A stretch of 64,000 nt of DNA, from assembly GCA_012845835.1 (NCBI GenBank), contig JABAKD010000002.1:19056629-19120628 (forward strand), given 5' to 3'. Under the pieces are notes generated by a model. It searched no databases, was not told the DNA's origin, and saw nothing but the letters and a program-made list of their open reading frames with translations. Shown here one piece after another: positions 1-64,000 of the stretch. Position numbers and translations under genes: made by a program. How positions within the stretch are numbered: position 1 is the stretch's first letter; every line of letters starts with the position of its first letter. Origin of the DNA: Undaria pinnatifida (Eukaryota; Sar; Phaeophyceae; Laminariales; Alariaceae).

Positions 1-16
1 ACGGTGGCAAGCACGT

Positions 17-1566
17 GTGGTTAGCTACCGCCGCGGCGAAAGGTCTTCTCGCTCGCAAACCTACAACAAAAATCGCCGAAATCGTCCAAACCAATCACGA
101 GGGAACCACCAAGATCAGGGACAGACAAGCAGCCACAGCGGTAACCACAACAGCACATACACGCCCGGTCAATATGGTGCTGTCCCACCCTCGCCAGCCT
201 CCTCGACTTCCGCGTCTGCTCCGGGGAAGCGCTTCGGGGCAACCCACAATCGTAGCGGAAACCCAAACGCGCGCCAACCAGGTACCTTTCGCACCGGCAA
301 ATGACAGCGCGACGGCGGTATGGCACACCCGACCCGTACGCCGACGGCGCTGTCGGGGACACCTCCTTTGGTTTCGCAAGATGATGGAGTGCCTGTCGTT
401 CGCCTTACACGTGGCGCGGCAGAAATTTTTTCTGTTAAGAGCCCACGGGCTCCTACGCCGCCTGCTGACAATCTTCACGGCGTAGTAGCGGCGGTGGGGA
501 TCAGCGCTCCCAGCATGCCACCCCCCAGCCAGGTTACATCTACTACGAAGGTAGTGCGCGCTCACAGCGACGCCCTCCTCGATCATGGTCGGAGTTTGGC
601 AATGGGAACCCGCGCTCCCAGCGCCGTCACCCCCTGCCGTGGCTCAAACTCGACAATGGGGGCACGCGCCGCTAACGCTGCCCCCCTCAACCATGACACA
701 GGAGCCTGCACCTCGCACTCTCCCCCCAGGCACGCGTCGCAAGACTGCGGTGACGACACGTCGCTCTCATACGCGAGCGGGTTCGTCTCCACTTCTTCCT
801 GACCGTGAAGCGGCGGTTGGTTTGAGGTGTGGGAAAGCCAACCCAAATACACCGAGATCTTTTACGAGATTCGATCCGTTGTCTCCTCGCGATAGTAGCG
901 GGCGTTCTATCCTCTTTCCCATCAAGGAGGAGCCGACAAGCTTAGCTACCTCGTCTCTCTCCTCCGAGAGGGCTAACGGGAACGAGCCCCCTCGGGCGAG
1001 GAATATATTTCCCCTTGCCTGAGCCCCGCTCTCGAAGACGCCCACAGGGTCTACGGGCCCTGCGCCGTCTTTAGGCATGCTACCCCACGTGCACCAGGTT
1101 ACGTCTGCCCCAGTGGCACAGGATCGAGATCCGACACTGCGCAACGGGCCAGTGGTGACGCCACGGCCTCTAGCTCGATCAGCTGGACGCTATTCCCGTG
1201 AAGATACGGAAGAATCACGCCTCTCGTCGAGCAGTAACAGCTCCGAGCCTCCTGCCCCTTCGGGCGCAGTGAGAGCAGCTTCTTGCGATTTTACGCCAAA
1301 GAGCGACAAGGCCCCGACGCGACCACCCGTGGGTTCGGGCTCGCGCCGTGCTCCCGAGGCCGGGTGTTCCCAGACGGGGACTCTGCAGGTCCAAAGTGCC
1401 GGAGACCGGTGTTCCCAGACGGGGACATTACAGGCTTATATGCCTAACACGGCCTCCGACGGGTTGGCATCGTCGACGTTTGACCCTTCCCTCGAGTATT
1501 TCACAGACAAAGTAGTGCTGTTCTGGCAACCAACGTCCTTTTTCTCGAAGTGGTCTCCTTCGTCGT
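17..1566 (+). pseudogene. Gag region remnant of the chromovirus
   Basis: Upstream of the protease I see only disconnected open frames. Frame 2 runs from 17 to 802 with a single TGA at 302-304. Its start is rich in Arg, Asn, Gln and Ser, as in the basic tail of many Gag proteins, and it then becomes Pro/Thr/Ala-rich. A further open frame covers 1077-1586. No zinc knuckle or capsid motif can be read. The Gag assignment rests on position directly before the protease, not on homology. Alternatively, part of this could be a protease-proximal spacer. Confidence 0.4.
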
Positions 1567-2880
1567 TTGTCATCGACGCCGCCTGATATTCTTGCGCGAA
1601 GCAGTTTATGGTGGCCGAAAAGGCTCGGCTTTTTAAAGACCATCGCGCAGTGGAGCTCATCATGTCATCGTCTGACCCCAGCACACACAAACGCGTCGGT
1701 TGAGGCGTGCGAAACTTTTGACACCGCTGTTTGGCACAAGGAGAAGCAACATGCCGTGTCATCTGGCAATTATGCCAAATTCACGCAGAACCCAGCCATG
1801 AAACTTCACCTTTTGATTACTGGCAACAAACGTTTGGCGGAGGCCAGTCCTCTGGAACCAGTGTGGGGTATAGGTCTCCGGGCGGACGACCCCCGCGCCA
1901 AGGATCCACACAAGTGGAGAGAAAAAAAAATGCTCCGTGAGACACTCTCTGCCGTTCGCGAAGCAAATCGCGACAGCGAGGCCGGATCGCCACACCCGGC
2001 CTTCCCTCGTCGATTCCGCAGCCCCACCGGAAATGATGGGATCCACGAAATCTCGTCCGCTCAGCAGTCGCGCTTGGGGACCGCGGTCGGCGCCGACCAA
2101 GGTCCTCCTTCGGCCTATTTTTCGGGTGCACCCGCCGACCAAAGCCCGGAGGTTTTGGCGATAGCTTCTCGCGGCGCCTCAGACCGTGCACTGCCAGAAC
2201 ATGGCCCCTGCCTCGTTGGGGGTACCGTGACGCTGGACGATGCTTCTTTCACCACCGAGATTGCAATACATAGCGGAGGGGACGCCATTGCGCCCTACAG
2301 AGGTACGGCGCTCCTCGACACTGGCTCCCCCCAAACCTTCATCCGATGTGACGTGTTGGATTGTATGCTATCGGTAGGCGCCGCCTCATCGGCGTGCGAG
2401 CGACCCATCAGCCCTCGCTCCTGGGGTGGTTTTGGCGAATCCGCCCGTTTACGGACCGCGACCCGCATCCGTCTGAGCGTTCAATTCTTTCACAAAAAAG
2501 AACCGACGTGCTCTCTCGCGGTGTGGGCATTCGTGGTCCCTCCATTGGTCATGCCGCACGCTGTCTTGCTGGGCCGCGACAGCTGGATGCGCTTCAACAC
2601 CCGTTCGTACCGCGCCCTGCCCCCTCGTCCCCTCGATAATCGGGTTTTGGGTGAGCTGACGTTGTCCCACCACGCCACAACAGGCGTAGCGGCTTATGCC
2701 GTCGACCCCGCAGCTTCGAACGGTGCTTTCCACCTTCTCTATGATGGCACTACAGATGTCACTTTGTCGGACGAGCCCCAATTGCTCGCGATCAACTTGG
2801 TGCGCAGTAACGGCTCTCCTGCACTCACAGGACACTACTTTGTCGACATACTGCCGCAGCCGGACATTCTTTCGGGGTAG
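1567..2880 (+). pseudogene. Retroviral-type aspartic protease domain of Pol
   Basis: Frame 1 is open for 437 codons. Around residue 250 it contains LLDTGSPQTFI, the DTG(S) active-site signature of retropepsin-like aspartic proteases; the Asp codon is at 2317-2319. About 70 residues later AVLLGRDSWMRF matches the usual hydrophobic-GRD-W block that closes this fold. The protease normally cuts the Gag-Pol polyprotein. The frame ends at a TAG (2878-2880), after which the same frame stays open into the RT, so this stop is probably a point mutation inside one original Gag-Pol frame. The first ATG at 1567 is only the first Met in the open frame and need not be a true start. Confidence 0.75.
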
Positions 2881-4621
2881 AAACACTTTGTTGCTTCAGG
2901 ACGACAGGTTCTTCCCTTAATAGGCGTCGCGGACCTCGAGCCAGGCGATCTTGTCGGGGTCGCCGACGCCTCACTGTTGCGCATTCCGCTGGGTGCCTTG
3001 GAACACGCTACCCAGGCTGCGGGGCCCCACCCTGATCAGACTTCGGACAGCCAGGCCTCTGGGGTCGCGCGCTCGACTGACGCGGACGGGATAGCTCCCG
3101 CCGTGCCGCCGCCCTCGCTGACGCTAATGGAACGTTTGAACCCAGCCCAGCGTTCTGCGTTTCTACGCGTCTGGGCCCGACTCCCACCGCACCTGCGGGA
3201 GATCGCGTTCGACTTACACGACCCTGGTTGGGACCCCCCGGCCATTGAGCAACTAGGGGATGTGCTCTGTGACTTTCCTGGCGGGTTCTCCACCTCGAAG
3301 ACGGATTTTGGGTCCTGCTCCCTGATGCCCTTCGAAATATCGGTTCCGGAGGGCAGCGCTCCGGTCACTTCACGGCCCCATCGCATAAACCCTATACTGG
3401 CCAAAGAAGTGGACGCGGCCCTTGACCAGTACCTCGCGGCTGGGTTGATTCAGCACTCGACCTCACCGTACTCGAGCCCGATAGTGGTCATCCCCAAGAA
3501 ATCTGGCGGTGTGAGGATCACGGTGAACTACAAAAAGCTCAACCAAATTAGCAAGCTCAGCCAACTGCCGATTCCCCGCGTGGACCAGGTCCTGGACTCC
3601 TTAGGCTTAGGTCGGGTGTTTCCCCTGTTCGACTTGGTTTCCTCGTTCCATCAGACAACGGCACACAACGACACAGTTCCCCTTACAGCGTTCTGCACAT
3701 CCACAGGCCTCTATGATTAGCTCGTTATGCCTCAAGGCAGCAGCGCCTCGCCTGGGTGGTTCGTCAAGGTCATCAATGAGGTGATCAAGGGCTTGAAACA
3801 GGTGGCAGCTTACCTCGACGATGTCATCGTGTTCGATTCCGACCCGGTAGCGCATGTTCGGGCGATTCACTCCCTCCTCGAACGCCTTAGAAAGAACAAT
3901 CTCAAGCTTTCCCCCTCGAAGGCGCGATTGGGCGCCACCGATGCGAACTTTCTAGGCCAGTCCATTTCACCAGCAGGCCTACGCCCAAACGCGGAAACAG
4001 CGTCGGCACTGACCAATATACCGATGCCCTCAGACGATAAACAGGTGCGCGCACTCATGGGTGGTATCAACTATTACCGCAAATTTTGCCCGACTTATCG
4101 AAGAGGTTTCGTCCGATTAACGCGCTCCTTCGGAAGGGGGTTAAGTTTGCCTTCACACCTGCTATGGAGAAGTTGGTGCGAGAAATCTTGGCGGAACTCA
4201 CGACCCCGCCGGTCCTCGTTGTCCCTGATTGGGATGCCGTCGCTGACGGCACACGCCGTTTCACGTGTACTGCGACGCCTGCATCGACGGGTTCGGAGCC
4301 GCTCTCGAACAGGAGCAGACGGACGGCTCCATAGAACCCATCGCGTACATCAGCCGAGCTACGCTCGAGTCGGAAAGACATTGGACTCCTCTCGATTTGG
4401 AGGCTGGCAGCATCGTCTGGGCTCTAAAGCGCCTCCGCGGCTACCTTTGGGGCACCAAATTCCGAATATTCTCAGACCACAAGGCTCTCGGAATCATAGG
4501 CAAAGTGGGGAACCACAACGCCCGAGTCCAGAGATGGCTCGAGTTCCTCACCGCATTCGAGTACATCCTCGAATACCGAAAAGGAAGCGCGAACGGCAGC
4601 GCCGACTTCTTGTCTCGCTTG
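2881..4621 (+). pseudogene. Reverse transcriptase and RNase H of Pol, broken
   Basis: Frame 1 encodes the Ty3/gypsy RT. It has SPYSSPIVVIPKKSGGVR then VNYKKLNQ in the fingers, and after a TAG at 3718-3720 it has VMPQGSSASPGWF and the catalytic AYLDDVIVF (codons at about 3808-3834). The TAG sits where the family has Trp (LYEWLVMPQG), consistent with TGG to TAG. The frame then jumps to frame 3 near 4095 (FTPAMEKLVREIL) and to frame 2 near 4265 (YCDACIDGFGAALEQ), which begins RNase H. RNase H continues with LDLEAGSIVWALKRL and FSDHKALG and ends in SADFLSRLP at about 4621. Three lesions make it non-functional; the family assignment is secure. Confidence 0.88.
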
Positions 4622-5533
4622 CCGGAGCCTGCCACGGAACACGACCGCAATGGTTCGACGAGCCTCACCCCTGTTGAGGATGGTGGCATACACCTCATAA
4701 GAGCTTGCGGGCTGTACACTCCTTCCTCTCCGATTCCGGGTGTCGGCTTGGGTGGGCTAATGCCCCGCACCGAAAATAATTCCATGGGTGGGCTTTCTCT
4801 CACCCTTGCCGACTTTTGCTATTTTCGCACACACGGGCCACGTATGAGGCTTGACGACCTTCCTAATCCTTCCAGGAGATTCGTCGCTCGTGCTTCTGCA
4901 TGCACCGCCACCGTCGATAGCTCTCCCGGCCGCGGGGGGTCCTCGCGTGCAGCCGACAACGATTTCGCTTCGGTTTTTGTTGTATCCACCGTGGCCAGCG
5001 AGGACTCCGCAGAAGCCCCGGCTGCCACGACGTCAGTTGCCCAACCGACTCCTTCCCGGAGCTCGGTACAAGGGACTGACCCGGTCGAGCCCACGGGCCC
5101 GACCGCGCCCGTCTCTACCTCGCCTGGCTCTCCGGCGCCCCAGACGATGGCGCCTTTTTCAGACCGCATCTCCGCTCGGAAGCGCCGGCGTTCAGCAACA
5201 GCAGCTGGTAAAGCACCCCCTGCTGTCGACTATGGCTTCGGGCCCGGCAGGGCCCCCCGGCCATCTTCCGGACGAGTTACAACTCCGCCGCGAGCCCGAC
5301 GACCGCGGCCGGCTCCGCCCGCCGCTGCGACCCCTACTCTTGCCGACCCGCCGGCCCGCACGGTACCACTTCCGTCCGACCACGACCACGCAGAGCCTAT
5401 GGGAACTCCTCTCCTACGGCTTACGCCTTCTCCTGGTGACACGCCGACTGCACCTACAAGGTCGGATGCTCTCGACGACGCTGCTGAATTGCGGTTCGCG
5501 GATTCCGTCGCGAGTTATTCTTATGCCGATTGA
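4622..5533 (+). pseudogene. Long Pro/Ser/Ala-rich linker between RNase H and integrase
   Basis: About 300 codons in frame 2 separate RNase H from the integrase zinc finger. The first third keeps ordinary composition (for example PGVGLGGLMPRTENN). The rest is dominated by Pro, Ala, Ser, Thr and Arg and looks disordered. Most gypsy elements have a short tether here, so this is an unusual insertion. The frame ends with TGA at 5531-5533, but the same frame reopens at once and leads into the integrase, so the stop is probably a point mutation (CGA to TGA is possible). Confidence 0.6.
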
Positions 5534-6780
5534 AAGCGAGAACAGCACGCTGAGCCGACGAGCCACGCCACGATACGTTACATCTCTATCGGCCGGCCGT
5601 CAGCCCTGCCACCCGACTTCTTGGCATGCTACCCCTCGCACAAGCGCCCCTCCCTTTCAGACATCCAGGAGCTGGCGGGTAAGGGTCGACTACATACAAC
5701 CGACGACGACATCATCCTACTCGTCCGCAACCCGACACTGCCACCAACAAGGTCTAACAAACCCAACTCTGTGGGGCGAGTTGCTTGCTTGCTAAACGAC
5801 GAGCCAGTTCGCATCTACGTTCCCCTGCTCATGCGCCCTTGGATCATGCAAGCTTGTCACTCGACGGCCTCATGCCACCTTGCCACCACGCGCACGTTGC
5901 GCATGCTGGAGTAGTTTATTGGTGGATTGGCATGGATGTGTGCACCCGGTGGTGGCTTCGCCACTGCTTGAAGTGCCAAGCGCGGAAAACCTCACGGATG
6001 ACTGTCCGCTGGCCCATCATCACAATGCCTCTACCGGAAGGTCCAGGTGTCGCCGTCAGTGTTGACTACTTCGGCCCCTTTCCGGTCACACCACGAGGCA
6101 ACACCTACATCCTGCTGTTCACCGATCGCTTCAGTCGTCGGGCCGACATGTTCCCTGTCACTGCCGCTGAGTTCACCGCGGAGGGTACAGCCAATATCCT
6201 GGTGAACCAATACATCCCCTTGTGGGGGTGCCCGCGCACCATACTCTCGGACAACGGACAGCAGTTCTGCTCCAAGCTTTCACAAGCTGTATATCAGCTG
6301 TTAGGTGTACACAAGCTTGCTACAAGCTCCTATCATCCCAACTGTAACGGGGGCGTTGAGCGGGTAAGCCACACTATGGCCCAAATGCTGGACATGGTCG
6401 TCAACGAGCGACAAGAAGATTGGGACTTGCATCTGCCCCACGTAGAATTCGCTTACAACAATTCCGTCAGCGCGACGACGGGTCTGGCGCCCAACGAGGT
6501 CTACATGGGCAGACTCCCACGGCTCCCCCTGACGGTTTTCGACCGCACTAGTGTCGTGGGACACCAGAGTCTGGCCCGTGACCACCTGGCCTATTGCGAT
6601 TTGGCCACCGACCGGCAAAAGCGCGCGAACGACATTGTCTGCGCAAACCACGCCCTCACTGTTTCCCGTGTTAACAGCAGAAACTCCGCCCTCGCCGACG
6701 CGCTGCGTCCAGCACCTAACTCGCTGTGGGTGGTTGGGCATGGGTGTACAATTCTGCCTCTACCATCCGCCAGGGTGTGA
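5534..6780 (+). pseudogene. Integrase (HHCC and DDE core) of the chromovirus
   Basis: Frame 2 (5534-5914) carries the start of the HHCC zinc-binding domain, MQACHSTASCHLATTRTLRM. After a TAG at 5912 and a 1-base shift, frame 1 continues with YWWIGMDVCTRWW and the CLKC pair. The DDE catalytic core follows: Asp in SVDYFGPF (codon 6064-6066), Asp in LSDNGQQF (6250-6252) and Glu in GGVERVSH (6358-6360). HVEFAYNNSVSATTGLAPNEV is the usual C-terminal helix region. The enzyme inserts element cDNA into chromosomes. All catalytic residues persist, but the frame break in the zinc domain kills this copy. Near 6720 the reading passes to another frame for the C-terminal domain. Confidence 0.88.
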
Positions 6781-7385
6781 GAGCGAACACCGACGCCAAG
6801 GTACTCAAGGCCAAACTCGCGCTTAAACTGGACGGTCCCGTACAAGATCTTGGCCGTCGGTCCCTGCTCCGCCGCCGAGACCCCGGACGGTTCTCCGCTC
6901 GCGAGCAACCTCCTCCATTTGGATCTCCTTTCCGACCTGCCCGGTTCGGGCGCTCGTCGGCGTGTGACCATCGAGCGCTGCAAACCCTGCGCCAACCCGA
7001 ACGACAGCGGGGACATGCCCAAGTACCTACCGGCGGGGCTGACGCAGTACGTGCCCAACAATTTTTCAAGAAGTCCCCGCCGTACCACGTCACTCAAGAC
7101 GACGTTTTGACCCCCCTCCAACGGCTGGAGGTGGAGCAGATCACTGGTCATCAGTCGGTACGGGGGCGAGGTGGCGTCATCGCGGTGCTATACAAGATGC
7201 ATTGGGCGGGACTCTCCAAACCTTCCTGGGAGCGGGAAATGGACATCCACCTCTCCGCTCCCACATCTTGCGTCATCGGGCCGGAATCTCGGAGCAGCAC
7301 CGCCAAACCAACCGCCTCTGCCGCCGAATGCGGATCGGAGCGGCACAGCGCGAGCTCTCCCGCAACAACGGGAAACGTTTCCTAG
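6720..7385 (+). pseudogene. Integrase C-terminal (GPY/F-like) domain and chromodomain
   Basis: Read across frames, this stretch shows WVYNSASTIRQGV, ALKLDGP followed in frame 1 by LAVGPCSAAETPDGS, and RVTIERCKPC. That is the SH3-like GPY/F-type end of chromoviral integrases. It continues with SPPYHVTQDDVLTPLQRLEV, VLYKMHWAGLSKPSWERE and DIHLS. The block with (Y/V)K(M)xWxG and WExE-like spacing is a chromodomain, which in this lineage binds histone marks and directs integration. At least two frame changes are needed to read it through. The chromodomain call is by motif spacing and position and is less certain than the integrase core. Confidence 0.65.
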
Positions 7386-7717
7386 CGCTGGGCTACGCCT
7401 GTGTTCCCCGCGCCGATTGGCTCCGTCGCTACCACGACACAGTACTTCCTAAGGGAGCCCACTTTTGGTACAAGGGAGACGATGGGTTATGTTGGCTTGG
7501 AAAAATCAGCGCGAGCACTACCGAGGACAAGGTATACCTGGTCCGCTTTCTGGACGACCCGGGACCGATTAAACTTCCTCTTCCCCCGGTGCGCTACACG
7601 ACTTCGACGGGAGCCGTACGAGGCTCTTGGTGCTTGCAAGTTCACATCGCCAGTGCGTTTCCTCGGGGAATACAACGTAACGTAGACGAATCTCGAGGCG
7701 CGATCGTGGCCAGTTGA
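7202..7717 (+). pseudogene. C-terminal tail with a Tudor/agenet-like segment
   Basis: Frame 2 gives a basic stretch, then LPKGAHFWYKGDDGLCWLGK, KVYLVRFLDDPGPIKLPLPP and VRGSWCLQVH. The pattern of a Trp/Tyr-rich strand (FWYKG), a second strand with WLGKI and a third with VRFLDDPG resembles small beta-barrels of the Tudor/agenet kind, which also read chromatin. No standard gypsy Pol needs a second such module after the chromodomain. The stop is TGA at 7715-7717. I see the strand pattern directly; the fold name is inference. Confidence 0.5.
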
Positions 7718-8609
7718 CTTTCAAGCCGCCACCGCTCCTCGATAGTTTTTCATTTTTTGGGGTTATGATGTTTGAGTCTTTGTCTTTGGCTTGTTCGTAG
7801 CGTCCTGAGGGTCTTCGTCGGGTTTTGGGGCGGTTCTTTCCATTTTTTTTCTTCTTTTTGTCCCGCCGAGCCCCCAGCTCAGTACTGGGCCAGGGTTCAG
7901 GTAAAATGCCGCTATCTGAAGCGCAGGGCTGCCGCTTTTTCGTCGTTGTTCAATTTCGCCCTGACGACGCCCTCCTCAGCTCAGAGCAGGGGGCGACCAG
8001 GGTACCCTGTTCGGGCGTAACGTGGTACAGGGCTATGTACGGGTCTGTGTGTCATCTTTTATCTTTTATGCGTTGCGTTTGTTCTACTTTGTTTCTTCGA
8101 CTAAGCACTTCCCCCCCTCGCGGGGCTGTAGGTGTTGCCACCTTCCATCCCGGGTATTTGTCGTTTCCTCGTCTAACCTCCTGCCATGCCGATGGCGCGC
8201 GGCAGGTTTTTCGCATGACTTCTCCCTTGTGTTAGCGCCTGTGCTCCCCTCCATATCGACGAGGGCTCACCTCGCCATACCTTTTCTGTGGTTGGTTTGC
8301 CGTAGAGCCTTTCCTGCCTCCCCCGCCACACCGGCGGTATGCGGCAGGTTCTAGAACCTTTTCTGCCCCCCCCCCCGCCACACCGGCTGTACGCGGCAGG
8401 TTTTGGACGGGTGGCTTTTGACTTGTTGTAGGGTCAGCGTTTCTTTCAAGTGCTTTTCTTCGCGTGTTCCTGGCTCCGTAGCCAGACCGTTAGAGGTGTG
8501 GGAGTGGATTTTGAGGAGCCGCATCTTCGACTCATGGTCTAGTTCGTAGAACCATAGTTTCCCTGAATCTCCCGTATTTCTGCATATGCGACTGATCAGG
8601 GTGGGTTAG
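7718..8609 (+). other. Non-coding 3' region of the chromovirus with polypurine-like tract
   Basis: A T- and C-rich stretch with no convincing gene. It has two copies of a short CACACCGGC-(G/T)GTA-GCGGCAGGTT unit at 8328-8402, one with a run of C. It ends in CAGGGTGGGTTAG (8597-8609) immediately before the TG of the LTR; this is the expected place of the plus-strand primer. A near-identical motif precedes the 3' LTR of the 13.8-kb element at 41783-41795. Confidence 0.55.
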
Positions 8610-8837
8610 TGTTAAGATACAGCCTCGAAAGGCCTGTAATTATCCGAATTTGAGATCAATTGGATGGGTTTCGTATGATAAGGTTGGCGTTTTATATTCG
8701 GGAAAGTTAGGAAATAGATCGGAGCCACGTGCCTCCCATCTCAGAAGCCATCCGGGGCTCTGGTGGAATTGAATAAAGCTACGTCTCTACGAAGGCAAAG
8801 AAAGTGAGTACTCTCCGAGGACCTGCTCAATTGGCAC
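8610..8837 (+). repeat. Start of the chromovirus 3' LTR (end approximate)
   Basis: It begins TGTTAAGATACAG directly after the polypurine-like tract. AATAAA at 8772-8777 is a candidate poly(A) signal. The 3' limit is a guess at a CA dinucleotide, because the partner LTR is outside the window; the true end could lie up to 150 bp further right. Confidence 0.5.
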
Positions 8838-9256
8838 ACCTGCAGGGGGCACTCTGTGTCCCCACCAATAGCCTTACATACTGCTGCTTTATGGAAGGAT
8901 ATTCGATTTACATCGGAACGGAATCTACGCTACGTTGTCGGAGGGCAAAATTAATAATAATAAACTTTTTCAGACTTTCCCCATGTCGAACTTGAAAAAT
9001 ACAAAAATACTCTCCCCGGTATACCCAGGAAATGAAGCCGCTTGGATATGGACAGGTCCACCCGTATATCCGGCCGACCTGGTATCCCGTCGTTTCAGGG
9101 GGGGAGAGTGTTATACCTGGTAAGGCTTAGTTTGGGTATAATATATTATTGGTTAACCTTTTGCAAGTGGTCAAACGAACTTATAGCCCACTAATTCCTT
9201 AACACATACCTGGTACATACGATAGAGCAGTATAGTGGAAACTACAAGCCAGTAAT
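8838..9256 (+). other. Possible tail of a second LTR element
   Basis: A short open frame at 8935-9123 holds no recognised domain. The run TTTCAGGGGGGGAGAG (9093-9108) followed by TGTTATACCTGG from 9109 looks like a polypurine tract plus LTR start. No partner LTR is visible. The rest of the stretch is AT-rich with nothing identifiable. Confidence 0.3.
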
Positions 9257-9617
9257 AAATTTATGGGCAGACGACAGAAAACGGTATACCGCCATCATTC
9301 TGCGCCACCGTGCGGTACAGCAGAACACACCTAGGTTTTTGACCCCGATCCTCGACGCTGATTGGTCAACTCAGCCTCTTACCGGTTTTTGACACCAACT
9401 CCTTGCGGCACATCGTACCGCGGCTTCTAAGCTCGGCCGTCACTGTTTCCTGACGCGACCCATAACGCTTTCTGTCGCAAAATACACCATGCGGACCGAC
9501 TTTGCCCCAGGCTCTTCACGGCCCATAGCCTTTCAATTTCCGACCGAATCTCAACCATGGGCATAACGTCATTAGCACCCATAGAACGACGCGTTTTCAT
9601 ATTCCTTCATATTTCGG
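9257..9617 (+). repeat. Left terminal inverted repeat of the foldback element
   Basis: It pairs with 11518-11883 in inverted orientation. Matching landmarks include AACGGTATACCGCCATCATT near the outer end and CATATTCCTTCATATTTCGG at the inner end. Confidence 0.85.
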
Positions 9618-10916
9618 ATTCCTTCAGAGAAATGGATTTTCTTTTCTTTATTCTTCTTTCACACACATCTACTTTCCAGCTTTTGGACAAGCCGTGGTCA
9701 CAGGTGTCGTCCCTTCTTCCCCCCATTCTCGCCTTCAAATTTTCATCGCACAAAGGGTTCAGCAATCCCACTGCTCGTCGATTTGTCATCGAGTGTTGGG
9801 TATACCTACCCCCGACGAATCTCACTTTTTTTTGCTCTCAACAACCCATATTCCTCGCCTCGGCAAAACGCTTCTACGCCGGAGCATGAATCCATACCTC
9901 TTGTGCCTTCGGCTAAAACAAACCTACCCGACGTGCCTGTGTCGGTAAACTGACTGCATGGGTACAAGACTACATTTAGAAGGCTACGTACAAGACTACA
10001 AGCATGATGCAATGTACTCCCGACATTTTCAAGGTCCACATTTCAATAGTCGAAAGCCATTGTTTCGTACATGTCAAATAACTCTGGAAGGCGGGGCAAT
10101 CATTGATATTTGTACTGTGGCTTTTGGTTCGATTGCTCTTGTTTCACTGCATGCCCGCGGGTCGCCACTCTGACAGCACTCCAGACAGCAGGCGCGTTCG
10201 TCTGTGCTCACGATTACCGTGCGGTTCGTACGGTGCAGACAGCCCAACCGCTGTAGTTTGTAGCCGCGAGTTGGTTTGTTGTGGGAGCGGGGGAACTCTA
10301 TGCTGTAGTTGAGTGGATACCCGCGGCCATGTGAGTTCAGTTTGCACATTGGATCTTTTCACTTGTGCGCCTTCTTCGTATCGTGCGTTTTAGGCGGGAA
10401 AGCGTAGTATTTACCGGACGGATTTTTATTTATTTTGGTTTTTCGGATCTTCCTAGGGCTCCAGCACCTTTGTGTGACCACGGACTCTAAATTTTTTGAC
10501 AATAGTTAATGTGAGAAAACAACAAAATAACCAGCAGTGTACGACCGCACAGATGGCGCCACCACTCAAGAATCTATTTTTGTCTAATAATAGATTCTAG
10601 GGTATGGGTACCTGTAGTGTAATATAGGTTATTGTCCGGGCATCTTAAGTGTGTTCAAGTTCTTGACTACCAAGTTTAAGTGGTGGCGTCTTCTCGTTGC
10701 GTCGATTTCAACACAATGCGGTGTACGAACTCGCAAGGCGGACGGCGGACGTCATTGGGTGTATGTGTGGGCCAACAGGGTTGTTCGCGTGTAGCGGGAC
10801 CGTCACGCCCTCTTTGTCCCTTTGCCCCAGCCTTTTCCCCGCCATCCACACATACCTAACCCAACACCGGAGCCTGTCCTGTGACCACAGACTTGATTAT
10901 GCGAGTTAATGTGAGA
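9618..10916. other. Interior of the foldback element, non-coding
   Basis: No gene is supported. Two places share the string TGTGACCAC followed shortly by GTTAATGTGAGAA: 10474 to about 10520 and about 10879-10918. This suggests an internal duplication that flanks about 400 bp. The second copy leads straight into the CAA microsatellite, and the first leads into a short AACAACAAAATAACC stretch, as if both were ends of the same kind of insertion. Confidence 0.4.
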
Positions 10917-11401
<485 letters not shown>

Positions 11402-11517
11402 TGTAAAACGTGTACGTGGGGTGTGCGAGCTACGTACGAATGGTGCGAGCTATGTATGGCTGAGCAGCGGTTCGTGCTATGTGCGGGAGGGGTTTGCAAT
11501 GATTGCTATGGAGGGAT

Positions 11518-11883
11518 CCGAAATATGAAGGAATATGAAAACGCGTCGTTCTATGGATGCTACATGCATGACGTTATGCCCATGGTTGAGATTCGGTCGG
11601 AAATTTGAAGGCTATAGGTCGCGAAGAGCCTGGGGCGAAGTCGATCCGCATGGTGCATTTCGCGACAGAAAGCGTTATGGGTCGCGTCAGGAAACAGTGA
11701 CGGCCGAGCTTAGAAGCCGCGGTACGATGTACCGCAAGGAGTTGGTGTCAAAAAACGGTACGAGGCTGAGTTGACCAATCAGCGTCAAGGATCGGGGTCA
11801 AAAACCTAGGTGTGTTCTGCTGTACCGCACGGTGGCGCGGAATGATGGCGGTATACCGTTTTCTGTCGTCCGCCCATAAATTT
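11518..11883 (-). repeat. Right terminal inverted repeat of the foldback element
   Basis: Reverse complement of 9257-9617. It starts CCGAAATATGAAGG and ends CCCATAAATTT. It contains small differences, including a few inserted bases near 11558-11570. Confidence 0.85.
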
Positions 11884-12029
11884 GTAACATAGATATAGTA
11901 TGTTAGATTGAGCTCAAAATCCCCCACCTAGAGTAAAAATACCAACACCAACCATTATATATAGTAGTAGTGGAGAAAAGCAAAATATATTGAATACCTG
12001 GTACTGCATATAATGAGGACACACAACTC

Positions 12030-13435
12030 GTAATGCGCGCGATCGGAGTATCACACACAGCTTGCAAAGATGAGTTTCGACGAAATCTTCGATCTCACAG
12101 CTGGAGTGTATTTTCATTTTTTATAATATTGTACAAAATTTAGAAAACAAAATTATAGGATCCCTCCCATTACATGAAAAAAATCACCCACATAGTATAT
12201 ACTTCAAGTACCAACAACGCAGCTTGCAAAAAGGTGAGTATCGACCCTAACTTCGTCGAACTCACAGATGACGTCCTTAGAACAATCTTATGAAATGATA
12301 ATGTTATGGTGCAGGTGAATGATTTGTAGGCCACCCGTGACCCGTTTGTTATACTAGTTGTATGAGCAATATACACCAACCGTCCATCCCTGTTGGTCTG
12401 GTTTGATTTCTGTCGTGTGATTCGGAATCGGCCGTGGGATTCGGGATCTGTAGTGTGATTAGTAGCTAGTGCATGATTAGGAAACTGCCGTGCGATCCAG
12501 GAATAGGCAAAGGCATAGACATCATCCACCTCCGTCCGTTCCCCGCCACCATCACCAAATTCACCACCACCACCGCACACACCCCTTTCCCGCCCCCCCC
12601 CACCCCCCGCCCCCCGACACACACGCACACAAAAACAACCCCCCCGCCCCCCCTCGCCCCCCCCCCCCTCCCCCGCCGCCCCACCTTGAATAAAAAATCT
12701 GCCACAGTATAAACACTACTAGACAGATTATATCACCTTATTACCTTTCCAGCCATCCATGCCGTAGCTCCAATTTATTTATTATAACTTTCCCCGCCCT
12801 CACCCCGTCCTTCCCCGCCACCCGCATCATCGCCTAGACCTAGCACCACACACGTATATTAAGTTCCTACCAGGTATACATTTATGCGACCTAAAGCGGT
12901 TGGAACCTCCCCCCCCCCCCTGAGTTTCAACCCGCCCCCCCCTTCGAAAACTCCGGGATGTACATGACAAACTGATGCATTCCTTCCACAACCGTCAGAT
13001 TTGTCCCCTTGAGGGGTTTATGGTTTCCGCGCACAGGTTGAGTTGCCCCCCCCCCCCCCCCCCGCTCCCCCCTCCTATTCAAGCCCTCCGCCCCCCGCCC
13101 CCGGCCCCCACACCCTTAAAAACTGCGCCCTCTCCTCACCGGTTATACGACCTACAGGATGTACTTGATAAGCTAATGCGTTTCCTCCCATAGCTGTCAG
13201 ATTTTGTCCCCCTCAAAAATGGGGCTTATAGTTCCCGCGCACAGATTGGTTAACATCACCCTGTTGACCCTGGTACAAGCTATACTGGAGTTTCAAAGGG
13301 AGTCGCCGACCTACATCCTTAATGAGGACACACACCCAGTAATACGCGCGATCGGAGTATCACACAGCTTGCAAATATGAGTTTCGATGAAATCTTCGAT
13401 TTCACCGCTAGAGTGTATTTTTACTTTTATTTTTC
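12030..13435 (+). repeat. RepC dispersed repeat, copy 1
   Basis: A composite repeat with several poly-C tracts. It contains an end block with CGCGCGATCGGAGTATCAC then CAGCTTGCAAAGATGAG (about 12035-12080), and again as a diverged copy at about 13343-13390. Between them are recognisable modules: CGCCTAGACCTAGCACCAC (about 12831), a GTCAGATTTGTCCCC block (about 13000 and 13188) and CACCCTGTTGACCCTGG (about 13256). C runs lie at 12590-12680, 12908-12922 and 13048-13064. The same modules occur in the same order on the minus strand at 19.5-20.5 kb. No coding capacity is visible. Confidence 0.75.
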
Positions 13436-13733
13436 ATGTATAAAGCACGACAGTACAATGAGCCACGGAATCTGCGCAGTACCTAGGAGTATAGACATGG
13501 TAGCACCCTGTCTTGGGCTACGCCTCACGTTGATTGGCTGTGCTTTTATAGTTGCGCGCTCGAATAATGGGTAGTATGGTTCTTAGAAGCGCACTGGGAC
13601 TCGATATCATTGGCGGTGTTATGGGTTGGTCTTCACTTCTAATTCAAGCATACAACGCGTCACGCGCGCGGCCTTGCTGTTTTGACCTACGTAGGCAGGT
13701 AGAGCAGCTTGCGCTCACGGTTGATATTAGAGA
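13436..13733. other. Unassigned stretch before an LTR element
   Basis: I see no gene or repeat here. It may be older single-copy sequence into which the LTR element of 13734-18629 inserted. Confidence 0.3.
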
Positions 13734-14469
13734 TGCTACTTGTCAGTAACCATCATGTCGTTACTTGATAACACTTAAAAGTCATCTGGTATACATTACG
13801 AGTTGTTCGTACAACAGACAGTTATAATAAGTCTGTTAGATGTCGTTTATCGATTTGGTATATAGCATATAAAAGTCTCAGCAGTAATAACTTGGATATA
13901 TGATGCACAGCAGCTTACTGGCTAGTCATTTCCAAAAGCTGGCACATGTAGTACGTACGAGCAATGCGGTGTAGTCAAATAATGCGGCGGAATAACGTAC
14001 GTATAGCAACATTCATGGAGTATGATTTTAGGTTGACTGTCGGGACGCCGACGTAGCGAAGCTCCCAGAAGCAAATTTCAGGGGACGTTGGCATAGGTAC
14101 GGAAGACCACGAGCAAGCCTCAGGAAACGTTGATGTAGGTAGATCAGATAACTACCCGTAGAGTACATCTGTCCATACATAGATAGGTGTGCCGTCTCGA
14201 TCGAGCGATGGTCAGACCCACCTCGATCACTCCTTCTTGCTTACCATTAGCTCTCATCTGTTGAGCAAATTAATCATCAATCAACATATCGGCTTGGGGT
14301 CGCCGAACAACATCTTCTCTTCCCTTCCTTGAAGCTCTTCTTCTACAGACACACTTCACCGTGAGTCTGCGCTAGCCTCTAAACATTATGCAGGCTGTGT
14401 CTTGATCGGGTTATCCGCAATTGAACCTACGCAAGCGTATACCAGCTACGGACTGACACACGCTACACA
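13734..14469 (+). repeat. 5' LTR of the 4.9-kb element
   Basis: Direct repeat partner of 17893-18629. It has TG...CA ends. Shared landmarks are CAACATATCGGCTTGGGG and CTAAACATTATGCAGGCTG. Confidence 0.8.
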
Positions 14470-15690
14470 GGTTACGTTCTTCGTATCGCGCAAACGCGTC
14501 AAGCAGCTAGCACATCGGTTCACACTCATGGTCACCACTACTGGATAGGAGAGGGTCAAGAAACCTGCTATTACTGCTGCTTACTAGGGAGCTTTTTCAT
14601 TAACTCTACGAGTACGACGAACTACGGCGATAATAATCCAGCAACGAAGAAGTGCTTCGTTAAAATGTGAGTGATATGCGGTTCGTTTAGGTACCGCGTG
14701 CATCGAAGAGGGTCCTGCGTAAGTGCTGCTGTAGTCTAACTGCTATAATACGACAAGTGGCACCCACCGAGCACCGTCACGACCGTGTCGTCTCACCTTC
14801 GTCTAGATTGTCAGGCGATATCTCGATAAAATCGAGCGAAACTGCTGTACGCTGTAACTCAGCAACTCCATCTCACAACCCCAGCATCGCTTTAGGTTAG
14901 GGGCTCTGCTGAAGCGTAATCCATACCTGTGGATAGTAAGCCTCAATTACACTGAGCAACAGCAGCATAGAAGTCAAACACTCCCGATACGCCTGACCGC
15001 CATCTGCCAAAGGAGCATTGTACTTATCATCTTTCAAGAGGGACGAAGTGACAGAACTGTCACCCACGGAAAATTCTGGTCACCAGATTCATCGTAGATC
15101 TCGGACCCCCCCAAAAAAACCTCAATGTACTCGAGTGTACAACTACTGTACGTTGCCTCGGCTCCAAATAAGCGAGCTGTTCTGAGCAACAGCGGTATAG
15201 AGACAACTCTCGACAGTACAAGCTACTGTCTGCTAATAGAGCTCTGAATTATAATTCAAGGGAACTTCACGTGTGATAATCGTGATAGACCGACCATAAT
15301 TCGAGTTTCACAAGCCCAACGCACCTCCCAGTGCGGGCCAAAGCGTGACTTCCCAGAAAAGATTCGCCAAACTCCAAGCGACAACCTATATTAAGAGCAC
15401 TCCCGGCAGTAGAGCAGCTGTCTGTCAAAGGAGACTCTTATCATCAAGGCGATTAGTGCAAGCAAGCACCCAGCAGCATCTCCGTACTGCTGCTTATTTT
15501 TTGGAATTTCGACATTTCGACAAACTCCGCCGAATTTCTACACATACTTTGCACTCGAACGGCTGTTTAATATAGCAGCACGTATCATACGTGCGGCGGG
15601 ATTACTGGTACTACTTCACTTCTGCACAAATACTGGCATCATACAAGACATCTGAGCAAACTGCTACCTGGTACATACTACTCATCATCA
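14470..15690. other. Leader region of the 4.9-kb element, non-coding
   Basis: No supported gene. Repeated wording such as GAGCAACAGC.G.ATAGA (about 14957 and 15184) hints at small internal duplications. Confidence 0.35.
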
Positions 15691-15692
15691 TC

Positions 15693-15923
15693 ATGGGGGA
15701 ATCTAACAGCAGCAACAGCCTCACCCAACACCCAGAGGACAAGGGCGTATGCTCTTACGACGTACTTCTTCGCACCCTGGGCGGCACGGCTGATACGTCA
15801 TCAACGCCTGCTGCAGTTCCTGCAGCACAGGTAAGCAACGACGCCAAGGCGATCGAACCTTCACAGAGACCCAAGAATGCTGCACCAACTCTAGCATCGC
15901 CATGGGGCACACCACGACGGTAA
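15693..15923 (+). CDS. Possible gag-like fragment of the 4.9-kb element
   Basis: From an ATG at 15693 the frame encodes about 76 residues (MGESNSSNSLTQHPEDKG...) rich in Ser, Ala and Thr before a stop. I do not recognise it. It is the first Met-led frame of any quality after the leader of a pol-less LTR element, which is why a Gag remnant is considered. It could equally be chance. Confidence 0.2.
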   Translation: MGESNSSNSLTQHPEDKGVCSYDVLLRTLGGTADTSSTPAAVPAAQVSNDAKAIEPSQRPKNAAPTLASPWGTPRR

Positions 15924-16225
15924 CGCCCCAACGGAAGAGGGTATCCGTGTGGTATGGACAGAATATTGCGAGCCAAAAGGAATGCACACCAACAGACGGA
16001 AAAAACACGCCTGAAGAAGCTACTGTCACGGAGACTGAGCGCCAACATGCGTAAATCCCGGACATCACGCCCGAGGTTGCCGTTGTCACTGATACGGAGC
16101 GATTTTGTGCACTAGTCCAGGTCATGCTACACTACTACGATAACAACCTTCTGGAAGAGGAAAAGACATCGACAACAGCCGGAGCGTCATCGACGGGAGC
16201 TGGAGCATCCTCATAAAAAAAGTAA

Positions 16226-16883
16226 GTGTCATCATCACCAGAGATTGGAGAATCGTCATCAAGGGCTGGAGCACTACCGCAAGAAGTTGGGGTGTCAGGA
16301 GTTGCACCTGTTATTTCGCCCGGGGATGCACATTCTACTACGGCTGGAGCTGCACCAGATGTACCGCATCACGAGACCGCCAGTACAAGACCCAATCCAA
16401 GAGTCGAGGATACCTTCGACACGCAAGCGACAGAAACATCGGGGACAAAGCCACCGATCACGTGTGTGGAGTTCTCCTGCACCGAGAGAGACCCGTTTCG
16501 GATCTCGGAGGAGGAAAACCGGGTGATTATTAAAATCCCCAAAGAACGACATACTAAGATGCCATCCACTTCACGGATCAGCATTGGCTGGAATCAACGG
16601 AACCGGAATTACCGGAGCTGGGATTATTGGATCAACAGCATCACATGGGACCATTGGAGTCGCTGGATCATCGCCATCTGGGACCACCGGACCATCAGCT
16701 GAGCCAAGGGTCGACGGATCGACAATGTCCGCTTCACCCGGGATCGCACCAGCTACGTTTGAGCTAAGCCTTGGAGCCAAGATTAACAACGAAACAGACC
16801 GTCAGGAGGAGGTTCACACGCTCACGAAATCAAAAGGACAGCCGCGAGAAAACCCCGAGACAGGATCTGCGGAATCAACATAG
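16226..16883 (+). pseudogene. Low-complexity open frames inside the 4.9-kb element
   Basis: Two overlapping frames, 16226-16702 and 16584-16883, encode Pro/Thr/Ser/Gly-rich proteins with stretches such as NGTGITGAGIIGS. After the second stop the same frame contains SPAFVYTCKPTSGFLSILNE before further stops. I recognise no family. Overlapping repeats such as CATCGACGGGAGCTGGAGCA on the DNA explain much of the composition. If coding at all, this is a decayed structural protein of the element. Confidence 0.2.
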
Positions 16884-17892
16884 GACGACCAAGAGCCACT
16901 GGCGACATCCCCGGCCTTCGTGTACACCTGCAAGCCAACCTCAGGCTTTCTCTCCATCCTGAACGAAGAGTCCATACACATCGAGGCCAAGACGCAGAGA
17001 CTGGCTGCATAACTAACAGTCGAGGTGGACTTGATGACGGTAATCAGTTTGAGAGAAAGGCAGCTACCTACCTCTCCAACTTGAAGATGAAGTTAAGCCT
17101 CTATTTCCCAGCGACGGACAACAAGCACATCCAATGACGTCTGCATCAACAACGTCTACATCAACAATGTCTACACCGACAACGTCTCCACCATCAAGGT
17201 CAAGCTTTTACGGGGCGAGCAGAAAAACGACCGGTGTTGTCCATGGTTTGGAGATTCTGAAATATCGCAGTTACTACTAAGTAGGAGTACAAGTCGAATA
17301 GATATTGTACTTCGACTGGATAGTTGAATCTCATATTGGACTACGCCATCTCCGTACTGCAGGATATACGGCCGGAAAACCCGCCACCTGGACAAGTACA
17401 CACGGAAGATTAAGACACACGAGAGATTATGTCTATCTTCAGAATAAGTGGTCTTATCCAGCTGTAAATCGCTGGCAGTGTCCCTTTGTTCTTTGTTTGA
17501 GGGCGACAGGAACACTGGTAGGCTGTTCACTCCTATGATTGTTGCGGAATGATGAACAGATTCACTGTTTTAGACTTCTGCAAACATATTATATTTCTTG
17601 GTTGATTAACCGACTGCAATATAGTTCACGTCTGATGATTCTAGTATTGTGAGCTAGTAAGTTAACTTGCATAAATGTTCAGAAGCACGTATAGTGTCAG
17701 AGCAGGATTTTTTCGTGTCCTCCGCGTATTTTGTGTTCACCCCTTGGGTATTTGAGCAAGATGAGTTTGCTCTACACGAAACATATTTCCAAACATGTAT
17801 CATTGTCGCTGCATGCATTTCTGTCATGGAGTGTTTTAGCAATGTAACGCAGAGTGAGAAAGTGTTAACTTAACGGGAGGAGGCACTAGAGA

Positions 17893-18629
17893 TGCTACTT
17901 GTCAGTAACCATCATGTCGTTACTTGATAACACTTAAAAAATCATCTGGTATACATTGCGAGTTGTTCGTACAACATAGAGTTTTAAGAAGTCTGAAAAA
18001 TTGTCGTTTGTCGATGCGATATTTAGCGTGCAGAAGTCTCAGCAGTAATAACTTGGATAACATGATGCACAGCAGCTTACTGGTTCATCATATCCAAAAG
18101 CGGGTACATGTAGTACGTACGAGCAATACGATGTAATTAAATAATGCGGTGGAATAACGTACGTATAGCAACATTCATGGAGTGTGATTTTAGGTTGACT
18201 GTCGGGACGTCGACGTAGCTAAGCTCCCGGAAGCAAACCTCAGGGGACGTTGCCATAGGTACGGTAGACCACGAGCAAGCCTCAGGAAACGTTGATGTAG
18301 GTAGATCGGATGACTACCTGTAGAATACATCTGTCCATAGCATAGATAGGTGTGCCGTCTCGATCGAGTGATGGTCAGACCCACCTCGATCACTCCTTTT
18401 TGCTCACCATCAGCTCTCATCTGTTGAGCAAATTAATCATCAATCAACATATCGGCTTGGGGTCGCCGAACAACATCTTCCCTTCCCTTCCTTGAAGCTC
18501 TTCTACAGACACACTTAATCGTGAGTCTGCGCTAGCCTCTAAACATTATGCAGGCTGTGTCTTGATCGGGTCATCCGCAATTGAACCTACGCAAGCGTAT
18601 ATTAGCTACGGGTTGACACACGCTACACA
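17893..18629 (+). repeat. 3' LTR of the 4.9-kb element
   Basis: Direct repeat partner of 13734-14469, 737 bp, with the same ends and landmarks and scattered substitutions and small indels. Confidence 0.8.
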
Positions 18630-19507
18630 CCGCCACCTAAAGGTCAACAGTGTAGTTGGGGATGACGCTTGTATTCCTTGCCGGTACGAGAGCCGGTCCT
18701 CGTAGCTTGGCCATGACCAAGCCACCCTGCCCCTCTCGGTCACTCTTGTATCCTGAGCCAATCAAGCAAGTCTTGCACGATAATAATTGGTTTTAGTAGC
18801 GCAAGCGAATGAGTATCATTCGCGTTGCTTGTCTTCAGGCCCTACTTGGCCGACTTTTTTATAAACGGGGATCTCGCCGTGGGTTCGTGGGCATGGGTCC
18901 AGACAAGGAAACCGGCGCTCTCCCGCCGCACGGGCGCGTTCTCGTCGAGGCACGAGCGAAAGCGTCTGGGTGTGGGTGAGCCGGCGTCTCTTTTCTTGCG
19001 GGATAGCTAGACGTGTCCGAGAAAATAAGGACCGTTTTGACTTCAACATAAAGATATATCCCGGTATTATACTTGTGGACAGAGCGGATGCCAACAGGAG
19101 GAGGCTGGGAGGTGGAGGCCGGAAGCAGCCGAGTGTCGGAACGAGCGCCACAGGGTATGGCTTGCATCTCTCCGCGCGGGCGACGGGGCTCAAAGGAACA
19201 TAGAGCGGGCAAAGCTTGGAAGATAACGCCGAGCACGGCGAGGGTGGCGAGGGTGGCATGCGTCGCGGGGGTAGCAAAGCGCCATTCACCCGGACTCGAT
19301 GCAGCAAGAAACCTTTACGAACAGAGTGATACACCATGGGTAGGGTTCAAGGATACACATAACATTCTTATTGGCGATGGACAAACTTTTTCGGGTATAC
19401 ACGGTGCCTTTGTGGCCAAATTCGGGTACCATTATATTTAAGTGTTCGCCACGCCCCCAGGACGCCATCTGGTTGGCTGGGTGAATCGGTTCGAGGTTTG
19501 TTACTAT
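18630..19507. other. Unassigned stretch between the LTR element and RepC copy 2
   Basis: I looked on both strands. Open frames here, such as one at 18816-19337 on the minus strand, have no recognisable domain and no codon pattern that separates them from chance. Confidence 0.3.
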
Positions 19508-20490
19508 TATAAAAATGAAAATACACTCCAGCTGTGAGATCGAATATTTTGTCGAAACTCATCTTTGCAAGCTGTGTGTGATACTCCGATCGCGCGTATT
19601 ACGGGTTGTGTGTCCTCATTAAGCATATAGGTCGGTGACTCCCCTTGCAACTACAGTGTAGCTATCAGGGTCAACAGGGTGATGTTAGGCAGTCTGTGCG
19701 CGGAAACTATAAAACCCGTTTCTGAGGGGGACAAAATCTGACAGCTGTGGATGGAAATGCATCAGTTTATCAAGTGAATCCTGTAAGTCGAATATCCGGT
19801 GAGGGGAGGGCGGAGTTTTTAAGGACGTGGGGGCCTAATTTGATCAAGAGGGGGGCGGGAGGGGGGGAGGGGGGGGGAAGGGGACGGGTGGGGCAGGTCA
19901 ATTAGTGCGTGGAAACTATAAATATTTCTTGTGGGGGAGGGGGGGGTAATGTGGCGGGGGGAGCCGGGGGCGGGGGGGGAGGGCTTTAGGTCGCATAGAT
20001 GTAGGGGTTTGCTACACGCGTGGTGCTAGGTCTAGGCGATGGTGCGGGTGGTGGGGAAGGAGGGGGCCTTGGGGGCGGGGGTGGGTGGGAATTGCAGCAG
20101 CGGCATGGACGGCTCTGAAACGATAACGAGGCGATATCCAGGGCATGGAAGTGTTTATTACTCTGGCGGATTTCGATAGTAGGTGGGGCGTTTAAGCAAG
20201 AGAAAGCAAGGAAAAAAAAAAAAAAAAGAAGGGGGGGGGGGGGGGGGGGGGGGGGAGGAGGGGTTTTCAAGAGGTTTAGGTCACATATAATATTAAAATC
20301 ACGGATTTGGTCGACACTGATGTTCGCAACATTGTGTGTAATCCTCCGATCGCGCGTATTAATCATATATGTAGGGGCTTGCTATACGCGCGGTGCTGGG
20401 TCTAGGCGATCGTGCGGGGTGTGGGGAAGGAGGGGGGAAGGGGGGATTAATGAAAGCTACGTCATGGATGGCTAGAAAGTTAATGATCGT
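19508..20490 (-). repeat. RepC dispersed repeat, copy 2, the fullest copy
   Basis: Read on the minus strand from 20490 it gives, in order: a CATGACGTAG...module, CGCCTAGACC.AGCACC, an end-block relative (CGCGCGATCGGAGGATTAC), CCTAAACCTCTTG, poly-C (about 30 nt; G run at 20230-20255), AAACGCCCCACCTACTATCG, CGCCTAGACCTAGCACCAC, more C-rich blocks, GCTGTCAGATTTTGTCCCCC, CACCCTGTTGACCCTGATAG, AATGAGGACACACAAC and the full end block CGATCGGAGTATCACACAC. The similar blocks at both ends make the unit look like a tandem monomer, or an element with direct terminal repeats, of about 0.85 kb. Confidence 0.75.
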
Positions 20491-20619
20491 ACACACATAC
20501 ACATTGTGGGTTCATGGGGAAGGTGTTGGTGGACTTTTAAACTTTTTTTTTTCTGTTTTATGCTATGCTAGCAGCTGTACTACTGCTGTATCAGGTACTA
20601 CGTCCTGCTGTAGTTCAGG

Positions 20620-20802
20620 GTGGCACCGTCATCGATCGCCCGCCGTCGCCCTATCGCTCGCTCGCTCGCCGTCGCTCGCCCGCCGTCGCTCGCCCGTCGC
20701 CGCCACCGTCAGGTGGCCTTTGGCTGCCCTCGTCGGTCGCCCGCCGTTGCTCGCTCGCTCGCCCGCCGTCGTTCGATCGCCCGCCGCCGCTCTGGTCATA
20801 AC
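20620..20802 (+). repeat. GC-rich minisatellite of CTCGCCCGCCGTCG-type units
   Basis: Irregular short units built from GCTCGCTCGC and GCCCGCCGTC. The Arg/Ala/Ser-rich open frames in all frames here follow from the repeat. Confidence 0.75.
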
Positions 20803-22393
20803 TATTACCACATACCGATATATTACTACAACACCCGAGGTGTGTACACATGCATACTACATCGTTGAATCGCAATGCATGCACTCCTAGCTCAGCTCAA
20901 GTCCAGCAATATATCGCTGCCTTGTCCTGCGGTGCGGTGCTGTGTCGTGTTGCGCTGTGCTTTCCTTCGAACATACAGCAGCACCGCGTATGATGCGAAG
21001 TATCAGGTACCAGGTACCGTTATGCACATACACACGTACGTCTTGTGTACTTGTCTTTTTTATTTCTTCATTCAGTTGATTGTCATCTTTCGGTCCCCAT
21101 ATATGCATGTTCCCCCCCCCCGCAAACAACACCCGTACTACTGCCGATCAGAACGTGACATTGCCAACAAGCACACAGCACAGTACACAGCACAGGGCAA
21201 CTAGCTCTGCACAAGCAGCTGCTCTTAGCAATATCAATTCGCTAGTCGCACCAACCCATGGGCTTCTTATTTCTGCCCCCTTCACTTGTATGTGTTTTCG
21301 TTGCATTCTTCCTTGTGCGCGAAAACGGAGCCCTTGTACATTGAACGCAAAAGAGGACTACACTTACATGTTGTTGGAGGTTTCTTGTACCGCGTTTTGT
21401 GCTGACAAACAGCTATACGAAGCGCTGCACGAAGCTATGCGAAGCCCGAACGCGAGCTACAGCAGGGAACCCGACGCCTTCTTGTTTGCCGCTGGCAGTG
21501 CCTGCTGCTTGTGCCGGCGGTGTGCGGATCCATACCGCGGTTGATACCAGTGTACCAGGTACGACGTACGCGGTACAGCACACAGCACTGCACACAAGAG
21601 TCTGCCTGGTAGCTACCTGGCAATTGGCTGTTTTTCCCTGGGTTGGGAGACCTCGCCCGGCAAGCTCGTCTAAAGTTCAAAATAAGAAACCCTGTCGAAG
21701 GTACCTCAGAGCATTCAGCTGGAGCACCAGGGCCTGCACATGTTTGCACATGGCGGCGATGACGTCAAGGATCGCACCAGCGCGTTGCGGTGGTTGTTGT
21801 GTCCATGCTTGTAACTTCGAGCTACCACAGCAGTGATGCAGTGATTGATCCAATAGAATTTTGAGAGGGGTTGTTTTTTTCCTTCCCCCTTGAACTTGGA
21901 GGAAAAACTGAAATAATACCAGGCATTTTCTGGAACTCCTGTTTCGAGCTGGTTCTGGCACCGCTCCTGGTCGAGCTGTCGAGAGGGGTGGAAAGGGCTG
22001 GCGAACCGCTGATGCTGTCCATCTGTGCTCACACTATCCTGTTGTGCTCGGAGAGGCCGACTCTCAAAGCCTACACATCATGTCATGTCATTTTTTGTTC
22101 GCGATGTCGAGAAATCGTTGATGCTGCGAACGCAATGGACGGATCAGTGGTGCATGTGGTGCACCACCTGGGTGGGGGCATGTCGGTGAGCTCCCAGCAC
22201 GGATTTAGTCTCACACTCCCCACTTCTGATGCCTAAACTCGTCCGGGGCCGACGATATGTGCAGGGCTGTCGAGGCATGCAAAAATTGTCGCGGTGCTGC
22301 TGCTGTCGCCGGAGAACGGGTTTTGAGGATCATCCGATCAAGGGGTACCCTGGTCGTGATTTCTGTGCTTCACTCAAGTGGGCTTCATAAAAA
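20803..22393. other. Unassigned stretch left of the Ngaro element
   Basis: No gene can be supported. Palindromic CAGGTACCAGGTACC-like motifs occur at 21005-21020 and 21550-21565. The last bases before the Ngaro element contain AAGTGGGCTTCAT (22378-22389), which recurs directly after its right end. Confidence 0.35.
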
Positions 22394-22668
22394 GTGGAAG
22401 ATTGGGTCGCAGACGCAATCTGGATTTTGTTGGAAAGTGAGAATTGAGGTGTTCTTCCATGATTGGTTATCGTGACGTATTGTACCGAGGACACAGTCAA
22501 CCTTTGAGCAGTCTTCTCCTTGCTGCTGTTGTGGGAGTATACAATACGTACAGCAGAAGGGGTACACGTAGGGCCGCCTGATCGCACGACTCAAAGACAG
22601 CGTGCAGTGGAGGAAGCGGACGGCGGCAGCTACGCAAGAATAGTGACTGGCTAGCCAGTGGTTTTTCT
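22394..22668 (+). repeat. Ngaro repeat A1
   Basis: Starts GTGGAAGATTGGGTCG and ends CCAGTGGTTTTTCT. Direct copy of A2 at 27519-27793. It forms the left end of the element and its 5' untranslated region. Confidence 0.92.
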
Positions 22669-22791
22669 CTCGGCTTCGCGGAGGCTGGAGGGCAAAGTTT
22701 TTCCCTCGCGTTTTTTTTTCATATTTTTTTTGACGCGGGGGGTTTTTGCTTTGGTCCGAAGGAGCTGCAAACCGAGCGATCTACTGACACG

Positions 22792-23745
22792 ATGAGCGGG
22801 CGTGGCGCGGGCGCTGCTGGCGATGCAGTGGTTGGTCCTGGAGGCGAACACAACGACAATGGGGCCGGGCATGTGGGAGATGGGGCTGGGCAAGGGGGAG
22901 ACGAGGACGGCCAGATGGACCTCGACGGTCTACGGGCACTCATGGAAGCACGCCTTGATGATTTCGACACTCGCCTCGCCCAGCAGGCTGACATGCTGGT
23001 GCAGCTGCAAGGAATGCTGCAGGATGGGCTGTTGGGCGGCGCGGCTGGACCAGGTGGACCGATTGGAGGGGGACAGGAGAAAAGCGTGGCTGAATCTAGG
23101 TTCCCGCTCGCAGACCAACTCGCGATTCTCGCGCACGCGGTATCTACTGTCGTGGGCTACGGCGAGCACACGGAGAACACTACAGCGCGCCTCCGCACCC
23201 TGGACGCTGCGTTAGCGAGGGGGATCGAGGTGGTACGGGAGCACGCCCTGGATTTTTTCGAGGCGATGAATGTCCCAGCGAACCGCAGTCGGTTGGCGAA
23301 GCTGATCAACGCGGACCTTGCCGCCTGGAGCTCGAAACTTGTCCGGGCTGGAGTGAGCGCGGGGGTCACCTGGCATGAACCACCCCCACCGGGCCAGCTA
23401 CCTGCTGTTGTGGTGCCGGTATGGGCTAAGTTGGACGCGTTTATCGATGCTGGGGGGCTGATGAACGTGGAAGAGGCGGCAGTGGAGCGCCCGGCAAAGC
23501 AGCGCAAGGTGGGGGACAAAGTGGACAGAGTGGACAAGGCGTGCTTTGGTTGGCGCAATAACCAACCCTGCCGTTTTGGTGACTCCTGCCTGTTCACACA
23601 CGAGGGAGCCAGCAAGTCGGGGGGTGGCGCTGGAAAGGGGGCGGCTACCAAGAAAGCAGGGGGGTCGGCGGCTGCGGAGAGATTGGCGGCGGGCGCTCAG
23701 GGGGGAGGGTCGGTCGCCGGTGCGGAGGCTTTGCGCGGCGAATAG
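22792..23745 (+). CDS. Ngaro Gag-like protein with a CCCH zinc finger
   Basis: A 317-residue frame that starts at the first ATG after A1. The N-terminal 45 residues are Gly/Asp-rich. Residues 45-75 (LRALMEARLDDFDTRLAQQA) look like a short coiled coil. A helical middle follows (LADQLAILAHAVSTVVGYGE, LDAALARGIEVVREHALDFF). Near residue 245-265 the stretch ACFGWRNNQPCRFGDSCLFTH fits C-x8-C-x5-C-x3-H, a CCCH finger of the RNA-binding type, followed by a basic Gly/Ala/Lys tail. By position and composition it is the Gag that packages element RNA. A CCCH finger in place of the usual CCHC knuckle is notable. It ends 244 bp before the Met of the RT frame, in another frame. Confidence 0.8.
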   Translation: MSGRGAGAAGDAVVGPGGEHNDNGAGHVGDGAGQGGDEDGQMDLDGLRALMEARLDDFDTRLAQQADMLVQLQGMLQDGLLGGAAGPGGPIGGGQEKSVAESRFPLADQLAILAHAVSTVVGYGEHTENTTARLRTLDAALARGIEVVREHALDFFEAMNVPANRSRLAKLINADLAAWSSKLVRAGVSAGVTWHEPPPPGQLPAVVVPVWAKLDAFIDAGGLMNVEEAAVERPAKQRKVGDKVDRVDKACFGWRNNQPCRFGDSCLFTHEGASKSGGGAGKGAATKKAGGSAAAERLAAGAQGGGSVAGAEALRGE

Positions 23746-23989
23746 GGGTGCGGGCCTCGCTTGCGGGCGGGGCCGACCTCGGGGGCAGGACAGGGCGAGG
23801 CGGGAGCGAGGAACGCACAGCTCGTCATGCCGGGGTCGGTGGGATCGACAAAATCAGGTGTGCTCAGGGAAGGGAAGGGGGGCGTCTCGCTAGTAGGTCC
23901 GTGTGTGTCCGTAGAGGAAGTTATGGGGGTCGAGCCTTCGCGGCAAATGCCAGTTCACGAAGGAAGTTCTGGCCCTCGCCTCGCGGACG

Positions 23990-26266
23990 TTGGGGTGGGG
24001 CACAGCGCGCGGTGGCGCCGGGGTGTCTCAGAAACAGGACCGAGCGTGCCCCAGCCAGTCCGGGCACGGTAGCCGTGCTCGGTGGCAGAGCGATGATGTT
24101 CGCGGGTGGGTAGCAGCGTGGCGGTACCTTTCGAGTGTGCGTGGGGGGAACCGGATATCTGTTACACGGGCGTTGCAGAAAGTAGCGAGTGAGTTACTGT
24201 TGTTTCTGCAAGATCATGCTTATCGGTTCGAGTGCATGATGGAACCAGAGCGTGTGTTTTCGGGGCACCGCCTGAATCCCTCACGAATCCTAGAGTGGTT
24301 TGGTCGTACGAAAGGCTTCCCTGAGGCGGAGAAACTGGCTCGCATCGCGGAGCATGGGGTCCCCGTGTGTGTCGCTAGCGGTGGGGACCTCACTTTCGCA
24401 CTCCGATACGAGAATCACAGTAGCACCGACATGTACTCGAATGACATTACTGACAAGATCCGCGATGATGTTAGGCTCGGCCGAGCGTTCGTGTTCCCCC
24501 GGGAGGCGGCTGCGCGCATTCCGGGATTACGGGTCTCGCCGTTGGCAGTAACGAAATCCAGTACGAAGTTGCGCGTGGTGCACGACTTGACTTTCGCTAG
24601 CGGTACGTCGACGACAGGTGTAAACGGCGACACCGATTTTTCATCGGCTCCAACGTGTGAGCTCAAACATGTCTTGCGCGATATTATCTGGCGGATTCTA
24701 TACTTGCGGCAGCGATTCGGGCGTAGGGCGCGCATTGTACTGAGCAAAATGGATGTTAAGGATGCGTTTCGGCAAGTTCCAGTCGAGATCACGCGCGCGC
24801 CGGTGTTCGGATACGTGTTCGGGGATTTGGTTGTGGTTGATAGGCGACTGCAATTTGGCTGGCGTAACAGTCCAGGTTTCTGGTGTTTGTTCTCGTCGGC
24901 GTTGGAGCATGCTCACAATAACACCTCTCACTGCAATGCGGTGTGCACTGACAGCGGTCGCGAGGCCACGCGGCACGTCGTAATGATACCGGCGCGCGAA
25001 TCGCAAGCGGCAGCGTTGCCGCCGGGCTACATCGCCCCGCCTGGGCGGGGCGGTGACATAAATGATCCGTTCTTCGTGCGTTACTATGTAGATGATGGCG
25101 TTTGTGTTGAGGTACAACGGTACAGCTCGGGCGACCGCTGTTTGTGTGCATCGGCGTCTCTGGCGCCCGAACACTTCCGCTTGTTCGGCGATCGTAACCC
25201 GACGGACCCTCCCCTCTTGGCGAAGAAAAAGATTTCTCACTGGGACACCCAGTTAGAAGTCTTGGGTTGGGCAATTGACTCGGGAGCAATGACCATTGCG
25301 CTCACTGACACGAAAGTGGCTCAGCTGAGGGCTCTGCTCCTCAAGTGGCCGAGGAACCGTCGGTACGCGTTAGAATCCGAGGTACGGGAGCTGGTTGGGA
25401 AGTTATTGTACGCCAGCGAGGTGGTGCGGCCGGGCAAGTTTTTCGTGCGCCGTATGCTGAACATGCTTGGTCTGCCCCCCGTGAAGCAGTGGCAGGAGAA
25501 ATTTGGGGGCGGCGGCCAGCGGTCCCGAAGACCGGGCCGTCTACCCCTCGGCCCAGAGTTTCACGCTGACATTGGGTTTTGGAAGTTGATGGTGAGCGAG
25601 GAACTTGCACTACCGTTGTCCTCGCCGCTGTATACTCGTTTCCTACAGCGCCACTCTCGTACGCTGGTGTCAGATGCGTCGGGGACGGCCGTGGGAGGCT
25701 ACTGCTTGGAGACAGGGGCATGGTGGCGGTTTGAGGTGGACCAGGACGCAAAATCTCGTTTGAGCCAACGTGTCAAGGACCACAACGATCTGTTTATCAA
25801 CGTCCTTGAATTGTTGGGGATGGTAATCACGGCTTGGATGTTTGTCGTTGGCGCTGGATCACAGCCTAGGTTCGAGGGCGAAAACGTGTCGATGTTGGGC
25901 GATAACATGTCCGCGGTACATTGGGTAGGAAAATGTCGGGGGGGGACTGAGCCGAGGTCTGGGGCTCTGATGCGTATGCTAGGATGCTTGGAAATGCGTA
26001 GTGGGTGGTGCTTTCGGGCGAAACATGTGAAAGGAATTGCGAATACGCTGGCCGACGGTCTTTCTCGGTGGGAACGAATCGATGTTAACAGACACCTTCA
26101 CGAATCTCGCCCGGACATTACATGGCAGGAACAGGACCTGGGGGAGACGGGGAGGGCCCTATGTACAGGGATATTGGCGTCCAGTACATCCGCGGGTCAG
26201 TTGCGGAGTCATCTGAGCGCACTTACGCGTCAGGTTTCAGGTCTTGGACTAAATTTCGCGGGTTGA
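23990..26266 (+). CDS. Ngaro reverse transcriptase and RNase H
   Basis: A 758-residue frame, uninterrupted; the frame is open from 23894, so the true start may be upstream of this Met. RT motifs: VVHDLTFASG, SKMDVKDAFRQVPVE (motif A Asp), LQFGWRNSPGFWCLFSSALE (motif B region) and YYVDDGVCVEV, with the catalytic Asp pair at codons 25091-25096 (residues 368-369). RNase H follows with LVSDASGTAVGGY, NVLELLGMV, MLGDNMSAVHWVGK and ANTLADGLSRWE, giving the Asp-Glu-Asp-Asp set. It copies element RNA into DNA. Its 3' end overlaps the recombinase gene by 145 bp in another frame, so translation of the two is probably linked by reinitiation or frameshifting (inference). Confidence 0.93.
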   Translation: MGWGTARGGAGVSQKQDRACPSQSGHGSRARWQSDDVRGWVAAWRYLSSVRGGNRISVTRALQKVASELLLFLQDHAYRFECMMEPERVFSGHRLNPSRILEWFGRTKGFPEAEKLARIAEHGVPVCVASGGDLTFALRYENHSSTDMYSNDITDKIRDDVRLGRAFVFPREAAARIPGLRVSPLAVTKSSTKLRVVHDLTFASGTSTTGVNGDTDFSSAPTCELKHVLRDIIWRILYLRQRFGRRARIVLSKMDVKDAFRQVPVEITRAPVFGYVFGDLVVVDRRLQFGWRNSPGFWCLFSSALEHAHNNTSHCNAVCTDSGREATRHVVMIPARESQAAALPPGYIAPPGRGGDINDPFFVRYYVDDGVCVEVQRYSSGDRCLCASASLAPEHFRLFGDRNPTDPPLLAKKKISHWDTQLEVLGWAIDSGAMTIALTDTKVAQLRALLLKWPRNRRYALESEVRELVGKLLYASEVVRPGKFFVRRMLNMLGLPPVKQWQEKFGGGGQRSRRPGRLPLGPEFHADIGFWKLMVSEELALPLSSPLYTRFLQRHSRTLVSDASGTAVGGYCLETGAWWRFEVDQDAKSRLSQRVKDHNDLFINVLELLGMVITAWMFVVGAGSQPRFEGENVSMLGDNMSAVHWVGKCRGGTEPRSGALMRMLGCLEMRSGWCFRAKHVKGIANTLADGLSRWERIDVNRHLHESRPDITWQEQDLGETGRALCTGILASSTSAGQLRSHLSALTRQVSGLGLNFAG

Positions 26267-27264
26267 CGAGCGCCGTTTTGTATTTTTCGGAAGACAACCC
26301 CAAGAGTGATATGGTATGGGCGCTGGTAGACTTTGCGGCTTGGTGTTGTGCGTCGGAAGGGAATAAAGTCGGTACGATTAAAAGTAAGATAGCGGCGGTG
26401 CAATATTTCCATCGCGTGAAGATAGGCACGGAGCTCCCGACTAAATCGCCCCTGCTGGAACGCGTTTTCAGCGGGATATCGCGGGCACATGCAGTAGCGG
26501 GTACGGAGAAGCGGGTGCGCCGCCCGGTGTCATGGGAAATGTTGTTGGACGGGGAGACATTGATACCGTCCTGGGGCAGTGGCGGCCGAATCCTTTGGTT
26601 GTGTCTGGCATTGGGGTATTTTTTGATGACGCGATCCGACGAATTATTTGCGACAGACGCCGGCGTGGCGCACCAGGTGCATTGTTTGACTAAGGGGGAC
26701 GTTGCGTTTTACTCAGGTGGGGAGCAGTTGCCCTTTTTGCGGTGGCGGGAGGCGCGTACGGTAGAGATTCGTTTTCGCGGTCATAAAGGGGACCAGCTTC
26801 AAGCAGGCGACGTGCTAGTACAAACACGAGACGCTGTTCGGGGCTTGGGCTCGAGCTTGCGCGAAGGGGGTGGAGCCGTGGCGCTGCTTGTGGAATTGTT
26901 GTCTATTCACCCTAACTTGCCGAGTTCGGCGCCGTTAGCGTCTTTCCGCGAATCGGGACGGGTAGCAGTGTGGAGCTACGGGCAAGCACTCCGGGCGTTG
27001 CGAGAGGTAGTGGCAAAGTCGAGGCAAGACCCAGCGGAATTTGCACTACACTCGCTCCGGATCGGGGGCGCGTCGCGCTTGGCGGCAGGGGGGGGGTTGT
27101 CAGAACGGGTAATACAGAGAGAAGGGAGGTGGAAATCGGATGCGTATAAGGTGTATACTCGTAGTAATATAGAGGATTCGGGACAAGTGTCACGAAAACT
27201 AGCTCGACAGGACAGGTGTCCCCAAAGAGAGCCGGGACAAGGGACGGAGTGGGGCCATAAATAA
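26122..27264 (+). CDS. Ngaro tyrosine recombinase
   Basis: A 380-residue frame. The N-terminal part (YIRGSVAESSERTYASGFRS) matches the core-binding SAM-like domain of phage-integrase-type recombinases. The catalytic domain has Arg in LMTRSDELFA (residue 171), His-x-x-Arg in LHSLRIGGAS (His310, Arg313), Trp in REGRWKSDAY and the nucleophile Tyr in YKVYTRSN (Tyr345). All key catalytic residues of the family are present. It is expected to insert a circular DNA copy without the DDE chemistry of LTR elements. The start overlaps the RNase H end. The protein has the usual length for Ngaro/DIRS recombinases. A poly-basic Gln/Arg tail follows the catalytic domain. Confidence 0.93.
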   Translation: MAGTGPGGDGEGPMYRDIGVQYIRGSVAESSERTYASGFRSWTKFRGLTSAVLYFSEDNPKSDMVWALVDFAAWCCASEGNKVGTIKSKIAAVQYFHRVKIGTELPTKSPLLERVFSGISRAHAVAGTEKRVRRPVSWEMLLDGETLIPSWGSGGRILWLCLALGYFLMTRSDELFATDAGVAHQVHCLTKGDVAFYSGGEQLPFLRWREARTVEIRFRGHKGDQLQAGDVLVQTRDAVRGLGSSLREGGGAVALLVELLSIHPNLPSSAPLASFRESGRVAVWSYGQALRALREVVAKSRQDPAEFALHSLRIGGASRLAAGGGLSERVIQREGRWKSDAYKVYTRSNIEDSGQVSRKLARQDRCPQREPGQGTEWGHK

Positions 27265-27294
27265 ACAGTCATTTGGACTAGCCTCGTGGGTGGA

Positions 27295-27518
27295 GGAGTT
27301 GGATGGTATAGTACCATCTTGGGGGTCTCGGCTGTCCGAGACTGTGTTTTGGCAGTAGGACTGATCGGAGTTAAGGGGAGGGAGACAAGGGTGTATTGCC
27401 TGGCACGAGGAAATACCGCAGAAACGGGTTGCTGCGGTAGACGTGCCAGGCATGGGAAGTTTCCCTCCCAAACGTCACAGATACTAATGATAAACCAATT
27501 CGAAAGATAAACAACAAA
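27295..27518 (+). repeat. Ngaro repeat B1
   Basis: Starts GGAGTTGGATGGTATAG and ends AGATAAACAACAAA. Direct copy of B2. It runs without a gap into A2, so the B1|A2 junction reproduces the joined ends of a circular intermediate (AACAACAAA then GTGGAAG). Confidence 0.92.
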
Positions 27519-27793
27519 GTGGAAGATTGGGTCGCAGACGCAATCTGGATTTTGTTGGAAAGTGAGAATTGAGGTGTTCTTCCATGATTGGTTATCGTGA
27601 CGTATTGTACCGAGGACACAGTCAACCTTTGAGCAGTCTTCTCCTTGCTGCTGTTGTGGGAGTATACAATACGTACAGCAGAAGGGGTACACGTAGGGCC
27701 GCCTGATCGCACGACTCAAAGACAGCGTGCAGTGGAGGAAGCGGACGGCGGCAGCTACGCAAGAATAGTGACTGGCTAGCCAGTGGTTTTTCT
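27519..27793 (+). repeat. Ngaro repeat A2
   Basis: Direct copy of A1. It follows B1 directly and is separated from B2 by about 120 bp that contain TCATTTTTTTTTTCATTGG. Confidence 0.92.
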
Positions 27794-27916
27794 ACCGCCC
27801 ACCCGCCGCTTTTCTTTCGAAGGTGGGGGAACGGAGATCAACTACGCGTGTGTGTAAATCATAGGCCAGTTGTCTATTCTCATTTTTTTTTTCATTGGTA
27901 TCTATGGCGGGGAGTT

Positions 27917-28140
27917 GGAGTTGGATGGTATAGTACCATCTTGGGGGTCTCGGCTGTCCGAGACTGTGTTTTGGCAGTAGGACTGATCGGAGTTAAGGGG
28001 AGGGAGACAAGGGTGTATTGCCTGGCACGAGGAAATACCGCAGAAACGGGTTGCTGCGGTAGACGTGCCAGGCATGGGAAGTTTCCCTCCCAAACGTCAC
28101 AGATACTAATGATGAACCAATTCGAAAGATAAACAACAAA
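27917..28140 (+). repeat. Ngaro repeat B2
   Basis: Direct copy of B1 with only one or two base differences seen (GATGAACC against GATAAACC). It ends AACAACAAA and forms the right end of the element; GTGGGCTTCATC follows. Confidence 0.92.
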
Positions 28141-28387
28141 GTGGGCTTCATCAAAATATTTTCCATTTGGGAGACTCCAGGCTGAAGCCTGCAGAATAAA
28201 AAACTTCTATATGGGTTTTACACAGCTGACTGCTGTGGTCAAGCGAAAGACACACCTGTGCCCGTTCTGCGGATAATGTCATTCAGGGCTCCATCCAGGC
28301 TAACTCCGTTACAGTAACTCACCACGCTCTCGCGCTCTCCGCTCGTCGATTTTTACTTAGCAGAAAAAGTCCCTAAGAGCACGGTTA
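28141..28387. other. Flank between Ngaro and the tRNA-like sequence
   Basis: It begins GTGGGCTTCATC, matching the sequence left of the Ngaro A1 repeat. No gene seen. On the minus strand a GACTTTTTC run (28364-28372) lies about 20-30 bp past the tRNA-like 3' end, where an RNA polymerase III terminator would be. Confidence 0.35.
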
Positions 28388-28475
28388 TTATGCATCTGGG
28401 AGGATTCGAACCTGCATTATTAGCTTTAGTGGGGGACGAGATTCCCCAACGGCACTACTCCACAGGGGACGCCAG
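28388..28475 (-). ncRNA. tRNA-like sequence (Pol III B box)
   Basis: On the minus strand GCAGGTTCGAATCCTCC (28406-28422) contains GGTTCGAATCC, an exact match to the Pol III B box, i.e. the T-arm of a tRNA. About 35 nt upstream TGGGG...CCCCCA could form an anticodon-type stem, and GTGGAGTAGTGCC resembles an A box. A T5 run lies downstream. I could not pair a full 7-bp acceptor stem, so it may be a tRNA pseudogene, a tRNA-derived SINE head or a divergent tRNA. No anticodon is called. Confidence 0.4.
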
Positions 28476-28518
28476 GGCATGCCGCCCCATATCTACCAAA
28501 TTTATGTGTACTATATAC

Positions 28519-29037
28519 TGTTATAGAGTGTCAGTATAGCTGGCAATAGATTCGGTAGGATAGTCCGCAGATTCATGGTCTATTGGCCACAAGAAGGTTC
28601 TCTCAAACGGAATATTCTGAGTGAAGCGGATAACCCGTAGAATCTAGTTAGTTTATACCACAAGAGCGTTCCCGGTAATGGAACGTTCTTCCTCTGGACA
28701 AGATAGATAGAAGTAAGCGCGTTAGGCGCTCATGGGAATATAGAGCATCTGGGAGAACGTTCCTTGTACGTTCCATAGGTGAAGGTCCGGAAGAGAGCAC
28801 AGCAGCAAAGCTGGGGTGAAGCGAACTCTGTGAGCTTCACGCCACCCCCGTGCTCTCACTCCTCCTCCTCCTTCTCCTCCTCCTTCTCCTCCTCCTCCTC
28901 TTCCTGTCTCCTCGAGCTTGTCATAGCTCAACGCCAATAATGAGAAATCTATAAAGAAGAACCGGTGCTGTCTCCAAGCGAAGCTGATACCCCTGCGTCC
29001 TTTCCCTCCCACCTTCCGGCACCACGACACCTTCACA
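28519..29037 (+). repeat. 5' LTR of the 13.8-kb element
   Basis: 519 bp, starts TGTTATAGAGTGTCAG and ends CGACACCTTCACA. It contains a (TCC)n-like stretch at 28858-28908 and short inverted bits around GAACGTTCC (28758). The minus-strand 104-codon frame seen here recurs in the other LTR and is not a gene. Confidence 0.93.
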
Positions 29038-29039
29038 AA

Positions 29040-29054
29040 TGGCGTCCTCGCTGA
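29040..29054 (+). promoter_or_regulatory. Candidate primer-binding site of the 13.8-kb element
   Basis: TGGCGTCCTCGCTGA starts two bases after the 5' LTR. A site beginning with TGG, complementary to a tRNA 3' CCA end, is expected here. The tRNA itself is not identified. Confidence 0.55.
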
Positions 29055-31300
29055 ATTGACGACGTGTGAGCTTCAAGCTTGGAACGACAGCCCCGCCTCT
29101 TCTCGGTTTCTATTTACCTCATTATAATGTGAGCAACCACATATATGGCGAGAGACAGGATATACACTATATTAATATATTATGGAGTCATTTTTTGTTT
29201 TCTTTTCTTTTGTGTTCTTTGTCCTTTCTTTTACCTCCCTTTTTATATCGAACCTCCGTGTGCCAACCACATACGAGCGGCGCCTGACAGCTCATAGATA
29301 GGTCATATAGTATAGACCCGAGTACAAGCAGTTGAGTGCCGTAGGCAGTCGTCTCGTCTCCCTCTCGTATTCCCCCCCCCCCTCGTAGGTAGGTATAGCA
29401 CCGACCGGTATCGCGCCGGTATTGTGCTACAAACGATCTCCTTTGTTCCCTTGCTTCGCACCAAGCGTATAGTACATCGTCAATACATACAAGTCCTCCG
29501 GTACGGGATATCTCTGGACGTTTTCGTGTCACCGTACTCCTGCTGTTGTAGTAGTACGTCCGTCACCCCAAAAGCGCTATACCATCCCCAAAATACACTT
29601 GTATGTACAAGAACGACCCAATCCCTGCGACCCCACAAGGACCACGTAACAAAAGGAGAGCTCTCTGTTGTGTTCTCCACTGATGGAGGTATAGGCCCTC
29701 ATTTGCAGGAGATAGACACAAGTGCCAGGGAGTTACCACGCCCGCTTTTCGTAATTATCGTTTCTTTTCTTTTTCTTTTTCTGTCCGCATACTTAGCCGG
29801 TGGTGTCATTTTTACGGCGTGTGATTGGCATCGGGTACGACGTATTAGTAATATTTTTGCTTGCGTACCTTCGGTGAGACAGCGGCTCATAGATAATTTG
29901 CGTACCTCGTACACAGCACAAGCAGTGGTACGTACACACGTATGGGTTGACACGTACCTTACGGGCGTGGCATACCCTCAAAATCGTAGCAAACCTACCC
30001 CCCCACCAGGTACGGAGTTGTACCGAGTCTGACTCCCAGGGTTTTAGGCCCGAAATGCTGCAGTAACCGTGCCTCTTACCAGTTTTGAGCCACATATGGG
30101 CTCTATCATGCCCATATACATCTGCTGTAAGAGCATTTTGCCAGTATACTTGTCGTGCCCGAGCTCTACGCTGTCTAATATTGGATTATTCCCCCCCCCC
30201 CCCCCGCGTTCGGCCAGCTTTTTACGCCATAACAAAAGCAGGCTCTGCGCTAACATTTTTTTTTGCGACAAAAAGCATCAAAGTCCCTCGCATCTGCCCC
30301 ATCTCGTATGATGAAGTGGAGTAGACGCTGCTCAGATTTGCCCAATTATTGTCACCCGACCGAGTTTACTTTTCCCCGTTTCTGGTGATATAGGGTAGAT
30401 GATGCCCAAATTTCAACGCATTTTCCGCTTCAATTTTACGATAACGCATGGTCTCTTCTGCTCAAAATTGCAACGTTGCTGCGCAAGCTTGAAAGTCAAC
30501 ATCTGTTTCTTTTTTTTTACTTTTTTATTTTTTTTGGTTTGAAGACATTTATTCCTGCTGTTAGTTGCTTGACAATAATTTTGCGAGCAACCGCGGGAAA
30601 TACTCCCCCTCCGTTTCTGTGCTGCACGTGCTGCTTTCATCATGCTGGCGCACATCTCGTCTTGAAAAAATGGTCGTGCAACCATGATTGTCTTGTCACG
30701 AACATCAACACGCGCTGCACATAATGTTGACTTACACAATTGACAATGATTGTGCTCTGTCACGGTGCATTATTTTTTTTTTCAGGGGTTTCAACCCCAG
30801 AATGCGCGAACGGCGGTATTACATGTCGAACATCCCACTATATCATATTGGTACTATTTTATAAAATCCTCTCACGGTGCACTGTGTTCTATTTGGAAAC
30901 CTCTGTGAGGGTGGAGACTCAACGTGCCACGAGCCTCGTCAATACGCTCAATACCCCACGCGTGTTTGAGCTATTTTTATGATGCTTACGTTTTTGCTGT
31001 TACCCACCCCGGACCTGATGCAGCGTTGGAGTGACCCGAACGGTATTAGGATCGTGCCTGAGCAAAAATACGGTTGAGCAAAACCGCACCCCGAGTGCGT
31101 CGCGCTCCGAATGAATGCCATCTCTCTCCCTTTTTCACGTGTGTCCTATCTGTGTTACACGGAACCCCCCCCCGGTATTTTTATAAACAGTGCACCCCCG
31201 AAGTATACCGTCATTTTTAGGTCCGGATTTTTGCTTCGGAAACCTCAAACATAGCTTAGGTTATCGACGGGTACAAGAGGTACACATATTTTCCGTGTTG
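29055..31300. other. 5' interior of the 13.8-kb element, non-coding
   Basis: No gene supported. It holds C runs at 29370-29382 and 30191-30205 and T-rich tracts near 30508-30540 and 30768-30783. The open frame 29424-30032 has no recognisable domain. Confidence 0.4.
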
Positions 31301-34300
31301 TAAGGTCTGATTTTGTTTTGTTTTCGACTGGATAACTCGGTGGTTCTAACCATCTCCCGAGCACCACGCTCCTCCCCCGGGAATATCTACAATCATCCAT
31401 CACCCTCCGGTCTTCTTGGTGACGTTCGAAAACTACTGGTACTGCATCCTACCCCTCTACCCCGGTGCGTGCGATACCTCCCTATCCATTCCGGACCAAC
31501 ATGGATCCCCCCCCAACCTTTGCGGTAAGTCCCGCACCAACCAGGACCCAACCCCTAAACCCTCACAATGAACAGTGAGCTTCGCGTTTTTCTCCTGCTG
31601 TAGCCATGGGTGGTACAGTTACGGTGAAGGACCTTGTCATTCTGTTCCAATAAAATCGAAATAATGCCCGGAGCGCATTTTTGCGGCCAGGGTCGTTGAC
31701 GACATTTCCACCGCCGCCACTGACCCCGACCCATTTTAGTCAAACTGGATCTCTCGACATTTGGTACGGCCACGTTACACGCCGAGACTAGGAGGACGGA
31801 TCCCTCTACGAGAGACGACCACCTGGTGCGACTGCGATTTTTTTGTTTAGCGCCTGAGGGCAAGAGGTTTTATTTTTTCCCGTCGGGGAGCACAACAACG
31901 CCGCAAGTACAGCGACGACTACCACAGCGTGTATCGCCGAAGCGGCACCCATCAGGCCAGTGCCGCGGTGGTCACCGAATATCATGCCACCGCGACTACA
32001 GCCCTTTGTGCCCCACCCCCCCCATCTGAGCCACGACTACCGTCCCAACCGACACGTTGCTGCTCACATCCCAACCCCGGCTCCCATAGCCGCCACCCCA
32101 CGCGGCCGCGCCTATCACCACAACGGTTTTTCGCCCGCCCATCACCGCGCTTAACCCCCTGCGCCCAATCGCCCCTGCTTTTGTTTTGGTACTTGCTCAC
32201 AACTGCATCCGGCGCGCCCACGGTCTCGAACGGGCGGCACCCAAAGGCACCCTTGTCTGCGGAAAAATATTTTTCGGTTATTGGCCACGTCGTACCTACC
32301 CAACTACGACTCATGTCGGCATCGTTAGACGGTCTGTCTGCGGTAATCTGCCGGTTCGGATGATTTTCTTGCAATTCCGACTCCCTCCCGTGAATTCACG
32401 GCTTGAAAACGCCGCACACGCCCTCCGCAACCAGCCCCCAAAAACGCCGCACGCACCCCCCCGCATCACCTTCCGCTCGGGTCAAGACCACCGTTCTTCT
32501 CCGACTACCACCTACGCCACCATTCTTCTCCGCCTACCACCTACATCACCGATATTGACCGTTGTAACAGCGACAGCAAGGTCGCCCAACGACGCACACG
32601 TCATCCTATCCGTAGTGGCCGCGACGGCGGTCGCGACCTCCCGGATTGTGACGCCCACGACGCCTGCGTCTGACTCACGAACCGCAAAAAGTGGTGGCTC
32701 GCAATCACCACATATTGCGATACGGGACACAACCTGCGACGAGCATCATTGTCAACTACCTGGCCATCGAGTACCACCCCGCTGGCTTTCGGGCGTTCTC
32801 CTTGACGTCTGCATCGTGCCGGCGGCACTCTCCCACTGTAGCAGCACCGAAACGCCTCTGGTGCGCTCAACCCAGGTATTGAGCATACTTCAGGATATTG
32901 GTTTTTACTTTTGGTATTTGCGGAAACGCGCGGACCGTAAACCCGGCGCTATTACCCGGCAATAACCCGCGACAACCAACGCCGCTCGTTATAAATGCCG
33001 TGACACCTATTTTTTGGGTCGAAAGCGCCATGATCGCCTTTCTTCCTCGGGAAACTGCTGCGACAACGACGACAACATCGACAGCAACAGCGTGGCCGGC
33101 CGATACCCATTGCGGCAAAAATTCCTGGACGCTACACGCTGATCAACTGATACAGCGCTACCAGCGCCAGGCCATTTAATTGCGGGACGAGGTTCCAGCT
33201 CCAACTTTCAAAGAACGAGCTCCACCGACGCCCCCGCCCCCCAACAATCTACCTCCCCCGCCCAGCCCCATACATGCGATATCGCTTGTCCAAGCCTGAT
33301 CCCCTTGTTCTAGCGATGGTCTTGAGGTGTGGGTGCGAGGAGGCCAAGACGTCGGGCCCTACTGGGATGCTCCGCTCGACGCCTTCCACCGATGAGCAAT
33401 GCTACTTGCCGAAGACCACGGCTACCAGCGGTTCCGGACTACAGCACAAAACTCTTGCTTCCAATTCCGGGCCATCGCATCCTGAGCCCGCCTCGCCTAT
33501 TTATCGGCGGCTCCACCCGCGCTCGTCCTAGGACGTGCGCGTTTTTCAGTGACAACGTTGGGCCCGCGAACGACGGATTCCCACTCGCTGCCACGGTGTT
33601 GACAGCACCACTGCCCCTGGGCCCAAGGGACAGTCCCGTCATGACGACGGAAGACTCGCGATCATAGTTGACCAGGACATGCCCTGAGCCCCCTGCCCCG
33701 TCTTCCCCGCAACCCTCGTGGATTGCGTGGACACGGACCACAGGTACGGCATTTCCTAGCGAGTTCTATCCTGCTCATCCAACGCCGCTTGGAGACAGGA
33801 CCCCCAGGGTATCTTCGCCCCGGTCCTTTAAACGCAACCCACGGAGACCCTCCCAGAGCCTCGGTGATACAATACCGAGACTCCCTTTGCGATCACGTTA
33901 ACCCAGCCGCGCATGTTCTCTAGATCAGCCAGCTGCACCCTCGCCATCGCCACGCGACAGTCTCACAGACAGCCGCAACTGACCACTGCTTGGCGGCTCA
34001 TTGCAGCCAGCCTACACCGAACTACCACTTCTGGGATGTTCAACCTTTAGCAGTGCCACCCTTCTGGGTTCTTCTTCTACGGTTTTTTCTTATCACCGTG
34101 TGGAGTAGTTTCCGACATCGCCCGATACCGACATTTTGAGCGACACCACGACCACTAAGCTTTCCCGGCTTCGACCAAGTATCGGAACCGTTTCCTACAA
34201 CCAGCCATGGACATTGGTTCCGAGACCGACATACGCCGGAGCTCCCCCTTTCTTACCTACCTGGGACAACGGTTCCGAGGCCGACAAACGCCGGAACCTA

Positions 34301-37300
34301 TTCCCGTACCACCACCCAACGACCCTCGACATCCACCACCGCCCTCCCAGTTCGTATCTCTAGCTTCGGCAACGGTACACCCGAGACTGGCAATCCCATC
34401 CATAGGCAGAAGCAATAACCGCTTTATTCGGTTGGCAGCCGCCCTTTTCCCATTACCCGCCGCGTTGCAAACGAGTCATCCCTTTCCGGTCTCGGCATTT
34501 CTCACCAAACCTTCCTCCTACCGACCTCGTTCCGACCCTTTCCATCGCGACAGAACAACTCTGCCGCCCCCCCTCCTTCAACGCGACCGGTTTCCACGGA
34601 ACACCTCTGTCCCGGCCCCCTCCATCACCACCGAGGCGCACCTGCCGAATCCCCCAAGCCGTTCTCCACCCCGACGTGTTACCGCAGAGCCGCCTTGCTC
34701 CGGTCTCCGCCGACTATCTGGAGGAAGCAACCGCCCTTCTCCTCACGGTCTGGTTAGTTCTCACTTCGACAAACGTTGGACCCCCTACCGCCCCCCTTTT
34801 CACGGCTACCCTGACCCAAACCATCCCACCTATACCAGGCCTACAACGGTACCTCCCGGCCAGCTTTTCCGGTAGCCCACCAGCGTGCCCTGGTTCCCCC
34901 AACCACAACAAACCCGCGGTTTATCGCTCCCGACCCAGCTCTTTAGCTACTCCTTCATTAACCGGATCCTTGCCACCAACTGCCCTTCAGCTTTCCTCCA
35001 CGACACAACCACGGACGACCCCGACTGATTCTGCTTCCGTTGCCAGTGAACACCGAACAGTTCCCCTCCAACCCAACGGTCGCGAATCCCCATCCGACAC
35101 CAATACCGCCACCCCCCTTTTGCCTCAACAACCCTGTAGGTTCACCACCTGAACCTAGGCAACCCCTACCCGTCCCTGAAGGCATCTCTGTGACGCCGCT
35201 GTCGCCACCGCCCCCTGCCCTAACATTCCGATAGGTTTACCACCTGAACCTTTGGTTTTGTTCCTTTCCGGTTATGACCTCTCCGAGCCGAGCATCGGCT
35301 TGGGTGGGCTCGTTCCCCCGTCCCTCCCAACCCACCACCACATCCCGCCGCTCCCATTTTCTGAGTTGGAGCTTATTTTGTTTCCGGGTATGAGCGTTTC
35401 GAACCGACTATCGGTTTGGGTGGGCTCGCTACCTCTCCTCTACGACCCACCTCTACCATTCCACCGCCCTCTTTTTCCGAGTTTGTTATTTATTTTTTTT
35501 TCGCCTCGGGCTCTTGAACCTTCCGAGCCTGGTACGTATGGGACCTTTTTAGCCAGAAATCGGGCCCTTCCACGGCCTCTTCGCTGCCCACATCGAAAGA
35601 TGTCAGCATCCCATCCCGGGTATCGTTTTGGGTGGGCTAGTTCCCCCTCCCTTTCGACCCACCATCACTATTCGCCCCCATCCACCGGCGACGCGCAAAC
35701 CGCGCACCCTTCCTGTTAGGCATTGACTTGGGTGGGCTCAAACCCCCTCCCTCCTGCCCCATGCACCACCACGTTTCGCTGGAAATACTTTCGGCAACTC
35801 ACCGTTGCGGACCATACCAAAATCCGACCCCTTCTCCGCGCCAAAACCTCCGTCGGGTCTATTTCGGCCCATGACATCGCCTTCGGTTCGCTAGCCAGCT
35901 CCGAAAAAGGCGCCGAGGACGCTGGCGCTCCTCCTGGATCGGCTTTCAGGCCGTCCTTCGTTCTCCCCAGCGCCCACCATTGGCGCATACCTTTTTGGCC
36001 CTTCTCATTCTTCGTCGGACCATTATTTTCCCGGAGCCGTCATCGCTCCACAGCCGTCGCTGGAAACTGTGGACTGCCCTTCCGACTACGGTTTTTCTCG
36101 CCAATACCTGTGGCTACACTTCCAAGATCATCGAACCCCCCCCATCGCCGCGCGAACACCGCGACCAGAGCTCCATCGTCACCTGAGCTTCGTCGTCAGC
36201 TGAGCTTTGCCACCAGAGCTCCATCGTCACCTGAGCTTCGTCGTCACCTGAGCTTTGCCACCAGAGCTCCATCGTCACCTGAGCTTCGCGACCAGAGCTC
36301 CACCTTCAACGGAGTTCCACCTTTCACCAGAGCTTCGTCGTTACCTGAGCTTTGCCACCAGAGCTCCATTGTCACCTGAGCTCCATCGTCACCTGAGCTT
36401 CGCGACCAGAGCTCCACGTTCACCGGAGTTCCACGTTTCACCAGAGCTTCGTCGTCACCCGAGCTTCGCGACCAGAGCTCCACCTTTGTCAGAGCTCCAC
36501 CTTTCACCTGAGCTCCACCTTCGTCTTCCGCGACTTCATCATTCGATGTCTTTCTCCTTCAAGCCACTACCAACGTCAAGGAAGCCTTTTCTTTTTTGGC
36601 CACTACAACCGGCCCCGGTATTGTCGCCACCATCTACTCCGACCATCTGGGAATTGTTTCACCGACTTCTGCAGCCATGCATAGATGGGCCTGTCGCTTC
36701 AAACCGCTACCAGCGGCGAGGCGCCCTCTCCCTGGCCACTACCACCGACTCCGGCGTCATCGCATCGTCAGCGCCGACCAGCTGGGACATATTTCGCCGA
36801 CTCCTGCAGCCACCGCGCCGGTAGGTTTGCTCCTTCAGTCCGCTACTAACCGCCCCGGCATCACAGCCATCGCCGGCAACTTCGGGTCTTCTCTACCGCC
36901 TATTCCAGCAACCACGTCATTATCCTCGCCGCGTACAAAGCGAACTCTACCACCGCGAGAACCGCAGGCATCTCCACAGGCCCACTTTCAAGAACTACTA
37001 CAGCGTCAACGCTTGCGCCTACATGTACGCTGCGGAACACGCACATTCCACCACCGCGTACGCTATCCGCCACCTTCTTCAACCTACCATATTGAGCTAC
37101 TGCAACCTCGTCTTCTTCCGTCAACTAGCTCCAACCGCATCGTCCGCAAACAACCCGTCCTCACCGGGTCGTGCTTGGAGCTCTTCAACGCGTTCTACTG
37201 GACCATCATCCGTCTCCAGCGCTCCTACCACATCTTCCGCGAACACCACGACGTAACTGTCTCGCGATCGGAGCGCTGCAGCACACCCTAGTACGACCAC

Positions 37301-37500
37301 CAGCCGCGTTTCATCGGATCTTTCTTCAAACTCTACATCACCCGGTTCCAGGATCAACCTACGGCGTCTCTACTGCATATCTTCGCGGAGCACCATCTAC
37401 GGACTGGCGTGCCTACAACGCCACGCGACAGGGATATCTGCAGCCAGGGTATTACCGCGTTGAGTCGCACTTACCCTTTTGTCTTGTTGTCCCTCCGCCT
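31301..37500 (+). other. C-rich, G-poor interior with unrecognised open frames
   Basis: The plus strand is visibly rich in C and poor in G. Several frames stay open: 31929-32363, 32186-32965 (259 codons), 34207-34875, 34676-35152, 35723-36379, 36255-36824 and 36596-37291. All are Pro/Ser/Thr/Arg-rich and overlap one another in different frames, which is what skewed composition produces without selection. I find no catalytic motif of any retroelement enzyme. A remnant Gag is possible but cannot be shown. Confidence 0.4.
36165..36520 (+). repeat. Minisatellite of GAGCTCCATCGTCACCTGA-type units
   Basis: Tandem units of about 24 bp, grouped into a higher order of about 48 bp, built from ACCAGAGCTCCATCGTCACC and TGAGCTTCG/TGAGCTTTG variants. 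In one frame it reads as repeats of SPELRRHLSFATRAPS (16 residues). Confidence 0.85.
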
Positions 37501-40500
37501 AACCATGTTTCTTGAGTTCCTTCTTGAGTTTTTTTCCATGGGATTTGTTTTGTGCGCATTGACTTCTTGATTTTCTCTTTTGGGTTTGATTTTGTTCTTC
37601 AGTTAGTTTCAAGGTGCCTCTTCTTTGCCTTGACCTTTAGGATTGTCACACTTTTGACCAGCACGTATGTTCGCGTGCTTGCGTCGGTGTGCTACCCTGA
37701 CTTTTCGGGTTGCCCTACTTTTGACCAGCACATATGTTTGCGTACTCGCGTCGGTGTGCTACCCTGACCGTCCAGCCACTGATTTAGCTGGCTCCATTTT
37801 CGTAACCAGGCCGAAAATTTGTGATGGTTCCGTCTTCCTGTGTGTGCCGGTTTAACCTGCCCCGTTTTCGTAACTTGGCTCAAACCTGGCGTGACTTCTT
37901 TTTCCCTCGTCGGTTTAGCGTACCCTTGTTTCGCAGCGCCCGAAACCGCTGTGGTATTTTTTTTCGTTGGCCTTCCCCTTGATTTCTGCAATACGCACGA
38001 AATAGGTGCATATTGGGCATCGTATATGTCTCCAAAACCGCTGTGGCATGCCCATCTTGGCTCTCCCGCTTTTTGCACTACGTACGTCATTGGTACTTAA
38101 TGAGGCGTCATATTTGGCTTCTTACCGCTTTGGCATATATGTCTTAGCCCTTCCCCAAATATTTGCACTCCGTACGTCATAGGTGCTTATTGAGGCGTCG
38201 TATTTGTTCTGTTACCACTGTGGTATACGTGGTATGTGCTCTGGCCCTTCCTCTAATTTCTGTACTACGCACGCCGTAGGTGCTTATTGAGGCGTGTTGT
38301 CCCCCTTGTTTGCGTCATATTGCCCTGCACAAGTTCCATCTTCTCGGTTGGACATCCAAGTGCTTTCGCGTATGTTTTCCCCGTTTTTTTTGTCACTTAG
38401 CTTCCGGTAGGAATGGCTCTATAGTAGGCCACATTTTTAGAGTTTCACGACATCAACGTTTTGCTAGTATTTTCGGGTCCGTCGTTTGTTCACGACCCCC
38501 CCCCTCTCTAGGCTTCTTTATAGTATCAACCCCTGAAACCGTGGTAGTTTCGCTTGGTCCTTATTAGCCTGAACTTCGCTTGCACGCTGTGCATGCGCGC
38601 CGCTAGCATTGTTAGAGTTGTACGTGACTTGCCCCCTCCCTCTGTCCGGCTTACGGTATCAGCCCGCGACATCGTAATAGTTTCGCCTGATTCCTTCTCA
38701 GCCGAGATATCGTCTGCAACGTGTGCGTGCTCTTTCGCAGAGTTTCTGAGCCCTCCGTTGTGTTAAGACCCCGTTTTTACCGCTCTCACGGTATGAGTTG
38801 ACATTAATATCGTGTTAGCATGGTTTTTCTATCTTGGTTTCCCTTCCCTCTGCACTATGTGCCGGATGGGAACGTACACCCCCTCCTCTCTGCAGTGTGT
38901 GCGTTTTCGGAACGTATTTCCTCCCGACTCTGGCGTTCGTGAATTTTCGGAACCGATACCTTCCGCTTTCGCGTCCATGCAACGCGGGTATTATTTGATT
39001 TTTTTTTTGTTGTTATTTCTGGTCACGCTTGCTCCTTAGTGGTTATCGCTGTGCGCAGTTAGCGGCCGACCGTAGTAGTACTCTCTCCTTTCTTCTGGGA
39101 GTGAACGCTTAGTGCGCGTATTAGCTTTGGACCCTACTGTCTCAGTACAATTCTACCTGGTAGTTACCAGTATCGTCAGTGTTATCGCCTTGTGGCCCCC
39201 CAAAGTATTCCCTTACAGTCTCAGTATCATTGAGGCCCCAACAACGTTTGAACTTAGTATTATGCCTTCTGTCTTCTTTGCCGCATTCAAAGTACGGCAC
39301 TTGTTCGTTTCTCGGTGATCTTTATGTGCGCCTTGATCCTGAACTCGCGCCCAAGTTGTTCCACTTTTCTACAGTACGACGAGTGTCCGCCTTTGTGGTT
39401 TTGCTTCCGCCTTCTACGGCCTATGTAGCCTGCCCACGTTTCGTGCATACCGACGAAACATGGCGTTTCCGAACCATGTCGAGGTTTTCCATCGTCTCGT
39501 GCCCACCGCGCCCTATGCGCTTGGTGACAACATGGATGCTTTCCGCGTTATTTCGCTTCGTTTTTAGCGAGGCATTACCTCCTCCCTTCTTGTTGCTGTT
39601 GGACTTTCCTTGCCCCTTGGCATACTTCTCTTTTGTTGTTGGACATTTCTTGCTTCTTGGTATACTTCTTTCCACGACTGACGTCACTGCACTTTAGCCC
39701 CAGCCACTTGGTATTACGGCATTCCAGCTATTGCTACTAGCTATGGTCCCATGTTGTCGACCACTGGCTTCACATTGAGAGCCCCCCGTAGATTCCACGT
39801 TAGCGGTCTCGTGCTGACTCTCCAGCCCATCTGTCGGTTCTCTTTGGCCTCTGCCTTTTTGTTTGGTCGTACCGGCCCCTAAGAGCCCCTTGCTATCGGG
39901 CTCCGTTCTAGCTTTGTAGCCAGCGGATCTATTCCCCTGGACCACTATTTCTTACCTTTTTTTTCTCGGCACCGCTGCCCCTACGGTCCAACGACACTGA
40001 CCCCCGTTCTGGCTTTGCAGCCAACAGGTCTTGTTTCTCTCGACCACTTTTTCTTGTTTCTTTTTGGGATACCTGCCCATAGGGTTCAACTACACCGGCC
40101 TTAATCATGGGTTTACAGCCCATCCTGACTGTGCAGTCCACAGGCCCTCCCCTCTTGGCCCCGTTTTGCTCTTGGCTTGTTGGCGTACTTGTCGCATCGG
40201 GCCCACGTTTTGACTCCAGTTTGGCTTCGCAGCCCATATAGGTCGTTCCCTGTTGACCCCCTTTCGTGTTGTTTTTTTTTTTCGGCGAAATCGCTTTCGG
40301 AGGTATGCCTTCGCTACGTACCTAGTGTTGCTCGTTTTCTGAAAGTAGCCTTTCAAGGTCCTTTGCTATGGACCCTTCTTTTTGTCAGGCCGCAGTACGT
40401 TGCTATGACACGATTTGCCTACTTCCCGTTTTTCCCTGCATTTTTCTCGGTTACCTTTTTAGGGTTGCTCCACGTTAGCGACCCCGTGTTCCCGACGTAT

Positions 40501-41795
40501 AGTACCTAGCTGCGGCTTTCTTCACATTTGTCTTTGTTCCCTGCATCCTTTCTGGAGCTGGACACTTCCAGCGCTGTTTTGAGCTGAACGAGTATCTTCT
40601 TCTTGACCCCATTTTTTGCTTGCTTTGGTATGGTTGAATAGCCTCGCTACGTTTGCTGGCATTGTTCCCGTTATTAGTTGGCCTCTCAAGGTGTCATATT
40701 TCGACTCTCTTTCTGGCTTCCGATAGTGCCTCCCGTCTTTCTGGTGTCTACGATTCAGTTTCGTCCTTGTTTGCGTATAGCTTTGGCTAGGTGACCTCAC
40801 CACATATTTCTTCCCGTTTTCATGGTACTGTACCCAGATAGCTTTCAAGGGTACTCCACTGTTGCCCCCCGGTTAAGCTTTCCGGCGTATCACACACGCC
40901 TCCAGTACCACCATTTTGGTGTTGTCTGTGCCACTGTTTTAGGTGTTGTCTTTCACTGCGTTTTCGCGATTTGTTTTGGTAGCCTCGGTTTTCCGTTCTA
41001 CAGTTCGACCAAGGGCCTTATGCTAGCCTCCTAGGTCGCATATTACGGCCCCTGTGCTTCCGTTAAACCTCAGCGTACTGGTTCTTTATAGTTTTGCCTT
41101 TCGACCAATGGTCCCACGTCAGCCTTCCAGGTCCAACCTTGCGGACCCTGACATTATTTTAGGCACTTTTCTTTGTTTTTTCTTGTTTCAGGCTCTTTCT
41201 CTCCTGCCTTTGGACCAATGGCCCGACGCTTGCGTACTTCTTCGCGTCTTAGTTGTTGCTCTTTCACCGTCCAACCGATGGCCCCACGTCAGCTGTCAGT
41301 GTCCAACGTAGCGGACTCTGACGTTCTTAAGGCAGTGCTTCTTGATTTCTCTAGGCCTTCCGGCAAATGGACCGACCGCCCGCCCCTTCGGCACTACGCT
41401 TCAGGCCGTAAACTCGTTTGGCCTTCACAGCGTGCCACGTGTCCCCTTCTTCTCTTCTGACTTGGTTTCCGCGTCTATACCTTCTTCTTTGGCCGCCTTC
41501 GCATCCTTGCGCTCAGTGGCCGCGCCCTTCGTGTCATCGTAGGCCGATTGCTACTGGTATACAGTAGGTACATACCCTTTCTCGAGCTCTCATGGTTGTG
41601 AGCTCCATCATAGGGTTGTATATCTTGCAATGGGGCGTTTAAGCCTCATTATTACGAGGTGTGGGGGAATCTATAGCCTCATTTTCGTTTGTTTCGAATA
41701 GCCGCATCTTCGATCCCCCTCCCAATTTTTGATGTTTTGTTGACATCATTTAATGGGCAGGTGATCTGCATCTACGACTATTCAGGGTGGGCTAA
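37501..41795 (+). other. T-rich, A-poor 3' interior ending in a polypurine-like tract
   Basis: At about 37.5 kb the plus strand changes from C-rich to T-rich. No gene is supported. Short diverged tandem copies occur, for example around GTACGTCATAGGTGCTTATT (about 38090-38290) and GACCAGCACATATGTT (37658-37770). The region ends in CAGGGTGGGCTAA (41783-41795) directly before the 3' LTR. The segment 41670-41795 resembles 8495-8609 of the chromovirus (AGCCGCATCTTCGA, then the CAGGGTGGG motif). Confidence 0.55.
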
Positions 41796-42314
41796 TGTTA
41801 TAGAGTGCCAGTATAGCTGGCAATAGATTCGGTAGGATAGTCCACAGATTCATGGTCTATTGGCCACAAGAAGGTTCTCTCAAACGGAATATTCTGAGTG
41901 AAGCGGATAACCCGTAGGATCTAGTTAGTTTATACCACAAGAGCGTTCCCGGTAATGGAACGTTCTTCCTCTGGACAAGATAGATAGAAGTAAGCGCGTT
42001 AGGCGCTCATGGGAATATAGAGCATCTGGGAGAACGTTCCTTGTACGTTCCATAGGTGAAGGTCCGGAAGAGAGCACAGCAGCAAAGCTGGGGTGAAGCG
42101 AACTCTGTGAGCTTCACGCCACCCCCGTGCTCTCACTCCTCCTCCTCCTTCTCCTCCTCCTTCTCCTCCTCCTCCTCTTCCTGTCTCCTCGAGCTTGTCA
42201 TAGCTCAACGCCAATAATGAGAAATCTATAAAGAAGAACCGGTGCTGTCTCCAAGCGAAGCTGATACCCCTGCGTCCCTTCCCTCCCACCTTCCGGTACC
42301 ACGACACCTTCACA
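41796..42314 (+). repeat. 3' LTR of the 13.8-kb element
   Basis: 519 bp, the same length as the 5' LTR. Differences seen are near positions corresponding to 28532, 28567, 28643, 29001 and 29020. ATAC follows at 42315-42318. Confidence 0.93.
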
Positions 42315-42553
42315 ATACCCCCCCCTGTTGACCATGAATTCCCCCCTTTTGACCGAAACCATACACCCTTTTGACCAATTATAACACCCTCAAAAGCGAG
42401 TACAACAAAGACGGCTGAAGTTCACCGCCCAACAACGCAGAGAGACCACGAGCGGAACATACCCAGTATCTTCTTCGAAACTCGTTGTGGGTATCGCCGC
42501 ATTGTTTGCTCTTATCCATCACCGAGAAGATACGCATTATAAGAATCGTGTAA

Positions 42554-42852
42554 TGTTGATTTGGGATTTTCAGTATGACATGTACGTATCAGTTTCGTGC
42601 CGTTTCGGGCTATTGGGTTATTATTGGGCACATGTATTAATAGTACCTGAGTGACGTTCTTGATGGGTGGCGTTCTTGATGGTAGACTGCAGTAAGCTCT
42701 TGCTCGGGAGCTCACTCTTCTCGGAGGTCTTACGCACGAGTTCTCTTTTCGGAGGTCTCACGCATGAGTTCTCTGCTCTCCTTGCCTCTACCCTGTGGTT
42801 GGGAGACATAATACAATGGCTTGAAACCTCCCCCGCTTGGAGCTAACAAACA
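42554..42852 (+). repeat. 5' LTR of the 3.1-kb element
   Basis: TG...CA ends. It shares CTCTTCTCGGAGGTCTTACG and AACCTCCCCCGCTTGGAG with the copy at 45378-45655. Confidence 0.72.
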
Positions 42853-45377
42853 CTGTAGAGCGAACCAATTTGATCTAGCCTCATGAGGGGTCTACGGGTC
42901 AGCAGTATTGGAACAGGGCCGTACTTTCATCGAAGCTTAGTGGAGAAGGAAGGACCATGTTTGTGGAGCCAGCCTTTTTCGAGATCAGCGGAGACGAGCA
43001 GCAAGGCGCAAGGAAGAGTCCGGTGGGAAGAAGGAGAGAGCCAACGCTGGTATGGCAGGGAGGGATGCTGTACTGCCATCGTCAGAATTCTCCGATGGTG
43101 GAAGAGGGAGGGCAGCTTGATAGGCGAGTCGTCTTCAGACCCAGAGATGATGTTTTTTTTGGAGACGTCGTTTTCAGGGAAAAGCCACTGCTGCTGTAGA
43201 CTATGTACTACAGCAGCAGTAGCTAAAGCCCTACGGTGGAGCTTGACCGTAGGCAGGGAGTAGCAGCAGCTTACGTCCATGGTGATAGCATAACCTATGA
43301 CACCCCCACTGTATACGGCGGACAGGGGGGTTTACAGCAGCAGCTGAAAGCCCTATGGCGGAAGTACAGCCGTAGGCACCCTCGCCGTGTGTTGCGAGCG
43401 GGGGATTCTTATTTGCAAGGCATGTATCTTGTTATATATTGGGCGTGCGCCCTCGACTTCAGAAGGTTGGTTGTGGAGGCAGCAGGTATGGGGTTATCTG
43501 CATTTTCCGCGAGAAGTCGCATGGCCGCCAGCCGTGTGCACTCTACCATGGTGAATGATGTGGTAGGGCGAAGCCGCGCGGCATAATAGCCGCGTGGTTC
43601 CTGCTGCTGGTAACAGTGGTAGGAAAGGACGTGGGGTAATCGTGGGCTGTCTGCAGCAGTACCAAATAACGATGGGGTTTCGTCCTGGCAACAAGTCGAG
43701 CGGCATGGCCGCACGCACTCCATGATATGCAGCAGCAACAGCAGCAGCAGGAGAGGTCATGGAGGGAGCAGATCGGTTCATTATTTTGCCAGCCGGAGCT
43801 TCATGGTTCGGCAACATCGCGGGGCGGGAAGGGGGTACAGGTGTGGTCAAAGTGGTGAATCTATTTTTACGATGGATTCACTTTTCGATCGAAGCATTGT
43901 TTTTGGCCGAATATGACGTTTATTTGTTTACGGCAAGAGTGAAGACCCGTTAAATAGTAGGCGATTCATTTGCGGTTAAAGTGGAGACCCGCAGATAGTA
44001 CCATCTAAGATTCGTTCTGGATGGTACACGTAGCCCTTTTCGCCAGGTAGTTTAGAAGTGTTTTTCAGGTTCAAATCAAACAGTTTTTGTAAATCCGAAA
44101 ATTTGTAGTGTTTTTCTGGTGTAGACAGGACCAGAAGGGAACTGGTGGAACTGATATACATACGATAACGCTTGGTAGATTCGAAAGTGTGCTTCATGTT
44201 CAAATCAAACAGGCTTTGTAAGTCCGAAAAACTTGTAGTGTTTTTCTGGTGTAGACAGGACCAGAAGGGAACTGGCGGAGCTGATATACATACAATAACG
44301 ATGTGGAGAAAAGGGTACGTAGGTGCATCATGATGAGAGGTGTACCGCTGATGTATGGTATTGATGGTAGCATTGATAGTATTGAATTTCGCGGGTATCT
44401 TTTGTTTTGGCAGTAGTCTTCTGATTGATTGCAAAATAGAGGTGGGCATTTTCATGATTGATTGGTTGTTTTACCAACAGCATCACTTTGCAAATGCTTG
44501 TTCGCAAAGGAGGAGTGAAACGCGAAATGTTTTTGCGATGGTCGAATACTTTGCGTAGCTGGGAGGGCTTGAGCTGCTCGTGTCGACAGTGGCGGCATTT
44601 TAATTGTTTCTTTATTCGATTATTTGGAGATATAGCAAGCAAAAGCCCAAAGGAGAGTATTTTCGGTTTCATTATAGTTTGCGAATGACCAATATTTCGG
44701 GTAATTACGCTTGTTGGCGAGGATTGGTTAGATTGGCTAATAGATCTCGCTGGTATCTCTTGTTTGTGGTTGTCTACGTGTGTTGATGAGATGGGGTGGG
44801 ACGATTGTGACCGTACAGTACAGGACATACTGGTCTCAAATGAGAGAGGGGATGCAAAGTCGAATTAGTCATTGGATCACCAATGTTGATTTTCCGAACT
44901 TGATGGGTGGTTGCAATCTTGTTTGGGAATTCGAAGGATGAGATACTTTGAGAATTTGATTTAATTCTCAAGCAACTTTTTGCATTTGTTTTGCAATGAA
45001 AAACGGCGTGGCTTGTGGATGGTCAGATACTCTTTGTATCAGGGAGAGCGTATGCTAATTTTCGCGTCAGATAAACTCTGTGTTTGCAGACAAGAATTCA
45101 TGCAATATCGTTTTACCGGTATGATCTGCGTATCTATGGCGGTCGTAGGGGACAACGGGAGACCTTGCGATTTCTGGCATTTTATTTGTCGCATTAGTTT
45201 TTGCCCTGATGGCGCGGCTGTTATAATCTCTTCATGTGATTACACTTGTTGTAAGTGGAAGTATGGGAGAGGTTTTCGCTCATGGGGATGAGTTTCCTCT
45301 TGCCATTTTTGGTGTTTTAGGTTATGGAATTGAGTCAATTGTTGATTCGTCACTGTCTTGTGAAGAATCCGGGAGGG
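42853..45377. other. Interior of the 3.1-kb element
   Basis: Open frames such as 42883-43263, 43236-43586 and their minus-strand partners have no recognisable domain. Similar short blocks AGCTAAAGCCCTACGGTGGA (about 43222) and AGCTGAAAGCCCTATGGCGG (about 43342) suggest internal duplication. Nothing coding is supported. Confidence 0.4.
44056..44305 (+). repeat. Tandem duplication, period about 129 bp
   Basis: Two copies share TTCAAATCAAACAG (44070 and 44199) and GTAGACAGGACCAGAAGGGA, ending in ATATACATACRATAACG. It lies inside the 3.1-kb LTR element. Confidence 0.8.
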
Positions 45378-45655
45378 TGTTGATTTGGGATTTTCAGTAT
45401 GACAGTTACGTATCAGTTTCGTGCCGTTTCGGGCTATTGGACTATTATTGGGTGCCTAGTAGTACCTGGTTGGCGTTCTTGATGGTATACTGCTGTGCGT
45501 TCTCGCTCGGGAGCTCACTCTTCTCGGAGGTCTTACGCACGAGTTCTCTTTTCGGAGGTCTCACGCACGAGTTCTCTGCTCGACTTGCCTCTACCCTGTG
45601 GTTGAGAGACATAATACAATGACTTGAAACCTCCCCCGCTTGGAGCTAACGAACA
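45378..45655 (+). repeat. 3' LTR of the 3.1-kb element
   Basis: Direct copy of 42554-42852 with substitutions and a small deletion. Confidence 0.72.
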
Positions 45656-45659
45656 TAGA

Positions 45660-45795
45660 AGTCCCCCGATAGTGCCGGCTGTGCCTGTGAATCGCTTGAC
45701 AAAGATATGTACTTTCAGTACTGGAAGTAGTGCGGGGAGTAGTGCCGGTATTTACGGCTGACACATACCGGCACTATTGAGGGACTAGTACATAT
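45660..45795. repeat. Inverted repeats around AGTGCCGG
   Basis: GATAGTGCCGG (45668) and AGTGCCGGTAT (45741) can both pair with ATACCGGCACTAT (45765). The second pair makes a hairpin with an 11-bp stem. It sits between the short LTR element and the poly-C array. Confidence 0.5.
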
Positions 45796-45804
45796 AGTGC
45801 CTCC

Positions 45805-46740
45805 TTTTTTTTTTTTTTTTTTTTTCATATTTACCCCTCGTTTTCTTCGTGGTTTTCCCCTATCACCGATTAAATAGAAATATACCACATGCCTCCACAC
45901 ACATAAGAAGTATAGTATAACACTGCGGCCGTGTATACCCCCGCCACAAACTCACCCCCCCCCCCCCCCGGTAGATATACAAGAAACAACGCACCGGATT
46001 CCCCCCCCCCCCCCCCCCCCCCCCCCTCGCGCTCCTTCTTCCCTCCATGCCTAGCCGGTTAAACATAATAATGCATGAAATTGGAACCCCCCCCCCCCCC
46101 CTCGCTGCCTGATCGATTATAACATGATTTGCCACAGGTTTACACATATGAAAAGTATGTTATAACACTGCGACCTTGTATACCCTCGAGATAAACTGTT
46201 GGAACCCGCAACCCGCCCCCGCCCCCCTCCCCCCCCCCCCCCACCCCCACCCCAACCCCCACTAACGATGAAACAGAAACTATGAAACAAGAAAAGTATG
46301 CCATTACACTGCGAACATGTTCACCCCCACGCTAATTTAATTACCCCCCCCCCCGCCCCCCCTCCTTAACCCTCATCAACTTACGGTTATATAGAAATAC
46401 ACTCAAAAAAAGTATGCCCCCCCCCCCCCCCCCCCCCTTCTCAACTCACAGGTTTACCCTCCCCCGCTGCCTGACCCATTAAACATTATTTGCCACAGGT
46501 TTACACACATAAAAAATACCCTCGCGATGAACCGTTATAACCCCCCCCCCCCCCCTCCTCCCAACGATGAAACAGAAACGATGAAACAAATAAGTATACC
46601 ATTACACTGCTGTGACATTGAGTAACCCCACGCCAATTAAATCCCCCCCCCCCCCCCCTAACCCCCATCAACTTACAACTACATAAAAAATAAAAACATA
46701 TTATAAGCTCTTCCCCCTCCCCCCCCCCTCCACCCGCTCT
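45805..46740 (+). repeat. Poly-C tandem array upstream of the Penelope-like element
   Basis: A T run (45805-45825) is followed by units that contain GCCACAGGTTTACACA (about 46130 and 46490) and AACGATGAAACAGAAAC (46264 and 46564). C tracts of 10-35 nt separate them. The spacing of like blocks is about 300-360 bp, so at least two diverged tandem units are present. The G/P-rich open frames on the minus strand come from the C tracts. Confidence 0.8.
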
Positions 46741-46882
46741 CATCTACCACACCATAAACTTTACGACACACCAGATTACACTTGGACGACCTGGTCTTTG
46801 GAAACCTGAAGACCTGATCACACACCATCAGGAACAAGACGTGTAACCAAAAGCAGTCAGGCATTTAGACCCCCGATCAATC

Positions 46883-49800
46883 ATGCCACGGATACGGGGT
46901 AAACGTAGACCCCCACGACCATTTAAATGGGACGATGCATCTCCCTCAGGGATAATGCGAAATGCATTTGTACGAACTAGACAGGCAGTGATGATGTCTA
47001 ACCATCCGGCGCTAAAAAGGATTTGGAGGATTCGGAATGCTTGGTTGGCAAAGGGTAAGGGGGAAAGGGGGGATTTGCCACCAGGAGCACTTTGCCAGCA
47101 AAAGAGTGGGAAAACATTTCAAAAATGGCGCGTTGTTCCCGGCCCAGGTGGAAGACGCCCAGTCGCTGACAAGGACACATGTTCTATTTACGCCATAGTC
47201 CATTTGAAAAACGGGAAAACATACGTGGGACGAACGATCAAGAGCCCGTACGTTAGATTCCAGGAACATATTTCCACAACAGACGCTCTAGGTAGAGAAA
47301 TCAAGGCGGATCAAACCAAATTTGTAGTCCTTCTCCTGGAAATAGTTCCCCGGTGTTTAGAGGGTGTGGAGAACTCAGGGACACCACTCCATTGGCGAGA
47401 AAGAGAAAACTCATGGATTAACCGATTGCACACACGCGTAAAAGGATACAATACACGTAGGGAAATTGCCAAGAGACAACTCCCACAGATACCAACACAT
47501 GGCTTTGGGATTAGACGGGTCAGACGCTCTAGGCACAAATCGCGTATTTCTAAGATAACGCACAATGGGTGAGTGTTTCTGTCTAGAGACTGGCAGCGTA
47601 GGATTAATTACTTTGCCGGACTCGTTAATAATAGACCACACTTGGTGGATTCGTACATCTTGCACTTGGCCCCCAGAAACTTGCTCCGTATGATCAAGTA
47701 CATAGGACAACACGGCATTCCCGGTAACGTCCAAAAGGCTTTCAATGTACTCAGGAAACGCTACTTGAGCTCGTTCCCGACGCCTTCGGTCCAACCGGTG
47801 AAAGTACCTAAGTTAATCGTCATGGGATTCACTAGTGAGATTGCCAACGTAGTCCCCCTGCGCGGATTACTGATGCGCCCAAATACATTAAGTAGGATAC
47901 CCCCTGTATGCGTTGGGTTTCGGGAGAGCATTACGGAAACAATTCCGTGTTTCAAGTATGGCCAGACCTTGGATTCTTTCTTCCTCAATGCCAGCGCCGT
48001 AGCACGCGACATCAACCAGGATTTTCAGTGTATTTGCGGGAATTCTAGATGTTCTAAGTATGCCGTATGTATTAAGGATGGTTCCCTTTGTGTATTAACA
48101 ACGGATGCAGAGTGCCTTAAGCGAAAAGATGCTGAAGGCAGGCCGGGTTTAGATTAGATTATTATGCGGAGGAGAAGCATACAGCACCATTTTATGTGCA
48201 ATTGGTCACGGCCATTGAGGAACATGTAGCCGAGATCTGCAGCAACTTAGCAATCAACTACGTGGATACTTTAGACTGGAGGAACACGCTATTTAAAGAA
48301 ATACGTAGGTGTTTAGAATACGCAGAAGATGCTGCTGAAACACGTCTAGTAACAGGCAACATCGACATTTCGGCAGCCAGACACGCATTCAAACAGGCGC
48401 ATAAAAGTGTCGTTATCACCAAAGTGGACAAAGCAGCAAACTGCTTGAGCGTCATGTGCAAAGCCTGTTATGCGAGAGTAACCACAGCAGAGTTGAGTGG
48501 TCCAGGATATACACGAGTTGAGAGTGAATTGTTCCCAGACCTCATAGAAAAAATCACGACGAGGCAAATTACATATTTGCTGAAGGAACATTTACCGATA
48601 CCGATGGTCATGGTCAAAATCCAAAATCCTCAAAATCCACACAAACACAAGTATGTCAAAAGGTACTCTACGCAGATACCGGTTAGATATCTTATGCCCA
48701 AATTACACAAAGCGATCCCAGCTTTCCGGTGTATCACAGCGTGTTGTGGCACAACCACAGAAGGCGTAGCTAAGATAGTAAATGCAGTACTCGTTGGCAT
48801 CAGACCAGTACTAGATGCCTTGTGGCGTGAAGAATGTATTCGTATCGGTTTGGTTGCAAACAATTGTTGGATCACGTCTGGTGGGGCTGAGATAGTAGAT
48901 GTTATGAAAGATTTGGACCACAAAGCAGCGATGATGGCAAAAAACGGACTGCCTCACCACCTGGAAACTTTTGTTTTTGTGGCCATGTACACTAACATTC
49001 CGGTCAAATGTCTTAAACGTATCGTGGGCGAGTTACTGGACTTGGTATTCACGTACCAAGAAGCAAAAGACGGTTCCAAATCGATGTACATTAAGTATGG
49101 GTTCAAAAATAATGAAAAGGAACCGAAGATCAACAAAATACACTGGTCTTTCAACCCTCCTGTAAATGCTAATGGAACAACCAACAACAAAAGGGAATTT
49201 AATGTTGGTCAAGCTAAACTGTGTGAATGGATTAACTTCGTATTAGACGAAGGGTTTGTACAATTTGGAGGAGCGATATATATATAAGCAATCATCGGGC
49301 ATATTCATGGGCACTGCACCCGCACCCGATTTAGCGAACGATTTTGCGTTCATGCATGAACTCAATTTCCTAAAAACTATGATAAATAGATATTTGCTCG
49401 ATACGAGAAACAACATTGAACCTCTTTACCCTTTAGAGTTTATTGAACAGTACGGTAGTAGCACTAAGAGATTCATAGATGACATACTTACGGTAGCACC
49501 AGGCTTACCAAGTAGGAAAGGCCCTACGTTTGAACAAATTATCAAGCGGGAAGGAGGGGAGGGGGGGGTGTATGGTGGAATGTACCCAGAACACATCCTG
49601 GATGACGAGGGTGAGCAGGTTGCGAACCCTGTATCTATCACCAAGGAACAAAGAGGGCAAACAGTGCATTTCCTGGATATGGAAATTCTTCAAAGTACTC
49701 CTGGAGTGTCGCAAATTCGAATGTATGATAAGCGGGACCACATGGAGACACTGAAGCAGTACCGTAGATACCCCCACACTGAAACACGATTATCAAAAAA

Positions 49801-50149
49801 GTGTTTGTATGCGACCCTCCATTGCCAACTTTGTCGATTTGCAATTAGGTGCTCGGAAATCCATTTCTTCCAAGTAGCAGCTGCTAAGTTGATGACGGAC
49901 ATGATTAGACATGGTTATGCCAAGGAACGTTTGAGGAACAAACTCCACAATTTCCGCAAAACATTTTTCAAAAACTCACCAATAAAGCCGACTATTAAAA
50001 GAGTGCATGACCCGGTTGTACGTGAGAAGTATTGGTGGTTGGTCACTGAAGGAGTTTGGAAATGTATCGAAAGGGAAGGTCAAGCACCCGGGCATGATAG
50101 ACTGCTGAGTGATGAGTGGGTATGTCTTTGTACGTTACATGATTTTTAG
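46883..50149 (+). pseudogene. Penelope-like retroelement with N-terminal GIY-YIG endonuclease
   Basis: One original reading frame in three pieces. Piece 1 (46883-47572, frame 2) holds the GIY-YIG nuclease: SIYAIVHLKNGKTYVGRT, Arg in YVRFQEH and Glu in WRERENSWINRLHT. A single in-frame TGA at 47570 separates it from piece 2 (47573-48157), which has CICGNSRC, a CxC motif (codons 48029-48037). Piece 3 (frame 1, from about 48151) is RT: VRYLMPKLHKAIPAFRCI, then AMYTNIPVK. A second shift in a TA run at 49276-49287 leads to piece 4 (frame 2): SGIFMGTAPAPDLANDF, KRFIDDILTV (catalytic Asp pair 49478-49483) and VHFLDMEIL. Endonuclease before RT joined by CxC is the permuted order of the N-terminal-EN Penelope clades, not the classic C-terminal order. 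Confidence 0.9.
47175..47480 (+). other. GIY-YIG endonuclease domain of the Penelope-like element
   Basis: The GIY equivalent is SIY and the YIG equivalent is YVG. The usual conserved Arg and Glu follow. No CCHH zinc set is apparent around it, which would fit the Chlamys-type branch better than Naiad-type or canonical Penelope nucleases (family knowledge plus inference). Confidence 0.8.
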
Positions 50150-50920
50150 GAATGAGCGATTGAATTGCAGAAGTTATACATGATTTATGGGAATGGCCAC
50201 TTCGCCTCTCCCTTAAACGTTTATTTTTACAAAGTGTCATAGAGGAATGAACAACCACCGTTTAGGGGAATATATCGATATAAGAGTTATGGAAAAGGGG
50301 GAAGGGGGGGGCGGGGGGGGGGGGGGGGGTATTTTCGTGGAGAAGTGGAAACGTAGTCACGTAAGCATAGCCGTAGACATTAGAGTCTGAGAGCGTAATG
50401 CAACGTCGTACCTGAATAAACAATGTGTGCGGACATGTTGATTCGAGTTATTCGGAAGAGGCGTCTACATTTGGATGTGTGTGGGTTGGGAAGCGGGTAC
50501 ATATGAGTGTGGAAGTGAGTATGGACTGTGCATGTCGAGTACTGGGTATTTGTGGGTTGAAAAGAGGGTGTATATAAGCATGGAAGTGTTCAACCTACGT
50601 TCGTAGGTTACAACGTCTTTATTAAACATCTGAGGATTACAAAAACGTTTTCACAAATAACATTGTTACGTATGGATTAATTTGTCTTCTCGACGACGTC
50701 GATTGAGGAATGTAAATTATAACCAAGTTTCTCAACTATACCAACGCAAAACACACATTCATGACGTACATATCAAACACACTACCTAGAACCGAAATAT
50801 TTCAGGAAATAAACAACGCCAAAAATCCTGCCAAAACATGGTATGTCCACGGAAACAACGAACGTTACTGAGTCCAAATCACGCCTGAATGCATCTCGCA
50901 CTTTCCTTCAAAGGACCCAC
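50150..50920. other. 3' flank of the Penelope-like element and poly-G tract
   Basis: Directly after the stop, TACATGATTTTTAGGAATG and TACATGATTTATGGGAATG repeat within 40 bp. A G-rich tract lies at 50298-50330. A diverged 65-70 bp tandem pair with TGTGGGTTG.GAA (50485 and 50550) follows. No gene seen. Confidence 0.45.
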
Positions 50921-50988
50921 ATCGAAATCCGCCAGAGTATTGAACACTTCCACGTGCTGGAGATCCCACTGCTGCAATTCACCCCCTT

Positions 50989-51019
<31 letters not shown>

Positions 51020-51300
51020 CCCTTCCCTCACCAGATAATGGACTTCCGTCCACAGACTGACTAACATCACCCTGTTGACCCGGATAGCTACACTGTAGTT
51101 GCAAGTGGAGTCGCCGAAACATCCCCAAACCTCCCACAACTCATCACATGTCACCCACCAACATGACGGGATACTCAATAAGCAGACTACCTATACATAC
51201 CAACGCTTTCCTGTCAAATCCCCCCCCCCCCCCCCCCCCCTGTCCCCCCCCCCCCCCCCCTCCCCCCCCTCCCTTCCCCCCCCCCCCCCCTTTTTTTCTT
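50921..51300 (+). repeat. RepC fragment (copy 3) with long poly-C tracts
   Basis: ATCGAAATCCGCCAGAGTAT then poly-C (50987-51016), then CACAGACTGACTAACATCAC and CACTGTAGTTGCAAGTGG, modules in the same order as in RepC copy 2. Further C tracts run at 51219-51290. Confidence 0.65.
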
Positions 51301-51662
51301 AAACCGTAGCCTCACTCCGTATTTCGATTCAACCCACACAGTGTAGCGAAATAAATAATACACACATAGCCGAACTATGAAGAGTAACGGTATCATAAGT
51401 GTATTATGATACCGCTACAACGCATAGTTGTCAAGGCTGGTTACTGCATGTCTATCTTCAGGGATAAATATGCATTTAACCATACTTGACAAAAGCCGCG
51501 AGGGGGAACGTTGAAATTCCCAAACGTCCCTCGCAACTTCGTTTTAGGCCCCCCGAAGCAGTTTTCTCGGCGTACAAAAATACGTTTTGCAGATATATAC
51601 AACAGCCCCCCCCCTTCCCCCCCCTCCCCCCTTCCCCCCCCCCCCCCCCCCCCCAACCACTG
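51301..51662. other. Unassigned stretch with a poly-C tract
   Basis: No gene. C-rich run at 51606-51655. A small palindromic stretch TATCATAAGTGTATTATGATA lies at 51390-51410. Confidence 0.35.
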
Positions 51663-52060
51663 TACACCAATATATATTCGAAAACACGATTCTGATACAA
51701 TACGATAATGAAGTCTAGAACATCAAGCAAAAAGTACGTGTAGAAAAAAACCACGTGGTTGCAAAACAAACAAGACAAAATAATATGTATTCGAAAACAC
51801 CACCCTGATACAATACGATAACGAAACCTAAAACATCAACCAAAACGTACACGTGTAGCAAAAACTACGTGGTTACAAAATAACATGTATTCGAAAATAC
51901 CGCTCCGAAACAACACGATAACAAAGTCTAGAACATAAACCAAAACATATACGTGTAGCATCAAAAACGCGGAAAGCACCACTTTGAAACAATACGATAA
52001 CCAAGTCTAGAATATCAACCAAAACATACGTGAAACAAAAACCACGCGGACACACGACAC
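51663..52060 (+). repeat. Tandem repeat, period about 105-115 bp, four diverged copies
   Basis: Each copy has TATTCGAAAA.AC, ACAATACGATAACGAA, CTAGAACAT.AA and ACGTGTAGCA.AAA blocks, starting near 51670, 51785, 51887 and (truncated) 51970. Confidence 0.85.
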
Positions 52061-52690
52061 ACTAAAACCATATATACGCCCGCATACGAACACCAGTCAA
52101 AAGAAGGAACCCATATACCCTGGGTTCCAAATTGAGGTCCCTACGAGTCAGAAACATCACATAGTCCACATAAAGTCTTTACACAAACCTAAAAATGCGT
52201 CACAACTGCTCGTTGCCAAATGACAGGTTCATCAAGAACGCAAGAACAAACAGAACGAGAGGCAGGGTAATCGAAGCAGCGCTAATCATTATAGCATTCG
52301 CCCACCACATCACCTCCTTTGAAATTGATTTTGGGCATCAGCGAACTGGGTCCAACGCATGCCCGTAGTGTCTTAGGTGGAGTGAGGAGCGGTAGTAAAA
52401 ATCAAGTGCGCTGCTCGATAACCTGTTCCTGACCGTCGGTATACTGAACAATCTTCGGGCCGCGTCTTCTCTGTGTCAGGTGTGTGAGGAATTTCTTTGT
52501 CGTTTTTCAAGCAAGCGGTTGCGTTGGCATATACTACCTGGCTTGATGTAAAGGAAAGGAACACCACTGAGCGATCATCTACTACATGTTAGGGCATGTT
52601 TTCATGAACACCACTAACAAGAGCACCAGACATGGATGCGACATCTACAGGACTACAACATCTTCGACGACAGTTGGGAGAAAACAGGAC
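52061..52690. other. Unassigned stretch
   Basis: No convincing gene on either strand. The minus-strand frame 52373-52567 has no recognisable domain. Confidence 0.3.
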
Positions 52691-53520
52691 GTATAAGTGT
52701 ACACTATATATAGTCTATAATAATGTGAAAAGTAAGTACAGACAGGGATGTTACCACTGCGGTAAACCACACTACCAACCTATTACGCAGGGTATTTCGT
52801 GCCTCCATCCGCTTACATGATTGCCTGACAACCTCTACCATTCCAAACGCAGTGGAATGTGCCTAACGAAGTAAAGTCACCCTCGCGTGCAATAGTGGTG
52901 ACATCGCATGTCCACGTGAGACAACCTTTACGAAACGCAGTAGCATATGCCTGACGAAGTGAAGTCACCCTCGCCTTCAATAGTAGTGACATCGCATATA
53001 TATGACGTTGCATGCCCACCTCAACTGCTGTATTTGTAAGATGTATCTCTGTCTTAGAATTGGCGACCTCAGAGCCCCACAGCGGCACGGTAAAAATCAT
53101 GGACGTGAAATCGTACATTTGAGACAATAATAAGTTGAAAAGGAAGCACAGGCAGACCTGATAAAATTGCGATAAACCACACTGCCGACCCATCGCATAC
53201 ACTCCTGAGACGACCTCTACGAAACACAGTACCATTTACCTCACGAATTAAAATCACCCTCGCGATCAATAGTGATGACATCGCATATATATGACATCAC
53301 ATACCCACCTCGCCTGATGTATTTGTAGGACGTATCTCTGACTTAAAATTGACGGCCGCAGAGCCCCACATCGACAAGGTAAAATCATAGGCGTGAAATC
53401 GTACATTTATTTGAGACAAAAATAATTTGGAAAAGAAAGCACAGGCAGATGTGTTAAAATTGCGGTAAACAACCTTACCAACCCAATACGTAGGGTATTT
53501 CGTACATACCGTCTGCATGA
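52691..53520 (+). repeat. Diverged tandem repeats, period about 295-410 bp
   Basis: AAGYACAGRCAGR... followed by GCGRTAAACCACAC occurs near 52732, 53140 and 53435. AAGTCACCCTCGC followed by AATAGTRGTGACATCGCAT occurs near 52872, 52960 and, diverged, 53249. The sub-block around 52850-53000 is itself duplicated, which makes the period uneven. Confidence 0.75.
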
Positions 53521-54050
53521 TCGCCTCCCCACCTATGCCAAGCGAAGTATTACTAACGAGGTAACGTAATTGAGCGCGTGTATACCAAGTATGACTAATG
53601 AGGTGCCGTAATTGAGCACATGTATACCAAGCGTTCCTTTAAAACTGACGATTCGCATCCCTCCCTCTAATGCTCAATGGCGGAGACAGCACATGGCCAC
53701 ATACATCACCTCGCATGCTGTGTTTAGCAATACGTATCTCTTTCGTATAATTAGCGATGTCGATAATAATGGTAACTGTATGATGATGGTGACAAACAGT
53801 GCATGACCACATCACCTCGCCTGTTGCATTTGACAATACGTATCTCTTTCTTATAATTAGCGATGTCAGAAAATAATGGTACCTACAAATATTCTATAAA
53901 ATATTCTAGCTTTCGATCCATGTATCATACAACAACAAATTATGAAGATTTAAAACGTTATTTTCTACACTTAAAACACTGGGTTGCATGCTGCATCTAA
54001 CATCAAACCTTCTAGAATAGTAAACATTACAAGCCAGATGATATAAAGGG
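53521..54050. other. Unassigned AT-richer stretch
   Basis: It contains a small repeat of TTGYATTTGACAATACGTATCTC and AATACGTATCTCTTTC.TATAATTAGCGATGTC (53728 and 53834). No gene. Confidence 0.35.
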
Positions 54051-55345
54051 ATGCCTTATTGCTTCAATCGTCAGGTTTGTCCCCTTTGAGGATTTATAGT
54101 GTCCGCGCACATATTGAAATGTCCCGCCCCCCGCCCCCCCCCCCCCCTCCCCTCCCCCTCCACTGACCCCTCTTTTTCATAAAAAAACCCAACCCTTCCC
54201 CCCCCGCCCCTCCGTCCCCCGATCCCCCCCCCCCCCCCCCCTTCCGCCTAGTCTGTCCAAACGCCCCACTCACAATCAAAATCGGCCTGAGTAATAATCA
54301 CCTATACGCAGTTGATATCACGTCATTATCTTTCTGACCATCCATGACGTAGTTTTCAATTATTTTCCCCCCAACCCCCCCCCCCCCCCCCCCCTCCCCC
54401 CCCTCCAACGCCCCCTCTTTTCCGACCACCTGCTCGATCGCCTAGACCTAGCACCACGCGTATAACAAGCTGCTACATATCTTTGATCTCACAGCCGAAG
54501 TGTATTTGAATATTATTTGTGACCTAAACCTCCTAAAAAATCTCCCCCCCCCCCCCCCCCCTCTTGCTCTCCCTTACTCAAACGCCCCACCAAATATCGA
54601 AATCCGCCACATTAATAAACACTTCACGCACAGGATATCACCTCATTATCTTTCGAGAGCCATCCATGCCGCTGTGTTCCCCCCCCCCCCCCCCCCCCGC
54701 CTCGAACGCCCCCTTCTTCCCCATCACCCGCACCATCGCCTAGACCTAGCACCACACGTATAACAAACCCCTCACCTGAAGCCCTTTCTCCCCCCCCCCC
54801 CCCCTTCAACGCCCCCTCTTTTCCGACCACCTGCACGATCGCCTAGACCTAGCACCACGCGTATAACAAGCTGCTACATATCTTTGATCTCACAGCCGAA
54901 GTGTATTTGAATATTATTTGTGACCTAAACCTCCTAAAAATCCCCCCCCCCCCCCCCCCCCTCTTGCTCTCCCTTACTCAAACGCCCCACCAAATATCGA
55001 AATCCGCCACATTAATAAACACTTCACGCACAGGATATCACCTCATTATCTTTCGAGAGCCATCCATGCCGCTGTCCCCCCCCCCCCCCCGCCTCGAACG
55101 CCCCCTTCTTCCCCATCACCCGCACCATCGCCTAGACCTAGCACCACACGTACAACAAACCCCTCACCTAAAGCCCTTCCCCCCCCCCCCCCCCCCCCCC
55201 CCCGCCCCCCCCCCCGCCCCCACCCCCCACCTTCCCCCCCAACCCATCCCAACCCTACCCCCTCGAACACTCCACCCTCTCTTTACTCACTGATCGTACG
55301 ACTTACCCCAGGATATCCTTATTAATTAATACGCTAAGGATGGTC
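54051..55345 (+). repeat. RepC copy 4 with an internal 400-bp tandem duplication
   Basis: RepC modules GTCAGGTTTGTCCCC (54068) and CGCCTAGACCTAGCACCAC (54439, 54736, 54841 and 55131) are separated by poly-C tracts. A block from about 54409 to 54807 is repeated almost exactly from about 54808 to 55200; each contains TTTGATCTCACAGCCGAAG, GACCTAAACCTCCTAAAAA and CACCAAATATCGAAATCCGC. The main difference between copies is C-tract length. Confidence 0.85.
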
Positions 55346-55919
55346 GTGAAGGTGGTCGTGACGTTTTGGATCTTTGAAAAATATCTTGGTTAAAACACCC
55401 CCCCAAAAAAAGCGGCGACTCCCGAGCTCCACTCGGCCTCAGGCGGCCTCGCGGTGCCGCCACGTCCCATCCGCACAGCAGCACTACGACATGCCGGCGA
55501 AAGAACGGCCGTCGGTGCCCCACCTCGGCGAGGGGGGAGCGTGGAAATCGCCCTCCCGGGGACGGCTCGCTTGCCCCCCCCCCGCTTTTTCTTCGTCGCT
55601 GCCTGCTAATTTTTTTTTTTCGAACTCCCAACTATATTGTGAGGAAGACTAAAAATAAATGTTGAACAACAAATGCTACTCGAGTTATTGCTTTTTGGCC
55701 ACTTGGGCCATGGACACAGCCATGGATGGACACGAGACCACAAGCGCGCCTGCGTCAACAGCAATCACACAACACCAGGACCAAACACAGCAGCGTCCAG
55801 CCGTCGCCGCTCGCCGTGCGCAGAATTGGCAAAGCGAGCGCTTTTGGCTTGGCCTAACCAGCCCGAGAGCATTGTAACCAACAAATCGGCTGCTGCTCGC
55901 CTGTCAGGTGTATTGCTCT
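55346..55919. other. Unassigned stretch left of a satellite
   Basis: GC-rich part at 55410-55590 with no recognisable domain in its open frames. No gene supported. Confidence 0.3.
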
Positions 55920-56870
55920 AGGTACTGCTGCATTGCTGCACTGCTGTACTGGGTAGGTTCGTGGGTGCATGGTGGGTGGTGTTCTGCTGTGCTGTACGTA
56001 CTGCTGCACTGCTGTTCTGATGTACGCACTGCTGCACTGCTGTTCTGCTGTGTGTAGTAAAGGTTTGGTCGGTGGATGGGTGAAGCGTGCACTGCGTCGT
56101 CCGTGGTGGGTGGGTGGACCGTTCTGTTCGTGGGAGTCTTTTTTTTGCTGTTTCCTGTTTCATAAGAACCATCCAATGCGCCCCGCGTACCAGGTGTATA
56201 CTGCTGTACGTACTGCTGCACAGCTGTTCTGATGTACGGACTGCTGCACTGCTGTTCTGCTGTGCTGTACGTACTGCTGCACTGCTGTTCTGATGTACGT
56301 ACCGCTGCACTGCTGTTCTGCTGTATGTAGTAAAGGTTTGGTCGGTGGGTGGGTGGAGGGTGCACTGCGTCGTCCGTGGTGGGTGGGTGGACCGTTCTGT
56401 ACGTGGGAGTCTTTTTTTGTTGTTTCCTAATTCATAAGAACCAACCAACTAACTGCGCCCCGCGTACCAGGTGTATACTGCTGTACGTACTGCTGCACGG
56501 CTGTTCTGATGTACGGACTGCTGCACTGCTGTTCTACTGTATGTAGTAAAGGTTTGGTCGGTGGGTGGGTGGAGGGTGCACTGCGTCGTCCGTGGTGGGT
56601 GGGTGGACCGTTCTGTACGTGGGGGTCTTTTTTTTGCTGTTTCCTAATTCATAAGAACCAACCAACTAACTGCGCCCCGCGTACCAGGTGTATACTGCTG
56701 TACGTACTGCTGCACGGCTGTTCTGATGTACGGACTGCTGCACTGCTGTTCTGCTGCATGTAGTAAAGGTTTGGTCGGTGGGTGGGTGGAGGGTGCACTG
56801 CGTCGTCCGTGGTGGGTGGGTGGGCCGTTCTGTACGTGGGAGTCTTTTTGCGTCCTGTGGGAGATGAACC
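55920..56870 (+). repeat. Satellite-like tandem repeat, unit about 216 bp, four copies
   Basis: The landmark TAAAGGTTTGGTCGGTGG occurs near 56058, 56332, 56548 and 56764, i.e. spacings of 274, 216 and 216 bp. The first interval is longer because it carries an extra run of CTGCTGCACTGCTGTTCTG sub-repeats. Units 3 and 4 are almost identical. Open frames across it are repeat artefacts. Confidence 0.93.
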
Positions 56871-57174
56871 CTTTTTTTTGTTTCTACAATTTAATACCGG
56901 CCTCCCACTGGTGCTTGGGAGTACCACCGTCCCCACTGCTGCACTCCTCTGTCCTTTACTACCGTACGTACTACTGCTGCCGTGTTATCATTTTTGTTTT
57001 GCAAAACTTACATACAGAGGATGATACCTTTACTACCGTACGTACGGCGGCATTGTCGTACTGCCCTGTTATTATTTTGTTATTTTGGTACTTAATACAG
57101 AGGATACAGCACCAATTTGTTTTTGTCCGCCATACCGGCCGGCACCTGGCATATTTCGGGAGTACCACTAGTAC
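56871..57174. other. Unassigned stretch after the 216-bp satellite
   Basis: TACTACCGTACGTACTACTGC (56957) and TACTACCGTACGTACGGCGG (57031) with ACATACAGAGGATGAT and ATACAGAGGATACA show a diverged 75-bp duplication. No gene. Confidence 0.35.
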
Positions 57175-57720
57175 ATGATAAAACTGATGTATTATTTCCA
57201 AAACCGCCACATTTATCCTCTCAAAATAATGTATAGTTTCCAGGCACATATTGAGCTGCCCCCCCCCCCCCCCCCCCCCCCCGCCCCAACCTCCCCCCCC
57301 CCCCCCCCCCGCCCCCAATAAAATACTGGTGCCAAAACCGTCAGATTTATCCCCTCGAAAGGATTTATAGCTTACATGCACAAATTGCCCCCTTTCCCCC
57401 CCCCCCCCCCCCCCCCTCCAAACCCGCTCGCTTTTGATCAAAACCAGGCCCCCTTTCCCTTCACAGCTGTCAGATGTTGTCCCCCTCAGAAACGGGTTTT
57501 ATAGTTTCCGCGCACAGACTGACTAAAATCATCCTGTTGACCCTGATAGCTACACTGTAGTTGTAAGGGGAGTCGCCGACCTATATCCTTAATGAGGACA
57601 CACAACTCGTAATGCGCGCGATCGGAGTATCACACACAGCTTGCAAAGATGAGTTTCGACGAAATCTTCGATCTCACAGCTGGAGTGTATTTTCATTTTT
57701 TATAATATAGTACTGGTAAC
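57175..57720 (+). repeat. RepC copy 5, right half well preserved
   Basis: It contains two diverged TTTATCC.CTC... blocks (57210 and 57343), poly-C tracts (57259-57310, 57398-57417), GCTGTCAGATGTTGTCCCCC, CACTGTAGTTGTAAGGGG, AATGAGGACACACAACTCG and the end block CGATCGGAGTATCACACAC then AAGATGAGTTTCGACG, ending near GTATTTTCATTTTTTATAAT. The last 130 bp match 12007-12130 of copy 1 closely. Confidence 0.8.
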
Positions 57721-58642
57721 ATATATTACTATACACGAGTACGGGTGGTGCTCTTATTATGCTCCCTTGCACCCGGACCCATGGCACGGAAGAACAACGT
57801 AATAAAAACGGAGAAAAACTAACTGGTGTTCTTTACGAGTACGGCATTTTTTGTTCCCCCTTTCCCTTAATTGTAGTTTGCGTTGGCTTTATTATAGATT
57901 TTCTCTCCGAGCTTCTTTATGTATTATTTAATCTCCTGTATTTTACTGCCTCAGTCGACCTCCACTGATCTGTACAGGCTCGAGGTGCCTTGTATATTAA
58001 CTTCTCTGGCGTGGAAGCAGTTCGAAACAACGAAACATAATGTTTTGCGTTCATTGCGGCTATCGGTTGCGTTCAAGAGAGCTCCAGCACATCGATACCG
58101 AGTAATACAGAAAGAACGCTTTGCTGGCATTGAAAATCATGCGTTGATCGCCACTCAATACGTAGACAGCCCGAGTCTCTCTCGACCAAGCGGGGACAAA
58201 ACATAGCACTCGCACCCTGCTTGACAACAGCAGTACGCTGTCCCGAATGTATTGATTGGCTCCCGGAACGACATTTTCGAAGAGCGCCACAAGCCCCGAC
58301 TACGCGCGCGATAATGAGCTATTCGCTAAAAAAGCACTCGATTTTGTCGAGCCCCAGTCTGGCGCTACTGTGCTCAGCGAGTAGTCTACGCGAGTCTTAC
58401 AATATGCCGGGCACCATGTACAGCAACTAATAGATCAAAGACATATCCCAACCTCTTAACAGCGAAGAACCGTTTGAAGATTCACGAAAAAAAGAACACG
58501 AAAAAAAAAGTTGGCAACAGGGGGGCGATCACTGAACCATTTTGCCGACAATCGTTTGTACAGGGGGAAAACGGTAAACCTCATTTATCACTCCGACCAA
58601 CACAAACAATGCAAGCGACATTCCTATAAATGCCGCTTTTTC
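57721..58642. other. Region downstream of STN1, nothing identified
   Basis: Open frames such as 57919-58206 (plus) and 58060-58290 (minus) show no domain. The right end probably includes the 3' untranslated region of STN1 on the minus strand. Confidence 0.3.
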
Positions 58643-61600
58643 CTAGTGCGGGCTTTGCGGCTGCGCCGAAGTCTTTTTCATGCGATGTATACAAGCTCGT
58701 ATGCGAGCGCCAGGAACGTGGTGAAAAAGAGCCGAGCCCTGCATGACCCTGATAATTTCATTCTCCTGTGTTAAGCGCAGCCCCCTCTCTCGACACGCTG
58801 CCTCCACACCGGGCTGCAATGCACGCCCTCTAGAAAGTAACAGGTACACGTCCCGGGCCTTGTCCGCGAAGTGCAGAGCGCCATCCCTGTGCAGGCTGGA
58901 CATGACCGCCCGCAGCAGCTTGATAACCTTGGCCTTGCTTACTGCCGTTTCGGTACCCTTTGCCAGCTTGCCACTAGCATCGTTGCCAACGCTACCGCCG
59001 GTAGACCCCCCCGAGGTTTCCGCCGGCGGCGGACTCTTTTTCGCCTCATGTGCGTTGCGTGCGGCTGTGACGGCTGTGCCATCCCGACGTCCAGTGGTCA
59101 CGGCTGATCGTGTTGCTGAAACAACGCGGGCTGCAGCCTCCTTCAAGGAAGGATCGTCCCTTACATCTCTGGCGAACTGGAAGTGGAGGTGCTCGTTCGG
59201 ATCAAGGTTTTCTTCCTTCGCTGCCAAGCGTGAAAGCAAGGCGTCCCGAAACTCGAAGTCCGGATCTAACGCGAGCGGTGCCGCTACGCAGCGACAATAC
59301 CCGACTTGTTCCGCGTAAGGAGCGTCACAATCGCATCGTGTTACTCGAGCCTGAGTAGAATTTGCAACAAGCTCGTCGTCGACGTATTCGCTGCGCTGGA
59401 TGACCAGAGTGGACAAGGAGTGGGGCAACGGGGAGCGGTCGCGCAGTGGGGGTCAAGACGCGGCGCGGTATTCGTTAACCCTTTTAGAATCCCAACACGC
59501 CTGCCTATACTACTTCCAAGTAGATTGCCCCCCAAAATGGGTTTCCAGTTGTAAAGGCGTTAATGACGCGTGGTACGATACGGGCGCACCCTAAACTCTG
59601 AGGCTCCTCGTTTGAGGAGGTCCACACCGTGCCCAAAGCCTGATCGTAACAAAGCATGAGAGTTTAACTCGATGAACAGTCCTGCGCGTTATTAATATTG
59701 ATAATTATTTACTACTGTACCTGGTATTTAACATGTTGACATATTGCTATTAACACTCACAAATCATGACAACTTACTACCTCGTGATGAAGCAGGTACA
59801 GTTGCTACCATTATTATTCTTGATAACAATTTCGTTGTTGATGTCCAGCCTGGCAGCATCCATAGGAGTCATGTACATTCAGAGGATACCGCATCTGTAA
59901 AACGAGCGGACGGTGTATCACACAGCTTGCAAAGGCGTGTACCGACCCTAAACACGATCGAATTCACAGCTGACGGTATTTGGAACAATTTAAAGAAATA
60001 ATTATATTGTAAACCTCAACGGAGCAGTTCCTTAGTTACCCCTTCAGAGCCTTAAAATCCCTCCATAAACTAACTTCAAGTAAATTTGTCCCCAAAAAGG
60101 GTTTCCAGTAGTGACGGCGTTAAGGATCCCCGTCATTCACGAATGTGTTGACCTCGAAGTGCTACCCCTATCAAAGCACGCGTCTGATGCCACTGCGCCC
60201 CCACAATTCTACCAAGAGGCAATGCACTGTAGATTTGTTGTGGCTATCATGAGAGGCACGATGATTGCACATTGTACGGAACAACCCCGCAACCTCGCCG
60301 CACACTGCATTTGTGCGATGTCCACAATAACGCGCCTGGTGTACTCGTGCGTGGTGACTGCGCATCAACTAGGTATGTATCGTTATGAATCTAAAAAATC
60401 TATGTTCTAATAAATGAGCCTCGATAACTGTCACCGTTTTAGCATGCCATCCAGTCCAAGATCATCAGGTCGGACGTTGCAATGATCAGGTAGGCGGGAC
60501 ACACGAACACGGTAAACGAAGATGACGAGCGCGGTATGCTCATCGGCGGGTTTGCGCTATTGGGACCCAGGTCTAGCGATCTAAAAAGCGGCAAAATATG
60601 GTTTCGTCCACCTTCTACGACGAGCGTGCAACAGCAAAAGCATCAGTATGCTGTGCGCATGCCGTGCACATGTTTCCGTAACACTGCAAACACGTCCGCA
60701 ATCCCAGCAGGCTGGGCTTGTTCGCGTGGCCGATGCTGTACTCGTCAGTTGCTTTCGGCAGTTTTTTCCTCTGAAGTTCTAAACGGGTTAAACGCAACCA
60801 AAACGTTCTTCTCCCAGGAAACTTTCAAGGCTTCACATCCCGCCAAGTTTTCGCACCCCACTCACCCGAAAGCGAAGACTGTACACCGTTTTCCTTAGCT
60901 CCACGCATCGCAACCATTGAAGAGTTTCCTCGTTCGGATCGACAGGTTTTCGCGCTGAGGTGATAACTAGTTCCCGCGCTCTGCTTAAGTTAACGCGGCG
61001 TTCGGGCGAGAACGGGCACGGTAAACCAGTACTTGAGACGAACGTACAAAGCAAGCGGCGGCGATTTAGCAAGGGTGATAATGACCATGGTTGGCAGGCA
61101 CAAGCCATTTCGTGGATATACCGCGGATATACAGCAGTGGCGTGGGTGGACAGCACTCCAGGCACGTGAGACAGTCTACGGACCCAGCTATTTCATCAGC
61201 ACCATGTGCAACGAGGTGCGCCTTAAGCGACTGCAAATGCCCGGCGTGGGTGAAGACTACAAAAGTTGCGGCGATGCTAAAGATCTCCGAAATTTCCGCG
61301 GCCAAGGTATACATAATGCATACTATCCATCCGGGGAGAACAGGCGCGAGCCCCGTGTGGCTAGACTCAACCGCACTGCTGTAGGTGCGTCGGATGCTAT
61401 CGTTGCCGGTGAAAAACAGACGGAAGACGTTTGGAAAGTCAAAGACTTCGATGGGGTTAACGCGCTGCTACCGGGGTAAAACGCTTTATGCGCGTCAACG
61501 AGGTACCAATGTAACTCTAAGCGTAACAAGTGTACTCGAAGCCGCGCGGTCATCATTAGACTACGGAAAGCAAAACGAGTCGCCATTTCTCAGGACCCGA

Positions 61601-62560
61601 ATCAGGAAGGGCGAACCTCTCGTTTCCCTCTCATGCAGGATATCGTGTCGGCCACTCTGTTGTAGCTCACCCCTTGAAGCGTTTGAGCTTTCCCTGAACG
61701 AGCAAGAGGTCGCCTAAGTCATGCCGTTCCCTGTGCCCCTGGTCTTGGCGCCCACTGCCGACGTTGTTGTCATACTGCGTGCACGGAAGCAGTCCAGTGC
61801 CGTCGTCGATGATGTATTTCACTGTACACCGCCAGCGGTGAGAAACGAAACCCAGTTAAGCGGTACGACAAGGGGTAAGAGAAGAGACGAACGTGGTAAA
61901 AAAATTGCGTCGAGATGTTTTTGAGTCGGCAAGGTCTGCCTGTATGGTCAGATTTCAGACGCTCCAATGACGGTTGATACTTGGACGCCTGTATCAAGCA
62001 AACCACTGCTCTTCTGTCTTCCACGTGGTACAATACGTCCGCAAGCACCGAGACCCTTTCCAGAACAACCCGCATAGCTCTATCGCCCACGCCTAGCATC
62101 GAACGCCCCCAGCGGGAAAACAAAGTTAAGAGCGACGGCTTGACGCATACAGTACAGGACACCAAATAAGAAACACGCCAACAAGAAAGCCAGGCTGACA
62201 TTCGCACAACATTAAGAAATCCGGGACCCGTTGTAGTGCAAGTAGTGTGTAGAACGCGCCCTCTCCCAGATAAGAAACCCAAGCCTGGATCAGTATTGGT
62301 GATTCCTATTAGGGGTCCTGTGTTATATTATAAGAAAAGCAGCAGACGCCACCCCTCTCACCGTATCCGCCGAACATCTTCGTTGCTCCTGGTTTGACGT
62401 GGACAACCATGCCCAGAACCTCGACCCGGTGAATCGCCTTGCCGTGCAAAACGTGGGAGTCATCGATGCCGTCCAACGTGTCCAACCCGTGCACATCTCG
62501 CGCGAACAGCTTGACGTAGCTCTTTTCGATGACCGGTGGAATCCGCACGAAAACAGGCAC
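58643..62560 (-). CDS. STN1: STN1 homologue, CST complex telomere-capping subunit, split gene
   Basis: STN1 binds single-stranded telomeric DNA with CTC1 and TEN1 and recruits DNA polymerase alpha for C-strand fill-in. On the minus strand five exons are collinear with the family. About 62560-62362 has VKLFARDV then KAIHRVEVLGMVV (OB-fold start). 62092-61981 has LYHVEDRRAVVCLI. 61730-61671 has LGDLLLVQGKLKRF. 60980-60866 has ARELVITSARK, DPNEETLQWL and VELRKTVY (OB-fold end). 59350-58643 has CDCDAPYAEQVGYCRC, LDPDFEFRDALL and the winged-helix part VIKLLRAVMSSLHRDGAL with DVYLLL. Donors are GTGAGA, GTATCA, GTGAGC and GTGAGT; acceptors are TAG, CAG, CAG and CAG; every junction keeps frame (phases 1, 2, 2, 0). 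The first coding exon is not found: a TAA lies in frame upstream and no ATG follows it. Confidence 0.85.
59351..60865 (-). other. Large intron of STN1 containing a repeat fragment
   Basis: 1,515 bp between donor GTGAGT (60865) and acceptor ACTCAG (59351), phase 0. It carries a RepC-related fragment (about 59535-60130), which explains its size relative to the other introns (about 269, 250 and 690 bp). Open frames inside, such as 60111-60410, are not supported as genes. Confidence 0.7.
59535..60130 (+). repeat. RepC-related fragment (copy 6) in the STN1 intron
   Basis: GGTGTATCACACAGCTTGC then TCGAATTCACAGCTGACG (59911-59975) is a diverged RepC end block, closest to the variant at 12215-12275. 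Flanking blocks AATGGGTTTCCAGTTG (59536) and AAGGGTTTCCAGTAG (60096), each followed by GGCGTTAA, form a direct repeat of about 40 bp around it. Confidence 0.6.
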
Positions 62561-62908
62561 GAGACGATGCGGGTGTTACCATGGATGCCCCCGGCACTTG
62601 ATACTAAAGTTGAGTACTTTCGGGGGGGGAACACTGGCAGAATTCTGCGAGTACTGGCAGCAAAAAGCAGTACTCGGAGTATGAACGAGAAGGCGCTTCG
62701 CTCAGGAAGGAAAAGTAGAAGAAAAATTGTGAAGCGGACAGAGGTCCGTGATTTGTTGTAGGTGCGAACTTGCGAATTGATAATGCCAAGAGACCCGCCT
62801 CCATGCTTCACGAACACAACTCGGGCACCACACGTATGCCGTATGCGCCTGGTATCTTACTGTCGTACTTGCGATGTATATGTCATACGTCGCTATGCCC
62901 TCGTTTTT
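62561..62908. other. Upstream region of STN1
   Basis: Probably holds the N-terminal exon and promoter of STN1 on the minus strand. Candidate ATGs on that strand include those at about 62804 and 62817, but I cannot choose between them. No other gene seen. Confidence 0.35.
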
Positions 62909-63000
62909 ATCCTAGATAATAATCCAGAAGTGCGGTAGAGGCGGCTCGAGGAACAGCGGAGGAGCCGCCTCTACCGCACTTCTGGATTGTTATCTAGGAT
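62909..63000. repeat. Hairpin with 39-bp arms
   Basis: Arms 62909-62947 and 62962-63000 are reverse complements with one mismatch, around a 14-base loop. The arm starts ATCCTAGATAA and ends GAGGCGGCTC. Confidence 0.92.
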
Positions 63001-63219
63001 CAAGTATGGAAATCGGGGAGTATTTTCATCTGTGAATTTAATGGGTAGGGTTGGGGGTCAGGGTTAGGGGTAGGGTTAGGTTTAGTATCTAAAGTAGTAT
63101 TTTGGGCAGTTTTTGATAATTTCCTTCTCAAAATACTGGGAGCAAACGTGGACCAAACCAAATTCCCCGATTTCCATACTTTATCCTAGATATCATCCAG
63201 AAGTGCGGTGAGGCGGCTC
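62962..63219. mobile_element. MITE-like element with telomere-like core
   Basis: The right arm of the hairpin plus CAAGTATGGAAATCGGGGA (62962-63019) is repeated inverted at 63164-63219, giving terminal inverted repeats of about 57 bp around a 258-bp unit with no coding capacity. The left hairpin arm is a third copy of the terminus, as if a second element had lost its interior. Confidence 0.75.
63043..63086 (+). repeat. Short telomere-like tract (TTAGGG variants)
   Basis: About 44 bp of GGGTAGGGTTG, AGGGTTAGGGGTAGGG and TTAGGTTTAG. The core fits degenerate TTAGGG units. It lies inside the MITE-like element, so it is an internal tract and not a chromosome end. Confidence 0.7.
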
Positions 63220-63610
63220 GTACGTCATCATCGCTTTGGAACGGCAGCCATCATTTTTTTTACAAATGCTGGTATTGGGGATTGCGTTCAAAAGTTTCTG
63301 CTTTCAACTCCCCGACCTCCTGCCCCGTACCAAACCCCAGCCTAATCGTACGCAACCTCACGTGAAGTTCCGTACTTTAATGGTAAAGGTCTTCTTCCCG
63401 TCTCTCAGTACTTCTCCGCCTGTCTATCCACTGAGCCCGCCAAGCTTTCTGGCCGTCTTCTTCCCCATCCCCCTTTCCATCCTACCGCTGCTGTGAATTT
63501 GATTTTCTTGGGGCATTCACTTAAAATTGAAAATTTCTACTACTGCTGGTGCACAAAAAAACGTCACACCAGTTACGTCAGTACTATGTGCCAGCTGTCA
63601 GTAGTATACT
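63220..63610. other. Unassigned stretch right of the MITE-like element
   Basis: No gene supported. The open frame 63236-63496 is Pro/Leu/Phe-rich without a recognisable domain. Confidence 0.3.
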
Positions 63611-63860
63611 ACTATATATAAATTCGTCTAGGGTGGCCGATACGAGCAGGCCAAGCGGGCTCGCTTTTACAGGGCCTTTTGGCCCGAATGGCTTCTTTCA
63701 TTCAGACCTCTCCGCCCGACTAGCTTCCTTCATTCAGACGACTAGCTTCTTTCAACTTCTCGGCCCGATTAGTTTCTTGCTTTTACAGACTTCTTGGCCC
63801 GACTAGCACCAGCAGCCTTTTCGCTTACTAGCCCGTTGAGCACGCGACAAAAAACGTACG
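63611..63860 (+). promoter_or_regulatory. Candidate promoter and leader
   Basis: ACTATATATAAATT (63611-63624) is a TATA-like sequence. It is followed by a leader with short repeats of GGCCCGACTAGCTTCTTTC-like units (63660-63800) and then an ATG at 63864. The assignment is by position and motif only. Confidence 0.35.
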
Positions 63861-63863
63861 AGC

Positions 63864-64000
63864 ATGGCCAGCAACAACTCGTTTCAGCTGACGTATCTGG
63901 ACCTGCTGGACACCTCTCACAACACCAACCTCGCCATCCATCAGCAGGGGAAAAGCTGTTGCTCTGCTCTGCTTGCCTGCTGCTGCTGTTGGTGCTACTG
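63864..64000 (+). CDS. Possible start of an unidentified gene, cut by the window end
   Basis: From the ATG at 63864 the frame is open to the window edge, about 45 codons: MASNNSFQLTYLDLL... followed by a Cys/Ala/Leu-rich stretch (CCSALLACCCC) encoded by CTGCTGCTG-like repeats. I do not recognise it. The first 25 residues have ordinary composition; the Cys-rich part may instead be an intron or repeat. A TATA-like box lies 240 bp upstream. Confidence 0.3.
   Translation, partial: MASNNSFQLTYLDLLDTSHNTNLAIHQQGKSCCSALLACCCCWCY

Follow-up and report, generated by a model that had tools for sequence, protein, structure and literature searches.

A Penelope-like element with an N-terminal GIY-YIG endonuclease, very probably of the Chlamys type, in the brown alga Undaria pinnatifida

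Results

Domains of the window copy

Listed below are the coding features of a Penelope-like element (PLE) found in the window, the 64,000-nucleotide stretch of Undaria pinnatifida DNA analyzed here (C26:19056629-19120628). Along positions 46883-50149 of the forward strand, a GIY-YIG endonuclease is followed by a linker with a CICG (CxC) motif and then by a Penelope-type reverse transcriptase (RT). The RT motifs are designated LHK, A, B, and C.

46883..47569 (+): open reading frame (ORF) piece 1, N-terminal stretch and GIY-YIG endonuclease (PF01541; fold match; catalytic residues)
~47183-47452 (+): Pfam GIY-YIG stretch within piece 1 (PF01541)
47573..48154 (+): ORF piece 2, linker, in the same frame as piece 1 after one TGA (sequence reading)
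48029-48040 (+): CxC motif CICG in piece 2 (sequence reading)
48136..49284 (+): ORF piece 3, in another frame, RT fingers, LHK, motif A, and the segment between motifs A and B (sequence reading)
48700-48711 (+): LHK block with its lysine (KLHK) in piece 3 (sequence reading)
48973-48975 (+): motif-A position in piece 3, Val in the window copy and Asp in the family (comparison with relatives and copies)
49247..50149 (+): ORF piece 4, RT motifs B and C and the C-terminal part, up to the stop (sequence reading)
49295-49312 (+): RT motif B, SGIFMG, in piece 4 (sequence reading)
49469-49486 (+): RT motif C, RFIDDI, in piece 4 (sequence reading)

The endonuclease in piece 1 is matched by PF01541 with an E value of 4.3e-07 (30.6 bits versus a Pfam cut-off of 22.6), and fold comparison gives I-TevI as the best match. 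When the PDB sequences were searched with the endonuclease profile, I-TevI was matched at E values of 0.012 and 0.053, and a single unrelated enzyme at 0.41. No relatives of the RT were found by PDB sequence searches, one of which gave two chance-level matches (1.5 and 2.1).

The frame of the window copy is broken by the TGA at 47570-47572 and by frameshifts near 48136-48154 and near 49275-49287. When aligned to the copy designated L012, which is described below, it shows one stop, two frameshifting length differences, and three in-frame ones, and the catalytic residues of the endonuclease are retained. The residue at the motif-A position is Asp in 18 of 21 copies aligned in this manner, Val in L019 and the window copy, and Tyr in L020. 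Among the relatives it is Asp in P0001, P0009, P0012, and P0017, and Gly in P0002.

Copies across the genome

The genome searched comprises 511,146,479 bases (511 Mb) in 68 contigs, and matches were merged by place and strand before places were counted. The RT yielded at least 122 matches at no fewer than 77 places (107 of 247 candidates scored), and the endonuclease 102 matches (all 110 candidates scored) that merge to 61 places. Fifty-one endonuclease places extend into the catalytic part, and at 42 of them an RT lies downstream on the same strand at a distance of 537-1353 nt (582-605 nt in 23 of the 42). None of the 51 has an RT match upstream or on the opposite strand within 3.5 kb. These counts, and the single open frame of one copy (L012, below), show that this order is not due to chance. 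The other nine are without an RT match among the 107 of 247 RT candidates scored, and that limit on scoring may account for them. Some endonuclease matches show 35-54% identity (e.g., C30:20357741, C35:13890808, and C20:2242031), and these probably represent other PLE families of the same genome.

Twenty-one copies were examined, namely that of the window and 20 others; the latter are not a random sample because mostly the best-scoring of the 77 RT places were chosen. L012 alone has the whole frame without a stop or frameshift. Counted from its ATG, this frame comprises 1,088 codons and contains the endonuclease, CxC, LHK, DFVAMYTN, SGIFMG, and RFIDDI in that order. The preliminary description, written from the sequence of the window, had proposed both this domain order and a search for intact copies; the PF01541 match, the motif reading, and the L012 frame bear out the former, and the latter thus yielded one copy in 21. 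The other 20 are broken or truncated. The CxC motif is retained in 17 of the 18 copies that cover it (three of the 21 do not reach that far). In the relative P0027, one ORF extends from the endonuclease through the CxC motif, and in P0002, P0015, P0054, and P0056 the ORFs continue from the CxC motif into the RT. Indeed, the GIY-YIG domain, the CxC motif, and the RT are one element and one protein. With respect to the relatives, P0018 and P0020 may share one contig (7,287 bases each), as may P0010 and P0022 (3,410 bases).

Pooled pairwise dN/dS values were obtained for 19 copies, L024 and L027 being too disrupted for inclusion. The whole frame gave 0.443 (171 pairs), the endonuclease 0.216 (66 pairs), the RT 0.430 (171 pairs), the linker 0.507 (91 pairs), and the CxC stretch 0.663 (136 pairs). 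The pairs are non-independent and decayed copies shift the values towards 1, and the ratios therefore show just protein selection on the frame as a whole.

Extent of the element

The ORF pieces lie at 46883..50149, as given in the preliminary description, but that interval covers the ORF alone, and the element runs from approximately 45814 to 57709.

45814..57709 (+): whole element copy, ~10 kb once the insert at 55317-57171 is subtracted (blastn versus 20 copies)
45814..46882 (+): 5' untranslated region with poly-C tracts and imperfect repeats (sequence reading and copy comparison)
50150..57709 (+): long 3' region, ending in ...TTTTTTATAATATA (DNA common to the copies; ORF list of L012 and L029)
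55317..57171 (no strand): insert with a 217-bp tandem array, absent from L012/L029 (copy comparison)

By blastn, the common DNA begins at 45805-45841 in eight of the nine copies extending to the 5' side and at 45902 in L017, and DNA past 51 kb is common to 19 of the 20 fetched copies. Compared with the full unit, the window copy lacks ~286 nt at its 5' end. Its 3' end, at position 57709 with the sequence TTTTTTATAATATA, recurs in L012/L029 (with an interruption of ~1 kb), L014/L030, and L031; the stretches retrieved for the other copies stop short of it. The terminus itself is the TA-rich TATAATATA end. The L014 copy together with its missing 5' part gives a unit of ~10.1 kb. The insert measures 1.86 kb, and its 217-bp array occupies 56263-56849. 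No conserved protein was recognizable in the 3' region from the ORF list of L012 and L029. As judged from these comparisons, the window element is ~10 kb in length, with the ORF accounting for about one third of it.

Nine copies start inside the element, at window positions 46302 (L014), 47141 (L013), 47320 (L010), 47640 (L019), 47735 (L011), 47883 (L009), 48024 (L026), 48085 (L020), and 48138 (L023), a typical pattern of 5' truncation. In the heavily disrupted L027, the first match to the window is at 48138.

A 74-bp stretch in the body of the element (51044-51117) has ~90% similarity to a portion of the 3' end of the element and has a counterpart at a like place in 17 of the 20 fetched copies. 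It may be either a fragment that was nested there long ago or a duplicate with a function. With the 3' end (window 57454-57709) as the query, 426 first-look candidates were obtained, 40 of which were scored and gave at least 42 matches. The genome may contain hundreds of 3' ends, as compared to the 77 or more RT places. The window itself contains further 3'-region fragments at 12011-12134 (+), 12950-13428 (+), and 19505-20267 (-), all probably strongly 5'-truncated insertions.

Tandem and nested copies

The full 5' end of the unit starts with TCAAGCGCTCAGAGACGG. In all six copies that display it (L012, L015, L018, L021, L024, and L028), the 3' end of another copy directly precedes it; five of these junctions are independent, since L012 and L024 have common flanking DNA. 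The order in L013 is an element 3' end, a (TA)n stretch, and a 5'-truncated body. In the vicinity of L016, L017, and L022 there are inverted 3' ends, with L016 and L022 not independent because their 5' flanks are nearly identical. The head-to-tail copies correspond to the pseudo-LTR arrangement known from PLEs, as it is described in the accessible text of PMC11167929 and PMC3846280.

Three nested insertions have a known empty site. L020 is positioned in the (AT)n of another copy's ORF, L027 is inverted and in poly-G, and L017 is accompanied by the loss of ~35 bases at a site without a simple repeat. The target is thus a simple repeat, (AT)n or poly-G, at two of just three sites. A bias for such targets is a feature of the N-terminal-endonuclease PLEs of the Chlamys type.

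Canonical hammerhead ribozymes are not known to occur in PLEs of that type. Rfam searches revealed no hammerhead in window 44000-53000 or in L012 1500-3300 at E values up to 10, and none across the whole window at gathering scores, the only level applied to 53000-57709. Two hammerhead pattern matches were far from the element and no more than expected by chance. No ribozyme was found at the 5' end of the unit, where Rfam gave one chance-level match without ribozyme identity and the folding z-scores are near 0 (with the L018 piece left out).

An internally deleted derivative

At 10 places from the endonuclease search only the N-terminal part of the query is covered, and eight of these stop at query residue 101 or 102. 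The one that was read, L031, consists of the 5' region and the first hundred or so codons joined to the 3' region. It starts ~85 nt inside the full 5' end, skips ~3.7 kb, and reaches the element 3' end. The junction is not GT-AG, and a spliced intron was rejected on that basis. L031 is best regarded as an internal deletion, and this derivative probably spread in trans.

Relatives and nearest known systems

Comparison with solved structures places the RT fold of the relative P0012 closest to the telomerase RTs, and motifs LHK, A, B, and C are all present in the L012 RT. A single GIY-YIG domain is observed in L012, at residues 100-189, with none at the C-terminus (1,087 of the 1,088 residues scanned). 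As the preliminary description had noted for the window copy, there is no CCHH zinc set: in 12 sequences, no Cys falls in columns that are at least 90% conserved. A lone Cys that immediately precedes the first Tyr in the GIY-YIG motif is kept in nine of the 11 sequences covering that position. Lack of the CCHH set is a feature of Chlamys, and its presence one of Naiad.

Of the 14 relatives in which both motifs were found, 12 have a spacing of 105-109 residues between motifs A and B, P0031 has one of 87, and P0108 one of 124. In a structure model, the intervening segment is predicted to form a helix plus a hairpin. The insertion-in-fingers of telomerase is located between motifs A and B', and that of the Chlamys-type PLEs between motifs A and B. 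The preliminary description had placed this insertion before the LHK block, whereas the long segment of the window RT is between motifs A and B.

A 13-row tree (close relatives and P0108) unites the window family with P0035, P0016, and a sequence from Laminaria digitata. The two matches that carry an organism name are both from brown algae, namely Laminaria digitata and, among the 120 of 128 matches listed in another search, Ascophyllum nodosum. Viral contigs were scanned as well, with two pattern matches and no confirmed relative. P0009 carries a precomputed Pfam annotation, PF28514.1, and that model had no match in our Pfam scan.

On the basis of its N-terminal GIY-YIG domain, its CxC motif, and the lack of both a C-terminal endonuclease and a conserved CCHH set, Chlamys appears to be the best-fitting group for the window element, in keeping with the preliminary description. 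Chlamys likewise has an N-terminal GIY-YIG domain, CxC, and RT without CCHH. Naiad displays the same order but differs in its CCHH set and invertebrate hosts. In endonuclease-less PLEs there is no endonuclease domain, whereas the window element and L012 have the GIY-YIG. Telomerase RT provides the closest solved fold, for the RT of P0012, but the window element is mobile, repeated, and fused to an endonuclease. The Penelope/Poseidon elements, such as PAc of Anolis in the accessible text of PMC11167929, combine a PLE RT with GIY-YIG, pseudo-LTR tandems, and AT-rich sites, as here, but PAc has a C-terminal endonuclease and a hammerhead ribozyme, neither of which was found here.

Chlamys was reportedly described first by Craig et al. 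in 2021, from green algae, spike mosses, and slime molds, and the preliminary description had suggested that the present host might extend that distribution. Such an extension is not new, because Chlamys was reported in 2025 from the brown alga Ectocarpus (three families, 4,782 copies, 27 intact), and the named relatives of the window family are themselves from brown algae. According to the accessible text of that report (PMC12477816), PLEs had not been reported earlier in TSAR, and Ectocarpus represented the extension to a new supergroup. The host class is the same, and both genomes contain many copies with few intact; the likeness to the Ectocarpus families is one of description. Points of difference may be the ~10 kb length of the window element, its non-coding 3' region of several kilobases, and its internally deleted derivative. 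Among the papers listed in the literature searched, no other reports of brown-algal PLEs were found, as judged by titles and abstracts. The kelp family thus seems to be undescribed in the literature searched, its kind, layout, and host group being already known.

Other features of the window

A Gypsy-type element at 1516-6777 contains a NADAR domain (E 1e-19), RNase H, and an integrase. It resembles a NADAR-bearing Gypsy lineage described in Ectocarpus in the accessible text of PMC12477816. The region at 22582-27264, with a weak RVT_1 match (E 0.0065, below the cut-off) and an ORF that by eye is like the end of a tyrosine recombinase, is a probable DIRS-like element. The L012 copy has a fragment like it immediately upstream. 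A long trinucleotide microsatellite at 10803-11528 gives rise to poly-N, poly-T, poly-C, poly-L, or poly-V frames, and a short interstitial array of GGGTAGGGTTAG, telomere-like, is located at 63043-63080.

Discussion

The window feature is, with high confidence, a decayed copy of a Chlamys-type Penelope-like retroelement, with its endonuclease at the N-terminus, residing in a brown alga. It could be argued instead that the element is a canonical one of the Penelope/Poseidon type, with a C-terminal endonuclease that was moved or lost by local rearrangement. Canonical elements do have the same two domains, tandem copies, and pseudo-LTRs (PMC11167929 and PMC3846280, accessible text). The identical order at 42 places and in the ORFs of the relatives, the absence of a C-terminal GIY-YIG from L012, and an endonuclease that lacks the conserved Cys pair, and therefore the CCHH set, make a local rearrangement very improbable. 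Even less credence can be given to two adjacent unrelated elements, one with the GIY-YIG and one with the RT, a possibility named in the preliminary description. The three breaks between the pieces of the window copy and the nine endonuclease places without a scored RT match could be read in that manner, but the single open frame of L012 already refutes it. Together with the RTs downstream at 42 of 51 places, more than half of them at nearly the same distance, that frame rules it out, and the relatives' ORFs span each boundary. A host gene domesticated from telomerase or a Penelope element would explain the telomerase-like fold and the coding constraint, but scarcely the dispersal of RT matches over at least 77 places or the broken or truncated state of 20 of the 21 copies examined, and we give it almost no weight.

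Less remote, albeit still unlikely, is a mobile unit that consists solely of a 3.6-kb core bounded by the poly-C and poly-G tracts (46708-50329); the unit of 10 kb would then be a composite that caught this core. L025 prompts this suggestion, for it matches the window from poly-C to poly-G alone and has other DNA on its 5' side. On its 3' side, however, the poly-G runs into N, and that side is thus explained by an assembly gap. Moreover, 19 of 20 copies match well past the core, the 5' cut points are many and different with the 3' region kept, and the 3' end at 57709 is shared by L012/L029, L014/L030, and L031, all of which speak for the longer unit.

For the Chlamys-type element, the domain order, the single frame of one copy, the many copies, the truncations, the tandem junctions, and one deletion derivative are direct observations, and the following mechanism is envisaged. 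A single protein of ~1,088 residues would bind its own RNA, and its N-terminal GIY-YIG domain would presumably nick AT-rich or simple-repeat DNA. The telomerase-like RT would then copy the ~10-kb RNA, with priming expected at the AT-rich 3' end, and frequent early stops would leave 5'-truncated copies. RNAs begun in an upstream partial copy would place a full copy behind the 3' end of another (pseudo-LTR), and the TA-rich 3' end may serve as a landing site, such self-targeting leading to tandems. Copies with internal deletions that retain the 3' end are probably mobilized in trans. It is conceivable, though we consider it rather doubtful, that the kelps carry a lineage of very large (~10 kb) Chlamys-type elements in which the non-coding 3' region is active in the life cycle (as a pseudo-LTR promoter, in RNA recognition, and in self-targeting at the TA-rich end), and which gives rise to a family of internally deleted passengers that retain both end regions and are mobilized in trans.

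Neither the layout nor the host group is new to the literature, and Undaria pinnatifida provides another genome in support of a permuted Penelope-like branch in the brown algae. It offers an intact frame and many dispersed copies, with a pattern of tandems, truncations, and deletion that can be read at the level of individual bases, and the family is useful for questions of priming by the telomerase-like RTs of mobile elements.
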